Assembly (NCBI RefSeq): GCF_015714715.1
Contig: NZ_WAHS01000001.1
Span: forward strand, 62,001-126,000
Length of the DNA stretch: 64,000 bases
Direction of reading: 5' to 3'
Source: Aestuariivirga litoralis
GTDB taxonomy: Bacteria > Pseudomonadota > Alphaproteobacteria > Rhizobiales > Aestuariivirgaceae
Shown here: positions 1 through 64,000 of the stretch, piece after piece
Layout: every line of letters begins with the position of its first letter
How positions within the stretch are numbered: position 1 is the first letter of the stretch
Translations under genes and position numbers: made by a program
Notes under the pieces: generated by a model
Database searches by the model: none
The model's input: only the letters and a program-made list of their open reading frames with translations
What the model was told of the DNA's origin: nothing

Positions 1-1
1 G

Positions 2-1087
2 GCGCTGGGTTTGCGCTTGCGGGGCAGGGAAGCGCTGCAGGATTTTCTGCGGCTGTTGCTGATCAATGTTTTTGATGTGCTGGAAGATGAGTTGAGCGAT
101 GACCGGTTGAAGGGCCTCATCGCGCATGATGCGGTGATGGGGGCCTTCATGGGGCCTCGTTCGCCGAATTCGCTTTTGCTTTTGCTCAACCGCCTGTCTG
201 GCGATGTGCGCGGCAAGGCGGGTGCTCTGGCGCTGCCGCAGGGAGGCATGGCCAGTGTGGCGCAGAGCATGGCCAAGGCTATCGTGGCCCTGGGCGTGAA
301 GACGCGCGTGGATGCTACCGTCAGTTCGATCATTGTCGAGGGCGACAAGGCCATAGGCGTAATCCTGAAATCCGGGGAGCGCATTGAGGCGCGGCGGGTG
401 ATCTCAGCCATCAATCCGCAGACAACATTCATGCACTTGGTGGGGCCGCGGCAATTGGATGTGGGATTTGTGCGGCAGGCGCAATCCATCCGCATGCGCG
501 GCACGGTGGCGAAGCTACATCTCGCGCTTTCCGGTGCACCTAATTTCCGCGAAGCCAATTTGCGCACGCGTCTGGTCATTGCCCCGTCGGCCCGCGCGGT
601 GGAGAACCAGTTCAATCCGGTGAAGTACAATCAATTCTCGCCAGAGCCGGTGATGGAGATGGTGTTGCCTTCAGCCTTTGAGGACGGATATGCGCCCGCT
701 GGGCATCATGTGCTTTCGGCCAATGTGCAGTTTGCGCCGACTTCGCCCGAAGGCGGCTGGGCCAAGGCCAAGCCGGCCTTCCTGAAAGCCATCATGAAAC
801 AGCTGGAACATTATGCGCCGGGCATTTCCAAGCAAGTTGTCGCCACCGAGCTTTTGACGCCGGAAGATATTGAGCGCGAATATGGCCTGGTAGGTGGCAA
901 TTGGCATCACGGCGAATTGGCGGTGGAGCGGATGATGTTCCTGCGGCCGTTTGCGGGTGTGGCGCAGTATGAAACCCCGATCAGCGGGCTTTATCTCGCG
1001 GGCGCAGGCTCGCATCCGGGCGGCGGCATTTCGGGTGCTGCTGGATGGAGCGCGGCGACCAAGATTTTGAAGGGAGGCCGCGCATGA
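2..1087 (+). CDS. FAD-dependent oxidoreductase, phytoene-desaturase-like (5' partial)
   Basis: This is the C-terminal part of an NAD(P)/FAD-dependent oxidoreductase of the phytoene dehydrogenase/PYROXD2-like superfamily. The frame is open to the window edge; a TTG at 11 is internal rather than a credible start, because the N-terminal Rossmann dinucleotide motif expected for the family is missing. The visible part has the substrate-domain sequence LPQGGMASVAQSMAKAI and the C-terminal FAD-contacting stretch GLYLAGAGSHPGGGISGAAG. The stop overlaps the next start (ATGA), so it is translationally coupled to the GcvT-like gene and belongs to the same operon as the Rieske and ABC genes. Despite the family name, this context argues against carotenoid synthesis and for oxidation of an amine or other small metabolite. 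Substrate unknown. Confidence 0.85.
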   Translation, partial: ALGLRLRGREALQDFLRLLLINVFDVLEDELSDDRLKGLIAHDAVMGAFMGPRSPNSLLLLLNRLSGDVRGKAGALALPQGGMASVAQSMAKAIVALGVKTRVDATVSSIIVEGDKAIGVILKSGERIEARRVISAINPQTTFMHLVGPRQLDVGFVRQAQSIRMRGTVAKLHLALSGAPNFREANLRTRLVIAPSARAVENQFNPVKYNQFSPEPVMEMVLPSAFEDGYAPAGHHVLSANVQFAPTSPEGGWAKAKPAFLKAIMKQLEHYAPGISKQVVATELLTPEDIEREYGLVGGNWHHGELAVERMMFLRPFAGVAQYETPISGLYLAGAGSHPGGGISGAAGWSAATKILKGGRA

Positions 1088-2286
1088 AGGCTGATCTTCT
1101 GCACTTCCAGCGGCCGCTTCTGCATTCGCCGTTTCATCCGCGCGTTGCAGCGCTGAACCGCATCAATTCATGGGCGCCTTGGGGTGGCTACACGACCGCA
1201 CTCTCGCTTGACGATGAGAGCATGGAATATACCGCGATCCGCAATCAGGTGAGCGTTTACGATCTTTCGCCGATGGTGAAATACCGCGTCATGGGCAAGG
1301 ATGCCGAGGCGTATCTGAACCGCGTGATGATCCGCAATGTTTCGAAGCTGAAAGTGGGGCAGGTGCATTACACCGCCTGGTGCGACGATGCAGGCAAGCT
1401 GCTGGATGATGGCACGCTGTTCCATTTCGCCGAGACTGAATACTGGATTTGCTGCCAGGAGCGGCATCTGCCGTGGTTCCGCGATGCGGCCATTGGCTAC
1501 GATGTGACGGTCGAAGATGTGACGACCTATATCGCGGCGCTTTCCTTGCAGGGCCCGTGCGCATTTGCGGTTCTGGAAAAGGCGGGTTTTGCCAAGGCGG
1601 CAGAGTTGAAGCCGTTCCAGATGATGAGCGTGAAATTCGGCGGCAAGGGCATGCTGACGATTTCGCGCACCGGCTTCACCGGTGATCTGGGCTATGAACT
1701 CTGGACCACGCCCGACAGAGCGCTCGAATTATGGGACCTGCTGTTCGACGCGGGCGCGCTGTTCGGCATCCGCGCCATCGGCACCACAGCGCTGAACATG
1801 GCGCGGCTGGAAGCGGGCTTCATCATCACCAATTATGAATTCACCCCGGCGGACCAAGCCGTGCGGGCCGATCGTACGCGCTCGCCCTTCGAAGTTGGTC
1901 TTGAATGGATGATTGATTTCGACAAGGGGCACTTCAATGGCCGGCGCGCGCTGCTGCGCGAACGCGAAAGCAAATCAACGAAATGGGCTCTGGTGGGGCT
2001 GGAGCTGGAAGGCAATATTTCCGGCGAGCATTCTCTGATCTATCACAACAAGCAGCATGAAGTGGGGCATATTACCGGGGCTGTGTGGTCGCCGGTCTTG
2101 AAGTCCAACATTGCGCTTGCCATGCTGGAGCGGCCCTATCACGATGCGAAGGCTTCTGACCTGTGGGTCGAAATCTATGCGCTGCGTGAGCTGCAATATG
2201 TAAAGCTGATGGTGAAGGCGAAAGTGGTGCCCCGGCCGTTCTTCAATCCGCCGCGCCGCCGCGCCAACCCACCGGGAAGGTTTTAA
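1084..2286 (+). CDS. GcvT/DmdA-superfamily aminomethyltransferase-like protein
   Basis: About 400 residues of the aminomethyltransferase (GcvT) fold, the family that moves one-carbon units to tetrahydrofolate and includes glycine-cleavage T protein, the C-terminal half of dimethylglycine/sarcosine dehydrogenases and the DMSP demethylase DmdA. The N-terminal GCV_T region carries AYLNRVMIRNVSKLKVGQ and the folate-domain sequence TISRTGFTGDLGYELW; a GCV_T C-terminal barrel domain follows from roughly residue 280. I start it at ATG 1084, which overlaps the upstream stop by 4 nt, rather than at an in-frame start 39 nt earlier. Its place between an FAD oxidoreductase and two Rieske oxygenases suggests it collects the one-carbon unit released by demethylation. 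There are no H, P or L glycine-cleavage genes nearby, so it is unlikely to be housekeeping GcvT. Confidence 0.85.
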   Translation: MKADLLHFQRPLLHSPFHPRVAALNRINSWAPWGGYTTALSLDDESMEYTAIRNQVSVYDLSPMVKYRVMGKDAEAYLNRVMIRNVSKLKVGQVHYTAWCDDAGKLLDDGTLFHFAETEYWICCQERHLPWFRDAAIGYDVTVEDVTTYIAALSLQGPCAFAVLEKAGFAKAAELKPFQMMSVKFGGKGMLTISRTGFTGDLGYELWTTPDRALELWDLLFDAGALFGIRAIGTTALNMARLEAGFIITNYEFTPADQAVRADRTRSPFEVGLEWMIDFDKGHFNGRRALLRERESKSTKWALVGLELEGNISGEHSLIYHNKQHEVGHITGAVWSPVLKSNIALAMLERPYHDAKASDLWVEIYALRELQYVKLMVKAKVVPRPFFNPPRRRANPPGRF

Positions 2287-2297
2287 AGGTGTAGGCC

Positions 2298-3443
2298 ATG
2301 ACATTCATCCGGCACCCGCAATCTCCGCTGCTTGACCATTGTCCGGAGGCCTTGCCGCCGGATGCGTATTATTCGGCTGATTGGTATCAGCGCGAGCAAC
2401 GTTCGTTGTGGCTGAACAATTGGGTGTGCGTGGGGCGGCTGAATGATCTGGAGTGCGGCACGATGCGGCGCGAGGACATTGCCGGGGCCAGCATCATTCT
2501 GTGCCGCGCAGCGAATGGCGATCTCACCGCCTATCACAATACCTGCCGGCATCGTGGCTCCGAGCTTTGCCTGCAGCCCAGCCAGCCTTTGGGCAAGCTG
2601 ATCACTTGCCCCTATCATGCGTGGAGCTATAGCGCTGCCGATGGGCGGCTGGTTTCGGTGGCGCATGCCACGCCGACCGATGATTTCAAGAAAGAAGAGC
2701 ACAGCCTTTACAAGGTGCAGCTGCAAATCTGGCGCGGGTTCATTTTTGTGAAACTCGGCAATGATGCGCGCCCGCTGGCACCTGATCTGGGGCTTGAGGC
2801 GCTGGCCAATTGGCCGATGGATGAACTTGTCACCGGCCATCGCTGGGTGAAGGACATGGAATGCAACTGGAAGGGCTTCTGGGATAATTACAATGAATGC
2901 CTGCATTGCCCCGGCATTCACCCGGAGCTGTGCGACATGGTTCCACTCTACAGGCGCGGCATCATGAGTGCGCAGGAAGCGCCGGATTGGTCGCCTGATC
3001 ATGGTGAGACGCGAAACCTGAAAGAGGGCGCAGAAAGCTGGACGATGACGGGCGCACCTTGCGGGCCAGTGTTTGAAGGCCTGACGGCGCGTGAGCGGGA
3101 GAATGGCTATAATTTCGTGACGATCTATCCCACCATGTATGTGGTGGGACATGTGGATTATGTGCGCGCCGTGCGGCTGATGCCGACGGGGCCTGACACG
3201 GCACGGCTCACCGCCGAATGGTATTTCCCGCAGGCCACGCTGAACCAGCCGGGCTTTGATGCGGCTCATGTGGCGGCTTTTGCCAAGATCGTGATGGGGC
3301 AGGATGGTGATGCTGCCGAAATGAATCAGCGCGGTTTGCGCTCTCCCGCCTTCAAGCGCGGTCGTTTGATGCCGCAGGAATTCGATATCTACAAATTCCA
3401 CAACTGGGTGATCGATGAAATGAAAAGGGAGGTTGCGGCATGA
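2298..3443 (+). CDS. Rieske-type ring-hydroxylating oxygenase alpha subunit (first)
   Basis: A 381-residue Rieske non-heme iron oxygenase. The [2Fe-2S] ligands are visible as C83-x-H85 and C104-x2-H107 (CRHRG and CPYHAW). The mononuclear iron site is the segment DNYNECLHCPGIH, residues 196-208, supplying H203 and H208; a late Asp (in GQDGDAAEMN) is the likely third ligand. Proteins of this layout include ring dioxygenases but also N-demethylating monooxygenases acting on betaines and related onium compounds. No beta subunit is encoded, which fits an alpha3-type demethylating enzyme better than a classical aromatic dioxygenase. It lies 11 nt after the GcvT-like gene and overlaps the second Rieske gene by 4 nt. 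Substrate assignment is inference. Confidence 0.9.
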   Translation: MTFIRHPQSPLLDHCPEALPPDAYYSADWYQREQRSLWLNNWVCVGRLNDLECGTMRREDIAGASIILCRAANGDLTAYHNTCRHRGSELCLQPSQPLGKLITCPYHAWSYSAADGRLVSVAHATPTDDFKKEEHSLYKVQLQIWRGFIFVKLGNDARPLAPDLGLEALANWPMDELVTGHRWVKDMECNWKGFWDNYNECLHCPGIHPELCDMVPLYRRGIMSAQEAPDWSPDHGETRNLKEGAESWTMTGAPCGPVFEGLTARERENGYNFVTIYPTMYVVGHVDYVRAVRLMPTGPDTARLTAEWYFPQATLNQPGFDAAHVAAFAKIVMGQDGDAAEMNQRGLRSPAFKRGRLMPQEFDIYKFHNWVIDEMKREVAA

Positions 3444-4651
3444 GTGTTGAACATGTGAGCGCTTCTGCGAGCAATGATTGGGATCGTTCCGGCTTGCCGG
3501 GCTGGACCTATCACAGCGAGGAAATGTTCGATCTGGAGATGAACGGGCTGTTCCTCACCCATTGGCAGATTGCCGGGCATGTGAGTGATGTGCCGAAGCC
3601 TGGCAATTTCATCACTTTCGATCTGGCCAATGAACGCGCCGTGATCATTCGCGGGCAAGACGGCGTGTTGCGTGCCTTTCACAATCTGTGCCGGCACCGT
3701 GGCTCGCGCGTGGTGACCACCGAGCGCGGCACTTGCAAGAATGCTTTGGTCTGCCCGTTTCATGGCTGGGTGTATAATCTTGATGGCACGCTGCGCGGGC
3801 CAGCCCAGCCGAAATCCTATCCGCCGCTGGACAAGAACCAGTTCGGCCTGAAGCCTGTCGAGATGGAAGTATGGATGGGCTTCATCTTTGTGCGTTTCAA
3901 ATCCGGGCCGCAAGGTTCGGTGGCGCAATTCCTGAAGCCCTATGAAGCTGAATTCGCCATGCACCGCACCGAAAGCGTGGTACCCGCTGGAGGAGCGACA
4001 CAAAGCACCCTATCCGTGAATTGGAAATCGGTGCGCGACGTGGATAATGAAGGTTATCACGTGGCCATGGCGCATCCGGCGTTGCACGATCTTTACGGCT
4101 ACACTTATCGTGATGAATTCTATGCGCCGGGTTTGCGGGTGTCCAAGGGCACCTATCTGCCGGATGGCGGCAAACTGTGGAGCGTGAAGAATTATCTGAA
4201 ATTCTCCAAGGGCCGTGAGGCGCTGCCGCCAGAGCGCCGGAATCTGTGGGCGTATTATGGCGCCTTTCCTAACAATGTTTTCATTTTGACGCCCGAATCC
4301 GTGCAATTCTACCAGGAACTGCCGGTGGATGTGGGCCACGCCGTGGTGCGCGGCATTGTCTATCATTATCCTGACGAAAGCCGGGAAGAAAAACTCGCAA
4401 GGTATTTGACCTACCGCATAGATCGTGAAACATTCGCGGAAGACATGCAGCTTTCGATCTGGTCCAATGAGTCCATGAAATCGTCCGGCTTTGATGGTTT
4501 TTATCTGTCCGACCACGAGCGTGGCGTGCGCTTGCAGCATGATGAGCTGCGTGAGCTTTTTCCAGTGATGAACCTGAAACGCCCGCCATCTGGCGAATTG
4601 GCCGAACTCAATCAAACTCTGCTCAAAAATAAATCCCAGGAGGAAACATGA
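3440..4651 (+). CDS. Rieske-type ring-hydroxylating oxygenase alpha subunit (second)
   Basis: A 403-residue paralogue of the preceding gene with its own complete cofactor set: Rieske C84-x-H86 and C105-x2-H108 (CRHRG, CPFHGW) and the iron motif DNEGYHVAMAH, residues 202-212, with H207 and H212. The start overlaps the upstream stop (ATGA) and its own stop overlaps the start of the binding-protein gene in the same way. Two different intact alpha subunits in tandem without a beta subunit or an obvious dedicated ferredoxin/reductase suggests two successive oxygenations, for example two demethylation steps, or a heteromeric enzyme. Electron donors must be encoded elsewhere, or the upstream flavoprotein may contribute; the sequence does not decide this. 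Confidence 0.9.
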   Translation: MSVEHVSASASNDWDRSGLPGWTYHSEEMFDLEMNGLFLTHWQIAGHVSDVPKPGNFITFDLANERAVIIRGQDGVLRAFHNLCRHRGSRVVTTERGTCKNALVCPFHGWVYNLDGTLRGPAQPKSYPPLDKNQFGLKPVEMEVWMGFIFVRFKSGPQGSVAQFLKPYEAEFAMHRTESVVPAGGATQSTLSVNWKSVRDVDNEGYHVAMAHPALHDLYGYTYRDEFYAPGLRVSKGTYLPDGGKLWSVKNYLKFSKGREALPPERRNLWAYYGAFPNNVFILTPESVQFYQELPVDVGHAVVRGIVYHYPDESREEKLARYLTYRIDRETFAEDMQLSIWSNESMKSSGFDGFYLSDHERGVRLQHDELRELFPVMNLKRPPSGELAELNQTLLKNKSQEET

Positions 4652-5760
4652 AACTCACCCGCAGAAACGCCTTGAAACTGGCCGGCGCTGCCGTGCCCGC
4701 ATTGGCCATGCCCTACGTGCAGCGCGCCGGTGCTGCCGACAAGGTTCTCAATGTCTATAGCTGGACAGATTACATCGGTGAAAAGACCATTGAGGAATTC
4801 ACCAAGAAGACCGGCATCAAGGTGACCTATGACACCTACACCTCCACCAACGAAATGGAGGCCAAGATGCTGGCCGGTTCCACCGGCTATGACATCGTCA
4901 ATCATTCCGGCCTCACGCTGCAGCGTTTCGTAAAGGCAGGTGTGTATGGCAAGATGGAACTGACAAAACTTCCTAACTGGAAAAATCTGGACCCCGACGT
5001 GCTACGCATCGCCGAGGGCTTTGACCCCGGCCACCTTTACGCGTTCCCCTATATGTGGGGCTCGGTCGGCATGACCTATAATCTGGACATGGTGAAAGAG
5101 CGTTTGCCCAACGCCGATCTCACCTCGCTGGACACGGTGTTCAAGCCGGAGAATTCCGACAAGCTGGCCGATTGCGGCATTTCAATGCTGGATGAGCCGA
5201 CCGATCTGATCATGCTGGCTTTGGGTTATCTCGGCGTGCCGCATGATACTTACAAAAAAGAAGACATGGACAAAGTGATCGAGCTGTTCAAGCCGATCCG
5301 CAAGAACATCCGCACCTTTGACTCGTCGAATTATCTCAATGCCATTCCGAACAAGGAACTCTGCGCGATCAATGATTGGTCGGGCGATTATGCCACGGCA
5401 AAGTCGCGCGCGGCGGATGCCAAGGTGGATATCAATCTGGGGTACTTTGTGCCCAAGACGGGTGCTCCAGCCTGGGTAGATTTCTATGCCTCGCCTGCCG
5501 ATGCAAAGAACAAGGAAAACGCGCTGGCCTTCATCAACTACATGATGGACCCGAAGGTGATTGCCGATTGCACCAACTTCACCAATTATGCCAATGCCAA
5601 TCTGGCCGCGAAGAAATTCGTGAACAAGGAAGTCTTGGAAGATCCGGCGGTTTATCCGACCAAGGAAGTGATGGCGGCGCTCTATACGCCCAAGGCGCTG
5701 ACCGAGGATGACGACCGCTTGCTGACGGATACGCTCAACGCCATCAAGTCTGGCGGCTGA
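4648..5760 (+). CDS. Periplasmic substrate-binding protein, polyamine/spermidine (PotD/PotF) type
   Basis: A 370-residue ABC-transporter solute receptor. The N-terminus MKLTRRNALKLAGAAVPALA has a twin-arginine-like signal, with probable cleavage after the RAGA region. The mature protein begins with the family sequence VLNVYSWTDYIGEKTIEEF and has the usual middle motif YAFPYMWGSVGMTYN. PotD/PotF proteins bind cationic amines; homologues also bind other onium compounds, so the ligand could be the methylated substrate of the Rieske enzymes. It overlaps the second Rieske gene by 4 nt, which ties uptake and catabolism into one transcript. The ATPase gene follows after 8 nt. Confidence 0.92.
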   Translation: MKLTRRNALKLAGAAVPALAMPYVQRAGAADKVLNVYSWTDYIGEKTIEEFTKKTGIKVTYDTYTSTNEMEAKMLAGSTGYDIVNHSGLTLQRFVKAGVYGKMELTKLPNWKNLDPDVLRIAEGFDPGHLYAFPYMWGSVGMTYNLDMVKERLPNADLTSLDTVFKPENSDKLADCGISMLDEPTDLIMLALGYLGVPHDTYKKEDMDKVIELFKPIRKNIRTFDSSNYLNAIPNKELCAINDWSGDYATAKSRAADAKVDINLGYFVPKTGAPAWVDFYASPADAKNKENALAFINYMMDPKVIADCTNFTNYANANLAAKKFVNKEVLEDPAVYPTKEVMAALYTPKALTEDDDRLLTDTLNAIKSGG

Positions 5761-5768
5761 GCGCAACC

Positions 5769-6881
5769 GTGCCGGAGCCTTCCAGTCAATTCATTTCCAT
5801 CCGCAGCGTCACCAAGAAGTTTGCTGATTTCGCTGCGGTCAATGATGTGTCACTCGATATCGGGAAGGGCGAGCTTTTTGCCCTTTTGGGAGGTTCAGGC
5901 TGCGGCAAGACCACACTGCTGCGCATGCTGGCGGGATTTGAAGCGCCGACTGCGGGCCAGATTTTCATTGATGGCCAGGACATGGCGGGGGTGCCGCCTT
6001 ACGAGCGCCCGGTTAACATGATGTTCCAGTCCTACGCGCTGTTTCCGCATATGAGCGTGGAAAAGAATGTGGGCTACGGCCTGAAGCACGAAAAGATGAC
6101 CGCGGCCCAGCGCAAGGACCGGGTGAAGGAAATGCTGGACCTGGTGAAGCTCACGCATCTGGCGGGGCGCAAACCGCATCAGCTTTCCGGCGGCCAGCGG
6201 CAGCGTGTGGCCTTGGCACGCTCGCTGGCGCGGCAGCCTAAATTGCTGCTGCTGGATGAACCGCTCGGAGCATTGGACAAGAAATTGCGTGAGCATACGC
6301 AGTTTGAAATTGCCAATATTCAATACAAGACCGGCGTGACCTTTGTGGTCGTCACGCATGATCAGGAAGAGGCGATGACGCTGGCTTCGCGCATCGCGGT
6401 GATGGACCGTGGTATTGTGCGCCAGATCGGCACACCGACCGATGTCCATGAATTTCCCAACAGCAAATTTGTGGCGTCCTTCATCGGCTCGGCCAATATG
6501 TTTGAAGCGGAAGTCACGGCGGCTGATGGCGGCGTGACGGAAGTTTCGGTGCCACAGTTGGGCACCAAGCTTTCCGCCGCCACATCACAAGGCTGGAAGC
6601 AGGGCGAAAAAATTGCCTGTGCGTTCCGCCCAGAAAAAGTGCTGCTGTCGCGCGAGCAAGTTTCGGGGGCGGCCAACACGATCAAGGGTGTGGTGCAGGA
6701 CTTTGGCTATTTTGGCAAGGACTCGCTCTATCGCATCAAGCTGGCCTCGGGTGCGGTAGTCTCCGTCAATACGGTGAATGCGCAACGGCGCGGCGAGAAG
6801 GAAAACGTGGCGACGTGGGAAGATGAGGTTTTCCTCACGCTGGACCCGCGCTCCGTCATGCTATTTGCGGATCAAGCATGA
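5769..6881 (+). CDS. ABC importer ATPase, polyamine (PotA/PotG) type
   Basis: A 370-residue ATPase that powers the adjacent importer at the cytoplasmic face. It shows Walker A GGSGCGKTT at 41-49, signature LSGGQRQRVALAR near 139-151, Walker B LLLLDEP near 159-165, the D-loop GALD and the switch His in VVTHDQEEA. The C-terminal ~110 residues form a TOBE_2-type regulatory domain (AFRPEKVLLS), typical of polyamine and sugar importers. The GTG start at 5769 is the first in-frame start after the binding-protein stop. It overlaps the first permease gene by 4 nt. Confidence 0.93.
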   Translation: MPEPSSQFISIRSVTKKFADFAAVNDVSLDIGKGELFALLGGSGCGKTTLLRMLAGFEAPTAGQIFIDGQDMAGVPPYERPVNMMFQSYALFPHMSVEKNVGYGLKHEKMTAAQRKDRVKEMLDLVKLTHLAGRKPHQLSGGQRQRVALARSLARQPKLLLLDEPLGALDKKLREHTQFEIANIQYKTGVTFVVVTHDQEEAMTLASRIAVMDRGIVRQIGTPTDVHEFPNSKFVASFIGSANMFEAEVTAADGGVTEVSVPQLGTKLSAATSQGWKQGEKIACAFRPEKVLLSREQVSGAANTIKGVVQDFGYFGKDSLYRIKLASGAVVSVNTVNAQRRGEKENVATWEDEVFLTLDPRSVMLFADQA

Positions 6882-7789
6882 GCAGCGCTGGCTGGTTCAA
6901 CCGGCGGGGCTGGCGCGATATCATCATCGCCTCGCCCTATCTCTGGCTGATCCTGTTTTTCCTGCTGCCGTTTTTGATTGTGGTAGTGATGAGCATCGCC
7001 AAGTCGGCGGCGCAATCGCCGCCCTTCGCGTTCCTGGCGGATTTTCCCTTTGCCTGGTTCGGCAATTATGCGCGGCTGTGGACGAAGTGGCTTTATGTGC
7101 GCGCTTTCTTCATCTCGCTGACCAATGCCGGCATCGCCACCGTTCTCTGCCTGCTTGTCGGCTATCCGATGGCGCTTGGACTCACGCGCGTGCCCAAAGC
7201 TGCGCAGCGCCTGCTGCTGATGCTGGTGGTGTTGCCATTCTGGACGTCGTTCCTGCTGCGCGTTTATGCCTGGATGGGACTGATGGGCCGCAACAGCTGG
7301 TTCAACCGGCTGCTCACCGAAATCCATAATCTGGTCACGCCTGAATCCTGGCACTGGGACGGCATACAGATGATGAACACCAATTTTGCCGTGGTGCTGG
7401 TGATGGTCTATTCCTATCTGCCCTTCATGGTGCTGCCGCTCTATGCCAACCTCGAAAAGCTGGACCGCACGCTGGATGAGGCGGCGATGGATCTGGGCTC
7501 GAAGCCCTGGCAAGTGTTCCTTGATGTGACGCTGCCGCTTTCCATTCCGGGTATCGTGGCGGGTGGCCTGCTGGTGTTCATTCCGGCCTCTGGTGAGTTG
7601 GTAATCCCCAGCCTCGTTGGCAATGTGTCTGACCCGATGATCGGATATGTGATCAGTCAAGAATTTGGCTCCAATCATGATTGGCCGATGGCGTCTTCCA
7701 TCGCGGTGGCGCTGCTGCTTCTGCTGGTGGTGCCGCTGATGGCCTATAATCATTTCGAAGCGCGCGCACAGACGGGGCCGGACAAATGA
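6878..7789 (+). CDS. ABC importer permease, PotB/PotH type
   Basis: A 303-residue inner-membrane permease with about six hydrophobic helices. The EAA loop that docks to the ATPase is LDEAAMDLGSKPWQVFLDVT, near residues 200-219. It is the first of two permeases that would form the heterodimeric channel with the 7786-8625 gene, overlapping neighbours on both sides by 4 nt. Family membership follows from the layout (an N-terminal hydrophobic segment, then five helices) and from operon position after PotD- and PotA-like genes. Substrate is unknown beyond the operon-level argument for a cationic, methylated compound. Confidence 0.92.
   Translation: MSSAGWFNRRGWRDIIIASPYLWLILFFLLPFLIVVVMSIAKSAAQSPPFAFLADFPFAWFGNYARLWTKWLYVRAFFISLTNAGIATVLCLLVGYPMALGLTRVPKAAQRLLLMLVVLPFWTSFLLRVYAWMGLMGRNSWFNRLLTEIHNLVTPESWHWDGIQMMNTNFAVVLVMVYSYLPFMVLPLYANLEKLDRTLDEAAMDLGSKPWQVFLDVTLPLSIPGIVAGGLLVFIPASGELVIPSLVGNVSDPMIGYVISQEFGSNHDWPMASSIAVALLLLLVVPLMAYNHFEARAQTGPDK
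7478..7516 (+). repeat. EAA-loop repeat copy 1 (shared by the two permease genes)
   Basis: This 39-nt segment encodes E-A-A-M-D-L-G-S-K-P-W-Q-V in the first permease and is almost identical at DNA level to 8287-8325 in the second permease; I count two differences, both at third codon positions. Identity at silent positions exceeds that of the flanking sequence, which has diverged, so local gene conversion or recent exchange of the ATPase-docking loop is possible. Confidence 0.6.
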
Positions 7790-8625
7790 AACGCACCTCC
7801 ACATTTCTGATTTCGATGATGTGTTTCGGCTTTGCGTTTTTCTATGTGCCGATCCTGTCGATGATTTTCTTTTCCTTCAACAAGTCGCGGCTGGCCACAT
7901 TGTGGGGCGGCTTCTCGGTGGAATGGTATGGCAAGCTGTTCAGCAATCCGCAGATTCTCAATGCAGCATGGCTGTCGCTGCAGATCGCATTGCTGAGCGC
8001 CACCATGGCCACCATTCTGGGCACCATGGCGGGGATAGCGCTGGCGCGCTTCCGCCGCTTCCGCGGGCGCACATTGCTGTCGGGCCTGATCACCGCACCG
8101 CTGATCATGCCGGAAGTGATCACCGGCATTTCATCTTTGATGCTGTTCATCATGATGGCGCAATGGATCGGCTGGCCGGGGCAGCGCGGCTTCACCACGA
8201 TCCTGATCGCGCATATCACTTTCTCAATGACTTATGTGACCACCATCATCCAGTCGCGCCTGGCCTCGATGGATAATTCGATTGAGGAAGCGGCGATGGA
8301 TCTGGGCTCAAAGCCCTGGCAAGTGCTCAAGGATGTGACGCTGCCGATCATTTCGCCGGCGATCATTTCGGGCTGGCTTCTGGCCTTCACCATTTCGCTG
8401 GATGACGTGGTGATCACCAGCTTCACCACTGGCCCCGGCTATAACACGCTGCCGATGATCATCTGGAGCAAAGTGAAGCTGGGGGTGACGCCGGACATCA
8501 ATGCGCTGGCCAGCATCATTGTGCTGGTGGTGGCTTTGGGCGTGGGCATCGCGGCCTTCCTGCTGACCAGCGCAGAGCGCCGGCGCGAGCGTGACATTCA
8601 GCTGGCGATTGCGGCCAACCAATAA
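7786..8625 (+). CDS. ABC importer permease, PotC/PotI type
   Basis: A 279-residue second permease of the polyamine-type importer, with six predicted helices and the EAA loop EEAAMDLGSKPWQVLKDVT near residues 167-185. The segment after it (SGWLLAFTISLDDVVITSF) is the characteristic PotC/PotI sequence. It overlaps the first permease gene by 4 nt and is followed after 2 nt by the cupin gene, so the cupin is very probably co-transcribed. With genes 4648-7789 it makes a complete ABC system: receptor, ATPase and two permeases. Confidence 0.93.
   Translation: MKRTSTFLISMMCFGFAFFYVPILSMIFFSFNKSRLATLWGGFSVEWYGKLFSNPQILNAAWLSLQIALLSATMATILGTMAGIALARFRRFRGRTLLSGLITAPLIMPEVITGISSLMLFIMMAQWIGWPGQRGFTTILIAHITFSMTYVTTIIQSRLASMDNSIEEAAMDLGSKPWQVLKDVTLPIISPAIISGWLLAFTISLDDVVITSFTTGPGYNTLPMIIWSKVKLGVTPDINALASIIVLVVALGVGIAAFLLTSAERRRERDIQLAIAANQ
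8287..8325 (+). repeat. EAA-loop repeat copy 2
   Basis: This is the second copy of the near-identical 39-nt EAA-loop segment; see 7478-7516. Both loops must contact the same ATPase homodimer, so protein-level similarity is expected; the silent-site identity is the unusual part. Confidence 0.6.
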
Positions 8626-8627
8626 AG

Positions 8628-9470
8628 ATGCCGGAGATTATTCCGCAAAACGACGAAGACAAAGAACAACTCACGTATCTTCGTTCTCCGCCGGGAGAGA
8701 GAGGTTCGGGCGCGGTGCGTTACGCGGCGGCGATGTATTTCTTCCAACGCGGCATGCTGCATGCGCGTGACCTTGAGGCTTATCGCGCCCTGAGCAAGGT
8801 GGATGGCACGGCGGATAATCCTGCCGGGCAGGCGATCATGCAATTGGCCATGGAGACTGAGCGCTATATCAGCGGGCTCGAATTTCCCGGTAAAGCCGAT
8901 GTGATGGACGGCCTGGCGCGGTGGATGCGCGGGGCTCCGCAGGCGGTGAAGCCCGGCCATGTTCCGGCGCGCAGCCATGCGCGGGAGGCATTGGCTGCGA
9001 TGACGGATACGCGGCTGGCATCCGCCTTGGCTTCTGCGGTGCCGGTGCTGGGTTGGAGCGCTTTCACGCAGTACCCGGCTGATGAAATCGGCGCCAAATT
9101 TCTGCGTAACAATGCTTTTGCATCATTGGTGGGTGAGGGCTCGCCTTATCCGGCAGAAGATTTCGATCTCGGGTTTTTCGTTGTCGGGCCGCATACTTTT
9201 TACCGCGATCATTGCCATGCTGCGCCCGAGCTTTATGCGCCGCTGACCGGGCCGCATGGTTGGCGCTTCAAGCCGGGTGATCCGCTGCAATGGCTTGATG
9301 CGGATGTTCCGGTTTGGAACCCGCCGAACCAGCCGCATGCCACGATGACGGGCGATGTGCCTTTCCTCGCGATCTATTGCTGGACCCGCGATGTAAATGA
9401 GCCAGCGCGTGTGCTGTTCAGCAATGATTGGACAGCCATCGAGACGCAGTTCAGCGCTTCGTCAAAGTGA
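8628..9470 (+). CDS. DMSP-lyase-family cupin protein
   Basis: A 280-residue protein with a C-terminal cupin barrel resembling the dimethylsulfoniopropionate lyase family (DddQ/DddL-type cupins). The metal-site signature is visible as H195-x-H197-x3-E201-x-Y203, with H237 in NPPNQPHATMTG. In that family these residues bind the metal and the Tyr acts in beta-elimination. The N-terminal ~130 residues are helical and not recognised further. It is the last gene of the importer/Rieske operon, 2 nt after a permease, so it probably acts on the imported compound or a derivative. Whether it is a true DMSP lyase or a relative cleaving or isomerising another onium compound cannot be told from sequence. 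Its 3' end overlaps the convergent gene 9451-10164 by 20 nt. Confidence 0.75.
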   Translation: MPEIIPQNDEDKEQLTYLRSPPGERGSGAVRYAAAMYFFQRGMLHARDLEAYRALSKVDGTADNPAGQAIMQLAMETERYISGLEFPGKADVMDGLARWMRGAPQAVKPGHVPARSHAREALAAMTDTRLASALASAVPVLGWSAFTQYPADEIGAKFLRNNAFASLVGEGSPYPAEDFDLGFFVVGPHTFYRDHCHAAPELYAPLTGPHGWRFKPGDPLQWLDADVPVWNPPNQPHATMTGDVPFLAIYCWTRDVNEPARVLFSNDWTAIETQFSASSK

Positions 9471-10164
9471 AATAGCCGGACGCAACCGCGATCGCGGTGT
9501 CGGCCCCATGATAGAGGCACAAGGCGATCATCAAGGTGGGCAATTGCCCTACGGACCAGGCCAGCAAAGCGAGCAAGGGCAGCAACGTATCCAACCCGGA
9601 AAACCCGCTATGGATCAGTTCGAAAACATTTGGCCTTGCCTTTGTGTTTGGCTTTGTGCGCTGAATGCGTAGTTTCAAATCGCTGCGCGTGAGTTTGCCG
9701 AAGGTGGCGCAGACGGCGCAGAACAATCCCAGCGCCAGCCAACTTGGTGCAGGGCCAGGCGAAATGCCATCCGTGATCAATCCAAGTGCTGCAAGGCCAG
9801 TGATACGGTTTACCCCATCGCATGCGGCATCGAGATAGGCGCCTTGCGGGCTGGTTTTCCCGGTGGCACGGGCGAGCGGGCCATCGGCACAATCAAACAA
9901 CGAGAACAACACGCCGAACAGCGCGTAGAGCGGCAGTGCCGTATTGGGTGGCCAGAACCAAGCCACAACAGCCATCATCACCGTGGCCACCAGGCCTGCG
10001 AGGGTGAGTGTGGTGGGGGATATGTGCAAAGCCATCGCCACCCGCGCCAGGGCAAAGGCGGGCAGCCGGTAAAAAATGGCGGAGCCCCAATCGCCCCGGA
10101 TTTCATCGTGGAACTTGTTGTGCCAATAGTCCTGCGATATGGCCTTGAGGGTGGGGCGCGTCAT
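9451..10164 (-). CDS. CDP-alcohol phosphatidyltransferase family protein
   Basis: A 237-residue membrane enzyme of the CDP-alcohol phosphotransferase class, which transfers a phosphoalcohol from a CDP-activated donor to an acceptor alcohol. The full catalytic signature is present: D91-x2-D94-G95-x2-A98-R99-x8-G108-x3-D112-x3-D116. About 40 soluble residues precede the first helix, then roughly six helices. The N-terminal region and pairing resemble enzymes that use CDP-inositol: the neighbouring divergent gene at 10207 encodes a nucleotidyltransferase, and in archaeal di-inositol-phosphate synthesis the two activities are fused as cytidylyltransferase plus CDP-alcohol transferase. Substrate is inference. 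The stop lies inside the end of the convergent cupin gene. Confidence 0.88.
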   Translation of the reverse strand: MTRPTLKAISQDYWHNKFHDEIRGDWGSAIFYRLPAFALARVAMALHISPTTLTLAGLVATVMMAVVAWFWPPNTALPLYALFGVLFSLFDCADGPLARATGKTSPQGAYLDAACDGVNRITGLAALGLITDGISPGPAPSWLALGLFCAVCATFGKLTRSDLKLRIQRTKPNTKARPNVFELIHSGFSGLDTLLPLLALLAWSVGQLPTLMIALCLYHGADTAIAVASGYFTLTKR

Positions 10165-10206
10165 GCTAGAAATTCAATATCCGTTGGGCAGTACCGGATC
10201 ACTCTA

Positions 10207-10971
10207 ATGAAAAACATCACAGCCGTCATCCTGGCAGCGGGACGAGGCACCAGATTGCACGGACCGAACGGCGGCAAGCCCAAGGGCTTTCTCCCGGTTT
10301 TGGGCAAGACGTTCATTTCACGCGCCGTCGATATTCTGCAAGTCAGCGGGGTCAAGGATGTTGTGATCGTCACCGGGCATGAAGCGGGGCAATTCGAAAA
10401 CTTCGCTGCCACGCGAACTGGCGTGCGCTGCGCTTACAATCCGGAGTTTGCCAGCAAAGGTGCGGTGCAGAGTTTCATCGTGGGATTGCAGGCCAGTTCC
10501 GGCAGCGTGATTATGCTCGACGCCGATATTGTTTATGAAACGCGGGCGGTGGAGGCGGTGGTGAATGCGCCTGGGGACAGTGCCATTGCGCTTTCCAGCA
10601 TCAGCGGGCTGGGGGATGAGAATCTCGCCTGGACTGTGACGAGCGATCGAGGTCCAAGGCGATTGGCCCATATTTCCAAATTGCGATCCAGCCGCGATGG
10701 CTCGCCCGACTCTGAGCATGTTGGAATTATCAGGATGAGCGCGGCCCTTAGCGATGATTTGCGACGAGAGGGCGGGGCGATGGCCGATCGGAATCCGCAC
10801 ACGCTGTATGAGGAATGCCTAAATCATTTTCTTCCGGTCCATCCGGTTGAAGGTGTTTTCTTGCCCGAACTCGTATGGACAGAAGTGGATGATGAGGCGA
10901 TGTGGCAGCATGCGCAGGAAAATGTGTTTCCGAGGCTGGCCCTTTGCGATGCCGAGGTTGGTTTTCGCTAA
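10207..10971 (+). CDS. Sugar/polyol-phosphate nucleotidyltransferase (MobA/LicC-like)
   Basis: A 254-residue NTP transferase. The N-terminal nucleotide-binding loop is VILAAGRGTRLHG followed by KPKGFLPVLGK, the G-x-G-T-R-x(n)-PK pattern of nucleotidyltransferases; D-A-D in IMLDADIVYE binds the metal. I take ATG 10207, where homology begins; the reading frame is open much further upstream but that part is antisense to the divergent gene. It would activate a phosphorylated sugar, choline or inositol with CTP or another NTP. Adjacency to a CDP-alcohol phosphotransferase and to inositol-3-phosphate synthase makes an inositol-phosphate cytidylyltransferase plausible but unproven. The last 4 nt overlap the convergent CdsA-like gene. 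Confidence 0.82.
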   Translation: MKNITAVILAAGRGTRLHGPNGGKPKGFLPVLGKTFISRAVDILQVSGVKDVVIVTGHEAGQFENFAATRTGVRCAYNPEFASKGAVQSFIVGLQASSGSVIMLDADIVYETRAVEAVVNAPGDSAIALSSISGLGDENLAWTVTSDRGPRRLAHISKLRSSRDGSPDSEHVGIIRMSAALSDDLRREGGAMADRNPHTLYEECLNHFLPVHPVEGVFLPELVWTEVDDEAMWQHAQENVFPRLALCDAEVGFR

Positions 10972-11723
10972 GTCAGCACGCGCTGCAGCACGATGGCGGT
11001 GAGCGGAGCCGCGACGATCCAGGCGTCATAAATGTCGAGCATTCCACCTTGGCCTTGAAGGAGAACGGGATAGTCTTTGCGCCCCGCATTGCGCTTGGGC
11101 CATGATGCAGCAAGGTCGCCGAGCGTGGCAAAGGCCGCCGTGCAAATTGTGGCCCACGCGGCCTGAGCGGGCGTTGTGATGCCGGCCAAGGTCAGAAGGA
11201 GTGCGGCGACAGCGAGCGCCAGAAATCCGGTGGCAAAGCCTTCCCAGGTTTTGTTCGGGCTCAAGGCGGGGGCCAGCGGTGTGCGGCCGAACAGCCTTCC
11301 GCCGAGCAGGGCGAAACTGTCGAAGAATTCGACCAGCAAAAGTGACAGCAAGAGTGTGGTGGCGTGGGCCTTGTTGTCCAATTCCACACCAAGCAGGATC
11401 AGGGGCAGAATGGGCATGATCAAAAAGCCCACCAGCGCGGGCAACCGGCGTTGCTTTGGGGCCGCGCGCAGCACGATGAGCGCTTCGCAGATGATGCGGG
11501 CAGCAAAGGCCGCGAAGGCCAGCCAGATCCAGGGATGCGGCAGCAACACCAGCACTACGGGCAAAGCAAGAATGAATGCCTCCTGCAGAAGCATGCGTCG
11601 CGCGCCGGCCAGACGTGGTGCAAGCTGCGGTGACAGAAGCAGCACATGCAGAAGCGCCATGCCGCCGATCCAGGCGCAGAGCATTGCAATCAACAGAGGC
11701 TGAAGCGCTGCCGCAGGGATCAA
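10968..11723 (-). CDS. CdsA-like phosphatidate cytidylyltransferase (divergent)
   Basis: A 251-residue polytopic protein of the CDP-diglyceride synthetase family, which makes CDP-diacylglycerol from phosphatidate and CTP. The C-terminal signature region is recognisable (SWPKRNAGRKDYP, then GGMLDIYDAW), but two usually conserved positions differ: the family PGHGG reads QGQGG and the DRxDS reads DIYDA. The mid-protein sequence SPNKTWEGFATG is the usual second conserved block. It is the third gene of a minus-strand operon after inositol-3-phosphate synthase and the SDR (4-nt overlap with the SDR). A second, non-housekeeping CdsA devoted to this lipid pathway is the likely role; the substitutions could also mean a changed substrate. 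Confidence 0.83.
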   Translation of the reverse strand: MIPAAALQPLLIAMLCAWIGGMALLHVLLLSPQLAPRLAGARRMLLQEAFILALPVVLVLLPHPWIWLAFAAFAARIICEALIVLRAAPKQRRLPALVGFLIMPILPLILLGVELDNKAHATTLLLSLLLVEFFDSFALLGGRLFGRTPLAPALSPNKTWEGFATGFLALAVAALLLTLAGITTPAQAAWATICTAAFATLGDLAASWPKRNAGRKDYPVLLQGQGGMLDIYDAWIVAAPLTAIVLQRVLT

Positions 11724-12526
11724 GATTTTGCATCCAGGCGCGAGATGATGCTCTTGTGGTAGCGCCGCGAAACGGGCGCAAGAATGCCGCGCAACACTGA
11801 GATCAAAAGGGAGCGTCCGCCCATGGTGATGAGAAATTTTCCGGCTTTGGCGCCGGCTATCGTGACGCGCGCCACATGTTCCGCACTCTGTGAGGTGTGG
11901 CCGGCAATCTCGCTGGTGACGGCCGGCCGGCGTGCGCGCTCATAGGCCAGTTGCGGCGTGTCGGTATCATCCGGGCAAACAAGCGAGACGCAAATCTTCG
12001 GCGCGAGTTCCACCATCAGGGCTTCGGCTAATCCGTGAATGGCAAATTTGGAAGCGCCATAGGAGGCATAGCCATAGAGGCCGACCAGGCCTGCTACCGA
12101 GGAGAACAGGATCAAATGCCCGCCTTCGCCTGCGATCATTCCTGGAGCCACGAGATGTGCGAAGTTCAGGGTGCCCAGTGTATTGGTTTGCAGCTGGGCC
12201 GCATGTTCGGCAATCGGCTGGTCGAGAAATTTGCCCGGCTCGCAAATGCCAGCACAGGCGATCGCCCATTGCACGGGGCCGTGCTGTGCCACGGCATCAG
12301 CGATGGCTTGCTGCAGCTTTGCATAATCATTCACATCAACTGACGCCATGATGATGGAGGCCGCGGGGGCAACCGCTCTGATCTGGTCAGCGGCCTGTGC
12401 CAAACGCTGTGTGTTGCGGGCAATCAGCGTTACCGCGAAACCATTTTTGGCCAGTTCCTGTGCACAGGCCAGGCCAATGCCGCTGCTGCCGCCGGTAATA
12501 ATGGCGTGCGGCGGGCGCTCAGCCAT
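11720..12526 (-). CDS. Short-chain dehydrogenase/reductase, 3-ketodihydrosphingosine-reductase-like
   Basis: A 268-residue classical SDR. It has the NAD(P)-binding TGGSSGIG near the N-terminus, the catalytic Ser in LFSSVAG and the Y-x3-K pair in SYGASKFAIHG. The sequence CPDDTDTP after the active site and a C-terminal hydrophobic/basic tail resemble the 3-ketodihydrosphingosine reductase branch, which reduces long-chain ketones at a membrane. The start is ATG 12526, overlapping the end of the inositol synthase gene by 8 nt; an upstream in-frame start would lengthen it by 7 residues. It sits between inositol-3-phosphate synthase and CdsA, so a lipid substrate is likely. No serine palmitoyltransferase is visible, so sphingolipid synthesis cannot be claimed. 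Confidence 0.83.
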   Translation of the reverse strand: MAERPPHAIITGGSSGIGLACAQELAKNGFAVTLIARNTQRLAQAADQIRAVAPAASIIMASVDVNDYAKLQQAIADAVAQHGPVQWAIACAGICEPGKFLDQPIAEHAAQLQTNTLGTLNFAHLVAPGMIAGEGGHLILFSSVAGLVGLYGYASYGASKFAIHGLAEALMVELAPKICVSLVCPDDTDTPQLAYERARRPAVTSEIAGHTSQSAEHVARVTIAGAKAGKFLITMGGRSLLISVLRGILAPVSRRYHKSIISRLDAKS

Positions 12527-13613
12527 GAGCAGAAGGTGTGGCTGCAAAATCCAGCAGGCTTTGATAGGCGACCGTATCGGCCATCTGTTGCGGCGGGTGT
12601 TTGAACAGGAAGGCTGAGGCCTGCCAGATTGCGCCTTTCAATCCACGGTCGCGCGCGATGCGGGCGCAGCGGATGGCGGAGATTGCCATGGCGGCGGCAT
12701 TGGGAGAATCTTCTACCGTCAAGCGCGTCTCAATGCTGACCGGTGCGCCCCCGAATATGCGGCCTTCCAGCCTGATGTATCCCACCTTCTGGTCATTGAG
12801 CCATGGCACATAGTCGGAGGGGCCGATGCGCACATTGTCATCGGCCAGCCGGTCATTGACCGAGGACTGCACGGATTCGGTCTTGGATTTGCGCTTGCTG
12901 TCGAGGCGGGCACTATTGGCCATATTCAGGAAATCGGTGTTGCCGCCGATATTCAGCTGATAGGTGCGATCAAGCTCGGCATCGCGCAGGTCAAACAGGC
13001 TGGCCAGCGTGCGGTGCAGAACGGTGGCGCCGATCTGCGCCTTGAAATCATCACCCAGCAGCGGCAAACCCGCATCGTCGAAGCGCTTGGCCCAGCCCGC
13101 ATTGCTGGCCAGAAAAACCGGAATGGAATTCACAAAGGCGCAGCCCGCTTTCAAAGCGCAAGAAGCGTAAAATTCAGTGGCCTTCTGCGAACCCACGGGC
13201 AGGAAATTGATGACGACTTCGCACCCGGCCTGCTGGAGCAGGGCAACCACATCCTGCTCGCTCAGTTCCGGGGCATCGCTTTCCACGAAACGGCGGCCTT
13301 CGCCATGGGTTTGCATGCTGGATGAAAGCCCGTCGAGTGTTGGGCCGCGTGCCACCTTGATATTGCTGGGTGGCAGATCACGCTGAAAGACATAGGTGCA
13401 GTTGGGCGGCTGGAAAATGGCTTCGTTGAGATCATGTCCAACTTTGCGTTGGTCGATATCGAAGCCTGCAACGATTTCGATTTCGCCGGCACCATAGCCG
13501 CCGAGCACTGGAAAAGGCAGCCCAATGGGATCTGCCTCCTTGCGGCAATAGTAGACACCCTGGACAAGCGCGCTAGCGCAATTGCCCAAGCCAATGATTG
13601 CCGTTTTTATCAC
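12519..13613 (-). CDS. ino1: Inositol-3-phosphate synthase
   Basis: Myo-inositol-3-phosphate synthase, the NAD-dependent enzyme that cyclises glucose-6-phosphate and commits carbon to inositol. The N-terminal dinucleotide motif is IGLGNCASALVQG; conserved blocks LNIGGNTDFLNM and SKRKSKTESVQSS contain active-site residues of the family. The length (364 residues) fits the short prokaryotic form. I choose GTG 13613, preceded by GGGGAA with 8 nt spacing, over an in-frame TTG at 13661 that lacks a ribosome site. It heads a minus-strand operon with the SDR and CdsA-like genes. Few Proteobacteria make inositol lipids, so its presence beside phosphatidyltransferases is a strong pathway clue. Confidence 0.93.
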   Translation of the reverse strand: MIKTAIIGLGNCASALVQGVYYCRKEADPIGLPFPVLGGYGAGEIEIVAGFDIDQRKVGHDLNEAIFQPPNCTYVFQRDLPPSNIKVARGPTLDGLSSSMQTHGEGRRFVESDAPELSEQDVVALLQQAGCEVVINFLPVGSQKATEFYASCALKAGCAFVNSIPVFLASNAGWAKRFDDAGLPLLGDDFKAQIGATVLHRTLASLFDLRDAELDRTYQLNIGGNTDFLNMANSARLDSKRKSKTESVQSSVNDRLADDNVRIGPSDYVPWLNDQKVGYIRLEGRIFGGAPVSIETRLTVEDSPNAAAMAISAIRCARIARDRGLKGAIWQASAFLFKHPPQQMADTVAYQSLLDFAATPSAHG

Positions 13614-13621
13614 CCCAGCCG

Positions 13622-13627
13622 TTCCCC
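13622..13627 (-). promoter_or_regulatory. Ribosome binding site deciding the inositol synthase start
   Basis: GGGGAA on the minus strand lies 8 nt before the GTG at 13613. The alternative TTG at 13661 has no purine-rich element in front, so the GTG start is preferred. Confidence 0.5.
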
Positions 13628-13667
13628 AATGTTGTTTTGGCGTTAAAACTTTGTTAGCCAATCAGGA

Positions 13668-14453
13668 ATGGCGATTCAACAAGTTACACGTCAAAGTAGA
13701 CCAGACATGCAAGCAGAGCGCGTGTATAGGGCATGGTCTATACAACTTTTGCTTGTATCTGGGCCTGTGGCAACGGTCCTGTCCATCCTTGCTGCGCACG
13801 CCGCCAATACCATCATCCATTTTGACGCCTATAGAAATGGACCACCCTCAATCAGCCGCGCCATTGTCGATCCAGTGATTGGCGTTCCTTTTGCCTATGC
13901 CATGATTGTCGATGCGTTGTTGATCGGTGGTGGGGCTGCCATGGCGATTGCGAGTTATGCGTGGCTGGTGTCACGCCTGCTTATGCCGCGGCGCTGGCAT
14001 TTTGTTGTCGGCGCCATTGCGCTGGCGGAGGCTTTCGCGGTGGCCGGTATGGTGGTGCTTTCGCAATTTCGAACGTCGCCATGGCAAGAATGGCATGACG
14101 TTGGAAGCTACATGCTGTTTTTCGGCCATTGTGTTGGGATTGGCTTGTCGGGAATTCTGGCGCGGCGTGTGGTGGTGCAAATGGCGGGAGCCTCCCAGCC
14201 AGAGGACCGCGAACTGGTAGCAAGCGTGAAGTGGGCCCCGCCGCATTCCTGGTGGGTGGTGATTGTCGGAATTGTGTTTGGCGCGCTCTATTTCGGCGGG
14301 CACATGTTGGGCGATACCCTGCTTTTCTGGCGCCGGCTGCTCACGGCGAGTATCGAAGTGCTGCTGATTTCATATTTTGTCTGGTATCTCTGGCGGTATA
14401 CAAAATTTGTTTTATTGGTGAGCAGGGCCAAGGCAGGGCCGGGATCCGCATGA
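13668..14453 (+). CDS. Six-helix membrane protein, loosely Frag1/DRAM/Sfk1-like
   Basis: A 261-residue integral membrane protein of unknown function. Hydrophobic segments can be seen near residues 25-45, 70-95, 105-130, 145-165, 190-212 and 220-245. The extracytoplasmic sequence GPPSISRAI after the first helix and the six-helix layout loosely recall the Frag1/DRAM/Sfk1 family, some of whose members relate to GPI or phosphoinositide lipids; I do not consider this established. It overlaps the ABC exporter gene by 4 nt and is probably its partner. A later ATG at 13707 would drop the first 13 residues. The divergent inositol synthase start is only about 55 nt away, so the two operons share a promoter region. 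Confidence 0.6.
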   Translation: MAIQQVTRQSRPDMQAERVYRAWSIQLLLVSGPVATVLSILAAHAANTIIHFDAYRNGPPSISRAIVDPVIGVPFAYAMIVDALLIGGGAAMAIASYAWLVSRLLMPRRWHFVVGAIALAEAFAVAGMVVLSQFRTSPWQEWHDVGSYMLFFGHCVGIGLSGILARRVVVQMAGASQPEDRELVASVKWAPPHSWWVVIVGIVFGALYFGGHMLGDTLLFWRRLLTASIEVLLISYFVWYLWRYTKFVLLVSRAKAGPGSA

Positions 14454-16108
14454 AACTCGACCGCCGGCTTCTGTTCAGCATGATTGGCTTTCTGTGGCTG
14501 CACGCGCCGATGCGGCTGAAATATGCGCTGATCGTCCTGGCCATCACCACCGGTTTTTCCCGCGACTTTCTGATGGTGGTGGTCAACAAGGCGGCAGGCA
14601 GCGATATGGCCACTGCCTTTCACATTTACCTTCCGGTGTTCGTGGCGCTTCTCGGCATCTTTGTAGTTGCGACCTATAATTATCATGTGCTGGTCACTGC
14701 GGCGAATACGGAAGTCGTCAACAATGTGCGGCTGAAGCTGATCCGGCGGTTGCTGAATGCCGCACCCACCGTGATTGAATCGCATAAGCGCGGTTTTCTT
14801 TATCATATCCTGACCACTGATGTGAACATTGTGGCCAGCACGTCCAACATGATGCTCACACTGCTGCCGCTGTTCATTTTTCTCGTTGTGGCCATTCCGC
14901 AGCTGTTTTTCTATTCGTGGATCGCCGGGTTGTTTTCAGTTGCGGTGATGCTGGGCGGTGTTCTCGCCTATTATGTGCAACAGAAATCCATGGCTGCCCT
15001 TGGTGTGGATGTGCGCCGGCTCGAAGTTGAATATTTCGAAGGCGTGTCGGGGATGATCGATGGCTACCGGGAAACCAAGCTGAACCATGCGCGGCGCAAC
15101 AGCTTTGTGGCTGATGTGGCGGCCAATCTGAACAAGCTTCGGCTGGGGCTTATTTCCACCAGCAGAGTTTATGAAACTGGCGAAGTGGCCGTCAGCATGC
15201 TCAAATTCCTGCTATTCGCAGGCATTGTATTTCTGGCACCGTGGCTCCATGAAACGGCGGCACAGGTCACGTTTTCCGTGCTTACGCTTGTGCTGTTCTG
15301 CATGACGCCGTTTGAGCAGATCATTTCCAGTTATCCGTCCACGATCGCCAGCCTGGTGTCGTTCAGCCGCATCGAAGCGCTGGACGCGGAATTGGGCCCG
15401 CCGCTTCCCTTGATTGAGGATGCCTCGAAGCCGAAGCCGTTCGAGAGTTTGCAGTTGCGCAAATGCAAGGCCCGCTACAAGGCGCAACAGGGGAGGAATT
15501 TTGATCTTGGACCGATCGACCTCACCATCAAGCGTGGCGATGTGGTTTTCCTCGTGGGTGCCAATGGTAGCGGCAAGACCACCTTGCTCAATGTGATCGC
15601 CGGCCTGCACGAGCCCGTCTCCGGCGAGAGGCAAGTGAATGGAGAGACGTTGTCGCCGAACGGACTCGATGAATATCGTGCACGTATTTCGGCGGTGTTC
15701 GCGCGCTATCACGTTTTCCGGAAGCTTTTCGGGCTGGAACATGTGCCCGACACCAAAGTGAGCGAGATGATGAACCATCTCAATCTGCGTGGTGAAACCG
15801 GATGCATCGGTGGGCAGATCACGCGCATGGAAATGTCGTCAGGCCAGAAGCGCCGGCTTGCCCTGGTGGTCAGCCTGCTGGAAGACCGGGACATCCTGAT
15901 CCTCGATGAATTCCTTTCTGATCAGGATCAGACTCAACGGGTTTTCTTTTTTGAGACTTTGCTGCCGGAACTCAAGGCCAAAGGAAAGACCGTGATCCTG
16001 GCCACGCATGATCTCAATTGGGCGAAGGCGTGCGATCAGTTGGTGACGTTGGCGGACGGCAAGATTGTCAGCGTGACGCACCCGCGCGAAGCCGCCGTGC
16101 CGGCCTAG
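14450..16108 (+). CDS. ABC exporter, membrane domain fused to ATPase (cyclic-peptide/SyrD-PvdE type)
   Basis: A 552-residue half-transporter. The N-terminal ~330 residues have six helices of the ABC exporter fold; the C-terminal nucleotide-binding domain has Walker A GANGSGKTT, the signature MSSGQKRRLALV, Walker B ILILDEF and the switch His in ATHDLNW. Walker B is followed by LSDQDQTQRVFFFE, the spacing of the cyclic-peptide exporter family represented by PvdE and SyrD. These move peptides or lipopeptides from cytoplasm to periplasm. The ATG 14450 overlaps the previous stop. Next to lipid-headgroup and synthetase genes it may flip the completed glyco- or peptidolipid. Substrate is unknown. 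Confidence 0.88.
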   Translation: MKLDRRLLFSMIGFLWLHAPMRLKYALIVLAITTGFSRDFLMVVVNKAAGSDMATAFHIYLPVFVALLGIFVVATYNYHVLVTAANTEVVNNVRLKLIRRLLNAAPTVIESHKRGFLYHILTTDVNIVASTSNMMLTLLPLFIFLVVAIPQLFFYSWIAGLFSVAVMLGGVLAYYVQQKSMAALGVDVRRLEVEYFEGVSGMIDGYRETKLNHARRNSFVADVAANLNKLRLGLISTSRVYETGEVAVSMLKFLLFAGIVFLAPWLHETAAQVTFSVLTLVLFCMTPFEQIISSYPSTIASLVSFSRIEALDAELGPPLPLIEDASKPKPFESLQLRKCKARYKAQQGRNFDLGPIDLTIKRGDVVFLVGANGSGKTTLLNVIAGLHEPVSGERQVNGETLSPNGLDEYRARISAVFARYHVFRKLFGLEHVPDTKVSEMMNHLNLRGETGCIGGQITRMEMSSGQKRRLALVVSLLEDRDILILDEFLSDQDQTQRVFFFETLLPELKAKGKTVILATHDLNWAKACDQLVTLADGKIVSVTHPREAAVPA

Positions 16109-16114
16109 GCTCAC

Positions 16115-17233
16115 ATGCGCATCCTTCTCGTTTCCGCCTATGACCTGTCGCGTCCAGGCGGTGTGCAGTCTCACATTCATTCACTGGCAGAAGCGCTGCG
16201 GCAGCGCGGCCACGATGTGAAATGCGTAGGGCCAGGGCAGCAGGGACTGGGCGCGGCGAAATCCATCTCGCTGTCGGGCACGGGATTTGAAGTCAGCTTT
16301 GTTAGCCGGGTCAGCCTGCAGCAATTCCTGAAGGAGATGGCGGCATGGACACCGGATGTCGTCCATGTTCACGGCATCTGGGTACCTTTTTTGCCCATAC
16401 AGATATTACGAACTGTTCCTGCAGCGCGGGTTGTGACTTTTCATGATACGACGGCGCCTTCTTTTTCAGGCTTTTTGTTGCGGCAGGCGTTCAAAGTTCT
16501 GAGCAGGCTGGTGCTTGCAAATGTGGATGCGGCAATTGTGGTTTCGCGCCTGCCATTGGCGCATTTGCGGCCAGGCCGGAATGGCGTGAAACCTGTTATC
16601 CTGTCGCCTGCGGTGGATCTCGCTCCTTTCACAAAGCTGCGGCGAAAGGCGAAAGCTGGGCGGCCTGTCGTTTTGTATTGGGGCCGATTGGAACCGCGCA
16701 AAAACATTGGAACACTGTCGGAGGCCATCAAGCTGATCGCGGCCGGGCAAGATGAACTTGCTCCACACTTTGTGATCGCAGGTGCAGGCGTGGATGCGGG
16801 CAAGGTGCTTGCTTTGCAACAACAGCTTGGAGACGAGTGGATTAGCTTCGTCTCACCGCCTGATCCTGCAGGATTGCTGGAGCTGATCGCAAAGGCATCG
16901 CTGGCGGTGTTTCCCGCGGCCTATGGAGAAAGCTTTGGCATTGTGCTGGCTGAGGCCATGGCATCCGGGCTTCCCATTTTGGCGGCCGACAATGCGGGTT
17001 ACAGCGATATGCTGGGTGCCGAGGGAGCGGACATGTTGTTCGCGAAGCATGATGCTTCGGCACTTGCAGACAGGATCATGGCGCTGCTTGCCGACAAGGC
17101 CCCACGGGATGCGCAAATCGCTGCGGGCCAGCGCATCGCCGCATCCCATGATGTAATCCAGCAGATAGAAAAATTCGAAACGATCTATCGAGAGGCCGTC
17201 ATTCGGCATCAAAGCTCGAAACGCGAGGCTTGA
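16115..17233 (+). CDS. Glycosyltransferase family 4, PimA-like
   Basis: A 372-residue GT-B glycosyltransferase. The N-terminus MRILLVSAYDLSRPGGVQSH and the C-terminal nucleotide-sugar motif GESFGIVLAEAMASG match the pattern of phosphatidyl-myo-inositol mannosyltransferase PimA, although both motifs also occur in other GT4 enzymes. The central linker has LYWGRLEPRKN, the usual start of the second Rossmann domain. It follows the ABC exporter by 6 nt in the same direction. With inositol-3-phosphate synthase and a PIP-synthase-like phosphatidyltransferase close by, glycosylation of an inositol lipid is an attractive role. The sugar donor cannot be read from sequence. The 3' end overlaps the convergent Stealth gene by 25 nt. 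Confidence 0.88.
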   Translation: MRILLVSAYDLSRPGGVQSHIHSLAEALRQRGHDVKCVGPGQQGLGAAKSISLSGTGFEVSFVSRVSLQQFLKEMAAWTPDVVHVHGIWVPFLPIQILRTVPAARVVTFHDTTAPSFSGFLLRQAFKVLSRLVLANVDAAIVVSRLPLAHLRPGRNGVKPVILSPAVDLAPFTKLRRKAKAGRPVVLYWGRLEPRKNIGTLSEAIKLIAAGQDELAPHFVIAGAGVDAGKVLALQQQLGDEWISFVSPPDPAGLLELIAKASLAVFPAAYGESFGIVLAEAMASGLPILAADNAGYSDMLGAEGADMLFAKHDASALADRIMALLADKAPRDAQIAAGQRIAASHDVIQQIEKFETIYREAVIRHQSSKREA

Positions 17234-18165
17234 GGGAACCAGTTTTCCAACTGGCGGCTGGCCAGCCAAGTGGTAACGCGTGACGGATGCGCGCCGAAAT
17301 TGTCGTTGAAGGTGGACCAGCGGGCTTCCGGATGCCTGGCCTTGCGCAAAGCGTTCCAGGTGACGGGCCAGAAATTTTCCAGCGGAACATAGGCTGTCTT
17401 GATGCCGCTGGCGCTCACCGACTCCAGTACCGCCTTGCCTTCGGCATGCAGCATCCAGGGATAGACGATGGAAGGCACGATATTGTTTGCGGCGCGGAAT
17501 TTTGAAGCCCGTGTGATTGCGAATTCTTCCGCGAAGGTTTCGGTCATGCGTTTCCAATCCCGGCGGCGGATCAGGCGGGGTGAATGGGCAAGCTGGCGGC
17601 GGCGCGCGGGGTTGAAGTGCCTGTCCAGCAATGCGCCCGTATGGGCCTGCGCCAGATTCCATGGGCTGGTTCTTTCCGGATTTGAAATCTCTGCGTTGCG
17701 TGGTTCCCAAAGGGTCCATGGGAAGACGCGCAAGCGGCCATCCTCATCTTCAAAATCTGCCAGATTGAGCGGTGCACGCGCCACCATGTCATCATTGAAA
17801 TAGATGAAACGCTCACTGAGGCCCGGCAGCAGATGCAAATGGCTGTTGATGGCGAATGAGTTGAAGGTGGGCAGGTTTGCAGGATCGATGATCTCATCAT
17901 GATGCACAATGCGCAATTGCGGGTGTGCTGTGTTGAGCCAGTGCGGCACCTGTGGCCTGCAGGTGAAGAGATGAATTTTCCCTACCCAGGCGGGCAGTGG
18001 CTCAAGGCTGCGCAGGCTGTAACGGAGCAGGCCGAGATTATCGCGGGTGCGATTTGGATTTGTGTCGGCGGGCTTTTGGGCATGCTGCAAAAGTTCTGCG
18101 TGGTGGCCCGGCCAGGCATCGTCCACCCACGTGTAAACGATATCGACTGTTTCAGTCTTGGCCAA
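17209..18165 (-). CDS. Stealth-family sugar-phosphate transferase
   Basis: A 318-residue protein with Stealth conserved regions in order: CR1 VDIVYTWVDDAWP near residue 8, CR2 beginning RDNLGLLRYSLRSL and ending in the catalytic-type RFIYFNDDMV, then CR3/CR4-like sequence with PSIVYPWMLHAEG. Stealth proteins transfer sugar-1-phosphates from nucleotide sugars to glycans in capsule and envelope polymers. The usual glycan cluster is absent here; instead it is flanked by a PimA-like glycosyltransferase and an FGGY kinase. A phosphosugar decoration of a lipid headgroup or secreted glycan is possible. It is transcribed alone on this strand and diverges from the kinase gene. Confidence 0.88.
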   Translation of the reverse strand: MAKTETVDIVYTWVDDAWPGHHAELLQHAQKPADTNPNRTRDNLGLLRYSLRSLEPLPAWVGKIHLFTCRPQVPHWLNTAHPQLRIVHHDEIIDPANLPTFNSFAINSHLHLLPGLSERFIYFNDDMVARAPLNLADFEDEDGRLRVFPWTLWEPRNAEISNPERTSPWNLAQAHTGALLDRHFNPARRRQLAHSPRLIRRRDWKRMTETFAEEFAITRASKFRAANNIVPSIVYPWMLHAEGKAVLESVSASGIKTAYVPLENFWPVTWNALRKARHPEARWSTFNDNFGAHPSRVTTWLASRQLENWFPQASRFEL

Positions 18166-18228
18166 ACGGGTCGCTCCTGCTAGTCATACAAATAGAATAA
18201 TAGCCAGATTATCAGTTACCTACGCGTT

Positions 18229-18234
18229 GAGGAA
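18229..18234 (+). promoter_or_regulatory. Ribosome binding site for the TTG-started kinase gene
   Basis: GAGGAA lies 8 nt before TTG 18243 and supports that unusual start, where homology to the FGGY N-terminus (VAVDVGTTAIK) also begins. Confidence 0.6.
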
Positions 18235-18242
18235 CAGAAGTA

Positions 18243-19787
18243 TTGAAACCTGCTGAGCTCATCGTTGCGGTTGATGTGGGGACCACCGCAATCAAGCTGG
18301 CCGTTCTCAACCGTGAATTTGATTGCCTGGCGGAAGCGGCGGTGCCGCTTAAACTTTCGCATCCCCAACCACTCTGGGCTGAACAGGATCCAGAAGATTG
18401 GTGGCAAGCGGTTGCGGCCGCCATGAAGCTGGTGCAGAAATCCGTTCCCTCTTTAAAAACCAAAGCTGCCGCTTTGGTGTTTGTTGCGCAGATGTGCGGT
18501 GTGGTGGCGGTGGATAAAAAGGGCAAGCCTTTGCGCCCCTGCCTCACCTGGCTCGACAAACGGGCAGGTTCCATGATCCGCGCGCGGATGGCGGGTGTTC
18601 CGCGCATTGCCGGTTATGGCCTGTTCAAACTGCTGCGCTCCCTTCGGCTGACCAATGGTGCACCTTCACTCAATGGCATGGACCCGGTGGCCAAGATGAT
18701 TTGGCTGCAAGCGCATGAGCCGGACGTTTGGGCCAAGACCCACAAGCTGCTTGATGTGCGCGATTGGGTTGTGCACCGGGCCACGGGCAAGTTCATCACC
18801 ACGGCTGATAGCGCCAATCTCACCTGGATGATGGATTCACGCAGGGGTGGGGCCGAATGGTCGCCACAACTGCTCAAGCTCTATGGCGTGCCGCGCCAGA
18901 TGCTGCCCGATATTGTGCCGGGCTCCGCGATTGCGGGCGAGCTCACGGAAATTGCGGCGCGCGCGCTCGGTCTCAACGTTGGGCTTCCGGTGGTCGCGGG
19001 TTCCGGTGATGTGTTTGCCGCAGCACTGGGCAGCGGAGCCGTCGATGACGGTATGCTGCATATTTCACTTGGCACAAGCGCCTGGATCGGCGGATTTTTC
19101 CCGGGCCGCCGGTTCAACGTGGCTGCCTCCTATGCCACCATTGCCGGTGCGGTGAACAACCGCCCCTTGCTCATTGCCACACAGGAATGCGCGGGCGCAT
19201 GCCTCGACTGGTTTTCCAAAGTTCGGGGCAGGAAGGCGGATGCGCTGGGGTTCAGCCCGCGTGCTTCGATGCCGATGTTCTTGCCCTGGCTGGCGGGTGA
19301 GCGCGTGCCGGTGGATGACAATCGCCTTCGCGCAGCCTTTCTGGGGCTTTCGCTCGAGCATGATTCAGATGACATGATGGCTTCGGTGGCAGAGGGCATT
19401 GCCCTCAATCTGCGCTGGGCGATGAACTCGGTCAAAAAGCAGAGGGGCGTGGTCAAGGGTGCTGCACTGACGGTTGTCGGAGGCGCGGCGCTGAATGATG
19501 GCTTGTGCCAGATCATCGCTGATTGCCTGGGCCAAGACCTGCTGCGCGCACCCAATCCGCGCTTTGCGGGCATGCGCGGTGCTGCGCTGATGGCGGCGGA
19601 AAGCCTGGGCTGGCAGGCATCTGCCTTCGAAGCTGCAAAGGCCTTGTCCAGCAAAGGCGAGCGGCGTTTCATTGCGGACCCCGCAAAATCTGCTTACTAT
19701 GCGAAACGATTTAAACTGTTCGAAGCCGCTTATCGCCGTCTGGCGCCATGGTTGAGGACTTACGCCAGCCAGATGCTGCATGATTGA
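18243..19787 (+). CDS. FGGY-family carbohydrate/polyol kinase
   Basis: A 514-residue kinase of the FGGY family (xylulokinase/glycerol kinase superfamily). The N-terminal ATP-binding core is VAVDVGTTAIKLAV; the substrate region includes LTWLDKRAG; the C-terminal half has GSGDVFAAALGSG and ISLGTSAW, then the adenosine motif VVGGAALNDGLCQI. It starts at TTG with a good ribosome site. Its stop overlaps the start of the phosphatidyltransferase gene by 8 nt, implying coupled translation. In this context it may make the phospho-polyol accepted by that transferase rather than serve sugar catabolism; no sugar isomerase or sugar transporter is nearby. Substrate is unknown. Confidence 0.88.
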   Translation: MKPAELIVAVDVGTTAIKLAVLNREFDCLAEAAVPLKLSHPQPLWAEQDPEDWWQAVAAAMKLVQKSVPSLKTKAAALVFVAQMCGVVAVDKKGKPLRPCLTWLDKRAGSMIRARMAGVPRIAGYGLFKLLRSLRLTNGAPSLNGMDPVAKMIWLQAHEPDVWAKTHKLLDVRDWVVHRATGKFITTADSANLTWMMDSRRGGAEWSPQLLKLYGVPRQMLPDIVPGSAIAGELTEIAARALGLNVGLPVVAGSGDVFAAALGSGAVDDGMLHISLGTSAWIGGFFPGRRFNVAASYATIAGAVNNRPLLIATQECAGACLDWFSKVRGRKADALGFSPRASMPMFLPWLAGERVPVDDNRLRAAFLGLSLEHDSDDMMASVAEGIALNLRWAMNSVKKQRGVVKGAALTVVGGAALNDGLCQIIADCLGQDLLRAPNPRFAGMRGAALMAAESLGWQASAFEAAKALSSKGERRFIADPAKSAYYAKRFKLFEAAYRRLAPWLRTYASQMLHD

Positions 19788-20460
19788 CGGACTCTACAAA
19801 AGCAAACTCGACACGATTTGGAATGTGCTGGCGCGGCCTGTGGCCCGGGTTCTGACAGCCAACCAAGTGACTTACTCCGGGCTTGGCCTCGTGGTGGCCA
19901 GCTGCGCAGCCTTCCTCTGGCACGGCTCCACGCCGTTGTTCGGACTTTGTTTGCTGGTTTCCTTCGCAGCGGATTCTCTGGATGGCGCGGTGGCGCGGCT
20001 GCGCGGCGAGGCCTCGCATTATGGTGGCTACCTTGATGCGATGATTGATCGTTATCAGGAAGTGATCTTGTTCGTTGTTCTGGGTTTTGTCAGCGGTGCT
20101 TATCTGCCGGCCTTCCTGGCTTGCACCGGAGCGCTGATCACCAGCTATGCAAAGGCGCGCACTGCAATTGAAATGTCCATTTCCAACGAAGACTGGCCGG
20201 ATTTCTTCGAGCGGCAGGAGCGGCTGATTTTCGTGATCGTGATGCTTTTGGTGCTGCCCTGGCTAGCCTTTGCATTTGGCAAAACCGAGGGCCAAATGAT
20301 GAGCTTATGTCTGTGGATTCTTGCTGGTCTCTGTCACGCCACGGCGTTGCAGCGCTTTTCGCGCGCGCGCAATATGCTGTCGACTTTTGATGTGGCTACC
20401 AAGGCCAAAGCAGCGCCAATGCAAGCGCCGGAACAGCCGCAAAAACATCATCTATCATAA
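19780..20460 (+). CDS. CDP-alcohol phosphatidyltransferase, phosphatidylinositol-phosphate-synthase-like
   Basis: A 226-residue membrane enzyme carrying the complete signature D65-x2-D68-G69-x2-A72-R73-x8-G82-x3-D86-x3-D90. The following block, SYAKARTAIEM then FERQERL, resembles the SYxxAR and ERxER motifs of mycobacterial and archaeal phosphatidylinositol-phosphate synthases, which join CDP-diacylglycerol to inositol-3-phosphate. About six helices are visible. The C-terminal ~25 residues are Ala/Gln/Pro-rich and encoded antisense to the end of pgpA. It is coupled to the FGGY kinase (8-nt overlap). The acceptor could be inositol-3-phosphate or the kinase product. This is the key step of the proposed lipid pathway. 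Confidence 0.88.
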   Translation: MIDGLYKSKLDTIWNVLARPVARVLTANQVTYSGLGLVVASCAAFLWHGSTPLFGLCLLVSFAADSLDGAVARLRGEASHYGGYLDAMIDRYQEVILFVVLGFVSGAYLPAFLACTGALITSYAKARTAIEMSISNEDWPDFFERQERLIFVIVMLLVLPWLAFAFGKTEGQMMSLCLWILAGLCHATALQRFSRARNMLSTFDVATKAKAAPMQAPEQPQKHHLS

Positions 20461-20869
20461 TGGCCCAGCCGTGCCGGAACCAGGTATCAGCAAGGCGAAT
20501 GGGCCAGGGTTTCAGGATGTCAAAAAAGCGGAAGGCTACGAGCGCCACCAGCCAGCGTGACCAGTCCGGCGGCAGAAAACACAGAATGAATAGCATGGCC
20601 ACGGTTTCATCCCAGACGACATTGGGGTGATCGGCTTGGCCCAGGCGTTCCTCCGCCTTGCTGCAGCAGGCCACGCCAAGCAAGAAGAGCAGGAACACAA
20701 CGATCAGGCATCCGATTACGCTCAGGCCTGCATGCCACAGGGCCCATGCTATCGGCAGGGCGATGATTGCACCGGCCGTGCCCGGCGAGAAGGGTGCAAG
20801 GCCTGCCCCAAAACTCAACGCAATGAAGCAATGAGGGTTTTTCAATTCGGACCAATGTGGCATAGTCAT
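20396..20869 (-). CDS. pgpA: Phosphatidylglycerophosphatase A family protein
   Basis: A 157-residue membrane phosphatase of the PgpA family, which dephosphorylates phosphatidylglycerophosphate. Conserved blocks are visible: GAGLAPFSPGTAGAI near the N-terminus, VVWDETVAML, the FRFFDILKPWPI block and the C-terminal IMIDDVFAAVPA. I start at ATG 20869 (an ATG at 20863 is equivalent). The upstream reading frame is open for about 50 codons but has no family sequence. It overlaps the convergent phosphatidyltransferase gene by 65 nt. It may be the housekeeping enzyme, or it may remove the terminal phosphate from the phosphatidyl-polyol phosphate made next door. Confidence 0.88.
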   Translation of the reverse strand: MTMPHWSELKNPHCFIALSFGAGLAPFSPGTAGAIIALPIAWALWHAGLSVIGCLIVVFLLFLLGVACCSKAEERLGQADHPNVVWDETVAMLFILCFLPPDWSRWLVALVAFRFFDILKPWPIRLADTWFRHGWAIMIDDVFAAVPALALALLWPW

Positions 20870-20965
20870 AGCGGGGTCACTCGCATGGTGTGAGGCGCAA
20901 GGCAAGATGGGACGACGGGCAATGGGGGAGTGCTGGATACGGTTTGACCGGCACTGTGGACCCGC

Positions 20966-21445
20966 ATGCTGATCAGTTTCTCGGTTGCCTTGGCCCTGGT
21001 GTTGATTGGGGCGCAGCTGCATTTCTTAGAGGGAGAGACGCTGGTTTCGGATCTGCTGGACGAGTGGTGGCTCTCGCGCACCAGCCTGCAGGGGCTTGAC
21101 CGACGGTGGGCGGCAAATGGCAGCAAATCAGGCGTCATCATTTCCCTGACCTCCACGCCTTCGCGCGCGATGCAGGATACGGGTTTGGAGCTGAGCGGCT
21201 GGATCGTGCCGGATGATCTGACTGACAAACATACCACCATCCTCACCAACCTGCTGATGAGAGCACGCCCGTCGGTGCGCGCCCGCCGTAGCAATTACCA
21301 GGCGAAGGCGCTGCGCCCCTTCTATAGTGGCAACAGCCTGGGCCGCATCAACCGGGGGCCGGGCGGCAATGAAAAACGCAATAACAGTGTGATGCTGAGA
21401 TATTTCAGCGGGCGCTGGCTATTTGAATTGGCTCCGCATGGCTAG
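20966..21445 (+). CDS. Hypothetical membrane-anchored protein
   Basis: A 159-residue protein I do not recognise. It has one N-terminal hydrophobic segment (about residues 3-20) that could be a signal anchor, followed by a polar domain rich in Arg and Ser. The ATG at 20966 has no clear ribosome site. Its last 8 nt overlap the start of the LptF/G-like gene, and the coupling is the main reason to accept it as real. It might be an accessory subunit of that permease. A non-coding alternative cannot be excluded because the opposite strand is also open here. Confidence 0.45.
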   Translation: MLISFSVALALVLIGAQLHFLEGETLVSDLLDEWWLSRTSLQGLDRRWAANGSKSGVIISLTSTPSRAMQDTGLELSGWIVPDDLTDKHTTILTNLLMRARPSVRARRSNYQAKALRPFYSGNSLGRINRGPGGNEKRNNSVMLRYFSGRWLFELAPHG

Positions 21446-22649
21446 GCGCCGCAGGAAGATCAGCGGGCGTGGTGCCAACTGGACCATGGCCACCTATTTT
21501 GCAGGCCGCGTGAGCGTATTGGCCACAGGCTTTCTGGTGACCGGCGTTTTCATTCTGCTGATGGCGCGCCTGCTGATTGTTTTCAACCTGGTGGTTGAAG
21601 GCCGCGCGCCATGGGGGCAGGCGATCATGCTGGTCGTCTATTTCATGCCGCATTATATCGGGCATATTCTGGCCTTCGCGATTTTCTTCGGCGTGTTCGA
21701 GACAGTGCGCCGAATGGAGCAGCAGGGCGAATTGGTGGCGATGGTGCAAATCGGCATTTCGCCCCGCGGTTTTCTCATCACACCTATTATCCTGGCCTTG
21801 GTCATGAGCGCCATCGCCACTGTCTTGTTGGGCTGGCTTGAGCCCTGGAGCCGGTATGACTTCCGGATGACGCGCGGCAATATCAAACTGGCGGCCAGTC
21901 TGGAATTGCTGCAGCCCGGCAAGTTCAGCCCGATCGGCAATAGCACTGTGTGGGTGGAGAGCTTTGCCAAAGAGCCCCACACATTCAACAACGTCTTCAT
22001 CTACGGTGAGGACGGCGACAAGTGGAGCGTGATCTCCGCCCAAAAAGCCCAGCTGCAAGTGGGCGGCAGCAAGGCCTTCCTGATGGTGGAAAACGGGGTG
22101 AAGACGACGCGGGTGCCGGATGCCGATACCAACATCATGGTCAATTCAACCTTTGACCAATTGCAATTTGACCTGCTTGATCTTGAAACGGGCCTGCGGC
22201 CGATCGGTGCCGACGAACAGGAATTCACCATTCCGGAACTTGTGGTGCAGGCTGACGAGCCTCCTGCCGGGACGCGGGCCAGTGAAATGAAGGCGGAGCT
22301 TTCCTGGAAGCTGGGCATGATCATCGCGCCCGTCATTTTCTCCATCGCGGCTGTGGGTTTTGGGATATTGCTGGCACTGCGGCACTCGCGGCTGATCTGG
22401 GCTCTGGCCTTGCTGTTTTTTCTGGCCGGCTTTCACCAACTGAACGCCTATGGCGAGTTGATCAGTGACGGGCTGCATCTCGATGCGCGCCTCTATGTGG
22501 GCATCCTGCTGGCGGCCTTCTCGGTGTTTGGCGTGCTGATTTTGAGAGCGGGTTATGCCCGTGTGGGCTGGGAACAGGCCAGGCCGGTGCAGCGGCGGCG
22601 CAAGCGCGTCAAGAGGCGTCCGGTGCCGGTCGCCCGGAGAGCCGCCTGA
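21438..22649 (+). CDS. LptF/LptG-like permease
   Basis: A 403-residue protein of the YjgP/YjgQ (LptF/LptG) permease family. Three N-terminal helices (about residues 17-115), a periplasmic beta-jellyroll-like domain (about 120-275, with KLAASLELLQPGKFSP) and three C-terminal helices match the family. LptFG extract lipopolysaccharide from the inner membrane. Canonical lptF and lptG normally lie together near other lpt or envelope genes; this single copy lies in a phospholipid cluster, so it may be a dedicated extractor for another lipid. The strongly basic tail (RRRKRVKRRP) is unusual. The start is ATG 21438; a TTG-like start 15 nt upstream is possible. Confidence 0.8.
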   Translation: MARRRRKISGRGANWTMATYFAGRVSVLATGFLVTGVFILLMARLLIVFNLVVEGRAPWGQAIMLVVYFMPHYIGHILAFAIFFGVFETVRRMEQQGELVAMVQIGISPRGFLITPIILALVMSAIATVLLGWLEPWSRYDFRMTRGNIKLAASLELLQPGKFSPIGNSTVWVESFAKEPHTFNNVFIYGEDGDKWSVISAQKAQLQVGGSKAFLMVENGVKTTRVPDADTNIMVNSTFDQLQFDLLDLETGLRPIGADEQEFTIPELVVQADEPPAGTRASEMKAELSWKLGMIIAPVIFSIAAVGFGILLALRHSRLIWALALLFFLAGFHQLNAYGELISDGLHLDARLYVGILLAAFSVFGVLILRAGYARVGWEQARPVQRRRKRVKRRPVPVARRAA

Positions 22650-23389
22650 GAAATTCTGCAAGCCTTGGCTGCCAGGGCAAGCGGGTGCGGCGGTCAAAGG
22701 CCAGGATTTTTCCACTGACGCTGTAATGATGGCCGGCCAGAATCTCAGGGTGGGCTTTGAGCGTGGCTGGGCCATCATCGGGGACTTCTGCGAATTTGGC
22801 CTTGTCCAGTGTTTGGATGCGGTGCCAGGTGCTGGCCTCGCCATAGTGGCGCGTTGTGGACTGCAGCAGGCGCAGCAGGGCGCCATCCGCTGCCTGCCAG
22901 ATCCCGCCGGCGTTGCGCCCGGTTCCGGCCTTGGCATCGGCGTAGAGAGTGTTGGCGTTCACTGGATGGGGCACGGGTTCGGATTTCAGGAAGTCGGCCA
23001 TGCTATAGAGTGCCAGACTGCGCTGCCACTGGCCGGCCTTTACTGATGTGAGCAGCCACCACAGTTTGTCTTTTTTGAAAACAATACTATCGGCGGCATT
23101 CAGGCCGGACAGAAGCCGGCGCTGCAAGCTCCATCACAGCCAAACGACCTTGATCGCGCGCGTACTGATATTCCTCAACGAACAGCCAGGTTCTTCCATC
23201 TTTTGTCCATACGAATGGATCGGCCAGGTATGAATAGCGCGGAGACGGGATGGTGCGTCTCTGCCCGGATTCCAGATTGCAGACGGTGACGGAGAAATGC
23301 TCGTTCAGCCAACGTTCAAAGCCACGCCGGCACCGTGCCGTGGCGTTTTGCATCGCCGTCCAATTGCGACTGAAAAATCCCTGGATCAC
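22609..23389 (-). pseudogene. Broken sugar-transferase gene (glucosamine-inositolphosphorylceramide-transferase N-domain-like)
   Basis: Two reading frames together give parts of one protein. The first (23389 to 23087) has SYLADPFVWTKDGRTWLFVE and GRLAVMEL, the opening of the beta-propeller-like domain found in glucosamine-inositolphosphorylceramide transferases and related bacterial proteins. It then hits a stop. The second frame (from about 23127 to 22609) resumes with NAADSIVFKKDKLWWLLTS, a later part of the same domain. The roughly 60 residues usually found between these blocks are missing, and the frame changes at the junction, consistent with an internal deletion plus frameshift. The first frame also lacks a convincing start: an in-frame stop lies 14 codons upstream of its GTG. 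It sits at the 3' end of the glycosyltransferase operon. Confidence 0.6.
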
Positions 23390-23516
23390 ATCCTGCTGCT
23401 GTTCAGAACCGAAGCCTTACCATATGGTCTTCCGATACAATTGCGGGATTGTTCATGGCTTGGTCAAATCGTTTTCCGGGCTTCGTTTCATCGGACCCAC
23501 AGAGGATCCGCCTCGT

Positions 23517-25682
23517 TCATGCCCGCCGCCCAAACCTAGACAGCGATTTGACCGTGCGTTCCAAGAAATCACTGACTTTTCGATTAGATCTGATCAAGCG
23601 GCCCAGATTGGTGGTTCCGAAGAATTCCGCCATGAATTTCACTTCTGGCTCGTAGTTGTTTTCCATCATGCGGCGGTACCATGGTGGCATGTGGACCAGA
23701 GCCTCAGGGCTGGAATGGCGGAACACGGCCAGGGCCAGTTGCATGACCGGGGCCGTGGGCATCTGGTTCCGGGCTGAGGCGATCACCAGATGTTGCAGTC
23801 TGGAATATTCATCGATGGGAGTTCCGAAGTCGCGCTCGGCCTGGGCGCGTTTGCCGACTGACAGGGCAGGCGAGCTTACCATGCGCGCACCGGCGCGCAA
23901 GGCATCCTGGAGGAAAGCCCAGTCGCAGAGATAGCCCGCCTCGTGCCGGAAGCCGACGCGCTTTGCCAAATCTGTGCGCGCCATCATGCCGAAACAACCG
24001 ATGGTGTTGCCGCTGGTGCCAGAAACAATGGCCGCGCCGAGCTTGGGTGAGAGCTCACCGATGCCATCGCGCAGTTTGTCTCCGTCAGCGTAAATCAATT
24101 GCTGGCCGCCAACGATGTCAATCTCTCGGTGCATTTCGAGGCAGTGGGCAGCGGCGCGAACATAGTCAGCGAAAACAATGTTACCACTGCGCAGCAACAG
24201 CACCTTGTCTGCCGTCACTGATTTGAGACCAAGATTGAAAGCCGCCGGATAACCGCAATGCACTGCATTGCGCAGGATGCTGAGGCCCTTGATCTTGGCG
24301 GCCTCGATGCCCGCCAGAGAAAGTGTGGATTCCGCATCGGTGGAGCCATCATCGACGATGATGATTTCCTTGAAGGCGGGCCCGGCTTCCATCGCGCTTG
24401 CGAGGGTTTCAATGAGCAACGCGCCTTCATCCTGGTTGACGATGACGACAGCGGTTTCGGATTTTGAGGCCTTGGGGCTGGGCTTTTTCCCGCCAGGCAC
24501 TGCGGCCAGCCAGGGCATGGGGCCGTGATCGAGATCAACCGCCTCGAGGGGTTGGCGCAACGCCATGCAGCGTTCCAACGCTTCGGCCAGGCCCGTGGGG
24601 CTGCCGTCAAACTTGATGCAGTTCACCCCGTCGACCCAGGGAGTGCCTGGTCCAAATCCCGGATTGGCCTCATTCAACACAACGATTGCGCCGATTGCCG
24701 TGGCCTCATAGGCCGCCATGCAATAGGATTCAAAACAACTGGCGAAGATGGTGATGCTGTCGGTGATGATGGCATCGCGTGCCGCCGTACTCAGCTTTTT
24801 GTGCCTGACATAACGGCTTTCCATCCCATCCGGCATCACACCGAGCACAGCGCGGGCATAGGCCGAGTCATCATAGCGGCAGGCCAAATGAACTTTGCCT
24901 TTGAATTCCTTGTTACGCGCCAGAAATTGCCCGGTGCCGCGCACGAAGACTTCCGGCCTTTTGAATTCACGCAGGTAGCTCGAAAAGACGAGATTGGCCG
25001 TCAAGCCAGGAAGCGCAGATTTTGTCGCCGGCTTAGCGCCATTCAAGGTGATGGGTGGCCGTGAGATCAAGAGCCGTTTTTTCCACTCGGCGGGATCAAG
25101 CCCCAGGAGGCGGCGGGTGTACTCAGCTACCGGAGCAAGATGCCCGATCACCATGTCGCAATCCTGCAAAGCCAGGCGTTCGAGGTCATAGCGTGCAAGA
25201 TCAGACGCCTGGAGCAAGCGGGATTCATGCAGGTCAAGCATGGCTTCGGACGAGTGCAAGCGCACGGCCAGCGTTGCATTCTGGAGGAAGCCGCTCAGCC
25301 GCTTGTGTTGGATGGTGGCGTGGCCCAGGCCGCTCCAGTCGGGAAACTCCACGAAGGCGATCTGTTCGACGCGCGCCAGGCTTTGCAACATGATCAGGAC
25401 GCGGACTGAGTGCGCAAACCAGTCGCCCCGGTGCGTGGCCCAAGCCAAGCCCTTGGGAGCAGTCGTGAAGTCATGGCTCTCAAGTACCATCAAGCGCACG
25501 CCGGGGAATTGCGCTGCGAAACCATGCTGGTCGATCTGGCCGTGAGTGAGCAGCACGACGGTGCGCGAAGCATCAGCGGGCTTCATGGTCTTGAGGATGT
25601 TGTACATTACGCGGCCGATGCCGCCATGTGTGAAGGGGAAAAGCTCGGTGGTGACGAGAACGATCAGACCATCAGAATTCAT
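23517..25682 (-). CDS. Two-domain glycosyltransferase (GT4-like plus GT2)
   Basis: A 721-residue fusion. Residues 1-390 form a GT-B glycosyltransferase: the N-terminus reads IVLVTTELFPFTHGGIGRVM and the donor-binding part contains IFASCFESYCMAAYEATAIG. Residues about 410-640 form a GT-A (GT2) domain with IIIVDDGSTD near 441-449 and a later acceptor-side sequence GYLCDWAFLQDAL. No membrane helices are obvious, so both act in the cytoplasm, probably adding two sugars in sequence. It overlaps the upstream glycosyltransferase gene by 4 nt (ATGA). It belongs to the minus-strand set led by the phosphopantetheinyl transferase and the large synthetase. Confidence 0.85.
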   Translation of the reverse strand: MNSDGLIVLVTTELFPFTHGGIGRVMYNILKTMKPADASRTVVLLTHGQIDQHGFAAQFPGVRLMVLESHDFTTAPKGLAWATHRGDWFAHSVRVLIMLQSLARVEQIAFVEFPDWSGLGHATIQHKRLSGFLQNATLAVRLHSSEAMLDLHESRLLQASDLARYDLERLALQDCDMVIGHLAPVAEYTRRLLGLDPAEWKKRLLISRPPITLNGAKPATKSALPGLTANLVFSSYLREFKRPEVFVRGTGQFLARNKEFKGKVHLACRYDDSAYARAVLGVMPDGMESRYVRHKKLSTAARDAIITDSITIFASCFESYCMAAYEATAIGAIVVLNEANPGFGPGTPWVDGVNCIKFDGSPTGLAEALERCMALRQPLEAVDLDHGPMPWLAAVPGGKKPSPKASKSETAVVIVNQDEGALLIETLASAMEAGPAFKEIIIVDDGSTDAESTLSLAGIEAAKIKGLSILRNAVHCGYPAAFNLGLKSVTADKVLLLRSGNIVFADYVRAAAHCLEMHREIDIVGGQQLIYADGDKLRDGIGELSPKLGAAIVSGTSGNTIGCFGMMARTDLAKRVGFRHEAGYLCDWAFLQDALRAGARMVSSPALSVGKRAQAERDFGTPIDEYSRLQHLVIASARNQMPTAPVMQLALAVFRHSSPEALVHMPPWYRRMMENNYEPEVKFMAEFFGTTNLGRLIRSNRKVSDFLERTVKSLSRFGRRA

Positions 25683-26884
25683 AGATCAAGAAATTCCACG
25701 TACCGGCTGATCGATTTGGCGTTCATCATGCGGGTATAGTCACCCAGCATGTCCTGCAGTTCGGCGTGGCCGACGGAAAGGACACGGTTCAGGGCATCTC
25801 TGATTTCGAAGGGGCTGATCGGGTCTTTCACTTCAACCAGCTTCACATAAGGGTGGTCTTCGCCGTGATCGAGATGCAGGGGGCCGCGCAGGCATGGTGT
25901 GCCCAACCCTTCGCTTTCCAGCGCTACCATGGGATGGCATTCGACCAGCGAGACGTTGAGCGTGCAATCTACGTTTGCCATCAGCTGCATGGTGCCGCGC
26001 CGGTCGGAGAAACGGGCATGCTTCAGCTTTTTGGCAAGTTCTTGCGGCAGGACAACATCGTCGCAATAATGCAGTACCGACTTGACCTTGCTGCTCATGG
26101 CGGCACCCATGGCATTCGCGTGAATGTTCTTCCGCCAGCTTTCGGTGCCCGGCAGCAACACGCTTTCCGATCTGCGTGCGGTCTTGACGATTCCGGTATT
26201 ATTTGGCGTGGAGTTGAGCAGCATGGGCACATGTGACCTGCCGTTGCCCAGCGGATAGTCGCGCCGCATGAAATGAATTTTGTGGACGAGTTTTCTCTCG
26301 GCTACCGAGATGGCAGCGAGCGAGAAGCTCCGCTCATTCGGGCTCGACCATTGGGCTACGTTGCCGTGATAGACCACGTAGGTCTGGCCGGAGAGGCCCG
26401 ATTTCGCCAGATGTTCGATCAGTTGCACCGTGGAGGAAGAGAAGCCGTGCACGATGATGCGCGAAATGCGCTTATGTGAAATGTAGCCCAGTATTTGTGC
26501 CAGTTCTGATCGGCTCAGATCATTGGCCATGGTGACCGCCAGCTTCTGGCCAGGCAGAGAGCCTGCGGCAGCGCGAATGCCCTTCCAGTCTTGCGCGAAA
26601 ATGTGCAGCACCGTGTCGAAGGCCGGATGAATATGGGCGTAACGTGTATCGGGGGTGGCGTTGAAAGCGAGTTGCGGGTCTTCGCCGGAATAGGCAAATT
26701 GCGGCCAGTCCCGCAATGCCAACCGGGACCGCGACTCTTCCGGCAATGCTGCAACGAAAGCCGGATCGGCGCCATTGCCTCGGTCGAGCCGCAACTGAAG
26801 GGCAGCCCGCAATTGTGCGTTTTCGCGTTCAAGTCTGGCGACCTGATCGGAATTAGCCGATGATTTCGGAGATGTTTTCGCCAT
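25679..26884 (-). CDS. Glycosyltransferase-like protein with N-terminal coiled coil
   Basis: A 401-residue protein. Residues about 14-35 (QVARLERENAQLRAALQLRL) predict a short coiled coil. The rest resembles a GT-B enzyme: IIVHGFSSSTVQLIEHL in the first half and LNVSLVECHPMVALESEGLG in the second, the latter matching the acidic donor-binding helix of GT4-type enzymes. The overall similarity is weak, so the glycosyltransferase call is moderate. It is followed with a 4-nt overlap by the two-domain glycosyltransferase, and the large synthetase gene lies 139 nt upstream in the same direction. Confidence 0.65.
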   Translation of the reverse strand: MAKTSPKSSANSDQVARLERENAQLRAALQLRLDRGNGADPAFVAALPEESRSRLALRDWPQFAYSGEDPQLAFNATPDTRYAHIHPAFDTVLHIFAQDWKGIRAAAGSLPGQKLAVTMANDLSRSELAQILGYISHKRISRIIVHGFSSSTVQLIEHLAKSGLSGQTYVVYHGNVAQWSSPNERSFSLAAISVAERKLVHKIHFMRRDYPLGNGRSHVPMLLNSTPNNTGIVKTARRSESVLLPGTESWRKNIHANAMGAAMSSKVKSVLHYCDDVVLPQELAKKLKHARFSDRRGTMQLMANVDCTLNVSLVECHPMVALESEGLGTPCLRGPLHLDHGEDHPYVKLVEVKDPISPFEIRDALNRVLSVGHAELQDMLGDYTRMMNAKSISRYVEFLDL

Positions 26885-26957
26885 GACTGCCCACGCCCTA
26901 TTATTACAAGCGGGTTAGCAGTTCAATCCGATGTTGCGGAATTCGCTCTTTATTTCG

Positions 26958-26982
26958 ACTAAACGTCAATCTAAGGTTTAGT
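26958..26982. terminator. Possible hairpin between the synthetase and glycosyltransferase genes
   Basis: ACTAAAC and GTTTAGT form a perfect 7-bp stem around an 11-nt loop. On the plus strand it is followed by TTTTG; on the minus strand (the direction of both flanking genes) the T-run is poor. It may attenuate rather than end transcription. The remaining intergenic sequence (26885-27023) shows nothing else I can name. Confidence 0.3.
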
Positions 26983-27023
26983 TTTGTTATCCCTGGTTGT
27001 GGGTGGAATGGCTTGCTCGGAAA

Positions 27024-30000
27024 TCACGCGGCAGCAGCGGCCGCGACTTCAAGCGAAACAGGTTTCGCTTTGCTGCGCTTCATCGGTTGTGCTGGTGAGC
27101 CCACCCAGGACGAACGCGCGGGCAAGGCTTCGCCCTTCATCACCAGCGTCAGAGGGCCGATCTGCGCATTGTCGCCAATGCGCGTGTCGTAAAGCACAAT
27201 GGAACCCGCACCCACAGTCACGTCATTGCCGACCTTGATGCGGCCCACCTTCATCAGACGGTCCTCATACAGGTGCGTCTGCAGGCTGGCGCCCATGTTC
27301 AGGCAGGTATAGTCGCCGATGGTTACGCAGTCGAATTCAGTGATGTCGTCAGTGTCCATATACACACCCTTGCCGATCTTGGTGCCGAACAGGCGCAGCA
27401 GCATGGGCAGGAATGGCGTGCCGCGCATTTCATCAAGGATGGACTTGCCGGCCATGCCCCAGAACATGACGGAAACGGCTTCGGTGCGCATCGCCCACCA
27501 AGACCACATCGGCTTGATGGTAGGGCGATAGCGTCCCATCAACAGCCATTTCACCACGACAGCCAGCGCAATCTGAGCCGCATCGATACCGAGCATCACG
27601 ACAAAGCACATGAAAATGGCGTCTGTCCAGGAACCTTCGAGCAACTCGTCCGAAACCAGTTCCATACCGTAGGTCACAAGCGTGATGAACATGGCGGTGG
27701 GGATCGCAATATTGAAGGCTTCAAACAAGGCGCGCCCGACCAGCATGTACCATTTGGGCTTGAAGGTTGTTGCGTCGGTGCCGGCGAATGTCTGCCGCAC
27801 TGGCAGCTTGATGGCGGGTGACCCGAACCAGATTTCGGACGCGCCCACTCCGCCACCTTCCGGCGGACGGGACTTGACCCCAATCAGCGCCCCGGATTCC
27901 ACGATATAGTTCATGGGTATCACGGCTTCGTTGCCGATGAAGACCTTGTCACCGGTCTTGATGGTGCCAAGTGTCATCCAGTTACGGTGCAGATCTTCAC
28001 CGCCGAGTTGAACGTCGTCGGCAATAAAATTGCCAGAGCCGAGCTCAACCAGGTCATAACGGCCGCCCAGATTGGTGGACACTTCCGTGCCAGGACCGAT
28101 CTTGGTGCCGAGCAGGCGATACCAGGTGCGCATATAGATGGTCGCGAAGATCGTATAGACGCTGTCGAGCATCACTTCGATGGTCAGCGCCACGATCCAT
28201 TTGCGGATATAGACATTGCTGAACACCGAATAGCGGCCGGCTTTCAGGCTGGGCAACACCGTCCAGCGGATCGCGACGATCAGAATGCACGAGAGGATCA
28301 CCATGGCGAAGGACGCTGGCAAGGCGAGCAGGAAATAGAACCAATCCGAATTGACTTCGGACACCCCCAGGATGGGCGCGAGCCAATCGGATGACCAGGC
28401 ATCCAGCGCTTCGATCATGCGGAAGGTCGGGACGATGGGAACAATGCTGAGCGGCGGCAATATAACCAGCAACAGGGCGTAGAACGCCGTTTGCCAGTTG
28501 CGCACCCAGCGCGGGGCATCTGCAGGCGGAGGCAGGCTCAAGGGATCGACATCTGCGATCTTCTGCGCAGGCGAACCGGTCCACGATTCCCACGCGGGGA
28601 TATGCGAACCAGCGCCCACCGATGTGAGATCACCGATCTGCGCTCCCGCTCCGATCACCACGTCATTCTCGATGACGCAAGATGAACCAATGAGAACATC
28701 ATTGCCGATTTCAACCGTGCCAATGATGAACTTGTCGCCCACGGCACGCGTATTGTTGACGATGAGCTTGCCGCCCAAGGAGGCGTGATCGCCGATCGTC
28801 ACAAGATCGATGGCACCAGCCTGGATATTATCGATCAGGGCGTCCTTGCCCACCTTGGCACCGAGAAGGCGCAAATAGAAACGGATGATCGGCGTGCCCT
28901 GCATCCACTTCAGATGCACGATGGGCAACAGACGCTGCACCAGCCAGACACGGTAATAATAGAATCCCCACAGTGGATAGACGCCTGGCTTGGTCTTGGG
29001 CAGAATCAGGAACTTGAGCACCGGCACGATCATGTAGTCAAAGAGCGTGACCAGCATGAAGGACACAAACACCTGCCAAACATCCTGGGCAAAGGTCGCC
29101 TCATCGGGACTGATAACCGAATAGGTGATGAAGATAGCCAGCCAGGGTGCGGCCTGCAACATGAGCAAGAAGGGCAGGGTAACGCCTTGCGCCAAACCGC
29201 ACCAGAAACGGCGGCTGAATGTTGGGCGTGCGGGTAGCAGGATTTGCTCGCTGGCGCTGGCGTTTTCGAGTGCGCCGCGTTCAATCAGCGCCTTTGCGAT
29301 GTTGGCCACCGTGCGGCTGTTATACATGTCCTGCAAGGTGATGGCTTCGCCGAACTTGTCGAGGCGCACTTTCGAAATGAATTGCGCGGCGAGCAATGAG
29401 TGCCCGCCCAGATCAGTGAAGAAGTCGGCATGGCGGGTGATGGGCTGGCCGGGGAAAATGGCCTGCGCGCATTCAATCAGCATGTCTTCGACCGGGTTCT
29501 CACCAATGTCCGACTGGCTTTCATCGGCCATGCTGATGGCGAGCGGCATGGCCCGCAGTGACTTGCGGTCCACCTTGCCAGAGGTGAGGCGCGGTACTTC
29601 GGCGATGATTTCAAAGGCGGCCGGCACCATATAGGGCGGCAAGCGCTTGCGCAGGGTTTCGCGCAGGGCGTTCAAGTTGGGGCTGGCACCCTTGCGTGGG
29701 GCGATGAAGGCGACGAGGCGATCGAGCCCATGATCCTTGCGCAGGACGACGGCCACATGCTCAGCGGCTTGATCTTCCTGCAGGATGGCGGTTTCAATCT
29801 CGCCCAGCTCGACGCGGAAGCCCCGGATCTTCACCTGGTCGTCGATGCGGCCCTGGAACAAAATGCGGCCTTTGGCATCAATCGCCACGGCATCGCCGGA
29901 GCGGTACAAAATCTTGTCTTCAGCTTTGGCATCGAAGGGATTGGCGATGAATTTTTGTGCGGTCAGTTCTTTGCGGCCTAGATAGCCACTGGCCACGCCG

Positions 30001-31118
30001 GGGCCGCCGATCAGAAGCTCGCCCTGCTGGCCGGGGGCCACGGGCTGGAGATTATCGTCCACCACATAGGCGGTGTAATTGGCAATCGGGGTGCCGATGG
30101 TCACGGGATCGCCTTTACGCAATTCGGCAATGGTGGCGACGACCGTGGTTTCGGTGGGGCCGTAGGAGTTGAAGAGCTTGCGGCCTTTCTTGTCGGCGAA
30201 ACGCTCGACCAGTGACGGCGGGCAGGCTTCGCCGCCGACGATGATGACGCGCAGGGATTCCACATCTTCGGCAAACATTGAAAGCAAAGTCGGCACGGTG
30301 TCGATGGCGGTTACGCCGGCTTCGCGCATGCGGCGCGGCAGGTTTTCAGTGTCGGCCAGGATTTGCGGCGTGGCCACCCACAGCGATGCGCCGGCGAGAT
30401 AGGGCACCCAGATTTCTTCCATCGAAAGATCGAACGCCGCCGAGCAGCCCTGGAACATCACATCCTTGGCGTTGATGCCGAAGATCGAATTGCAGGCACG
30501 CAGATAGTGGCAGATATTGCGGTGGGTGATGGCGATGCCCTTGGGCGTGCCGGTGGAGCCAGATGTATAGATCAGATAGGCATGGTGATCTGGCGTGTGG
30601 CCCTTGGCGCGGGCAAGCGGCTTGTCGAGCTTTTGGTTGAAGGCTGCGTCGCTGACCGACCAGACGGGATGGCCCAGGCCCTCGACGCGGTCTTCTACGT
30701 CTTCATCGACGAGCAGGGCGATGGCATCGCAATCGGCCAGACAGGTGGCCATGCGGTCTTTCGGGGTTTCGCTGTCGAAGGGCAACCAGGTGGCGCCGGT
30801 CTTGGTGATGGCGATTTGCGCAATCAGCAGGTTCACGCCGCGGGTGAAATAGAGGCCGACCACTTTGCCCGGTAAGGCACCCCGGTGCATCAGCTCGGCG
30901 GCGATCTGGTCGGAGAGCATATCGACTTCGGCGTAAGTGAAATGCCTGTCGCCGGAGGTGATGGCGATGGCCTTGGGACGAGCCTTTGCGGTGTGGCGGA
31001 AAATATCGGCCAGCACTTCTTCCTTCAGGAATTCCGGATGGCTGGGGCCCTTCAGCTGGAAGGCGAGTTTCGGTGTCTTCGCAGCACGCGGTGCAGCGGG
31101 TTTTGTGTTCTTGGCCAT
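27024..31118 (-). CDS. Pls/PosA-type non-ribosomal peptide synthetase-like membrane protein
   Basis: A 1364-residue multidomain synthetase. Residues about 30-505 form an adenylation domain with YTSGSTGTPKG at 184-194, NSYGPTETTVVAT near 318, GRIDDQVKIRGFRVELGEIE near 423, and the FDLS aspartate (near 229-232) that binds an alpha-amino group, so an amino acid substrate is expected. Residues 540-615 form a carrier domain with the phosphopantetheine Ser574 in DLGGHSLLAAQ. Three membrane-flanked left-handed-beta-helix blocks follow (about 752-853, 1002-1090 and 1246-1345). This matches the A-T-membrane-C1C2C3 plan of epsilon-poly-lysine synthetase relatives. It probably makes a homo-oligomer or an amino-acid conjugate at the membrane. 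Confidence 0.9.
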   Translation of the reverse strand: MAKNTKPAAPRAAKTPKLAFQLKGPSHPEFLKEEVLADIFRHTAKARPKAIAITSGDRHFTYAEVDMLSDQIAAELMHRGALPGKVVGLYFTRGVNLLIAQIAITKTGATWLPFDSETPKDRMATCLADCDAIALLVDEDVEDRVEGLGHPVWSVSDAAFNQKLDKPLARAKGHTPDHHAYLIYTSGSTGTPKGIAITHRNICHYLRACNSIFGINAKDVMFQGCSAAFDLSMEEIWVPYLAGASLWVATPQILADTENLPRRMREAGVTAIDTVPTLLSMFAEDVESLRVIIVGGEACPPSLVERFADKKGRKLFNSYGPTETTVVATIAELRKGDPVTIGTPIANYTAYVVDDNLQPVAPGQQGELLIGGPGVASGYLGRKELTAQKFIANPFDAKAEDKILYRSGDAVAIDAKGRILFQGRIDDQVKIRGFRVELGEIETAILQEDQAAEHVAVVLRKDHGLDRLVAFIAPRKGASPNLNALRETLRKRLPPYMVPAAFEIIAEVPRLTSGKVDRKSLRAMPLAISMADESQSDIGENPVEDMLIECAQAIFPGQPITRHADFFTDLGGHSLLAAQFISKVRLDKFGEAITLQDMYNSRTVANIAKALIERGALENASASEQILLPARPTFSRRFWCGLAQGVTLPFLLMLQAAPWLAIFITYSVISPDEATFAQDVWQVFVSFMLVTLFDYMIVPVLKFLILPKTKPGVYPLWGFYYYRVWLVQRLLPIVHLKWMQGTPIIRFYLRLLGAKVGKDALIDNIQAGAIDLVTIGDHASLGGKLIVNNTRAVGDKFIIGTVEIGNDVLIGSSCVIENDVVIGAGAQIGDLTSVGAGSHIPAWESWTGSPAQKIADVDPLSLPPPADAPRWVRNWQTAFYALLLVILPPLSIVPIVPTFRMIEALDAWSSDWLAPILGVSEVNSDWFYFLLALPASFAMVILSCILIVAIRWTVLPSLKAGRYSVFSNVYIRKWIVALTIEVMLDSVYTIFATIYMRTWYRLLGTKIGPGTEVSTNLGGRYDLVELGSGNFIADDVQLGGEDLHRNWMTLGTIKTGDKVFIGNEAVIPMNYIVESGALIGVKSRPPEGGGVGASEIWFGSPAIKLPVRQTFAGTDATTFKPKWYMLVGRALFEAFNIAIPTAMFITLVTYGMELVSDELLEGSWTDAIFMCFVVMLGIDAAQIALAVVVKWLLMGRYRPTIKPMWSWWAMRTEAVSVMFWGMAGKSILDEMRGTPFLPMLLRLFGTKIGKGVYMDTDDITEFDCVTIGDYTCLNMGASLQTHLYEDRLMKVGRIKVGNDVTVGAGSIVLYDTRIGDNAQIGPLTLVMKGEALPARSSWVGSPAQPMKRSKAKPVSLEVAAAAAA

Positions 31119-31213
31119 GATGTGCAGTCCCCAAATTCGATGGGGCTGGAGTGCCAGCGCAAGATGTCGAGATTGTGTGCGAGAAATGGCTTCGCCGCGC
31201 TATTTTGCTTAAC

Positions 31214-31876
31214 TTAACGTAATGTCAGTGGCGCGATTTTGCCTTCTGCACCAGAGAATTCAAACGATGCAGGAGCGGTGTCATGACTGGCGGAAGACAG
31301 CGCAACATAGGCAAGTGAGAGCAGCGCTGTGCGCTTTTCTTTCTGCATGTCCAGACGGAAAAGCTGCACTTCGGCGGCCGGAAAAGGTGCCATGGCTTCG
31401 GCACTCGGCGCGGCCTTGATGCGCCCGTGCTGGCCTAGTGTGATGGCGAGATGGCGCGGATCTATCATCACTTCGCCGGAGGCTTTCAAGGCGGCTTCCT
31501 TGACAGCCCAAAGCACCACGCCTGCGTCCTTGAAATTTAGCTTCAGGGTTTCGACGAAGGGCTTGTCTTCGCGGGCCATGATGCCAGAGAGAAAGCTGGT
31601 GTCGCCCGGCGCTTCCGGCCAGACCTCGGCATCAATGGCAAAGTCAGCCCGCTGGCAGACCGCCATCAGTGATAGGGGTGGCTTGGCCGCGCGCAGATGA
31701 GTGACGGAGAGGCCCAGCATCTGACCTGTTGTTGTCTTGAGGTAAGGCTTGCCGCTTCCGGCCTTGGCCGGTGTTGCGGTGCCATGACCCATGGCGGTCA
31801 CAAGCCCAGCCTGCACGCTGATGCGTGAGGCCGGGGAGAATGGTGCAATGTGTACAACCGGCATCAGCCCGCACAT
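31214..31876 (-). CDS. 4'-phosphopantetheinyl transferase superfamily protein
   Basis: A 220-residue Sfp-type phosphopantetheinyl transferase. The family core WAVKEAALKASG (W-x2-KEA-x2-K) is visible near residue 123, and an acidic Mg-binding residue pair lies upstream (AIDAE). It converts apo carrier domains to holo form using CoA. It lies 95 nt upstream of the large synthetase on the same strand, so its target is almost certainly Ser574 of that protein. A second start at ATG 31864 would remove four residues. Sfp-type enzymes usually have a clearer second acidic motif; here it is weak. Confidence 0.82.
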   Translation of the reverse strand: MCGLMPVVHIAPFSPASRISVQAGLVTAMGHGTATPAKAGSGKPYLKTTTGQMLGLSVTHLRAAKPPLSLMAVCQRADFAIDAEVWPEAPGDTSFLSGIMAREDKPFVETLKLNFKDAGVVLWAVKEAALKASGEVMIDPRHLAITLGQHGRIKAAPSAEAMAPFPAAEVQLFRLDMQKEKRTALLSLAYVALSSASHDTAPASFEFSGAEGKIAPLTLR

Positions 31877-31918
31877 TGGGGTGATTTGCCGCGATTAGTC
31901 AAATGCCAGAGGGAGGAA

Positions 31919-31993
<75 letters not shown>

Positions 31994-32077
31994 AATGCTT
32001 GCGAATGCTTGAATTCGCGGCGGACACATGCCACAGCTGGCCATAATAGGCAACCCTTTCAAAAATGGTTCTTTCGG

Positions 32078-32230
32078 ATGGGCCAAACGGCTGAAACCCA
32101 ACGCGCACTTCACCGCAAAAAGCGCCAGGCTGCCGCTCTGAAAGCCAATTTGCGGCGGCGCAAGGAAATGCCGTCTGAAGACACTTCGGACGAGGCCGCA
32201 CAGGCCAGCCATGAGGAATCTGCCGATTGA
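32078..32230 (+). CDS. Small basic conserved-type protein
   Basis: A 50-residue protein with a basic helix (ALHRKKRQAAALKANLRRRK) and an acidic tail (SEDTSDEAAQASHEES). Small proteins with this KRRK-type helix are common in Hyphomicrobiales genomes and have no known function; the resemblance is by pattern only. The frame stays open upstream through the antisense of the tRNA, so the start is uncertain; ATG 32078 removes that part. There is no strong ribosome site. Confidence 0.45.
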   Translation: MGQTAETQRALHRKKRQAAALKANLRRRKEMPSEDTSDEAAQASHEESAD

Positions 32231-32281
32231 ACAGGCAGGCCCAGGCTTGCTATCCAGCAGCATCACTTTGAGGAACAGCGC

Positions 32282-32695
32282 ATGAAGGCCAAAATCACCT
32301 GGATGAACCAACGCACATTCGTGGCCGAATCAGGTTCCGGCCATGCCGTTGTGCTGGATGGCGCGCCAGAACATGGCGGGCGCAATCTGGGCATTCGTCC
32401 GATGGAAATGCTGCTGATGGGCCTGGGCGGCTGCACGGCGTTTGACGTGGTGATGATCCTCGAAAAGGCGCGTGAGAAAGTGACGGGCTGCGAAGTGGAG
32501 CTGGAGGGCGAACGCGCCTCAGAAGACCCCAAGGTTTTCACCAAGGTAAAGATCATCTACACGCTGAAAGGCGAGAACCTGAAGCCTGCCGCGGTGGAGC
32601 GCGCCATCAACTTGTCGTCCGAAAAATATTGCTCTGCATCTATCATGTTTGAAAAATCCGGCACCACCATCGAACATGAGTGGCGGATCGTTTGA
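32282..32695 (+). CDS. OsmC family protein (YhfA-like)
   Basis: A 137-residue OsmC-fold protein. The active-site helix carries MGLGGCTAFDVVMILEKAR with the first conserved Cys, and the second Cys is in SSEKYCSASIMF. OsmC/Ohr members reduce organic peroxides with these two cysteines; this branch (YhfA-like) has a less certain substrate. It has its own gap upstream and overlaps the MFS gene start by 4-16 nt, depending on which start the MFS gene uses, so the two are probably co-transcribed. Confidence 0.9.
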   Translation: MKAKITWMNQRTFVAESGSGHAVVLDGAPEHGGRNLGIRPMEMLLMGLGGCTAFDVVMILEKAREKVTGCEVELEGERASEDPKVFTKVKIIYTLKGENLKPAAVERAINLSSEKYCSASIMFEKSGTTIEHEWRIV

Positions 32696-33840
32696 CGCGC
32701 AATAATTCGCTGATCTTCGGCGCCATCGTGGCGCTGGCCTGCTGCAATATCACGCTCGGCATGTCGATCCAGCTGATCCCGCTGGTGATGGACGCGCAGG
32801 GCGACAGCAAGACACTGATCGGCTTCAACACCACTGTGGGCCAGAGCGGACCCGTTCTGATGGGGCTGATCCTGCCGCTTTTGTCGCGGCATTTCTCGAC
32901 GCACAAGCTGGTGTTGACGGCCCTGATCACCATGATCGCCACGTTGGCCTGCTTTGCCTTTACCGCGCCGAAATGGGAATGGTTCGTGATCCGCTTTGTC
33001 ATGGGCCTCGCGATTTCAGTGATGTTTACCATCAGCGAAACCTGGATACAGGCGGCGGCCGATGACCGCACGCGGGCCCGGGTGATGGGGCTTTACATCA
33101 GCATCATGACGCTGAGCTTCGGTGTGGGGCCGCTGCTCATTCCGCTCACCGGCTTTGCCGGCCCGTGGCCGTGGCTTGCCGGCATGGTACCACTGCTGAT
33201 CGGATTGGGCTTCATGTCCACCCTCAAGGTGGAAAAGGAAGTGCATGCCGAGGCCTCATCCGGCTTCATTGCAACGGCATTGAAAGCACCACTCATCTTC
33301 ATCTGCGTGGGGGCCACCACGATTTTTGAATCAATCATGCTGAGCTTCTTTACGCTCTATGCGATTGCCAATGGCCGCTCGCTGGATCAGGCGGCGCTGC
33401 TGCTCAGCTTCGGCATCGCGGCGGGGCTGGTGTTCTTCTATCCGATCGGCTGGCTGGCCGATCACTGGTCACGCCGTGGCACGATCTGGCTGTGCGTAGT
33501 GGTGGCGATTGTGGGTTCATTGCTTCAGGCTTCGCTGATCAGCACGCTGGCCATCTGGCCGCTGATCCCGGTTTTGCGGGCAGGGGCGTTTGGCACTTAT
33601 CTCAACAGTTTTGCCATGCTGGGCGACACGTTCAAGGGCGCGGAACTGATCACTGCTGCTGCGGTGGTTTCGATCCTATGGGGCGTGGGTGGCGTGGTGG
33701 GCCCGCCAGTTGCCGGCTTTGCCATTGACCATGCCGGCAATTGGGTTCTGCCTTACGTAATGGCGGCGTGTTACCTGCCGGTGATTGCGGCGATGCTGCT
33801 GACGCGAGTCAATGTGAAAAAGCCATCCGCATCAATCTAA
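32680..33840 (+). CDS. MFS transporter (YcaD-like)
   Basis: A 386-residue major facilitator with about twelve helices in two halves. The sequence after helix 4, FTISETWIQAAADDRTRARVMGLY, cut here to its core SETWIQAAADDRTRARVMG, is typical of the YcaD-like branch of uncertain substrate. Starts are GTG 32680 or TTG 32692; the latter gives a TTGA overlap with the OsmC stop and is equally plausible. No dedicated catabolic neighbours are present. Confidence 0.85.
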   Translation: MADRLTRNNSLIFGAIVALACCNITLGMSIQLIPLVMDAQGDSKTLIGFNTTVGQSGPVLMGLILPLLSRHFSTHKLVLTALITMIATLACFAFTAPKWEWFVIRFVMGLAISVMFTISETWIQAAADDRTRARVMGLYISIMTLSFGVGPLLIPLTGFAGPWPWLAGMVPLLIGLGFMSTLKVEKEVHAEASSGFIATALKAPLIFICVGATTIFESIMLSFFTLYAIANGRSLDQAALLLSFGIAAGLVFFYPIGWLADHWSRRGTIWLCVVVAIVGSLLQASLISTLAIWPLIPVLRAGAFGTYLNSFAMLGDTFKGAELITAAAVVSILWGVGGVVGPPVAGFAIDHAGNWVLPYVMAACYLPVIAAMLLTRVNVKKPSASI

Positions 33841-34092
33841 ACCTGCTGCTCGGCAGTTCCAGCCATGAGTGGCTTGGTGAGGCAGCGGACGTTAAGATTC
33901 TTAACTCTTCGGTTGATGAGCCGCCGCGGCCCTAAACTTTGGTTCAACTAAACCTCAGTTCAATTGCTCCGCCGCAGATTTGCGAGTGTGGTGTGCCCAA
34001 GACATGCCGGGACATTTCCAATCGGTAATTTGTGCGCCACAGAAACGGCCACGAGTGCCGCCATATCCCCGTGCATCAGAACAGGATGAACA
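33841..34092. other. Intergenic region before the flavin redox module
   Basis: No credible gene. A perfect short inverted repeat, GTTAAG-ATT-CTTAAC, occupies 33891-33905 and could be a regulator site or weak hairpin. AT-rich sequence between 33935 and 33965 may hold the promoter for the FMN-binding operon, but I cannot fix -35/-10 boxes. AGGA about 7 nt before ATG 34093 serves as ribosome site. Confidence 0.4.
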
Positions 34093-34458
34093 ATGAAACT
34101 TGTGAAGCAAATTGCCGTTTTGGCGGGAAGCATCGCCGCTCTTTTTGGAAGCCAGTCGAAGGCCGCGCAACTCGCCGTGAAGGACGGCACCTTCGATGGC
34201 GCTGCCTATGACGCGTATTATGGGCCGGTGCAGGTTGAGCTTGTGATCAATGGTGGGCGCATCGTGAACGCCACGGCCCTGCAATCTCCCGACCACCGCA
34301 GGACGAGCGTTGCCATCAATAAACAGGCACTGCCGTATTTGCGGCAGGAAGTGATCCAGGCGCAAAGCGGGCGTGTCAATGCCGTATCGGGTGCAACCCT
34401 GACAAGCCGTGCCTATGCCAGTTCGGTGGCGGATGCGCTCCGGCAAGCTTCGCAATGA
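34093..34458 (+). CDS. Periplasmic FMN-binding domain protein
   Basis: A 121-residue secreted protein. The first ~24 residues form a signal peptide (IAVLAGSIAALFGSQSKAA). The rest is a single FMN_bind domain ending with AVSGATLTSRAY, the SGAT-type motif in which a Thr receives FMN covalently from ApbE. The ApbE gene follows with a 4-nt overlap and the membrane reductase gene comes next, so this protein is probably the periplasmic electron acceptor of a flavin-based electron transfer unit. Confidence 0.9.
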   Translation: MKLVKQIAVLAGSIAALFGSQSKAAQLAVKDGTFDGAAYDAYYGPVQVELVINGGRIVNATALQSPDHRRTSVAINKQALPYLRQEVIQAQSGRVNAVSGATLTSRAYASSVADALRQASQ

Positions 34459-35198
34459 ATGAAGACACGCGCATTGTGATGGGCATGCCCGTAGCGGTTT
34501 CTACCGTTGACGGAGGACAAGGCGACATTGACAGGATTTTCGACTGGTTCGGTGACGTGGATCAGCGGTTTTCGCTGTACAAGGCGGACAGCGAGATTAG
34601 CCGGTTCAATGCCGGAAAGACCAGCGCCAGTGCGTTGAGCGCGGACTTGCGTGACGTTCTCGATTTGGCGGAACGGACGCGCCAGGAAAGCCACGGCTAT
34701 TTCGATGCAGCACGGCCTTCGGGTGGTTGTGACCCAACGGGTATCGTCAAAGGCTGGGCGATCAAAAAGGCAGCACAGCTCTTCGATGCCATGGGAGTCA
34801 TGCATTATTGCATCAATGCGGGCGGCGACATCCAGTCCCAAGGGGTCAATGGTGACGGTGAGCCATGGCGCGTGGGGATCAGCAGCCCCTTTCAGTCCGG
34901 GCAAATCATCAAGATTCTTGCGCCCCGGGGCGCAGGCGTGGCCACATCGGGCAGCTATGTGAGGGGCCACCACATCTGGAACCCGCATGCGCCCGCCGCG
35001 AAACTGAGCGACATTGTGAGCATCACAGTTGTCGGCCGCGATATTCTCGAAGCCGATCGCTTCGCCACCGCTGCCTTCGCCATGGGCAAAGACGGCATCT
35101 ATTTCATTGAAGGGCTTCCCGGTGTGGAGGCTTATCAGATTGACGCATCCGGCGGCGCCATACAGACAAGCGCTTTCGACACATATGTGATTTCATGA
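34455..35198 (+). CDS. apbE: FAD:protein FMN transferase
   Basis: A 247-residue ApbE family enzyme that attaches FMN from FAD to Ser/Thr of target proteins. Visible family blocks are WFGDVDQRFSLYKADSEIS near residue 30, GIVKGWAIKKAAQLF and NAGGDIQSQG near residue 120, and ATSGSYVRGHH. No lipobox or clear signal peptide is seen at this start, unlike many ApbE proteins, so either flavinylation occurs before export or the export signal is missed. Overlaps of 4 nt on both sides tie it to its probable substrate (34093-34458) and to the membrane reductase. Confidence 0.92.
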   Translation: MNEDTRIVMGMPVAVSTVDGGQGDIDRIFDWFGDVDQRFSLYKADSEISRFNAGKTSASALSADLRDVLDLAERTRQESHGYFDAARPSGGCDPTGIVKGWAIKKAAQLFDAMGVMHYCINAGGDIQSQGVNGDGEPWRVGISSPFQSGQIIKILAPRGAGVATSGSYVRGHHIWNPHAPAAKLSDIVSITVVGRDILEADRFATAAFAMGKDGIYFIEGLPGVEAYQIDASGGAIQTSAFDTYVIS

Positions 35199-36721
35199 GT
35201 TTCCCCATGTTCCGTTTCATCGATGATTTCCTGAACCACACCACCATGTACAGGCTGGTGGTTTATTATGTGGGCGTGTTGCTGGCCCTTGATTTTGGCC
35301 TTGGTCTTGGCGGTTTGAGCCCTCACGATCCGGCGCAGCTCACATTTTCACTGGCCATCATCTGCATCAGCAGTTGGGTGACCAACAAGGCGCTTGCAGC
35401 ACTGCTCAGGATTCCGGCCAATGCCGAGTCAATCTGGATCACTGCCCTCATCATTGCCGTCATCATGGCCCCCGTGGGAAGCCAAGACTGGGCGGGCATG
35501 GCCGGGCTGGCTGGCGCATCAGCGGTAGGCATTGCCTCGAAATTCCTTTTGGCACTCAACCGCAAGCACATCTTCAATCCGGTGGCGGTGGGCGTGGTGT
35601 TTTCGGCCTATGTCATTGACAGCCCCGCCACCTGGTGGGTCGGTGGTTCGGTCTATCTGCTGCCTGCCGTGCTTCTGGGCGGCCTGCTGATCCTGAGAAA
35701 GCTGCAGCGTTTTGGCATGTTTGCAGCCTATATGGTTGCGCAGTTGCTGGTGATCGCAATGACTTCGGATCCCAGCCAATATTCGATGCTGTTGAACGAG
35801 ACATTCCTCTCGTCGCCGCTGCTGTTCCTCGGATTTGCCATGCTGACCGAGCCGCTGACGGCACCGACCGGTAAATGGCCGGCACTCGCATTCGGGGCGC
35901 TTGTCGGCGTGCTATCGGCGCCACCCCTGCATATTGGCGATTTTTATTTCTCGCCCGAATTGGCCCTGATGGTGGGCAATGTGTTGGCCTGGGCGACCAA
36001 TTCCAAGCACCGTTACCGGCTTGTGCTGCAGCGGATCGAGAGGACTGCCGCAGGTTGCTATGACTATGTATTTCAGTCCGACAGGCCGCTGCGCCACAGG
36101 CCTGGGCAATATATCGACTGGACCATGAATGTGGCCAAGGCGGACAGCCGTGGCAACCGCCGCACTTTCACCATTGCCTCTTCACCCGGGGAACGAGTGG
36201 TGCGGCTGGGTGTCAAATTCTATCCGCAGCCATCGGCCTACAAGCAGGCCATGCTGAACATGCGGCCCGGGCAGGTGGTCTATGGCGCGCAACTGGCGGG
36301 AGAATTTGTGCTTCCGGATACTGAGGAAAAACTCGCTTTCATTGCAGGCGGGATCGGCATTACGCCGTTCCGGTCTATGGTTGGGCATATGCTCGAAGAA
36401 CAGGACAAGCGGGATGTCACACTGTTCTATGGGAACAATTCGGCCGACGAGATTTCTTATTCGGAATTGTTCGACGCCGCCACGGATATGCTGAACTTCA
36501 AGACCGTCTATGCCGTTGCGGACAGTTCTGCATCCCACGGGCCATTCCACCGCGGCTTTATCGATGCGGCCCTGATTGCGCGCGAAATGCCCGACTACAT
36601 GGAGCGGGTGTTTTATATTTCCGGTCCGCGCAAGATGGTTCTCAGTTTCCAGAAGATCCTTGCGGAACTGGGCGTCAGCCGCTCCAAAATCAGAACCGAT
36701 TTCTTCCCGGGCTTTGCTTGA
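35195..36721 (+). CDS. RnfD/NqrB-like membrane domain fused to ferredoxin-reductase domain
   Basis: A 508-residue fusion. Residues about 15-270 contain eight or more helices resembling RnfD/NqrB (NRKHIFNPVAVGVVF; FAMLTEPLTAPTGKWPA). Residues about 275-505 form a ferredoxin-NADP reductase-type module: FAD motif RRTFTIASSPGE, nucleotide motif FIAGGIGITPF and the terminal YISGPRKMV. There is no [2Fe-2S] ferredoxin domain and no SGAT flavin site in the membrane part. The likely route is NAD(P)H to FAD on the inside, across the membrane part, to the flavinylated periplasmic partner encoded two genes upstream. The genes overlap by 4 nt. Confidence 0.88.
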   Translation: MSFPMFRFIDDFLNHTTMYRLVVYYVGVLLALDFGLGLGGLSPHDPAQLTFSLAIICISSWVTNKALAALLRIPANAESIWITALIIAVIMAPVGSQDWAGMAGLAGASAVGIASKFLLALNRKHIFNPVAVGVVFSAYVIDSPATWWVGGSVYLLPAVLLGGLLILRKLQRFGMFAAYMVAQLLVIAMTSDPSQYSMLLNETFLSSPLLFLGFAMLTEPLTAPTGKWPALAFGALVGVLSAPPLHIGDFYFSPELALMVGNVLAWATNSKHRYRLVLQRIERTAAGCYDYVFQSDRPLRHRPGQYIDWTMNVAKADSRGNRRTFTIASSPGERVVRLGVKFYPQPSAYKQAMLNMRPGQVVYGAQLAGEFVLPDTEEKLAFIAGGIGITPFRSMVGHMLEEQDKRDVTLFYGNNSADEISYSELFDAATDMLNFKTVYAVADSSASHGPFHRGFIDAALIAREMPDYMERVFYISGPRKMVLSFQKILAELGVSRSKIRTDFFPGFA

Positions 36722-36724
36722 GGA

Positions 36725-37510
36725 TCAGAGCTGCTTGATGATCTCCATCGCGGCTTGCGGGTTTCTGACCTTGTCGCCGCTGATCACATAGAAGAACACG
36801 TCACGCTTTTTGCCGTCGGGTTTGGCGGCTAGGTTTTCGTAGCCTTCGGGGATTTTGCCTTCGTGCCAGTCGGTGGCGCGGGTGGCCCATTTCCTCAGCA
36901 TGGGCTTTGAGTAGCCGAGCGGTTCCTTCTCCTTGGTGCCCATGATGCGGACATAGACGAAGTCTGCCGTCACATCATTGATCTGCGGGAAATCTGAATC
37001 GATGGAGGTGACGATGGCCATGTTGTGGTCTTTGGCCATCGCGATGAAATCCTTGTCGGCGAAGGCGGCGTTGCGCACTTCCAATGCGTGGCGCAGGGTG
37101 ACGCCGTCGACCGACTTGGGCAGCAGGCCCAAGAACTTGGCGAAATCATCCGGCTCGAATTTCTTGTATTCGGAAAATTGGTAATTGATCGGGCCCAGCT
37201 TCTTTCCGAGCTTGGCCACGCCGCTTTCGAAAAACTTCTCGATGGAAGGTGCAGCTTCCGCCAAAATCTTGCGGTTGGTTGCAAAACGCGGGGCTTTTAC
37301 CGAGAAAACGAAATCATCCGGCGTCTCGTCATGCCATTTCTGGAATGTGTCGGGCTTTTGCGAGCCGTAATAGGTCGAGTTGATCTCGATCGACGTGACA
37401 TGCTCGGAGGCATATTTCAGCTCCAGCTTCTGGCTGAGTCCTTTGGGATAAAACGTGCCGCGCCATTCTTCAAAATTCCAGCCGCCAATGCCCACCCGGA
37501 TTTTTGCCAT
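36725..37510 (-). CDS. DUF72 domain-containing protein
   Basis: A 261-residue protein of the DUF72 (YecE-like) family, a TIM-barrel-like group without assigned chemistry. Typical blocks are VGIGGWNFEEWRGTFYPKG at the N-terminus, TSIEINSTYYGSQKP and FSVKAPRFATN. It is convergent with the redox operon (3 nt between stops) and is a single gene divergent from lemA. Confidence 0.9.
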   Translation of the reverse strand: MAKIRVGIGGWNFEEWRGTFYPKGLSQKLELKYASEHVTSIEINSTYYGSQKPDTFQKWHDETPDDFVFSVKAPRFATNRKILAEAAPSIEKFFESGVAKLGKKLGPINYQFSEYKKFEPDDFAKFLGLLPKSVDGVTLRHALEVRNAAFADKDFIAMAKDHNMAIVTSIDSDFPQINDVTADFVYVRIMGTKEKEPLGYSKPMLRKWATRATDWHEGKIPEGYENLAAKPDGKKRDVFFYVISGDKVRNPQAAMEIIKQL

Positions 37511-37600
37511 TTCATTCTCCTGTTTGCCAGCCTAACACGGCTTCTTGATTTTGTGACACGGCATCATCATATTGCGCCGGTCAAAAGGGAGACACCCGTT

Positions 37601-38221
37601 ATGCGCATTTTGAATTTGGCTGCCGTGGCTTTGATGGCGGTGTTTCTGGCCGGTTGCGGCATCAACAATATTCCGACCTATGACCAGGCGATGAAGGGCC
37701 GGTGGGGCGAGGTGGAAAACCAATATCAACGCCGTGCTGATCTGGTGCCCAATCTGGTGGAAACGGTGAAGGGCTATGCCGCGCAAGAAAAGGATGTGCT
37801 GACCGCTGTTGTCGAGGCGCGCGCCAAAGCCACGTCAATCCAGCTGTCGCCCGATATCATCAACAACCCCGAAGAGTTTGCCAAATACCAGGCCGCGCAA
37901 GGCCAGCTTTCCCAAGCGCTGGGCAAGCTGCTGTCGATCACTGAAAACTATCCGGATCTGAAATCCAACGCGAACTTCCTGGCGCTGCAGAGCCAGCTGG
38001 AAGGGACGGAAAACCGCATTGCCGTGGCCCGCAAGGATTATATCGACGCGGTGCAGACCTATAATACCGAGCTCGTCACATTCCCTGGCAGCATCTGGGC
38101 CAGCCAGTATTATGGCGGCCAGTACAAGCCGGCCGCAACATTCTCTGCGACCGCAGGTTCCGAGGCACCGCCGAAAGTTGATTTCGGCACCGACAAGACC
38201 AAGTCCAGCACAGGCGGCTAA
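37601..38221 (+). CDS. LemA family lipoprotein-like protein
   Basis: A 206-residue LemA protein. The N-terminus has a signal sequence with lipobox LAGC at residues 16-19, then the family block NQYQRRADLVPNLVETVKGY. The body is a helical bundle. The start is ATG 37601 with AGGGAGA about 10 nt upstream; the frame is open further upstream only as antisense of DUF72. LemA is commonly encoded with TPM-domain proteins, as here, and the trio probably forms an envelope complex of unknown role. Confidence 0.92.
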   Translation: MRILNLAAVALMAVFLAGCGINNIPTYDQAMKGRWGEVENQYQRRADLVPNLVETVKGYAAQEKDVLTAVVEARAKATSIQLSPDIINNPEEFAKYQAAQGQLSQALGKLLSITENYPDLKSNANFLALQSQLEGTENRIAVARKDYIDAVQTYNTELVTFPGSIWASQYYGGQYKPAATFSATAGSEAPPKVDFGTDKTKSSTGG

Positions 38222-38225
38222 ACAC

Positions 38226-38972
38226 ATGCACGGCTTGAGGGCTGCGCTCTTTGCCGTCATGGCTTTTGCCATGGCGGCGTTTGCGTTCGCGGCCACCAAC
38301 TATCCGGCCCTCACCGGCCGCGTAGTGGATCAGGCGGGCATTCTCACTTCAGACCAGAACACGATCCTCACCAATCGCCTGCGCGATTTTGAAACCAATA
38401 CCGGGCACCAGATGGCGGTGGCGATCATCAGCTCGCTGGAGGGCAACGACATTGCGCCCTATGCCAACACCCTGTTCCGCAATTGGCAACTGGGCTCCAA
38501 AGAGAAGAATGATGGCGTGCTCATTCTGCTCTCTGTCACCGAGCGCAAGGTGCGGATCGAAGTGGGCTATGGACTGGAAGGCGATCTCACTGACGCCATG
38601 TCATCCGTCATCATCAATCACACGATGGTGCCGCGCTTCAAGGCGGGGGATTATTTCAGCGGGCTTTATTCGGGCGTGGACGACATTGAGAAAGTGGTGT
38701 CGGGCCAAGGCGAGCAGGTTCAGCAGGCCGCGCAGAACCAGACGCTAAGCGAAACTGATATCGACAACCTTTTCTTCTTCATCATCGTTTTTCTGTTTGT
38801 GGGCATCATCATCTACAACGCTATGCGCGGCGGGCGCGGCATCAATATTACCACGTCGAGCGGTGGCGGCTCGTGGAGCAGTGGCGGCGGTGGCTTCAGC
38901 AGCGGCGGGGGCGGCGGATTTTCAGGTGGCGGCGGCAGCTCGGGCGGCGGCGGCTCCTCGGGGAGCTGGTAG
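38226..38972 (+). CDS. TPM domain protein, YgcG-like
   Basis: A 248-residue secreted/membrane protein. A signal peptide spans the first ~22 residues. The TPM domain follows (VVDQAGILTSDQ near residue 35; LEGNDIAPYANTLFRNWQLG; VGYGLEGDLTDAMS near 118). One helix near residues 180-200 (LFFFIIVFLFVGIIIYNAMR) anchors it, leaving a cytoplasmic or periplasmic tail of GGGGS-type repeats ending in GSW. The Gly/Ser tail is typical of YgcG homologues. It starts 4 nt after the lemA stop. Confidence 0.92.
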   Translation: MHGLRAALFAVMAFAMAAFAFAATNYPALTGRVVDQAGILTSDQNTILTNRLRDFETNTGHQMAVAIISSLEGNDIAPYANTLFRNWQLGSKEKNDGVLILLSVTERKVRIEVGYGLEGDLTDAMSSVIINHTMVPRFKAGDYFSGLYSGVDDIEKVVSGQGEQVQQAAQNQTLSETDIDNLFFFIIVFLFVGIIIYNAMRGGRGINITTSSGGGSWSSGGGGFSSGGGGGFSGGGGSSGGGGSSGSW

Positions 38973-38974
38973 CC

Positions 38975-39634
38975 ATGATCCGTGGTTTGAGATTTCTGGG
39001 ACATGATCTGTCGGCGAGTGAGCACCTCAAGGTTTCTGAGGCGATCACCGCGGCGGAGAAGCATACATCGGGCGAAATCGTGGTGGTCGCGGCGCGGCAG
39101 AGCGATGACTATGTGCATGTGCCGATCCACATTGCTACCGCACTCGCGCTGGCCTCGCCACTGGCCATTCCCCTGTTGGAGCGCCTCACGCCGTGGTCAG
39201 CGATTTCGGTGCATCAGTTTTTCCTGTTCCAGCTGGGCATCTTCATCGTGGTTGCTTTGCTGCTGAGCCTGCCGGTGCTGCGCTACACGGTGACGCCGAA
39301 AAAGCTGATGCATAAATATGCGCATCGCAATGCCACAGCGCAGTTCCTGGCGCGCAACATGAGCGCCACGCGCGGGCGCACCGGTGTGCTGATTTTTGTC
39401 TCGCTGCTGGAACGCTATGTGGAAGTGATCGGCGACCGGGAGATCGCCGCGAAACTGACGCAGAAGGACTGGCAGAAAATCGTCGATGAAATGCTGCCGC
39501 TCCTGCGCGAGAAGAAGACCGCCGAAGCATTGGTCCTGGCGGTGGAACGCTGCGGCGGGCTACTGGCCCAGCATTTTCCTCCGTCAAAAGCCAATCCCAA
39601 CGAGATTGCGGACCATTTCATCGTTCTGGACTAG
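38975..39634 (+). CDS. TPM domain membrane protein (second)
   Basis: A 219-residue protein with an N-terminal half-TPM domain (AAEKHTSGEIVVVAARQS), two helices around residues 55-110 and a C-terminal part containing LIFVSLLERYVEVIGDREI, the family's second block. It starts 2 nt after the previous stop, closing the LemA-TPM-TPM operon. Function is unknown; TPM proteins have been linked to photosystem repair phosphatase activity in plants, but that cannot be transferred here. Confidence 0.88.
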   Translation: MIRGLRFLGHDLSASEHLKVSEAITAAEKHTSGEIVVVAARQSDDYVHVPIHIATALALASPLAIPLLERLTPWSAISVHQFFLFQLGIFIVVALLLSLPVLRYTVTPKKLMHKYAHRNATAQFLARNMSATRGRTGVLIFVSLLERYVEVIGDREIAAKLTQKDWQKIVDEMLPLLREKKTAEALVLAVERCGGLLAQHFPPSKANPNEIADHFIVLD

Positions 39635-39704
39635 CGCTTTGCCAATTTTGGCTTGATTTAGCCTGAAGTTCCGTGCTTTTTGCACAACCTTGGGGAGATC
39701 AAAG

Positions 39705-40400
39705 ATGAAGAGTCGCAAGGGGTTTTTGACCGTTCTGGCTGGGGCCACGGCGTTGAGCCTGTTGGCTGTGCCTGCTGGGGCTTCCGGCAATTTCTTTGAT
39801 TTTCTGAAGGGGCGCGAGCAGCCGGAGGTGGTTTACAAACCCGCGCCGGCCAAGGCCCGCAAGCACGCTTCGATCAAAAAGCATGGCAAGCGTGTTCAGG
39901 TTGCCAGTGTGGCAACGACACAGGATGTCGTGCCTGCCTATAAGGGTGCGGAGATTGTGAACTATGTCACGCCGGAAGTGCCCGGCACGCTGATCATCCG
40001 CACCCAGGAACGCGCGCTGTACCGCATTCTGGGTGACGGCAAGGCGATGCGTTATCTGGTGGCCGTGGGCAAGGAAGGATTCTCCTGGGCTGGCACGGCA
40101 CGGGTGGGCGCCAAGGCCGTGAACCCGCGCTGGACACCGCCGCCGGAAATGATCCGCCGCACGCCGAAATATGCCAAGTGGAAGCACGGCATGCCGGGTG
40201 GCGTGGCCTATAATCCGCTGGGGCCGCGCGCCATGTATCTCTACACCGACAAGGGCGACACTGGTTTCCGCATCCACGGCACCATCCATCCGGAATCAAT
40301 CGGCCATGCCGCATCGTCGGGCTGCATCCGCATGCTGAATGCGGAAGTGATCGAACTCTTCGGTGACACCAAGGTGGGCACGAAGGTTATCGTGATCTGA
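39705..40400 (+). CDS. L,D-transpeptidase (YkuD family)
   Basis: A 231-residue periplasmic enzyme that makes 3-3 peptidoglycan crosslinks or attaches proteins to peptidoglycan. A signal peptide covers about residues 1-26 (VLAGATALSLLAVPAGA). A basic Lys/Ala linker follows, then the YkuD domain with its catalytic motif RIHGTIHPESIG and the Cys in SSGCIRML. The start is ATG 39705, preceded by GGGGAG with 7 nt spacing. A hairpin terminator lies 21 nt after the stop. Confidence 0.93.
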   Translation: MKSRKGFLTVLAGATALSLLAVPAGASGNFFDFLKGREQPEVVYKPAPAKARKHASIKKHGKRVQVASVATTQDVVPAYKGAEIVNYVTPEVPGTLIIRTQERALYRILGDGKAMRYLVAVGKEGFSWAGTARVGAKAVNPRWTPPPEMIRRTPKYAKWKHGMPGGVAYNPLGPRAMYLYTDKGDTGFRIHGTIHPESIGHAASSGCIRMLNAEVIELFGDTKVGTKVIVI

Positions 40401-40421
40401 GAGCGCTCGACGCTTGCGCGA

Positions 40422-40447
40422 TTTTGACTTTCTGAGGAAAGTCAAAA
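40422..40447. terminator. Bidirectional terminator between convergent genes
   Basis: TTTTGACTTT and AAAGTCAAAA form a perfect 10-bp stem with loop CTGAGG. The A/T ends give a U-run in either direction, fitting the convergent L,D-transpeptidase and extensin-like genes. Confidence 0.75.
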
Positions 40448-40451
40448 CGCT

Positions 40452-41204
40452 TCAATGACACCCGCGCCAGAAGCCCATATCGACATGGAAGTGATCTTCG
40501 TGATCACTGTTATAATCCGGGCTCAGCACCATGTTGAAATATTGGCATAGTCCGCTATGGATCTCGTGCAGGAATCGCGCCTCTTGAGAATTGCCATTCC
40601 AGTTGCGCTTCACGGTGATGGCCTTGCCACCGGACAACACTAAGCCTGAAATATCAAACGCATTGGCGGTGGCATGCTGGCTCAGATGGCTTGAGCCAGC
40701 AATGTTGCGGCAATTGTAAGAACCAAAATGGGTGATGTTGGTGACCGGCTTGCCGAAATAACGGCGCGCGGCCGGCTGCACCACATGACGCTCCCACATA
40801 TAAAGCCGCGCTTCGATGTTGCAGCGGGTCTGTTCCGGGTGAAGCCTGGCGGTGGAAAGCCGGCTCATTATCACAGTGTCTTCCAGGTGGCAGGCCTTGG
40901 TGGGATTGCTGGGCGGCAGCAATACGGCCTCCAGACCCGCCTTGCTCAGGGCGCCGGAGCAGGATGCGCCGTCAATGTCGAGCAGCTTCAGTTTTGTATC
41001 AGTGAGCCAGTAGGGCTTTTCGCGCAAATCCGGCGCCACCAGCGGATCGTAGCGCGGGGGCAGGGTGATGATGCCGAGGCGAGACAGCATCAGCGCCAGC
41101 ATCAGGAGGGCGACCAGTGCGATGATCAGCGTTGCGGGATTGAGTCTCTTTCTCAACGCGTTGTTTTCCCCTTTTGCAGCGAGGCCCGGTTTTGAGCAGC
41201 GCAA
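40452..41204 (-). CDS. Extensin-like family protein
   Basis: About 250 residues with one N-terminal membrane anchor (residues about 25-45) and an extensin-like C-terminal domain. The zinc-peptidase-like residues are visible in HLSQHATANAFDISG and EDHFHVDMG. This domain is common in Hyphomicrobiales and probably acts on the cell wall in the periplasm. The first in-frame start is TTG 41204; TTG 41156, preceded by GGGGA, would give 234 residues and is equally likely. Confidence 0.85.
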   Translation of the reverse strand: MRCSKPGLAAKGENNALRKRLNPATLIIALVALLMLALMLSRLGIITLPPRYDPLVAPDLREKPYWLTDTKLKLLDIDGASCSGALSKAGLEAVLLPPSNPTKACHLEDTVIMSRLSTARLHPEQTRCNIEARLYMWERHVVQPAARRYFGKPVTNITHFGSYNCRNIAGSSHLSQHATANAFDISGLVLSGGKAITVKRNWNGNSQEARFLHEIHSGLCQYFNMVLSPDYNSDHEDHFHVDMGFWRGCH

Positions 41205-41352
41205 GCGGGCCGGATCAAGGCGGAATTTTCCGATAAATGCACTCGGCTATTGTACTGTCATCAAACGGAAACTTGTGCATGGCTGATGTGCGGGGAGGGG
41301 TGCGGCACATGTTGCGCTTTCAAGCCAATGCTGCACCCGCTAATAAGACAGT

Positions 41353-41772
41353 ATGGATACGAACAAGGCCATGCCACCACCGACCTCGGGCCGCGCCCGG
41401 CCCCTCTCCCCGCATCTCCAGATTTACCGCCCGATGCTTTCGACCGCGATGTCGATCTTCCACCGCATCACCGGCACGGCTCTGGCGTTTGGTATGCTGG
41501 TGCTCGTCGGCTGGCTTTTGGCGGCCTCCATGTCCGATGGTTGCTTTGCTCTTATTGAAGGCTTTTTTTATAACTGGTTCGGGCGGCTGGTGCTGTTCGG
41601 TTTCACCTGGGCGCTGATCCATCATGCGCTGGGTGGCCTGCGCCATTTCGTGTGGGACACGGGGCGCGGCTTTGCGCTCAATCATGTTGAATGGCTGGTG
41701 CGCGCCAATGTGATCGGTTCGATCGTGATCACATTGCTGATCTGGGTCATTGGTTACGGAGTGCGCGGATGA
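41353..41772 (+). CDS. sdhC: Succinate dehydrogenase cytochrome b556 subunit
   Basis: A 139-residue membrane anchor of complex II with three helices. The family signature RPLSPHLQIYRPMLSTAMSI is near residue 17 and the heme-ligand His lies in WALIHHALGGLRHFVWD. It starts the sdhCDAB operon. The 148 nt before it should hold the promoter; I see no box I would defend. It overlaps sdhD by 4 nt. Confidence 0.95.
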   Translation: MDTNKAMPPPTSGRARPLSPHLQIYRPMLSTAMSIFHRITGTALAFGMLVLVGWLLAASMSDGCFALIEGFFYNWFGRLVLFGFTWALIHHALGGLRHFVWDTGRGFALNHVEWLVRANVIGSIVITLLIWVIGYGVRG

Positions 41773-42149
41773 GCATGCGTTCTGAACTCGGCAAGGTGCG
41801 AGGCCTTGGTGCTGCGCATGAAGGCACGGGGCATTTCTGGCAACAGAGATTGACCGCAGTGATCAACCTGCCGCTGGTGGTTTTCTTCGTCTGGTATGTG
41901 GCCGACCATATCGGTGCTGACCGTGCGGCGATTGTTGCCTCGTTCAAGAATCCGCTGGTGGCTTTTGGTTTCGGTGCACTCATTGTTTCCACCTGCTGGC
42001 ACATGAAGCTTGGCCTGCAGATGATCATCGAAGATTATGTGCATGGGCACTTCACCAAGTTCGGCTCGCTCATTGCGAACAATCTCTATGCCTTCGGCCT
42101 GATGGGCCTAGGGCTTCTTGCCATTCTCAAAATGTTTCTGGGTAACTGA
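41769..42149 (+). CDS. sdhD: Succinate dehydrogenase membrane anchor subunit
   Basis: A 126-residue second membrane anchor with three helices. The motif [20 protein letters not shown] near residue 17 and the His in [20 protein letters not shown], the second heme ligand and quinone region, mark the family. It starts at ATG 41769 in an ATGA overlap with sdhC, and its final base overlaps the sdhA start. Confidence 0.94.
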
Positions 42150-43939
42150 TGACCGCCTATCCGATCACTGACCATACATTCGATGTCGTCGTTGTCGGCG
42201 CTGGCGGCTCCGGCTTGCGGGCCGCACTGGCTGCCTCGCAAGCGGGCTTGAAGACGGCCTGCATCAGCAAGGTTTTCCCCACGCGCTCGCACACAGTGGC
42301 GGCACAGGGCGGCATTGCGGCTTCGCTGGGCAATATGGGCCCCGACAGCTGGCAGTGGCACATGTATGACACGGTGAAGGGTGCTGACTGGCTGGGCGAC
42401 CAGGATGCCATTGAGTATCTGGTGCGCAATGCGCCGACTGCTGTGTACGAGCTTGAACATTTTGGCATGCCGTTTTCGCGCACCGAAGACGGCAAGATCT
42501 ACCAGCGCCCGTTTGGCGGCCACATGATGAATATGGGCGAAGGCCCGCCGGTGCAGCGCACCTGCGCCGCCGCTGACCGCACCGGCCATGCCATGTTGCA
42601 TACGCTGTATGGACAGAGCCTGCGCTACGACACGGATTTCTACATTGAATATTTCGCGCTCGATTTGATTATGGAAAACGGCGCCTGCCGTGGCGTGATG
42701 GCTTTGTGCATGGATGACGGCACGATCCACCGTTTCCGTGCGCATCAGGTGATCCTGGCCACCGGCGGTTATGGCCGCGCCTATTTCTCCGCCACCTCTG
42801 CCCATACATGCACCGGCGATGGCAATGCGATGGTGCTGCGCGCCGGCCTGCCGCTGCAGGACATGGAGTTCGTGCAGTTCCACCCCACCGGCATTTATGG
42901 CGCGGGCTGCCTGATCACCGAAGGTGCGCGCGGCGAGGGCGGCTATCTCACCAATTCAGCCGGCGAGCGGTTCATGGAACGCTATGCGCCGTCTGCCAAG
43001 GATCTTGCGTCGCGCGATGTGGTGTCGCGTTCGATGACGGTGGAAATCCGCGAAGGCCGGGGCGTTGGCCCGCAGAAGGATCACATCCATCTGCATCTCG
43101 AACATTTGGACCCTGCAGTGCTGCATGAGCGGCTGCCGGGCATTTCTGAATCGGCGAAGATTTTCGCTGGCGTGGATGTGACCAAGGAACCGATCCCGAT
43201 CCTGCCGACCGTGCATTACAATATGGGCGGCGTGCCGACGAATTATCACGGCGAGGCTTTGGCCGGTGACAAGAAGAACCCGGAAAAGACCGTGCCCGGC
43301 CTGTTCGCCGTGGGCGAAGCCGCTTGCGTCTCAGTACATGGGGCGAACCGCTTGGGTTCCAACTCGCTCATCGATCTCGTGGTGTTTGGCCGCGCGGCGG
43401 GTCTTCGTTGCGCTGAAATCACCAAGGCGGGTTCCTCGCATGAAGCCTTGCCTGCAGGTGCGGGCGATCAATCGATTGCGCGGCTCGACAAGTTCCGCAA
43501 TGCCAAGGGCGGCACGCCCACGGCACAGCTTCGCAACCAGATGCAGCGCGCCATGCAGGAAGATGCGGCCGTGTTCCGCACGGGTGAGACGCTGGAAGCC
43601 GGCAAGAAGCGCATCGCCGAAGTGTGGAAGGGCGCGGAAGACATCGCCGTGACCGACCGTTCGCTGATCTGGAATTCCGATCTCATCGAAACACTGGAAT
43701 TCGACAACCTCATCATCCAGGCGGCCGCCACGGTGGAAGGCGCACTGGCCCGCCAGGAAAGCCGCGGCGCTCACGCGCGGGAGGATTTCCCCAAGCGCGA
43801 CGACAAGAACTGGATGAAACACACACTGGCCTGGACTGATGGGGCCAAGAAGAAGGTCACGCTGGGTTACCGCCCGGTGCATGACTACACGATGAGCAAG
43901 GATGTAGATTACATCAAGCCGAAGGCACGGGTTTACTAA
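42149..43939 (+). CDS. sdhA: Succinate dehydrogenase flavoprotein subunit
   Basis: The 596-residue catalytic subunit oxidising succinate to fumarate on the cytoplasmic face. The FAD Rossmann motif is [13 protein letters not shown]; the covalent FAD His is in [11 protein letters not shown]; the substrate-site block is [13 protein letters not shown] and the C-terminal FAD block is [17 protein letters not shown]. Length and blocks are all standard. It is followed by sdhB after 1 nt. Confidence 0.97.
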
Positions 43940-43940
43940 G

Positions 43941-44717
43941 ATGGTCGCATTCACGCTCCCAAGCAATTCCAAGATCCAGCCCGGCAAGGTTCATGCCATG
44001 CCGAAGGGTTCGAATATCCGTGCCTTCAAAATTTATCGGTGGAATCCGGATGACGGGAAGAACCCGCAGGTTGATACCTATCATATCAACATGGATGAAT
44101 GCGGGCCGATGGTGCTCGATGCGCTCATCAAGATCAAGAATGAGCAGGATGCCACGCTGACTTTCAGGCGTTCGTGCCGCGAGGGCATTTGCGGCTCGTG
44201 TGCCATGAATATTGATGGCACCAATACTTTGGCCTGCCTGAAATCCTGCGATGACGTGAAGGGTGATGTGCGGATCTATCCGCTGCCGCATATGCCGGTG
44301 GTGAAAGACCTGGTGCCTGACTTGACTCGTTTTTATGCGCAGCATCGGTCGGTTGAACCCTGGTTGAAAACTTCTACACCCACGCCGCAAGCCGAATGGA
44401 AGCAGAGCAAGGAAGAGCGCGCACTGCTGGACGGGCTTTATGAATGCATTCTCTGCGCCTGCTGTTCCACCTCGTGCCCGAGCTATTGGTGGAATGGTGA
44501 TCGCTACCTTGGCCCTGCCGTTCTGCTGCAGGCCTATCGCTGGCTGATCGACAGCCGCGACGAAGCGGCGGGCGAACGGCTGGACAATTTGGAAGACCCA
44601 TTCCGGCTTTATCGTTGCCACACGATCATGAACTGCGCCAAGGCGTGCCCCAAGGGGCTTTCTCCGGCCAAGGCGATTGCCGAGATCAAGAAGATGATGG
44701 TCGAGCGCCGGGTCTAG
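43941..44717 (+). CDS. sdhB: Succinate dehydrogenase iron-sulfur subunit
   Basis: A 258-residue electron-transfer subunit. The [2Fe-2S] ligands lie in [16 protein letters not shown], the [4Fe-4S] ligands in [16 protein letters not shown], and the [3Fe-4S] ligands in the [15 protein letters not shown] block. It completes sdhCDAB and is followed 2 nt later by a small DUF2007-like gene. Confidence 0.97.
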
Positions 44718-44719
44718 GT

Positions 44720-44977
44720 TTGAGTACGGGCGAGGAATATGTGCTTGCCTACCAGACCTACAGCCTGTCGCGCGCGGAAGTAATTATCGCGATGCTGCAG
44801 GCTTACGGCATCGACGCGCAGCTGCAGGACCGGCATTTCAACAACACCAATGGACATATCGCCTTTGCCACCGGCGGCTACAAGATCATCGTGCCGCAAA
44901 GCGGCCTGCGGGACGCGCAGGAGTTGTTGAAGCCTTTTCAGGATGAAGGCGATGACACTGGACCGGGCAGCGTATAA
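44720..44977 (+). CDS. Small DUF2007-like protein
   Basis: An 85-residue protein starting at TTG 44720, 2 nt after sdhB. The sequence YSLSRAEVIIAMLQAYGIDA followed by KIIVPQSGLRDAQELLKPF resembles DUF2007 (putative signal-transducing) domains, which are ferredoxin-like and often found as single small proteins. Its coupling to sdh looks like simple operon tailing, with no known functional tie. Confidence 0.7.
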   Translation: MSTGEEYVLAYQTYSLSRAEVIIAMLQAYGIDAQLQDRHFNNTNGHIAFATGGYKIIVPQSGLRDAQELLKPFQDEGDDTGPGSV

Positions 44978-44983
44978 AGGCAT

Positions 44984-45310
44984 ATGGAAATGCCAAAGGA
45001 CCTGAAGAGCATGACAGCGCAGAGCAAATCCTCCCCGCCGCCCGAACTGGGTGATCTTCGCCACGCGATTGATGGTGTGGATGGGGCCTTGGTGGCGCTG
45101 TATGCCAAACGGCTGGGCCTGGTGAACCAGGTGCTTGAGGTGAAGAAGCAATATGGGCTTCCGGCCTCGATCCCTGAACGGGTGGAAGAAGTGATCGTGC
45201 GGGTGCGTGGCGAGGCCGAGCGCGCGGGCTTCCTGCCGGATGTAGCGGAGAAGCTATGGCGTCTGCTGATCAAGGAAATGATCGTCTATGAAGAAGGCCA
45301 TTTGAAATGA
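44984..45310 (+). CDS. Chorismate mutase type II family protein
   Basis: A 108-residue all-helical protein. After about 20 variable residues it has the AroQ pattern: LRHAIDGVDGALVALYAKRL, then the Lys in EVKKQYGLP and the late VAEKLWRLLIKEMIVYE. This resembles monofunctional AroQ/PchB-type mutases that convert chorismate to prephenate. A start at ATG 45012 is possible. It lies in the sdh tail between a DUF2007-like and a cupin gene, overlapping the latter by 4 nt. Confidence 0.82.
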   Translation: MEMPKDLKSMTAQSKSSPPPELGDLRHAIDGVDGALVALYAKRLGLVNQVLEVKKQYGLPASIPERVEEVIVRVRGEAERAGFLPDVAEKLWRLLIKEMIVYEEGHLK

Positions 45311-45603
45311 GTGGCGACCACAAGCCCGGTACGGCCAAGGCCATTGTGCATGTGGAGAATGAACGGGTGATTGTGACTGAGTGGCGCTTTCAGCCGGGTG
45401 AGAATACCGGCTGGCACATTCACGGGCATGATTATGTTGTCGTGCCGCTGATGGATGGCAAGGTGCGGCTGGAAACGCCTACGGGAACGAGCCACGCCGA
45501 GATGAAATCCGGTGCGCCTTATTACAGGCCCAAGGGCGTTGAACACGATGTGATCAACGCCAATGATGGGGAATATGCTTTTATCGAGATTGAGCTGAAG
45601 TAG
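45307..45603 (+). CDS. Small cupin protein
   Basis: A 98-residue single cupin barrel. Cupin motif 1 is GWHIHGHDYVVVPLMDGKV, with metal-ligand-type His residues; motif 2 follows as PYYRPKGVEHDVINAND. Substrate is unknown. It closes the sdh-linked transcript; a small ACACGC/GCGTGT hairpin at 45664-45679 may terminate it, without a clear T-run. Confidence 0.85.
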   Translation: MSGDHKPGTAKAIVHVENERVIVTEWRFQPGENTGWHIHGHDYVVVPLMDGKVRLETPTGTSHAEMKSGAPYYRPKGVEHDVINANDGEYAFIEIELK

Positions 45604-45678
45604 GCCCCGGTCAGCGCAGTTCGTAGGCAGTGATCGGGTAAAGTGCACCCTGAAGGCTGCTTCACACGCTTTCGCGTG

Positions 45679-46161
45679 TTACTTCACTTCGAGAACGGCC
45701 CACATGCCCATCGCGTAATGGGCAGGCACGTTGCAATACAGAATGTATTTGCCGGGCTTCATGTCCAGGGTGAGCGATCCAGTTTTACCCGGATCAAGTT
45801 CGGAGACTTCGCCCAAGTCACCCGCCTTGTCTTCATCGACACGATTTTCTGCATCAATATAGGGTAGCGCCGTGTTCTCGTCCTTGATCGGAGCAACGAT
45901 CATCTCGTGGATCATCGACTTCGACGTGTTGGACACATTGAAGGTGACCTTGCCACCCACCGCAAACTTGTTGCTGACGGTGATGCTCATGGGCGCGGCT
46001 TTCATGTCGCCGTGCATACCCATTCCCAAGCCCATCATCTTGCTCATGTCCATGCCATCGCCCTTGTCGTTGAGCTTGACATTGATGGTGGTCCCCGCGC
46101 TGGCAATTGCCGGAGCAATGGCGACGAGCGCTGCGATACAGATAGCGTTAAGGGTGATCAT
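45679..46161 (-). CDS. Periplasmic cupredoxin-like copper protein
   Basis: A 160-residue secreted blue-copper-fold protein. The signal peptide covers about residues 1-21 (ICIAALVAIAPAIASA). Type-1 copper ligands are recognisable: His in SMIHEMIV, then Cys, His and Met in YCNVPAHYAMGMW. A Met/Asp-rich stretch (DGMDMSKMMGLGMGMHGDM) near the N-terminus could bind extra copper. The start is ATG 46161 with GGAGG 9 nt upstream; an upstream in-frame start is not supported. Probably a copper carrier or electron shuttle. Confidence 0.88.
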   Translation of the reverse strand: MITLNAICIAALVAIAPAIASAGTTINVKLNDKGDGMDMSKMMGLGMGMHGDMKAAPMSITVSNKFAVGGKVTFNVSNTSKSMIHEMIVAPIKDENTALPYIDAENRVDEDKAGDLGEVSELDPGKTGSLTLDMKPGKYILYCNVPAHYAMGMWAVLEVK

Positions 46162-46566
46162 TTTTCGATTCCTCCAGAATGGCACGCCAATGCTTGGCTT
46201 GCCTCTTCAGGGACAAATCATGCGCGCTTTGCAAATTGTTGCATTGATCTGGGTCATGCTGTCAGTTTCATCGGAGAGACAGCGCGCCCAGTAGAAGGGT
46301 AAGGCGTTCAAGTGCCAGAATGTTCCGCCTGGCAAACAATAGTTTCTGGAAGGTGTGTTCAGCGCCGGATCTTGTGAATGCCGACTTTATTGCTACGGTA
46401 TTTAAAATTGCCTATCGCGCGAGCGGGGGCTTGTGCGAGCCTGAATCCAACGGGAATTTCGCACCAAACAGGCACACCGAGAGCCGTTCGGGCGCTCCTG
46501 CCGCATTGTTTTGCGGCGCAATAAGGCTTATAGCTTTGATACTCCCACACATATGAGGCCCTTCGC
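46162..46566. other. Intergenic region upstream of aconitase
   Basis: About 400 nt between divergent genes. No open frame with family likeness is seen. The first 15 nt hold the ribosome site of the minus-strand cupredoxin gene. Near the aconitase end a weak promoter-like pair, TTGTTT (46506-46511) and TTATAG (46528-46533), has 16 nt spacing; GAGG about 8 nt before ATG 46567 is the ribosome site. The middle shows nothing I can name. Confidence 0.4.
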
Positions 46567-49308
46567 ATGTCCTTCGATTCTTTCAAGTCCCGCAAAACGC
46601 TCAAGGTGGGAAAGAAAAGCTATGTCTATTACAGCCTGAAGGATGCGGAGAAAAATGGACTGAAGGGCATTTCAGCCCTGCCATTTTCGATGAAAGTGCT
46701 GCTCGAAAACCTGTTGCGCAATGAAGACGGGCGCTCGGTGACCAAGACCGACATCGAGGCCTTCGTGGCCTGGCTCTCCAACAAGGGCAAAGGTGCAGCC
46801 GAAGTGGGCTTCCGCCCAGCGCGCGTGCTGATGCAGGATTTCACCGGCGTTCCCGCCGTGGTCGATCTCGCCGCCATGCGCGATGGCATGAAGATGCTGA
46901 AGGGCGACGTGCAGAAGATCAATCCGCTGGTGCCGGTGGACCTGGTGATCGACCATTCAGTGGTCGTCGATTATTTCGGCAACAAGCAGGCCTTCGCCTC
47001 CAATGTGAAGCGCGAGTATGAGCAGAACATGGAGCGCTACAAGTTCCTGAAATGGGGGCAGGGCGCATTTGAGAACTTCCGCGTGGTGCCGCCGGGCACT
47101 GGCATCTGCCATCAAGTCAATCTTGAATATCTGTCGCAGACGGTTTGGACGCGCACTGAAACCGTGATGAAGGGCAAGAAAGCGACCAAGGTTGAAGTGG
47201 CTTATCCCGATACGCTGGTGGGCACTGACTCTCATACTACGATGGTGAACGGCCTTGGCGTTCTGGGTTGGGGCGTGGGCGGCATTGAGGCCGAAGCCGC
47301 GATGCTGGGCCAGCCGCAGAGCATGCTGCTGCCGGAAGTGATCGGCTTCAGGTTGAAGGGCAAGCTGCGCGAAGGCGTGACCGCCACCGATCTCGTGCTG
47401 CTGGTCACCCAGATGCTGCGCAAGAAGGGCGTGGTGGGCAAGTTCGTTGAGTTCTACGGCGAGGGCATGAAGGGCCTGACGCTGGCCGACCGCGCCACCA
47501 TTGCCAACATGGCGCCTGAATATGGTGCCACTTGTGGCTTCTTCCCCGTCGATGGCGTGACTGTGGATTATCTCAAATTCTCGGGCCGTGCCAAGGAGCG
47601 CATCGCGCTCGTTGAAAAGTATTGCAAGGCGCAGGGCATGTTCGGTTCGAACAAGGCCGAGCCTGTTTTCACTGATACGCTTGAGCTTGACGTGAGCACC
47701 GTGCCTTCGGCCATGGCTGGACCCAATCGTCCGGAAAAGTTTGCGCCACTTGATACCGTCAAGTCCGGTTTCCAGTCCGCGCTGGAAGCACCGAAGGACA
47801 AGGCCGGTTATTCCAAGCCTGGTGAAATTGCCAAGCGCGTGAATGTGGACGGCAAGAATTTCGACATTGGCCATGGTGACGTGGTCATCGCTGCGATCAC
47901 CTCCTGCACCAATACGTCGAACCCCAACGTGCTGATCGGCGCTGGCCTGCTGGCCAAGAAGGCTGCAGCACTCGGCCTGCAGGCCAAGCCCTGGGTGAAG
48001 ACTTCATTTGCGCCGGGCTCACAGGTCGTGTCGGAATACATGGCCAAGGCGGGCTTGCAGAAGGAGCTGGACAAGATCGGCTTCTATCTCGTCGGCTATG
48101 GTTGCACGACCTGCATTGGCAATTCCGGCCCGCTCGATCCTTCGATTTCGAAAGCCATCAACGACAATGGTATCGTCGCTTCGGCCGTCATCTCCGGTAA
48201 CCGCAATTTCGAAGGCCGCGTGTCGCCTGACGTGCAGGCCGCTTACCTCGCTTCGCCGCCGCTGGTGGTCGCTTATGCGATTGCCGGCTCGACGCAGATC
48301 GATCTGACGAAAGAACCTCTCGGTGTGGACAAGAAGGGCAAGCCGGTTTTCCTGAAAGACATCTGGCCGTCCAACAAGGAAATCGAGACTTTCGTGCGTA
48401 AGAACATCACCGCGAAAATGTTCAAGACGCGCTATGCCGACGTGTTCAAGGGCGACAAGAACTGGCGCGCTGTTCCTGTCGCCAAGGGTGATACCTACAA
48501 CTGGGACAACAAGAGCACCTATGTGCAGAACCCGCCTTACTTCCAGGGCATGCAGGCCACGCCGAAGCCCGTGTCGAATGTGACGGGTGCGCGCGTGCTG
48601 GGGCTCTTTGGTGACAAGATCACCACCGACCACATTTCGCCGGCAGGCTCGATCAAGGCAGCTTCACCCGCCGGCAAATATCTGATCGAGAATGGCGTGG
48701 CTCCGCTGGACTTCAATCAGTACGGCACCCGCCGCGGCAACCACGAGGTGATGATGCGCGGCACCTTTGCCAATATCCGCATCAAGAATTTCATGGTGCG
48801 CGAAGGCAGCCAGGGCAATGTCAAGGAAGGTGGCGTCACGCTGCACCAGCCCGATGGCACTGAAATGCCGATTTATGATGCTGCGATGAAGTACCAGAAG
48901 GAAGGCGTGCCGCTGGTCGTTTTTGCGGGCGTGGAATATGGCAACGGTTCATCACGTGACTGGGCAGCCAAAGGCACCAATCTGCTGGGCGTGCGCGCCG
49001 TGATCGCGCAGAGCTTCGAGCGCATCCATCGCTCAAACCTGGTGGGCATGGGCGTTGTGCCGCTGCAGTTCAAGGACGGCGACTCCTGGCAGAGCCTGAA
49101 TCTGGTCGGCAATGAGCAGATCACCATCAACGGTCTTGCCGAAGGCTTGAAACCCCGCGCCATGCTGACGGTCGATATCACCCGCGCAGATGGCACCAAG
49201 ACTTCGGTGGAGGTGATCTGCCGCATCGATACGCTGGACGAGATCGACTACTTCAAGAATGGCGGCATTCTGCCATTTGTGATCCGGAACATCGCCAAAG
49301 TGGCCTGA
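46567..49308 (+). CDS. acnA: Aconitate hydratase
   Basis: A 913-residue AcnA/IRP-type aconitase isomerising citrate to isocitrate. Iron-sulfur ligands lie in SCTNTSNPNVLIGAG and GYGCTTCIGNSGPL; the substrate-binding block GTDSHTTMVNGLGVLGWGVG and the swivel-domain block GVEYGNGSSRDWAAKG are intact. The length is as expected. It stands alone, 381 nt or more from its neighbours. Confidence 0.97.
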   Translation: MSFDSFKSRKTLKVGKKSYVYYSLKDAEKNGLKGISALPFSMKVLLENLLRNEDGRSVTKTDIEAFVAWLSNKGKGAAEVGFRPARVLMQDFTGVPAVVDLAAMRDGMKMLKGDVQKINPLVPVDLVIDHSVVVDYFGNKQAFASNVKREYEQNMERYKFLKWGQGAFENFRVVPPGTGICHQVNLEYLSQTVWTRTETVMKGKKATKVEVAYPDTLVGTDSHTTMVNGLGVLGWGVGGIEAEAAMLGQPQSMLLPEVIGFRLKGKLREGVTATDLVLLVTQMLRKKGVVGKFVEFYGEGMKGLTLADRATIANMAPEYGATCGFFPVDGVTVDYLKFSGRAKERIALVEKYCKAQGMFGSNKAEPVFTDTLELDVSTVPSAMAGPNRPEKFAPLDTVKSGFQSALEAPKDKAGYSKPGEIAKRVNVDGKNFDIGHGDVVIAAITSCTNTSNPNVLIGAGLLAKKAAALGLQAKPWVKTSFAPGSQVVSEYMAKAGLQKELDKIGFYLVGYGCTTCIGNSGPLDPSISKAINDNGIVASAVISGNRNFEGRVSPDVQAAYLASPPLVVAYAIAGSTQIDLTKEPLGVDKKGKPVFLKDIWPSNKEIETFVRKNITAKMFKTRYADVFKGDKNWRAVPVAKGDTYNWDNKSTYVQNPPYFQGMQATPKPVSNVTGARVLGLFGDKITTDHISPAGSIKAASPAGKYLIENGVAPLDFNQYGTRRGNHEVMMRGTFANIRIKNFMVREGSQGNVKEGGVTLHQPDGTEMPIYDAAMKYQKEGVPLVVFAGVEYGNGSSRDWAAKGTNLLGVRAVIAQSFERIHRSNLVGMGVVPLQFKDGDSWQSLNLVGNEQITINGLAEGLKPRAMLTVDITRADGTKTSVEVICRIDTLDEIDYFKNGGILPFVIRNIAKVA

Positions 49309-49348
49309 TCTCCACCAATCATTGCGCCACAGCTTTATGAGCGTAAGC

Positions 49349-49373
49349 TAAGCCTTCCAACAAGGGAGGCTTA
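49349..49373 (+). promoter_or_regulatory. Hairpin covering the DUF1428 ribosome site
   Basis: TAAGCCTTCC pairs with GGGAGGCTTA (one G-T wobble) around loop AACAA. The 3' arm contains the GGGAGG ribosome site and ends 1 nt before ATG 49375. If formed, it would hide the site; it could alternatively act as a short terminator for acnA, although there is no T-run. Confidence 0.5.
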
Positions 49374-49374
49374 C

Positions 49375-49731
49375 ATGGCTTATATTGATCTGATGGTTTT
49401 GCCGGTCACGAGCAGCAAGCTCGGTGCTTACAAGAAGCTGGTGAAGAAAAGTGCCGAGGCGTGGAAGCGCGCTGGTGCGCTGGAATATCACGAAGTGATC
49501 CAGGATGACGTGAAGCCTGGCAAGGTCACTTCATTTCCGCAAAGCGTGAAGCTGAAGAAGGATGAGATGGTGGCTGCGGCTTACCTCGTGTTTGAATCCA
49601 AGGCGCATCGCAACAAGGCCTGGAAGGCGATCATGAAGGACCCATTCATGGCGGGCTTTGATTGGAAGAATTCGCCCTTCGACGGCAAGCGCATGTATTA
49701 CGGCGGCTTCAAGACGCTGATTAAATTTTAG
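49375..49731 (+). CDS. DUF1428 domain-containing protein
   Basis: A 118-residue protein of the DUF1428 family (ferredoxin-like fold, no assigned activity). It shows the family's YIDLMVLPVTSSKLGAYKKL start and the late KAWKAIMKDPFM. Single gene with a strong GGGAGG ribosome site within a hairpin. Confidence 0.88.
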   Translation: MAYIDLMVLPVTSSKLGAYKKLVKKSAEAWKRAGALEYHEVIQDDVKPGKVTSFPQSVKLKKDEMVAAAYLVFESKAHRNKAWKAIMKDPFMAGFDWKNSPFDGKRMYYGGFKTLIKF

Positions 49732-49811
49732 AGATTATCGCCGTCCGCGCACACGCCAGACTCACTCACAAGTGATTGGCATGTGTTCAGCCTGCGCGCG
49801 ATTATACCGGC

Positions 49812-50537
49812 ATGGAAAAGATCTATTCACGCCGTAAGGCACTTCAACTCGGGCTCGGTGGCGTTGCCGCCGGGCCGCTGTTTTCTTCGATGGCCCGTGC
49901 TGCGCAAAGCCCGGTGCTGGTTGAACTGTTCACCAGCCAGGGCTGTTCCGATTGTCCGCCGGCCGACAAGCTGGCCGCGCAACTGATGAAAGAGCCCGGT
50001 GTTTTCGTTGTCTCGATGAATGTCGATTACTGGGATTATCTGGGCTGGAAAGACACGCTGGGCAAAGCAGAATGGTCCAGGCGGCAGGAAACATATGCAA
50101 AGCAGCGCGGCGATGGCGAAGTCTATACGCCGCAAATGGTGATCAATGGCATGGAACATGCCGTGGGATCCAACCGCGGCGCGGTTGATGCCGCCATTGC
50201 CAGCGCGCGCAAGAAGGCAGCACTTGTGCCGGTGTCGCTGCGGCAGAATGGCAATGAAATCAGCATCAGCGTGGGGCCGGGGGCGGGCAAGGCCCAGGTT
50301 GGGCTTCTGACATTGACGCCGGAGGTGGCCGTGAAAATCGGGCGCGGCGAAAATGCCGGCGCAACTGTGACCTATCATAATGTAGCTCGCAAGTTGGATG
50401 TGCTCGGTGAGTGGGACGGTACAGCGAAGGTTTTCACTGCTGGCCAAGCATCGGGAGATCCCGGACAATTTATCGCAATTTTGCAGAGTGTAGAGACCGG
50501 CCAAGTCATGGGCTGTTCGGCGTTCACGGTCTCGTGA
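49812..50537 (+). CDS. DUF1223 domain-containing secreted protein
   Basis: A 241-residue protein with a twin-arginine-like signal (SRRKALQLGLGGVAAG). The DUF1223 domain has a thioredoxin-like fold; its redox-type motif is FTSQGCSDCPPADKL, a CxxC, and WDYLGWKD follows. It may act in periplasmic disulfide or metal chemistry, but this is inference. I use ATG 49812, where the signal peptide begins, rather than an in-frame start 36 nt upstream. Confidence 0.85.
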   Translation: MEKIYSRRKALQLGLGGVAAGPLFSSMARAAQSPVLVELFTSQGCSDCPPADKLAAQLMKEPGVFVVSMNVDYWDYLGWKDTLGKAEWSRRQETYAKQRGDGEVYTPQMVINGMEHAVGSNRGAVDAAIASARKKAALVPVSLRQNGNEISISVGPGAGKAQVGLLTLTPEVAVKIGRGENAGATVTYHNVARKLDVLGEWDGTAKVFTAGQASGDPGQFIAILQSVETGQVMGCSAFTVS

Positions 50538-50629
50538 TCAGCCTCGGTGATCCGCCAAACGTTGCTGCCCGTTGTATTGGCAAGATCACGCAATAAGGCC
50601 TGATCCAAAAAATCCTGAGGACGTTCAAC

Positions 50630-51172
50630 ATGCGCAAGCTTCTTGCTGCCACGGTCATACTTGGCCTGATTTCAACTGCCGCTCTCGCTGCCAACCCGAT
50701 GGTCGGTGGTGCTGCGATGTATCCAAAAAAGAACATTATCCAGAATGCGCTCAAATCCAAGGACCACACCACGCTGGTTGCTGCCGTGAAGGCCGCTGGC
50801 CTGGTTGACACGCTGCAGAGCAAGGGCCCGTTCACCGTGTTCGCGCCCACCAATGAAGCCTTTGCCGCGCTTCCTGCTGGCACGGTGGAAACCCTGCTGA
50901 AGCCGGAAAACAAGGCGCAGCTCACCAAGATCCTCACCTGCCACGTGATCGGTGCCAAGGCTTTGGCCAAGGACGTGATGTCGATGGTGAAAGCTGATGG
51001 CGGCCAGCACAAGGTGAAGACCGTGGGCGGCTGCGAGCTGACCCTGAAGGTTGATGGCAAGAAGGTCACCGTGACCGATGAAACCGGCGGCGTTGCCAAT
51101 GTGACCATCGCTGACGTGATTCAGTCCAACGGCGTGATCCACGTCGTCGATAAGGTTCTGCTGCCGAAGTAA
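50630..51172 (+). CDS. Fasciclin domain secreted protein (copy 1)
   Basis: A 180-residue protein: a signal peptide of about 20 residues ending ALAA, then a single fasciclin (FAS1) domain with [20 protein letters not shown] and the H2 block NGVIHVVDKVLLPK. FAS1 domains mediate adhesion or ligand binding outside the cell. Two cysteines (LTCHV and GGCEL) could form a disulfide. A terminator follows, then a very similar second copy. Confidence 0.93.
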   Translation: MRKLLAATVILGLISTAALAANPMVGGAAMYPKKNIIQNALKSKDHTTLVAAVKAAGLVDTLQSKGPFTVFAPTNEAFAALPAGTVETLLKPENKAQLTKILTCHVIGAKALAKDVMSMVKADGGQHKVKTVGGCELTLKVDGKKVTVTDETGGVANVTIADVIQSNGVIHVVDKVLLPK

Positions 51173-51201
51173 AGTTCTACAGCGTTTCTCCTGACGCGGG
51201 T

Positions 51202-51237
51202 GGCCCGGATGCCTTACGGTAGGTATCCGGGCCATTT
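51202..51237 (+). terminator. Rho-independent terminator after fasciclin copy 1
   Basis: GGCCCGGATGCC and GGTATCCGGGCC form a 12-bp stem with one G-T wobble around an 8-nt loop, followed by ATTTT. Confidence 0.8.
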
Positions 51238-51366
51238 TCATGTGACGGGTGCGTGACGAGAATCATCACCTTCTTGTGATCGCGAAACATTGATCTGTTT
51301 TAATCTGCGATCCGTTCTTTCAGCAGCATCGGCAATCAAGCACGATCAAGGTGAGGAACCTCAAAC

Positions 51367-51909
51367 ATGCGTAAGATCATTCTCGGCCTCGCAGCCGCCA
51401 CTTTCATGTCCGCAGCTGCTTTCGCTGCCAACCCGATGGTGGGGGGCTCGGAAATGTTCCCCACCAAGAACATCGTTGAGAACGCGATGAACTCGAAGGA
51501 TCACACCACGCTCGTGGCCGCTGTGGCCGCTGCAGGCCTGGTTGATACGCTGAAGGGCGCTGGCCCGTTCACCGTGTTTGCTCCTACCAATGAAGCCTTT
51601 GCTGCACTTCCTGCTGGCACGGTCGACACGTTGCTGAAGCCTGAGAACAAGGACAAGCTGGTCAAGATCCTGACCTGCCATGTGGTTGGCGCCAAGGCGA
51701 TGGCTGCCGATGTGATGGCAATGGTGAAGGCCGATGGCGGCATGCACAAGGTGAAGACCGTGGGCGGCTGTGAGCTGACCCTGAAGGTCGACGGTGACAA
51801 GGTGACGGTGACCGATGAGACCGGTGGCGTGGCCAATGTGACCATTGCCGACGTGGCGCAATCGAACGGCGTGATCCATGTGATCGACAAGGTTCTGCTG
51901 CCGAAGTAA
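51367..51909 (+). CDS. Fasciclin domain secreted protein (copy 2)
   Basis: A 180-residue tandem paralogue of the 50630 gene. The mature domains align end to end without gaps and differ at only a minority of positions; the signal peptides are much less alike. Both cysteines and both FAS1 blocks are kept. A separate upstream region (51238-51366), beyond the copy-1 terminator, suggests its own promoter and independent control. Confidence 0.93.
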
Positions 51910-52074
51910 CCCAGCTGAGCTGCGTTGAGCGGCGAGGCTTATCTGGCGCTGTACGGTTCCCTCAACCGTGCAGCGCCTTTACTTTGCACCATCTGATGGT
52001 GCGAATGTCGCAAACGGCTTTGCAAAGCATAGCAGGCCTTGTTACTTTCCCCGGATTAGGTTCTGGGGAGTACC

Positions 52075-52776
52075 ATGAAAAAGATTTACCCGAATGCCGA
52101 TGAAGCTCTGAAGGGGCTGCTGTTTGATGGCATGCTGATTGCCGCTGGTGGCTTTGGCCTGTGCGGCATACCGGAGCTGCTGATCGCCGGCATCAAGAAA
52201 GCCGGCACTAAGCAGCTCACCATCGCTTCCAACAATGCGGGCGTGGATGGCTTTGGCCTTGGCCAGCTGCTGGAAAGCCGCCAGGTCAAAAAGATGATTT
52301 CGTCCTATGTGGGCGAGAATGCCGAATTCATGCGGCAATATCTGCAGAAAGAACTGGAAGTGGAATTCAACCCGCAAGGCACGCTGGCGGAGCGTATGCG
52401 CGCGGGCGGGGCAGGCATTGCTGGTTTCTATACCCGCACCGGCGTGGGCACGCTGATTGCCGAGGGCAAGGAAACCAAGGACTTCAACGGCAAGACCTAT
52501 GTGCTGGAGCAGGGGCTGGTGACAGATCTCTCGATCGTCAAAGCCTGGAAGGCTGATCCATCGGGCAATCTGGTGTTCCGCAAGACGGCCCGCAATTTCA
52601 ACCCGCCGGCCGCCACCTGCGGCAAGGTCTGCGTGGCCGAGGTAGAAGAGATCGTGCCGCTGGGCTCGCTGGACCCGGATACGATCCACCTGCCGGGCAT
52701 CTATGTGCACCGCCTGATCCAGGGCGAGCATGAAAAACGCATTGAACAGCGCACCGTGCGCAAGAAGGGGGCCTGA
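52075..52776 (+). CDS. scoA: 3-oxoacid CoA-transferase subunit A
   Basis: A 233-residue alpha subunit of succinyl-CoA:3-ketoacid CoA-transferase, which activates acetoacetate. The family start [19 protein letters not shown] and the block [13 protein letters not shown] near residue 25 are clear, as is the [11 protein letters not shown] segment. It is followed after 3 nt by the beta subunit. Confidence 0.94.
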
Positions 52777-52779
52777 GCC

Positions 52780-53409
52780 ATGCCGTGGAACCGCGAAGAA
52801 ATGGCCGCCCGCGCCGCCAAGGAATTGCAAGATGGCTGGTATGTCAATCTTGGCATCGGCATTCCGACTTTGGTGGCGAATTACATTCCCGCTGGCGTAG
52901 AAGTGACGCTGCAATCTGAGAACGGCATGCTGGGCATGGGGCCTTTCCCGTTTGAGGGCGAGGAAGATGCCGACCTGATCAATGCTGGCAAGCAGACGGT
53001 GACAACGCTGCCGCAGACTGCTTTTTTCGATTCAGCTCAAAGCTTTGCGATGATCCGCGGCGGCAAGATCAACATGGCCATTCTGGGTGCGATGGAAGTT
53101 TCCGAGAATGGCGACATCGCCAACTGGATGATCCCCGGCAAACTCATCAAAGGCATGGGCGGTGCGATGGATCTCGTCGCCGGCGTGGGCCGCGTGGTGG
53201 TGGTGATGGAGCACACCAACAAGGCGGGCGACAGCAAGGTCCTTCCCAAATGCGAATTGCCGCTGACCGGCAAGGGCGTGGTCGACCGCATCATCACCGA
53301 TCTGGGCGTGCTGGATGTGGTGCCGGGCGGGCTGAAGGTGGTGGAAACGGCGCCGGGCGTGACCGAAGAGCAGCTCAAGGCTGCGACCAAGGCGAAGATT
53401 GTAGGCTAA
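52780..53409 (+). CDS. scoB: 3-oxoacid CoA-transferase subunit B
   Basis: A 209-residue beta subunit. The catalytic Glu is in the [13 protein letters not shown] block, and [13 protein letters not shown] precedes it. With scoA it makes the heteromeric enzyme. Its 3' end overlaps the convergent hydrolase gene by 4 nt. Confidence 0.95.
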
Positions 53410-54284
53410 GAGCTTTCCAGCACTTGCTTGATATTCTGGGCATGCACCTCTTCATAAGGGGCGAAGTAATTGACCCAGCCCATTTGCAGTGGCCCGGCGA
53501 TCAGCTCCTGCAGCGGCATGGTGCGCAGCGCTTCCTCTTTGCGCATGCGCATCAGCATGCGGATATATTGTGACTGGGCCTTGATCAGGCCTTTGCCATA
53601 GCCACCCACCCCGATGATCTCGGGGTCACCATGGTTGGGGAAGATGAAGCTGGGATTCAAGTTCCACAGCCGGTCCAAATCCTGCAAATGGATTTCAAAG
53701 TCCTGTGGCGCACCGACATAGGTGACGGTGTCTTCCATCGTGTCGCCAGCGAGCAGCAGGCCGTCCTCGGCGCGCCAGACCAAAGCGGCATCATCGGAAT
53801 GGATATTGGCTTCGATAAATTTGAGTTTCATCGTGCCCAAGGTGAAATCCATTTCGCCCTCAAAGGTACGGGTTGGCAGGATCAGCGGCTTGATAGCAGG
53901 CGGGCCGTGAAAGGTGCCGTCCGCGATGGCGGCCTTGTTCTGTTCGAGATGTGCCAAAGTCTTCCGTGTACTGATGATTTCGCAATCGGCAAAGGCTTCC
54001 GTGCCGGCCACATGATCCAGATGCCAGTGGCTCAGCAGCACGGTGATTTCTGTCACGCCCCGGAGTTCCAGGTCCTTGCGAATGAAGGCGGCATATTCAA
54101 CCGAAACATGAGTATCGTACACCAATGCCTTGTTTTTGCTTACTAAAGCATAGCTGGCGATGCCCAATGAAATGGCACCATCGTCCACCCAGTTTTCGCC
54201 TTCCGCAAAACGATGGTCCGGCACGCGGCCGTCGTAATAGGCGATCAGGCCGGGGGCACATTCGAGAATGCGAAGATGTTTCAC
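53406..54284 (-). CDS. MBL-fold metallo-hydrolase
   Basis: A 292-residue metallo-beta-lactamase-fold hydrolase. The metal motif is [16 protein letters not shown] (HxHxDH), with later ligands in [13 protein letters not shown] and FPNHGDPEI. Substrate is unknown. It is downstream of the SRAP gene, overlapping it by 4 nt, and convergent with scoB. Confidence 0.9.
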
Positions 54285-54955
54285 AATAAATCCATTTGTG
54301 GTTTGGGTGCGGGTGGAGGAGTTTGCACTTCGGGTTTGCGTGGACGGGCGATGATGGTCTTTTCCATCGTCCAGAAATCATCAGGCGGTGGTTTCAACAA
54401 ATCCTGCACCTGTTCGTCCTGCGATAACCAGCGCTCATAATCTTCCGGCAGAATCACCACGGGGGATCGTTCATGAATCGCGGCCACCGGCATGCCCGAT
54501 GCGCAGGTCAACACAGCAGCACTTTCAAGCTCGGAGCCGTGGGCACCCAACCAATGTTCATAAATGCCGCCCAGCGCGAAGGCGGTTTGATCGGGCTTGT
54601 GAATATACCAGGCTTGCTTGCGACCCGGCACGTCGCCTTGCCATTCGTAAAAGCCATCGGCGGGGATCAGGCATCGCCGTCTCCTTATGGCGTTTTTGAA
54701 TGAAGCCTTTTCGTAAACTGTTTCAGCGCGGGCGTTAACCAGTGGCTTTCCGGGCAGGATTTCTTTGGCCCAGCTGGGCACAAACCCCCAGCGCACCAGA
54801 ACCATTTCGCGAGCGCCGTTCATGTTGCGCCTTACAATCGCTGTTGGGCTGCCTGGGGTGATATATTCGCGTGGCGGGAAATCTTCCGCGTTAATATACT
54901 TCAGCAAATGGCGGATTTCCTCCGGTCCACGGCGGAGAGAACGAAGAACACACAT
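54281..54955 (-). CDS. SRAP (YedK/HMCES) family protein
   Basis: A 224-residue SOS-response-associated peptidase family protein, which crosslinks to abasic sites in single-stranded DNA through Cys2. The expected residues are present: Cys2, the NARAET block, the Glu of GFYEW and the His of IHERSPVV. The usual N-terminal MCGR reads MCVLRSLRRG, an atypical start that still keeps Cys2. It shares its promoter region with the divergent NUDIX gene. Confidence 0.9.
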   Translation of the reverse strand: MCVLRSLRRGPEEIRHLLKYINAEDFPPREYITPGSPTAIVRRNMNGAREMVLVRWGFVPSWAKEILPGKPLVNARAETVYEKASFKNAIRRRRCLIPADGFYEWQGDVPGRKQAWYIHKPDQTAFALGGIYEHWLGAHGSELESAAVLTCASGMPVAAIHERSPVVILPEDYERWLSQDEQVQDLLKPPPDDFWTMEKTIIARPRKPEVQTPPPAPKPQMDLL

Positions 54956-54971
54956 GAGGAGAAGATAGGCG

Positions 54972-55382
54972 GTGAACGTGACTCAGCAAAGACCCATTCT
55001 TGCGGCCTCCGCCGCCATATTCAGGGGCGGGGAGGTGTTGCTCGTGCAGCGGGGCAATGCGGTGGGCCTGGGCCTTTGGAGCTTGCCGGGTGGCAAAGTG
55101 GAATTTGGGGAGCGTGCGAAGGCGGCTGCGGCGCGCGAAGTGCGGGAAGAAACCGGTGTGATCGTGGAACTGCGCTCACTGGCCGGGTTTTATGAAATCA
55201 TCGCCAAGCCTACGCATTACGCCATTGCCTGCTATGCTGGCGTTCACATTGCGGGCGAACCCGTGCCGGCCAGTGATGCCTTGCAGGCGAAATTTGTGGC
55301 GCTTCACGATGTGGCGTCCTTTGATCTGGCGCTGCACACGGTGGATGCCATTCAGGCGGCGCGGGCCATTCTGGGTATCTGA
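54972..55382 (+). CDS. NUDIX hydrolase
   Basis: A 136-residue nucleotide-diphosphate hydrolase. The Nudix box runs from [14 protein letters not shown] into REVREETGV, with the metal-binding REx2EE intact. It starts at GTG 54972. Likely a housecleaning or NADH/ADP-ribose-type enzyme; the substrate cannot be fixed. Confidence 0.9.
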
Positions 55383-55493
55383 AGACAAGTGACTCATGCG
55401 CGTTAACCTTCCTTAAAGGAAGCGATTGGGTTTGGTTATCGAGTCTCTATGGTGCGCTGAGAACGCCCGGTTCACGGGCTCACCAGGGACGCT

Positions 55494-55769
55494 ATGCTGA
55501 AAACGCCGCTGAATAAAACCGCTACAGACGAAGAAATCGAACGCCCCGTGCAGGAAGAAAAGCACGCCGCCCTCCGTTATATTCTCGATGCCTGGGAAGA
55601 GGCGGTCTATGACGGCATTGATCCTGATGCGATTGCCACGGCAGCGATTTTCGCGTCGCTCTCCGATATGATTGCCACTTACGGCGAAGAGCCGGTCGCC
55701 GTGATGTGCGAACGCCTGCCAGAGCGCATCCGCAACGGCGAATTCACTGTTACCCGCACCAAGCAGTAA
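55494..55769 (+). CDS. Small conserved-type protein of unknown function
   Basis: A 91-residue acidic, helical protein I do not recognise. It has no signal peptide or cysteines in a motif. The sequence YILDAWEEAVYDGIDPDAIA suggests a helical domain seen as single small proteins in Hyphomicrobiales. AGGGA lies 6 nt before the ATG. The leader (55383-55493) has two short hairpins, CTTCC/GGAAG and GCCCG/CGGGC, that might act on translation. Confidence 0.65.
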   Translation: MLKTPLNKTATDEEIERPVQEEKHAALRYILDAWEEAVYDGIDPDAIATAAIFASLSDMIATYGEEPVAVMCERLPERIRNGEFTVTRTKQ

Positions 55770-56660
55770 TCACTTTTTGCCCAGTCCTGAATCGTCGAAC
55801 ACTTTTGCAAGGTGATCGACGATTTCGCGGATTCGCGGCGCAAGCAGGCGGTTGGTGGGATAGACCGCATAGATGCCGCTGGTGGGCATGGGCAGCGGCG
55901 GAAACACCCGGCGCAGCCAGCCTGCTGCAATCGCATTGCGGGCCATCCATTCGGGCACGGCGGTGAGGCCCAAACCATTGATCGCTGCCGCTTCCAGTGA
56001 TTCCACACTGTTGGTCAGCATGAAGGGCTTTACGGCGATGGTCTCGCCGCCGACCAGCCATGCATCGCGCCAGCGCAGGCGGGAATAGCCGATGAGCCGG
56101 TGCTTCATGAGATCCTTGGGCTTTTTCGGCTCGCCATGCTCGGCCAGATAGGCCGGCGATGCGACGATGATCACTTGCGAGCTGCCGATCTGCCGCACCA
56201 CCAGATTTTCATGCGGCGTCTCCGCGATGCGGATGGCGAGGTCGATATTCTCTTCCACCAGCTTGATCATCTCGTGGCTTTCAACCAGTTCGATCTCGAT
56301 GCCGGGATAGCGCGTCAGAAATGTCTTCAGCGCAGGTACGATGTAGCGCGCGCCGAAACTATCCGGCACCGCCATGCGGATATGGCCAACGAATGAGCCG
56401 GTGGCCGCTTGCACCTCGGCGCGGGCGGCATTGGCATCTTCCAGCAGTTTGCGGCAGCGCTCGTAGAACAGGCGGCCCGCTTCGGTGATCTGAAGTTTGC
56501 GAGTGCTGCGGTCAATCAGGCGCACGCCGAGGCGTTCTTCAAGGGCGCGGATGGTTTCACTCACCGAAGACTTTGCCGTCTGCAGTCGCTCGGCGGCGGC
56601 CGTGATGCTGCCCGTCTCGATCACCGCCACAAAGGTTTCCATGCCTGCAAAGGGTTCCAT
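55770..56660 (-). CDS. LysR family transcriptional regulator
   Basis: A 296-residue LysR regulator. The N-terminal helix-turn-helix is ITAAAERLQTAKSSVSETIR followed by LEERLGVRLIDRSTR; the C-terminal two-lobed effector domain begins about residue 92. It diverges from a cupin gene at 56785, and the 124 nt between them is the likely operator, so the cupin is its probable target. Effector is unknown. Confidence 0.93.
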   Translation of the reverse strand: MEPFAGMETFVAVIETGSITAAAERLQTAKSSVSETIRALEERLGVRLIDRSTRKLQITEAGRLFYERCRKLLEDANAARAEVQAATGSFVGHIRMAVPDSFGARYIVPALKTFLTRYPGIEIELVESHEMIKLVEENIDLAIRIAETPHENLVVRQIGSSQVIIVASPAYLAEHGEPKKPKDLMKHRLIGYSRLRWRDAWLVGGETIAVKPFMLTNSVESLEAAAINGLGLTAVPEWMARNAIAAGWLRRVFPPLPMPTSGIYAVYPTNRLLAPRIREIVDHLAKVFDDSGLGKK

Positions 56661-56784
56661 GGCGGTGATTGTTCAATAGAGCGAACATAATGTCCAGAAC
56701 CACCATCTGCCCAGCCGCGCAGCATTTCCCTAGTCAGGCGTCATCTCAAACCGAGATTGAACCTTAAACACATGGAGACTTAAA

Positions 56785-57225
56785 ATGTTGAACGACAGCA
56801 AAACCGGCCTGAAGACGGAAGAAAACCTTGACGTGTTCGGCGCCCAGATGATCGTGCGCTGCGATGCCCAGGAACTGGGCATGATGGTGGGCGAGCATAT
56901 TGTGCCCGACGGCTATTTCGTGCCGCCGCACAGCCACGCCAATGAAGACGAATTCTTCTATATCATCGATGGCGAGATCACTTTGATCAGCCCGTCAGGC
57001 GAAACTACGGCCATCACCGGCGACACGGTGAAACTGCCGCGCGGCCAGGTGCATGGCTGGAAGAATGCCAGTGGCCGCGCGTTGCGATTTCTGGTGATCG
57101 TTTTGCCGGGTGTGCAGGCTGTGGAAATGTTCCGTCACTTCGACCGCGCGGGCAAAGCCGCCCGTGGCGCGTTGGCACCTGAACAGATCATCGGCATCTG
57201 CGCCCAATATGGCGTGAGCATGTAA
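56785..57225 (+). CDS. Cupin domain protein, probable LysR target
   Basis: A 146-residue cupin. Motif 1 is PPHSHANEDEFFYIIDGEIT (HxHx4E) and motif 2 is LPRGQVHGWKNASG, giving a full 3-His/1-Glu-type metal site. Quercetinase-like or isomerase roles are typical; none can be assigned. It diverges from the LysR gene. Confidence 0.9.
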   Translation: MLNDSKTGLKTEENLDVFGAQMIVRCDAQELGMMVGEHIVPDGYFVPPHSHANEDEFFYIIDGEITLISPSGETTAITGDTVKLPRGQVHGWKNASGRALRFLVIVLPGVQAVEMFRHFDRAGKAARGALAPEQIIGICAQYGVSM

Positions 57226-57233
57226 TAACGAGT

Positions 57234-57268
57234 GGCCCGGGCGGGGATTGCTTACACCCGCCCGGGCC
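57234..57268. terminator. GC-rich hairpin between convergent genes
   Basis: GGCCCGGGCGGG and CCCGCCCGGGCC form a perfect 12-bp stem around an 11-nt loop. The right arm abuts the stop codon of the convergent AcuI gene. No long T-run, but stability and position support termination. Confidence 0.65.
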
Positions 57269-58257
57269 TACTTGTTGATATCCACCACCACGCGGCCACG
57301 GGTTTTGCCGGCCACGATGTCTTCCGCCACGCGGGGCACATCGCTGAGCCCCACTGTGGTGGTGAGCGTGTGAAGCTTGGCCATGTCGAGATCACGCGCC
57401 AATCGCTCCCATGTTGCGAGGCGCTTAGGGAACGGCGTGGTGACCGAATTGATGCCGATCAAGCGCACGCCGCGCAGGATGAAGGGCGCGACGCTCGTCG
57501 GCAAATCCATGCCCTGCGCCAAGCCGCATGCAGCGACTGAACCTTCCGGCACGATCTGCGACAGGATATTGGCCAGGGTGACCGAACCCACGCTGTCGAC
57601 GGCTCCTGCCCAGCGCGCCTTGGCGAGGGGCTTTACGGGCGTGTTGAATTCCGCCGCATCGACGATGCTGGTGGCGCCGAGGCCCCTCAGGAAATCCGCT
57701 TCATTCATGCGCCTTGTGGAAGCGGCCACCTTGTAGCCCAGCTTGGCCAGCAACATGATCGCCACCGAGCCGACGCCGCCGGCTGAGCCGGTGACGAGAA
57801 TGTCGCCCTGTTCCGGCTTCACGCCCTGTTCTTCCAGCGCCATGACGCAGAGCATCGAGGTGAACCCCGCCACGCCCACGGCCATTGCATCTTCGGGTTT
57901 GAAGCCCTTGGGCAGTGGCACAAGCCAGTCGCCCTTCACACGCGCCACTTGCGCGAAGCCGCCGTGATGGCCTTCGCCCACGCCCCAGCCACCGAGCACC
58001 ACGTCATCGCCTGCTTTGTAGCGCGCGTCTGACGAGGAGATCACTTTGCCCGCGATATCAATGCCGGGGATCAGTGGAAATTGCCGGATGATCGGGCCCT
58101 TGCCAGTGACGGCGAGGCCGTCCTTGTAGTTCATGGAAGAATGCGACACGCGGATGGTCACATTGCCCGGCATGAGCTGGTCTTCGGTCCAATCCACAAA
58201 TTCGGCCCTCTGGCCGGTTTCGGTTTTGGAGACGAGAAGGGCGCGGAATTTTTTCAT
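57268..58257 (-). CDS. acuI: Acrylyl-CoA reductase, AcuI/YhdH-like
   Basis: A 329-residue zinc-independent medium-chain reductase of the AcuI/YhdH group, which reduces acrylyl-CoA to propionyl-CoA with NADPH. Family blocks: SSMNYKDGLAVTGKG, GGWGVGEGHHGGFAQ and the nucleotide motif VTGSAGGVGSVAI. It ends 1 nt into the dihydroorotase region, probably as a two-gene unit. Acrylate detoxification would fit a DMSP-lyase product, but the DMSP-lyase-like gene is 48 kb away. Confidence 0.88.
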   Translation of the reverse strand: MKKFRALLVSKTETGQRAEFVDWTEDQLMPGNVTIRVSHSSMNYKDGLAVTGKGPIIRQFPLIPGIDIAGKVISSSDARYKAGDDVVLGGWGVGEGHHGGFAQVARVKGDWLVPLPKGFKPEDAMAVGVAGFTSMLCVMALEEQGVKPEQGDILVTGSAGGVGSVAIMLLAKLGYKVAASTRRMNEADFLRGLGATSIVDAAEFNTPVKPLAKARWAGAVDSVGSVTLANILSQIVPEGSVAACGLAQGMDLPTSVAPFILRGVRLIGINSVTTPFPKRLATWERLARDLDMAKLHTLTTTVGLSDVPRVAEDIVAGKTRGRVVVDINK

Positions 58258-59567
58258 CAGAACCTCACTGGCTCGCCGAACGCTTTCGGCGCGATTTCAT
58301 TTTGCCACATGGCGCGAATGCCGCGGACGTAGGTGCCGACCGGCCAGCCTTTGACCTTTTTGCCGTCGTAAGGAGTCCAGCCGGCACGGCTTTCAATCCA
58401 TTTGTTCTCGATGATCTGCTCGCGCTTCATATCGACAATGGTGAAATCGGCATCATAACCTTCGGCAATGCGGCCCTTGTTGCGCAGGTTGAAAATGCGC
58501 TGGGGGCCATGCGATGTGAGATCGACGAGGCGCTGCAAGCCCAGGCGGCCTTCGTTCACATGGTTCAGCATGATCGGCACCAGCGTTTGCACACCGGTCA
58601 TGCCGGAGGGCGAGGCGGGGTAGGGCTTGGCCTTTTCCTCCAGCGTGTGGGGGGCGTGGTCGGAGCCCAGCACATCGACAAGGCCGGAGGAAATGGCCTT
58701 CCAGAGGGCCTCGCGGTGGTGCTTCTCGCGCACCGGCGGGTTCATCTGCAATCTGGTGCCCAGCCGCGCATAGTCATCGGCCGACATGGTGAGGTGATGT
58801 GGGGTGACCTCAACTGTAGCCACATCACGGGCGGCGGCCAGAAGCGGCAACTCCTCAGCGGTGGAAATATGCAGCACATGAATGCGTTTGTTGTGCTTGC
58901 GGGCGATGCGGATCAAGCGCGCGGTTGAAATGACTGCGGCTTCCTCATCGCGCCAGACGTGATGCGAGGTCGGGTCGCCCTCGCGTTGCAGCCCCACCCG
59001 GGCACGCAAGCGCATTTCATCCTCGCTATGGAAGGCGGCGCGGCGGGTCAGGCGGCTGATCACGGCTTCAAGGCCGCTTTCATCTTCCACCAGAAGGTCA
59101 CCGGTGGATGAACCGGCGAAGACCTTGATACCGGCCGAGGCTTCGAGGCTTTCGAAAAGCGGAATCTGCTCCACATTCTCGCGCGTGCCGCCGACATAGA
59201 AGGCAAAGTCGCAGAACATGCGGTGCCGGGCACGCGACACTTTGTCGGCCAAGGCCTCGGCAGAGGTTGTTGTGGGCTTGGTATTGGGCATTTCGAAAAC
59301 GGCGGTGACGCCACCGGCGACGGCACCCCGGCTACCGGTTTCGAGATCTTCTTTATGAGTTGCGCCGGGTTCGCGGAAATGCACCTGGCTGTCGATCACG
59401 CCGGGCAGGATGTGTAGGTTTTTGCAGTCGAGAGTTTCCGCAGCAGTGATGCCGGACATATCGCCGATGGCTGTGATCTTGCCGCCTGAAACCGCGATGT
59501 CGCCCACGCCTATTCCAGCGTGATTGACGATGGTGCCGCCCTTCAAAATCAGGTCTGCTTTTTGCAC
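58257..59567 (-). CDS. pyrC: Dihydroorotase (class I type)
   Basis: A 436-residue amidohydrolase. The metal region reads LPGVIDSQVHFREPGATHKE, with the first His of the classical HxH replaced by Gln, a variant I associate with one dihydroorotase clade. Later blocks AVFEMPNTKPTT, LHISTAEEL and DVLGSDHAPHTLEEK are intact. I start at GTG 59567, preceded by AAGGAG with 7 nt spacing; the longer frame would run antisense into the divergent ygfZ gene. It acts in pyrimidine synthesis if the family call holds; a hydantoinase-like role is the alternative. Confidence 0.85.
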   Translation of the reverse strand: MQKADLILKGGTIVNHAGIGVGDIAVSGGKITAIGDMSGITAAETLDCKNLHILPGVIDSQVHFREPGATHKEDLETGSRGAVAGGVTAVFEMPNTKPTTTSAEALADKVSRARHRMFCDFAFYVGGTRENVEQIPLFESLEASAGIKVFAGSSTGDLLVEDESGLEAVISRLTRRAAFHSEDEMRLRARVGLQREGDPTSHHVWRDEEAAVISTARLIRIARKHNKRIHVLHISTAEELPLLAAARDVATVEVTPHHLTMSADDYARLGTRLQMNPPVREKHHREALWKAISSGLVDVLGSDHAPHTLEEKAKPYPASPSGMTGVQTLVPIMLNHVNEGRLGLQRLVDLTSHGPQRIFNLRNKGRIAEGYDADFTIVDMKREQIIENKWIESRAGWTPYDGKKVKGWPVGTYVRGIRAMWQNEIAPKAFGEPVRF

Positions 59568-59574
59568 CCGGCCG

Positions 59575-59580
59575 CTCCTT
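59575..59580 (-). promoter_or_regulatory. Ribosome site deciding the dihydroorotase start
   Basis: AAGGAG on the minus strand, 7 nt before GTG 59567. Confidence 0.7.
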
Positions 59581-59628
59581 GTTTTGCCTCTTAGCTTCTC
59601 GTAAAACTTATGCTGCCCCAAGGCAACC

Positions 59629-60405
59629 ATGACAGAATTCACCCCCGAAAGCCTGCCTCACCGTGCCATCACAGCCCTTAAAGGCGATGGCGTTTTAGCC
59701 TTTTTACACAATATCTTGACCTGCGATGTTGAGAATTTGATTCAAGGGCAGATCGCCTATGGCGCATTGCTCTCTCCGCAGGGGAAGATCCTGCATGATG
59801 TGTTCATTCATCATGCGGGTGATGTGAGTTATCTTGATGGCGATGCATCGGCGCGTGATGACTTGGTGGCGAAGCTGAAGCTGTACCGCCTGCGGGCAAA
59901 ATTCGAGATCACGCCGCGCGATGATCTGGGAGTTCTGGCCTTCTCAGGTGCTGCCCTCGATCCACGACATGCACTGCTCGGAACACGCGCAATCGCCGAC
60001 ATTCGCGGGCATGCGAGCGGACATAACTATGACCTCAATCGCTATGCACTTGGCATCGCGGACAGTGCCGAGATCGGTAGCAACAAGCTGTTTCCGCATG
60101 AAGCGAATTTCGACCAGTTCGCCGGGGTCGATTTCAAGAAGGGCTGCTATATCGGGCAAGAGGTTGTGTCGCGCATGCATCACCGGGGCACGGCGCGCAG
60201 CCGCATACTCCCCATCACTTTTGAAGACGAAAATGCTGCTGACGAAATCCGGGTGGGCGAAATGTTACTCGGCGAGGTATTGGGGCGGCGGGGCAAGGCC
60301 GCGCTGGCGCTGTTGAGGCTGGACCGGCTGGCGGAGGCGAAGGCATCGCTGCCCTTCAAAGTCAGCAAGCCCGACTGGGCCAGGTTCGAGGTTACACTTC
60401 CATGA
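59629..60405 (+). CDS. ygfZ: Folate-binding YgfZ-like protein
   Basis: A 258-residue GcvT-fold protein. The diagnostic motif KGCYIGQEVVSRMHHRG (K-G-C-Y-x-G-Q-E) with its conserved Cys is present near residue 169. YgfZ uses folate in iron-sulfur cluster protein repair and tRNA modification. It overlaps the glycosylase gene by 4 nt. Confidence 0.93.
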   Translation: MTEFTPESLPHRAITALKGDGVLAFLHNILTCDVENLIQGQIAYGALLSPQGKILHDVFIHHAGDVSYLDGDASARDDLVAKLKLYRLRAKFEITPRDDLGVLAFSGAALDPRHALLGTRAIADIRGHASGHNYDLNRYALGIADSAEIGSNKLFPHEANFDQFAGVDFKKGCYIGQEVVSRMHHRGTARSRILPITFEDENAADEIRVGEMLLGEVLGRRGKAALALLRLDRLAEAKASLPFKVSKPDWARFEVTLP

Positions 60406-60986
60406 GTGCGGTAAAGCATGATGACGGCATTCACCGCTGCCACTGGTGCGGCACCGATCCGCTCTATGTCCATTATCACGACACCGATTGGGGTGTTCCG
60501 GAATATGACAGCCGGGCGCTGTTTGAAAAGCTGATCCTCGATGGCTTTCAGGCGGGGCTGTCGTGGATCACGATTTTGCGCAAGCGCGAGAATTTTCGCA
60601 AAGCCTTTGATGGCTTCAAGCCGGAGGTGATCGTCAATTACCAGCCCGCAAAGCTGGAAGCGTTGATGCAGGATGCCGGGATTGTGCGCAACCGCGCCAA
60701 GATTGAGGGCACGGTGAAGTCGGCTGAGGCCTATCTGAAGATGGAGGATTTCTCGGCCTATCTCTGGGACCATGTGGGCGGCAAGCCCGTGGTGCTCAAG
60801 CCGGGGCAGGCCATTCCCACCAAGAACGATGTGTCGGAGAAAATCTCCAAGGACCTGGTCAAGCGTGGTTTCAAATTCGTCGGCCCGACGATTGTCTACG
60901 CCTTCATGGAAGCCTGTGGTTTCTATAATGACCACCATCCGGATTGCCACCGCCACAAGGCGGTGCAGAAGCTGGTGCGGAAGTGA
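60402..60986 (+). CDS. tag: DNA-3-methyladenine glycosylase I
   Basis: A 194-residue base-excision enzyme removing 3-methyladenine. The zinc ligands lie in RCHWCGTDPLYVHYHD (Cys, plus His later) and HHPDCHRH at the C-terminus; the catalytic helix contains GLSWITILRKRENFRKAF. Standard length. It overlaps both neighbours by 4 nt. Confidence 0.95.
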   Translation: MSAVKHDDGIHRCHWCGTDPLYVHYHDTDWGVPEYDSRALFEKLILDGFQAGLSWITILRKRENFRKAFDGFKPEVIVNYQPAKLEALMQDAGIVRNRAKIEGTVKSAEAYLKMEDFSAYLWDHVGGKPVVLKPGQAIPTKNDVSEKISKDLVKRGFKFVGPTIVYAFMEACGFYNDHHPDCHRHKAVQKLVRK

Positions 60987-61570
60987 GCGCGCGCGCCTGG
61001 CAGCGTATGCTTTCAGGGCGGCGGCTGGACCTGCTGGACCCTTCGCCGCTCGATATCGAGATTGAAGACATTGCCCATGGCCTGGCGCGCGTGGCGCGCT
61101 GGAACGGGCAGACCAAGGGCGATCATGCTTTCTCGGTGGCGCAGCATTGCCTGCTGGTGGGCGCGGTGTTTGTCCATGCCAACAAGGCGGCGACTAAAGC
61201 AGAGCGGCGCGCTACGCTTCTGCATGATGCGGCGGAATATGTAATCGGCGACATGATCTCGCCGTTCAAGGCGGTGCTGGGGCTGGATTACAAGGCGTTT
61301 GAGAAGCGGCTGATGGCGGCCATTCATATTCGCTTCGGCCTGCCGCCCAGCGATGCGGCTTTGGAAGCGGAGATCAAGAAGGCTGATCAGATTGCGGCCT
61401 ATCTGGAGGCCACGCAATTGGCGGACTTTGCGCTGGATGAGGCGGAGAAATTCTTCGGCCGCCCCAAGGGGCTGAATGGCGATGGCTTCCAGCAGTTCCT
61501 GTCGCTGAAGCCGATGCCGGCGGTGGAGGCCAAGGCCGCCTATATCAAGGAATTCGAGGCGCTGGCATGA
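60983..61570 (+). CDS. HD-domain hydrolase (YfbR-like)
   Basis: A 195-residue HD-superfamily phosphohydrolase. Metal ligands: His in FSVAQHCLLVG, the HD pair in TLLHDAAEYVIGDM and a late Asp in KKADQIAAYLEA. This matches the YfbR-type 5'-nucleotidase group. It starts at GTG 60983 in a GTGA overlap with tag, and overlaps the phosphatase gene. Confidence 0.87.
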   Translation: MSARAWQRMLSGRRLDLLDPSPLDIEIEDIAHGLARVARWNGQTKGDHAFSVAQHCLLVGAVFVHANKAATKAERRATLLHDAAEYVIGDMISPFKAVLGLDYKAFEKRLMAAIHIRFGLPPSDAALEAEIKKADQIAAYLEATQLADFALDEAEKFFGRPKGLNGDGFQQFLSLKPMPAVEAKAAYIKEFEALA

Positions 61571-62070
61571 TCATCGTGTGTGGGTTGAGCAAGGCGCAGG
61601 GGCAGATTGACCAGCATGGCGCACGCTCGGTGATCGGCATCCTGGGGCCGGAAACGGCGCACCCGGTTTACAGCGGCGTGGATGAGGCGCGGCATCTACG
61701 GCTGAGCTTCAATGACATCAATGAGCCCACCGAAGGCATGGTGCATGCCAGCGAAGATGATGTGCACCGGCTGATCCGTTTCATCCAGGAGTGGGACCGT
61801 AAGGCGCCGATGGTGGTTCATTGCTGGGCAGGGATCAGCCGCTCCACCGCTACGGCCTTTACCGCAATGTGCCTGCTGCGGCCGGATGAGGACGAGATGG
61901 CCTTGGCACAGGATCTGCGGGAAGCTTCGCCGTCAGCCACGCCCAATAGGCTGATCACCGCCAAGGTGGATCAGGTGCTGGGCCGGCAGGGCCGCATGCT
62001 GCGCGCGGTGGAAAGCATCGGGCGCGGGGCTGACGCGTATGAGGGTGTGCCCTTCGCTATCAAGGTGTAG
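61567..62070 (+). CDS. Tyrosine/dual-specificity phosphatase-like protein
   Basis: A 167-residue cysteine phosphatase. The P-loop is VHCWAGISRSTAT (HCx5R) near residue 84, with a preceding Asp-containing loop (LSFNDINEPTEG) that may provide the general acid. Substrate unknown. It is the last gene of the ygfZ-tag-HD-phosphatase run (all 4-nt overlaps). Confidence 0.85.
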   Translation: MIIVCGLSKAQGQIDQHGARSVIGILGPETAHPVYSGVDEARHLRLSFNDINEPTEGMVHASEDDVHRLIRFIQEWDRKAPMVVHCWAGISRSTATAFTAMCLLRPDEDEMALAQDLREASPSATPNRLITAKVDQVLGRQGRMLRAVESIGRGADAYEGVPFAIKV

Positions 62071-62078
62071 TTGCCAGC

Positions 62079-62609
62079 TCAGGCACAGCAATTGGCGTTG
62101 CCGGTCGCTGGTTTCGATGTGCAGCAAGAAGAGGGCAGTGCTCTTTCGGCGCGGTGCCGGGGCTTGCAAATGGCCGCCCGGCCTTTCAGATGCAACACGG
62201 CGCTGGACGCATCGGTTGTCACGCTCTCAACATCGAAGATTTGCATCGGCGTATCGGGGCTGCTGATCTCGAACGTCAAGCGGCTCGCGTTGTCAAGGCT
62301 GATCTTGGTGCCCACCTTTGCCAGGATGGAGCGAAACTTTCCCACATTCATGAAGGTTTGGCCGTCCTCTGCCGGGATGTCTTCCACCTGCAGGATGGTT
62401 TCCTGCCACGCGTCGGGGTTTCCACCACAGTCAAGCGTAGCAAATGACCCGGCTTTCACTTCGGTAACGTGATAACCGGGTTGCACCCGCCGGCCAGCAT
62501 ATTCAATAACCAGCGGCTTGTCCGCGTGCGGGGCCAAGGTGGAAAGCATTTCCGCCAGCGACTTCTCAATTTCCGGCTTGGGTAACAAAACACTGGCGTT
62601 GGCATTCAT
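62079..62609 (-). CDS. DUF6428-like protein of the arsenic-type locus
   Basis: A 176-residue protein resembling DUF6428, a family repeatedly found beside arsR genes. No known catalytic residues are visible. The C-terminus is Cys-rich (SSCCTSKP and NANCCA), which could bind arsenite or another soft metal; this is inference. It diverges from arsR across a 40-nt region holding the operator-like repeat, so it is probably ArsR-controlled. Confidence 0.7.
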   Translation of the reverse strand: MNANASVLLPKPEIEKSLAEMLSTLAPHADKPLVIEYAGRRVQPGYHVTEVKAGSFATLDCGGNPDAWQETILQVEDIPAEDGQTFMNVGKFRSILAKVGTKISLDNASRLTFEISSPDTPMQIFDVESVTTDASSAVLHLKGRAAICKPRHRAERALPSSCCTSKPATGNANCCA

Positions 62610-62617
62610 TGCAAGCT

Positions 62618-62657
62618 ATTCTCATTTCAACGACTCTTGAGATATTGAAATGATAAT
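62618..62657. promoter_or_regulatory. Inverted-repeat operator between DUF6428 gene and arsR
   Basis: ATTCTCATTTCAA (62618-62630) and TTGAAATGATAAT (62645-62657) are inverted copies matching at 12 of 13 positions, 14 nt apart; an inner TCAA/TTGA pair lies between them. The right arm overlaps the first arsR start. Probable ArsR operator controlling both directions. Confidence 0.7.
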
Positions 62658-63018
62658 GGAAGAATTGCAAGCCCTAAACGCGTTTGGTGCGCTTTCGCAA
62701 AGCACGCGGCTTCAAATGGTGCGTGCGCTGGTGGTTGCGGGCACCGAAGGATTGGCTGCAGGGGCCATTGGTGAGGCGGTGGGTGCGTCTTCATCCAGCG
62801 CTTCATTCCACCTTGCCAATCTTGAACAGGCAGGCTTGGTGAAGTCGCGGCGGGTGGCGCGTTCGATCATCTATACCGCCAACTACGATAGTCTGTCAGG
62901 CCTTGTGGAGTTCCTGATGCGGGACTGCTGCCAAGGCAAGCCAGAGATTTGTGGCCCCGCTGCAGTTGCCGCGAAGGCCTGCTGTGTTCCGGTCAAGGCG
63001 GTCAAACGTGCTCGCTGA
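62650..63018 (+). CDS. arsR: ArsR family transcriptional regulator
   Basis: A 122-residue winged-helix repressor. The recognition region is AIGEAVGASSSSASFHLANL followed by EQAGLVKSRRVARSIIY. The C-terminal Cys residues (DCCQGKPEIC and KACCVP) are plausible arsenite ligands, as in the alphaproteobacterial type with C-terminal Cys. The start is ATG 62650 or ATG 62656; the operator arm overlaps the first. Confidence 0.9.
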   Translation: MIMEELQALNAFGALSQSTRLQMVRALVVAGTEGLAAGAIGEAVGASSSSASFHLANLEQAGLVKSRRVARSIIYTANYDSLSGLVEFLMRDCCQGKPEICGPAAVAAKACCVPVKAVKRAR

Positions 63019-63550
63019 GCAATTGCTTATCAGGCGCGCTGTTGCGGATGATGTTCCGGCCATCACGGCGATTTACGCCGAGCATGTGCTGGGGGGAACC
63101 GCTTCATTCGACACTGTTCCCCGCAGTGAAGATGCAACATTTGCGCGCTTGGAAGAATGCGACAAGCGTGGCTGGCCATTCATTGTTGCTGCAATCCACG
63201 ACGCGGTAGCTGGATATGCCTATGTGACGCAATTCCGCGACCGTCCGGCATATCAATATTCGTGCGAAAACTCGATCTACTTGCGCGGTGACCACAGAGG
63301 GCAAGGCATCGGCAAAGTGCTGCTCAACCGGCTAGTGAGTGCCGCAGAGGATTCAGGATTCCGGCAGATGATAGCCGTTTCGGGTGGCGGTGAACCAGCA
63401 TCCGTAGCGCTGCACTTGGCATGCGGCTTTGAAATGGCCGGCCGCATGAAGTCGGTGGGACGAAAGGCCGGGCGTTGGCTTGATACGGTCTATCTGCAGA
63501 AAGCTCTCGGTCCCGGAGATGGCACGGCACCGGAAAGTGAACTGAAATGA
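63008..63550 (+). CDS. GNAT acetyltransferase, ArsN1/Pat-like
   Basis: A 180-residue GNAT enzyme of the phosphinothricin/arsinothricin acetyltransferase group. Family blocks: IRRAVADDVPAITAIYAEHV near the N-terminus, YVTQFRDRPAYQYSCENSIY in the middle and the acetyl-CoA motif HRGQGIGKVLLNRLV. ArsN1 enzymes inactivate arsinothricin and lie in ars operons, which fits this place after arsR (11-nt overlap). The start is taken as GTG 63008; TTG 63023 is possible. Confidence 0.85.
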   Translation: MLAEQLLIRRAVADDVPAITAIYAEHVLGGTASFDTVPRSEDATFARLEECDKRGWPFIVAAIHDAVAGYAYVTQFRDRPAYQYSCENSIYLRGDHRGQGIGKVLLNRLVSAAEDSGFRQMIAVSGGGEPASVALHLACGFEMAGRMKSVGRKAGRWLDTVYLQKALGPGDGTAPESELK

Positions 63551-63560
63551 GGTTGTGGAA

Positions 63561-64000
63561 ATGAGGCAGTACCGGGACTTGTTGGCAGAGTTTGTCGGCA
63601 CTACTCTCCTGCTTGCCACGGTGATCGGCTCAGGGATCATGGGTGAGCAACTTGCTGGCGGCAATACGGCTCTCGCGTTGCTTGGTAACACCATCGCGAC
63701 AGGCGCTATTCTCTATGTTCTGATCACTGTGCTGGGTCCAATATCGGGGGCGCATTTCAATCCGGTTGTATCATTTGCCGTGTGCGCTACAAAACGGCTC
63801 CCATGGCCGCGCTTTCTCCCTTATGTCGCTGCTCAAGTGATCGGTGCGTTGGTTGGAGTCTGGCTGGCGCACGCCATGTTTGACCTGCCGCTGCTGGAGA
63901 TTTCGACCAAGCAACGCTGGGGCACTGGACAGTGGGTTGCTGAAGCCACCGCGACCTTCGGATTGTTGCTTGCGATATTCGGCGGCATCCGCTTCAACGC
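63561..64000 (+). CDS. Aquaporin family channel (3' partial)
   Basis: The first 146 residues of a major-intrinsic-protein channel, cut by the window end. Helix 1 begins LLAEFVGTTLLLATVIGSG; the first half-helix motif reads SGAHFNPVVSFA, i.e. NPV in place of the usual NPA. MIP channels in ars operons (AqpS-type) let arsenite or methylated arsenicals through. ATG 63561 is 10 nt after the acetyltransferase stop; the frame runs open to the end. Confidence 0.88.
   Translation, partial: MRQYRDLLAEFVGTTLLLATVIGSGIMGEQLAGGNTALALLGNTIATGAILYVLITVLGPISGAHFNPVVSFAVCATKRLPWPRFLPYVAAQVIGALVGVWLAHAMFDLPLLEISTKQRWGTGQWVAEATATFGLLLAIFGGIRFN

What the first reader, a model, noticed from the sequence alone, without database searches (positions are those of the whole stretch)
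9451..22649. Candidate inositol/polyol phospholipid pathway in an alphaproteobacterium
Inositol-3-phosphate synthase, a PIP-synthase-like CDP-alcohol transferase with SYxxAR and ERxER blocks, a second CDP-alcohol transferase, a nucleotidyltransferase, a CdsA paralogue, PgpA and a PimA-like glycosyltransferase are packed within 13 kb. Family knowledge links these to the synthesis of CDP-diacylglycerol, phosphatidylinositol phosphate, phosphatidylinositol and its glycosides. Such a complete set is unusual in Proteobacteria. The pathway itself is inference.
Basis: partly seen in the sequence, partly recalled or inferred. Interest (0 to 1): 0.85.

Follow-up and report, generated by a model that had tools for sequence, protein, structure and literature searches.

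The report
Inositol glycolipid gene cluster in Aestuariivirga
A gene cluster in the bacterial genus Aestuariivirga and some of its relatives probably builds a sugar-decorated inositol lipid, perhaps on a sphingolipid base as plants and fungi do, and the idea can be tested in cultured strains.

The parts
9451..10164 (-). CAP1, second CDP-alcohol transferase; signature DCADGPLAR...GAYLDAACD present; donor and acceptor unknown
   Evidence: PF01066 36.4 bits over cut-off; profile of 19 homologues matches AF2299 and choline phosphotransferases weakly; lacks SYxKAR and ERxxR
10207..10971 (+). NTPT, PntC-type cytidylyltransferase, likely makes a CDP-activated small headgroup
   Evidence: profile top PDB match 6pd1 (PntC domain) 222.6 bits; LicC 71; inositol-1-P cytidylyltransferase 40
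10968..11723 (-). CdsA paralogue with altered signature (QGG..DIxD instead of HGG..DRxD)
   Evidence: PF01148 120 bits; housekeeping CdsA elsewhere has HGG..DRVD; 48 of 56 cluster CdsA in the 80 loci have Q and a non-R residue
11720..12523 (-). SDR, ketosphinganine-reductase-like; start overlaps the MIPS stop
   Evidence: profile top PDB match TSC10 8jat 154.6 bits, next 131.5; single-sequence search puts TSC10 8th
12519..13661 (-). MIPS, inositol-3-phosphate synthase
   Evidence: PF01658 112.9 bits; TIGR03450 381 bits
13668..14453 (+). six-helix membrane protein, probable Frag1/DRAM/Sfk1 relative
   Evidence: 20 of 24 homologues match PF10277 at E<=0.001, best 2.3e-14; the window's own copy only 0.0033, below cut-off; no PDB fold match at E<=0.001
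14456..16108 (+). ABC exporter, SyrD/YojI-like (TIGR01194)
   Evidence: 283 bits against a cut-off of 286
16115..17233 (+). GT4 glycosyltransferase, substrate unassigned
   Evidence: PF00534, PF13439 over cut-off
17209..18165 (-). Stealth-type sugar-1-phosphate transferase
   Evidence: PF11380 104.9 and PF17102 30.9 bits, over cut-offs
18243..19787 (+). FGGY-family polyol/sugar kinase, own subfamily with QMCG..WLDKR
   Evidence: PF00370/PF02782; XylB 266 bits, below cut-off 380; stop overlaps the CAP2 start
19780..20460 (+). CAP2, PIP-synthase-like CDP-alcohol transferase
20396..20869 (-). PgpA-family phosphatase, probable PIP phosphatase
   Evidence: PF04608; only PgpA of the genome; co-occurs with CAP2
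21423..22649 (+). LptF/LptG-family permease; membership of the cluster uncertain
   Evidence: PF03739 154.7 bits; LptF/G-like genes in reach in 49 of 80 loci, but the Shimia LptF/G queries give no tblastn match at 1e-3 in this window
22678..23392 (-). broken remnant of a GINT1_N-domain glycosyltransferase gene, in two frames; N-terminal domain not found

Best explanation
The cluster encodes an envelope glyco-phosphoinositol lipid pathway. [quoted passage not shown] The CdsA paralogue makes a CDP-lipid. CAP2 swaps CMP for inositol-3-phosphate, giving a lipid-phosphoinositol-phosphate. PgpA removes the terminal phosphate. GT4 and the Stealth enzyme (and, in relatives, GINT1-domain enzymes) add sugars and a sugar-phosphate; NTPT plus CAP1 add a CDP-derived phospho-headgroup; the Frag1-like protein and the ABC exporter (perhaps an LptF/G permease) handle or move the product. 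The SDR probably reduces a 3-keto sphingoid base, so a sphingolipid is made by or feeds into the same system. Supported by sequence: enzyme families, acceptor-site residues, co-occurrence and synteny. Inferred: every reaction, their order, the lipid backbone, the sugars, the kinase substrate and transport.
Against: No lipid data. None of CAP2, MIPS, FGGY or NTPT reaches its NCBIfam equivalog cut-off. R94 conservation is partly built in: 77 of 80 loci were found with a pattern holding that residue. The P153 groove position of MtPgsA1 is L, Q, M, F, T or P here. MIPS or PgpA is out of reach in many CAP2 loci (38 and 28 of 80 hold them). 15 MIPS-positive relatives lack CAP2. No AUR1/PAP2-type gene among the window proteins scanned. 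Genome relatedness inflates counts.
Confidence: 0.72

Rival explanations
1. Plain glycerolipid version: the product is phosphatidylinositol (diacylglycerol base) and its glycosides, as in mycobacteria; the SDR and neighbouring SPT-like genes serve something else.
For: CAP2 is closest to CDP-diacylglycerol-using PIP synthases; canonical SPT is common in the window's family without the cluster (81 of 150 relatives); the window's cluster holds no SPT; Mesorhizobium loci carry only PgpA and CAP2 in reach.
Against: SDR sits between MIPS and CdsA in nearly every locus that holds it and as a profile matches TSC10 best; SPT-like enzyme in the same operon in Shimia; GINT1_N association.
Confidence: 0.33
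2. CAP2's acceptor is a polyol phosphate made by the FGGY kinase, not inositol phosphate.
For: FGGY and CAP2 are adjacent in 68 of 71 loci with both and overlap in the window; 38 of 80 CAP2 loci hold MIPS in reach against 71 for FGGY.
Against: The inositol-phosphate-site residues are invariant; all 14 CAP2-positive relatives have MIPS; one relative (G103) has CAP2, PgpA and MIPS together with no FGGY match in the 20 kb in hand. The kinase may instead salvage inositol or prime a sugar donor.
Confidence: 0.12
3. NTPT and CAP1 form a CDP-inositol route like the proposed alternative cluster of Bacteroides vulgatus or the di-inositol-phosphate route.
For: NTPT and CAP1 lie beside MIPS in the window; Heaver et al. 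propose such a route for an NTP transferase plus CDP-alcohol transferase (passages).
Against: NTPT profile fits PntC (222.6 bits) far better than inositol-1-phosphate cytidylyltransferase (40 bits); CAP1 lacks the inositol-phosphate motifs.
Confidence: 0.08
4. Ordinary housekeeping phospholipid genes (PG/PE synthesis) that happen to lie together.
For: CdsA, PgpA and CDP-alcohol transferases are housekeeping families.
Against: Separate CdsA, PgsA-like and PssA-like genes lie elsewhere in the genome; PgpA is absent (over cut-off) from 134 of 150 relatives; the locus is accessory within the genus (MIPS in 9 of 37).
Confidence: 0.03

Closest known systems
Bacteroides thetaiotaomicron inositol lipid cluster BT_1522-1526 (MIPS, PIP synthase, PgpA-family PIP phosphatase, AUR1-like synthase)
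   Same: MIPS, a PIP-synthase-like CDP-alcohol transferase and a PgpA-family protein together; inositol phosphate route with a PIP intermediate; Bacteroides makes both PI and inositol-phosphoceramide (passages).
   Different: No AUR1/PAP2-type gene among the 20 window proteins scanned; extra CdsA paralogue, ketosphinganine-reductase-like SDR, FGGY kinase, Stealth, PntC-type NTPT, Frag1-like protein, ABC exporter; CAP2 scores only 48.6 bits against the BT1523 model (cut-off 350).
Mycobacterial PgsA1 (PIP synthase)
   Same: Fold and acceptor-site residues.
   Different: About 26% identity in the structural alignment; P153 and M69 lipid-groove positions differ; embedded in another gene set.
Caulobacter ceramide phosphoglycerate pathway (CpgA-CpgD)
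   Same: CTP-dependent nucleotidyltransferase making a CDP-headgroup that a CDP-alcohol transferase is proposed to use on a sphingolipid (abstract and passages).
   Different: Glycerate, not inositol; no MIPS; homology of NTPT to CpgD was not tested here.
Plant glycosyl-inositol-phosphoceramide synthesis (GINT1) and eukaryotic ketosphinganine reductase
   Same: GINT1_N domain in cluster relatives; TSC10-like SDR.
   Different: Bacterial proteins put the GINT1_N-type domain behind a different N-terminal domain; the window's copy is broken; GINT1_N may have other roles in bacteria.

Membership tests
PIP synthase (bacterial/archaeal, inositol-phosphate acceptor) | CDP-alcohol signature DxxDGxxAR(x8)GxxxDxxxD | tested here: met
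   present in the window protein; 79 of 80 homologues match exactly, the 80th has AVSR; partly selected by the search patterns
PIP synthase (bacterial/archaeal, inositol-phosphate acceptor) | acceptor-site residues R94, S132, K135, R137, R155, R195 of MtPgsA1 | tested here: met
   36 of 36 aligned homologues; absent as motifs from PgsA, PssA and CAP1 of the same genome
PIP synthase (bacterial/archaeal, inositol-phosphate acceptor) | fold closer to PIP synthases than to PGP, PS or choline transferases | tested here: met
PIP synthase (bacterial/archaeal, inositol-phosphate acceptor) | NCBIfam equivalog cut-off (NF045883 170, NF040950 180, NF052561 350 bits) | tested here: not met
   66.8, 113 and 48.6 bits; hence called PIP-synthase-like
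PIP synthase (bacterial/archaeal, inositol-phosphate acceptor) | enzyme activity with inositol-3-phosphate | not testable with these tools
   needs biochemistry
Bacteroides BT_1522-1526 type cluster | MIPS, PIP synthase and PgpA-family phosphatase together | tested here: met
   window and 14 of 150 relatives
Bacteroides BT_1522-1526 type cluster | AUR1/PAP2-type inositol-phosphoceramide synthase in the cluster | tested here: not met
   no such Pfam match among the 20 window proteins scanned; rest of genome not searched
3-ketosphinganine reductase (KDSR/TSC10) | SDR active site and nucleotide motif | tested here: met
   GGSSGIG, S142, Y155, K159 invariant in 20 of 20
3-ketosphinganine reductase (KDSR/TSC10) | closest solved relative is TSC10 | tested here: inconclusive
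   profile: first, 154.6 against 131.5 bits; single sequence: 8th, 74.3 against 82.4
Serine palmitoyltransferase (cluster enzyme of relatives) | closest to SPT among alpha-oxoamine synthases | tested here: inconclusive
   PDB profile: SPT 358, KBL 316 bits; NCBIfam: bioF 328, SPT 289, none over cut-off
Canonical CdsA | HGG..DRxD signature end | tested here: not met
   window QGG..DIYD; housekeeping copy HGG..DRVD
PntC aminoethylphosphonate pathway | PEP mutase in the genome | tested here: not met
   TIGR02320 best 44.8 bits in this genome (cut-off 319.55); over cut-off in 2 of 16 genomes, the two Stappiaceae
Frag1/DRAM/Sfk1 | PF10277 match | tested here: inconclusive
   20 of 24 homologues at E<=0.001; window copy 17.4 bits, cut-off 30.3; L141 homologue 39 bits
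GINT1-type glycosyltransferase | PF24793 domain over cut-off | tested here: not met
   window remnant 22.3-25.5 bits, cut-off 27, in two frames; intact in relatives

The most novel reading that the evidence does not exclude
The cluster is a bacterial counterpart of eukaryotic glycosyl-inositol-phosphoceramide (or GPI-like) synthesis: a ketosphinganine-reductase step like that of yeast and Bacteroides supplies a sphingoid base; the altered CdsA paralogue activates ceramide-1-phosphate (or a related sphingoid phosphate) to CDP-ceramide instead of making CDP-diacylglycerol; CAP2 joins it to inositol-3-phosphate; PgpA frees inositol-phosphoceramide; GT4, GINT1-type and Stealth enzymes glycosylate it; NTPT/CAP1 add a phospho-headgroup such as phosphoethanolamine or aminoethylphosphonate. 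A CDP-ceramide route would be a new way to make inositol-phosphoceramide, unlike the AUR1 transfer of Bacteroides, fungi and plants.
Probability: 0.22. Interest if true: 0.92.

Novelty: new variant of a known kind. Interest (0 to 1): 0.7.

Why it matters
Inositol lipids are rare in bacteria. Heaver et al. 2022 (passages read) found an inositol-phosphoceramide-like lipid in the alphaproteobacterium Novosphingobium acidiphilum without either known gene cluster, so genes for such lipids in Alphaproteobacteria are an open question; I did not test whether that species has this cluster. Here is a candidate gene set, present in cultured genera (Aestuariivirga, Shimia, Stappia), with a predicted PIP intermediate and a sphingolipid link. 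If the CDP-ceramide reading holds it is a new route; if only the phosphatidylinositol reading holds it still extends glycosylated inositol lipids, with probable PgpA-type PIP phosphatases, to a new group.

Tried and rejected
Rejected or weakened: (1) CAP2 as PGP or phosphatidylcholine synthase. (2) PgpA as housekeeping PGP phosphatase: it is the genome's only PgpA, but 134 of 150 relatives have none over cut-off; a double role in this genome is not excluded. (3) NTPT as inositol-1-phosphate cytidylyltransferase. (4) NTPT as aminoethylphosphonate enzyme in this genome: no PEP mutase over cut-off. (5) Strictly SPT-free function: two Stappiaceae genomes lack the canonical SPT at 1e-70 but hold an SPT-like enzyme beside MIPS.

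Led nowhere: PDB and BFVD fold searches of the Frag1-like protein gave nothing at E<=0.001; a promoter/terminator scan was at shuffle level; polar-lipid reports for Aestuariivirga, Shimia or Stappia with phosphatidylinositol were not found; a five-term search gave 0 papers. The library holds openly licensed papers only, so absence of print is not shown.

Limits: home-built HMM thresholds for context counts; loci cut at 10 kb; the 80 loci and 150 genomes are related, so p-values overstate independence; R94 and part of the signature were in the retrieval patterns; ceramide synthase and reductase names in L090 and L099 are by eye and recall; the PPDTDTP motif as a KDSR mark is recalled.
Full report
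Setting. The window is part of a 3.33 Mb, 4-contig genome.

Observation. All named genes are intact. In order: CAP1 (-), NTPT (+), CdsA paralogue, SDR and MIPS (all -, with overlapping ends), Frag1-like protein, ABC exporter, GT4 (+), Stealth (-), FGGY kinase and CAP2 (+, overlapping), PgpA (-).

Co-occurrence. In the same 150 relatives, MIPS matches in 29, PgpA over cut-off in 16 (a 17th below it) and CAP2 strongly in 14 (a 15th, G095, weakly at 9e-9). All 14 have MIPS and PgpA; PgpA occurs in 2 of the other 136, both MIPS-positive (Fisher 7e-18, uncorrected for relatedness). In the genus CAP2 and PgpA are in the same 8 of 37 genomes. G006 has MIPS only, in a fragmented assembly. BT_1525 of Bacteroides is a precedent for a PgpA-family PIP phosphatase.

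Distribution. A genome-contig scan gave 101 confirmed CAP2 loci, 80 kept: mostly Rhodobacteraceae (Shimia), Stappia, Aestuariivirga, Mesorhizobium and unclassified Alphaproteobacteria, with some beta-, gammaproteobacterial and Desulfobacterales-labelled records. Context counts and adjacency. Four Mesorhizobium loci show only PgpA and CAP2 in reach.

Sphingolipid-type signals. (a) The SDR profile matches yeast TSC10 best (154.6 bits; next 131.5), though the window sequence alone ranks TSC10 8th. (b) 24 of 80 loci hold an SPT-like alpha-oxoamine synthase in reach; in a Shimia the gene order is SPT-like, DUF4833, MIPS, SDR, CdsA, LptF-like, LptG-like, GT4, FGGY, CAP2, all on one strand. Its profile matches SPT best in the PDB (358 bits; KBL 316), but NCBIfam ranks bioF first (328) and SPT second-tier (289), none over cut-off. 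Of 8 loci with MIPS, SDR and at least 2.2 kb upstream of MIPS, 5 hold it and 3 (all Aestuariivirgaceae-type) do not. (c) The window's genome has a canonical SPT elsewhere (575 bits, cut-off 500), beside an acyl-AMP-ligase-like gene and a DAGK-domain lipid kinase. Canonical SPT is in 81 of 150 relatives and in 12 of the 14 CAP2-positive ones; the other two hold the SPT-like enzyme beside MIPS. (d) GINT1_N, named after a plant inositolphosphorylceramide glycosyltransferase, is in 8 of 37 genus genomes (7 over cut-off; the eighth is the window's remnant); all 8 are MIPS-positive, 1 of 9 MIPS-positive and 28 of 28 MIPS-negative genomes lack it; 0 of 14 control genomes. In the window the remnant lies in two frames and its N-terminal part is not found. 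(e) The Frag1-like protein: 20 of 24 homologues match at E<=0.001, the window copy does not (0.0033). Eukaryotic roles of this family in GPI-anchor lipid remodelling are recalled.

Other parts. The CdsA paralogue departs from the canonical signature, which suggests but does not show another lipid substrate. NTPT is PntC-like, yet only the two Stappiaceae of 16 genomes have PEP mutase, so its substrate here is open; Caulobacter CpgD and CpgA offer an analogue. The FGGY kinase is xylulokinase-like with a QMCG..WLDKR variant; its role is unknown.

Judgement. That the cluster makes a phosphoinositol lipid through a PIP-type intermediate is likely (0.72). Whether the base is ceramide is open; I hold the diacylglycerol-only version at 0.33 and the CDP-ceramide version at 0.22. 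Everything chemical is inference.

Noticed in passing
L099 (G087:C1:198001-218000); also G132: Another family of the order has SPT (467 bits, cut-off 500), a ketoacyl synthase, a ceramide-synthase-like gene, LptF/G-like genes, PgpA, MIPS, GT4, a DXD sugar transferase, a polysaccharide deacetylase and an AIP-synthase-like CDP-alcohol transferase within 20 kb: a candidate inositol-sphingolipid cluster of its own.
   Followed up: partly
window 22678-23392 (-): Broken GINT1_N-type gene remnant in two frames; intact versions (about 550-590 aa) lie inside the cluster of relatives.
   Followed up: partly
window 27024-31118 (-) and 31214-31876 (-): A 1364-aa protein with adenylation, carrier and hexapeptide-repeat parts, resembling poly-amino-acid synthetases (recalled), next to a weak phosphopantetheinyl-transferase match.
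   Followed up: no
window 8628-9470 (+) and 1045-8625: A DMSP-lyase-family cupin beside genes that look like Rieske oxygenases, an aminomethyltransferase-like protein and a polyamine/betaine-type ABC importer (the last three by eye).
   Followed up: no
L042 11487-14122 and L197 (G108:C12:27739-28548): In Stappiaceae the cluster lies beside an SPT-like gene, a PhnW-like transaminase (by eye) and a true PEP mutase, hinting at an aminoethylphosphonate-decorated lipid there.
   Followed up: partly
L163 9179-14399: Mesorhizobium loci keep only PgpA and CAP2 in reach, with a PfkB-family kinase and a sugar-binding protein nearby; inositol phosphate may come from uptake and phosphorylation there.
   Followed up: no
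L120 1486-2154: A DUF4833 protein sits between the SPT-like gene and MIPS; DUF4833 is in reach in 30 of 80 CAP2 loci, but no match at E<0.4 was found in the window.
   Followed up: partly
L034-L039, L045, L092, L108, L114: A FabF-like ketoacyl synthase recurs near the cluster in Aestuariivirga relatives and other families.
   Followed up: no
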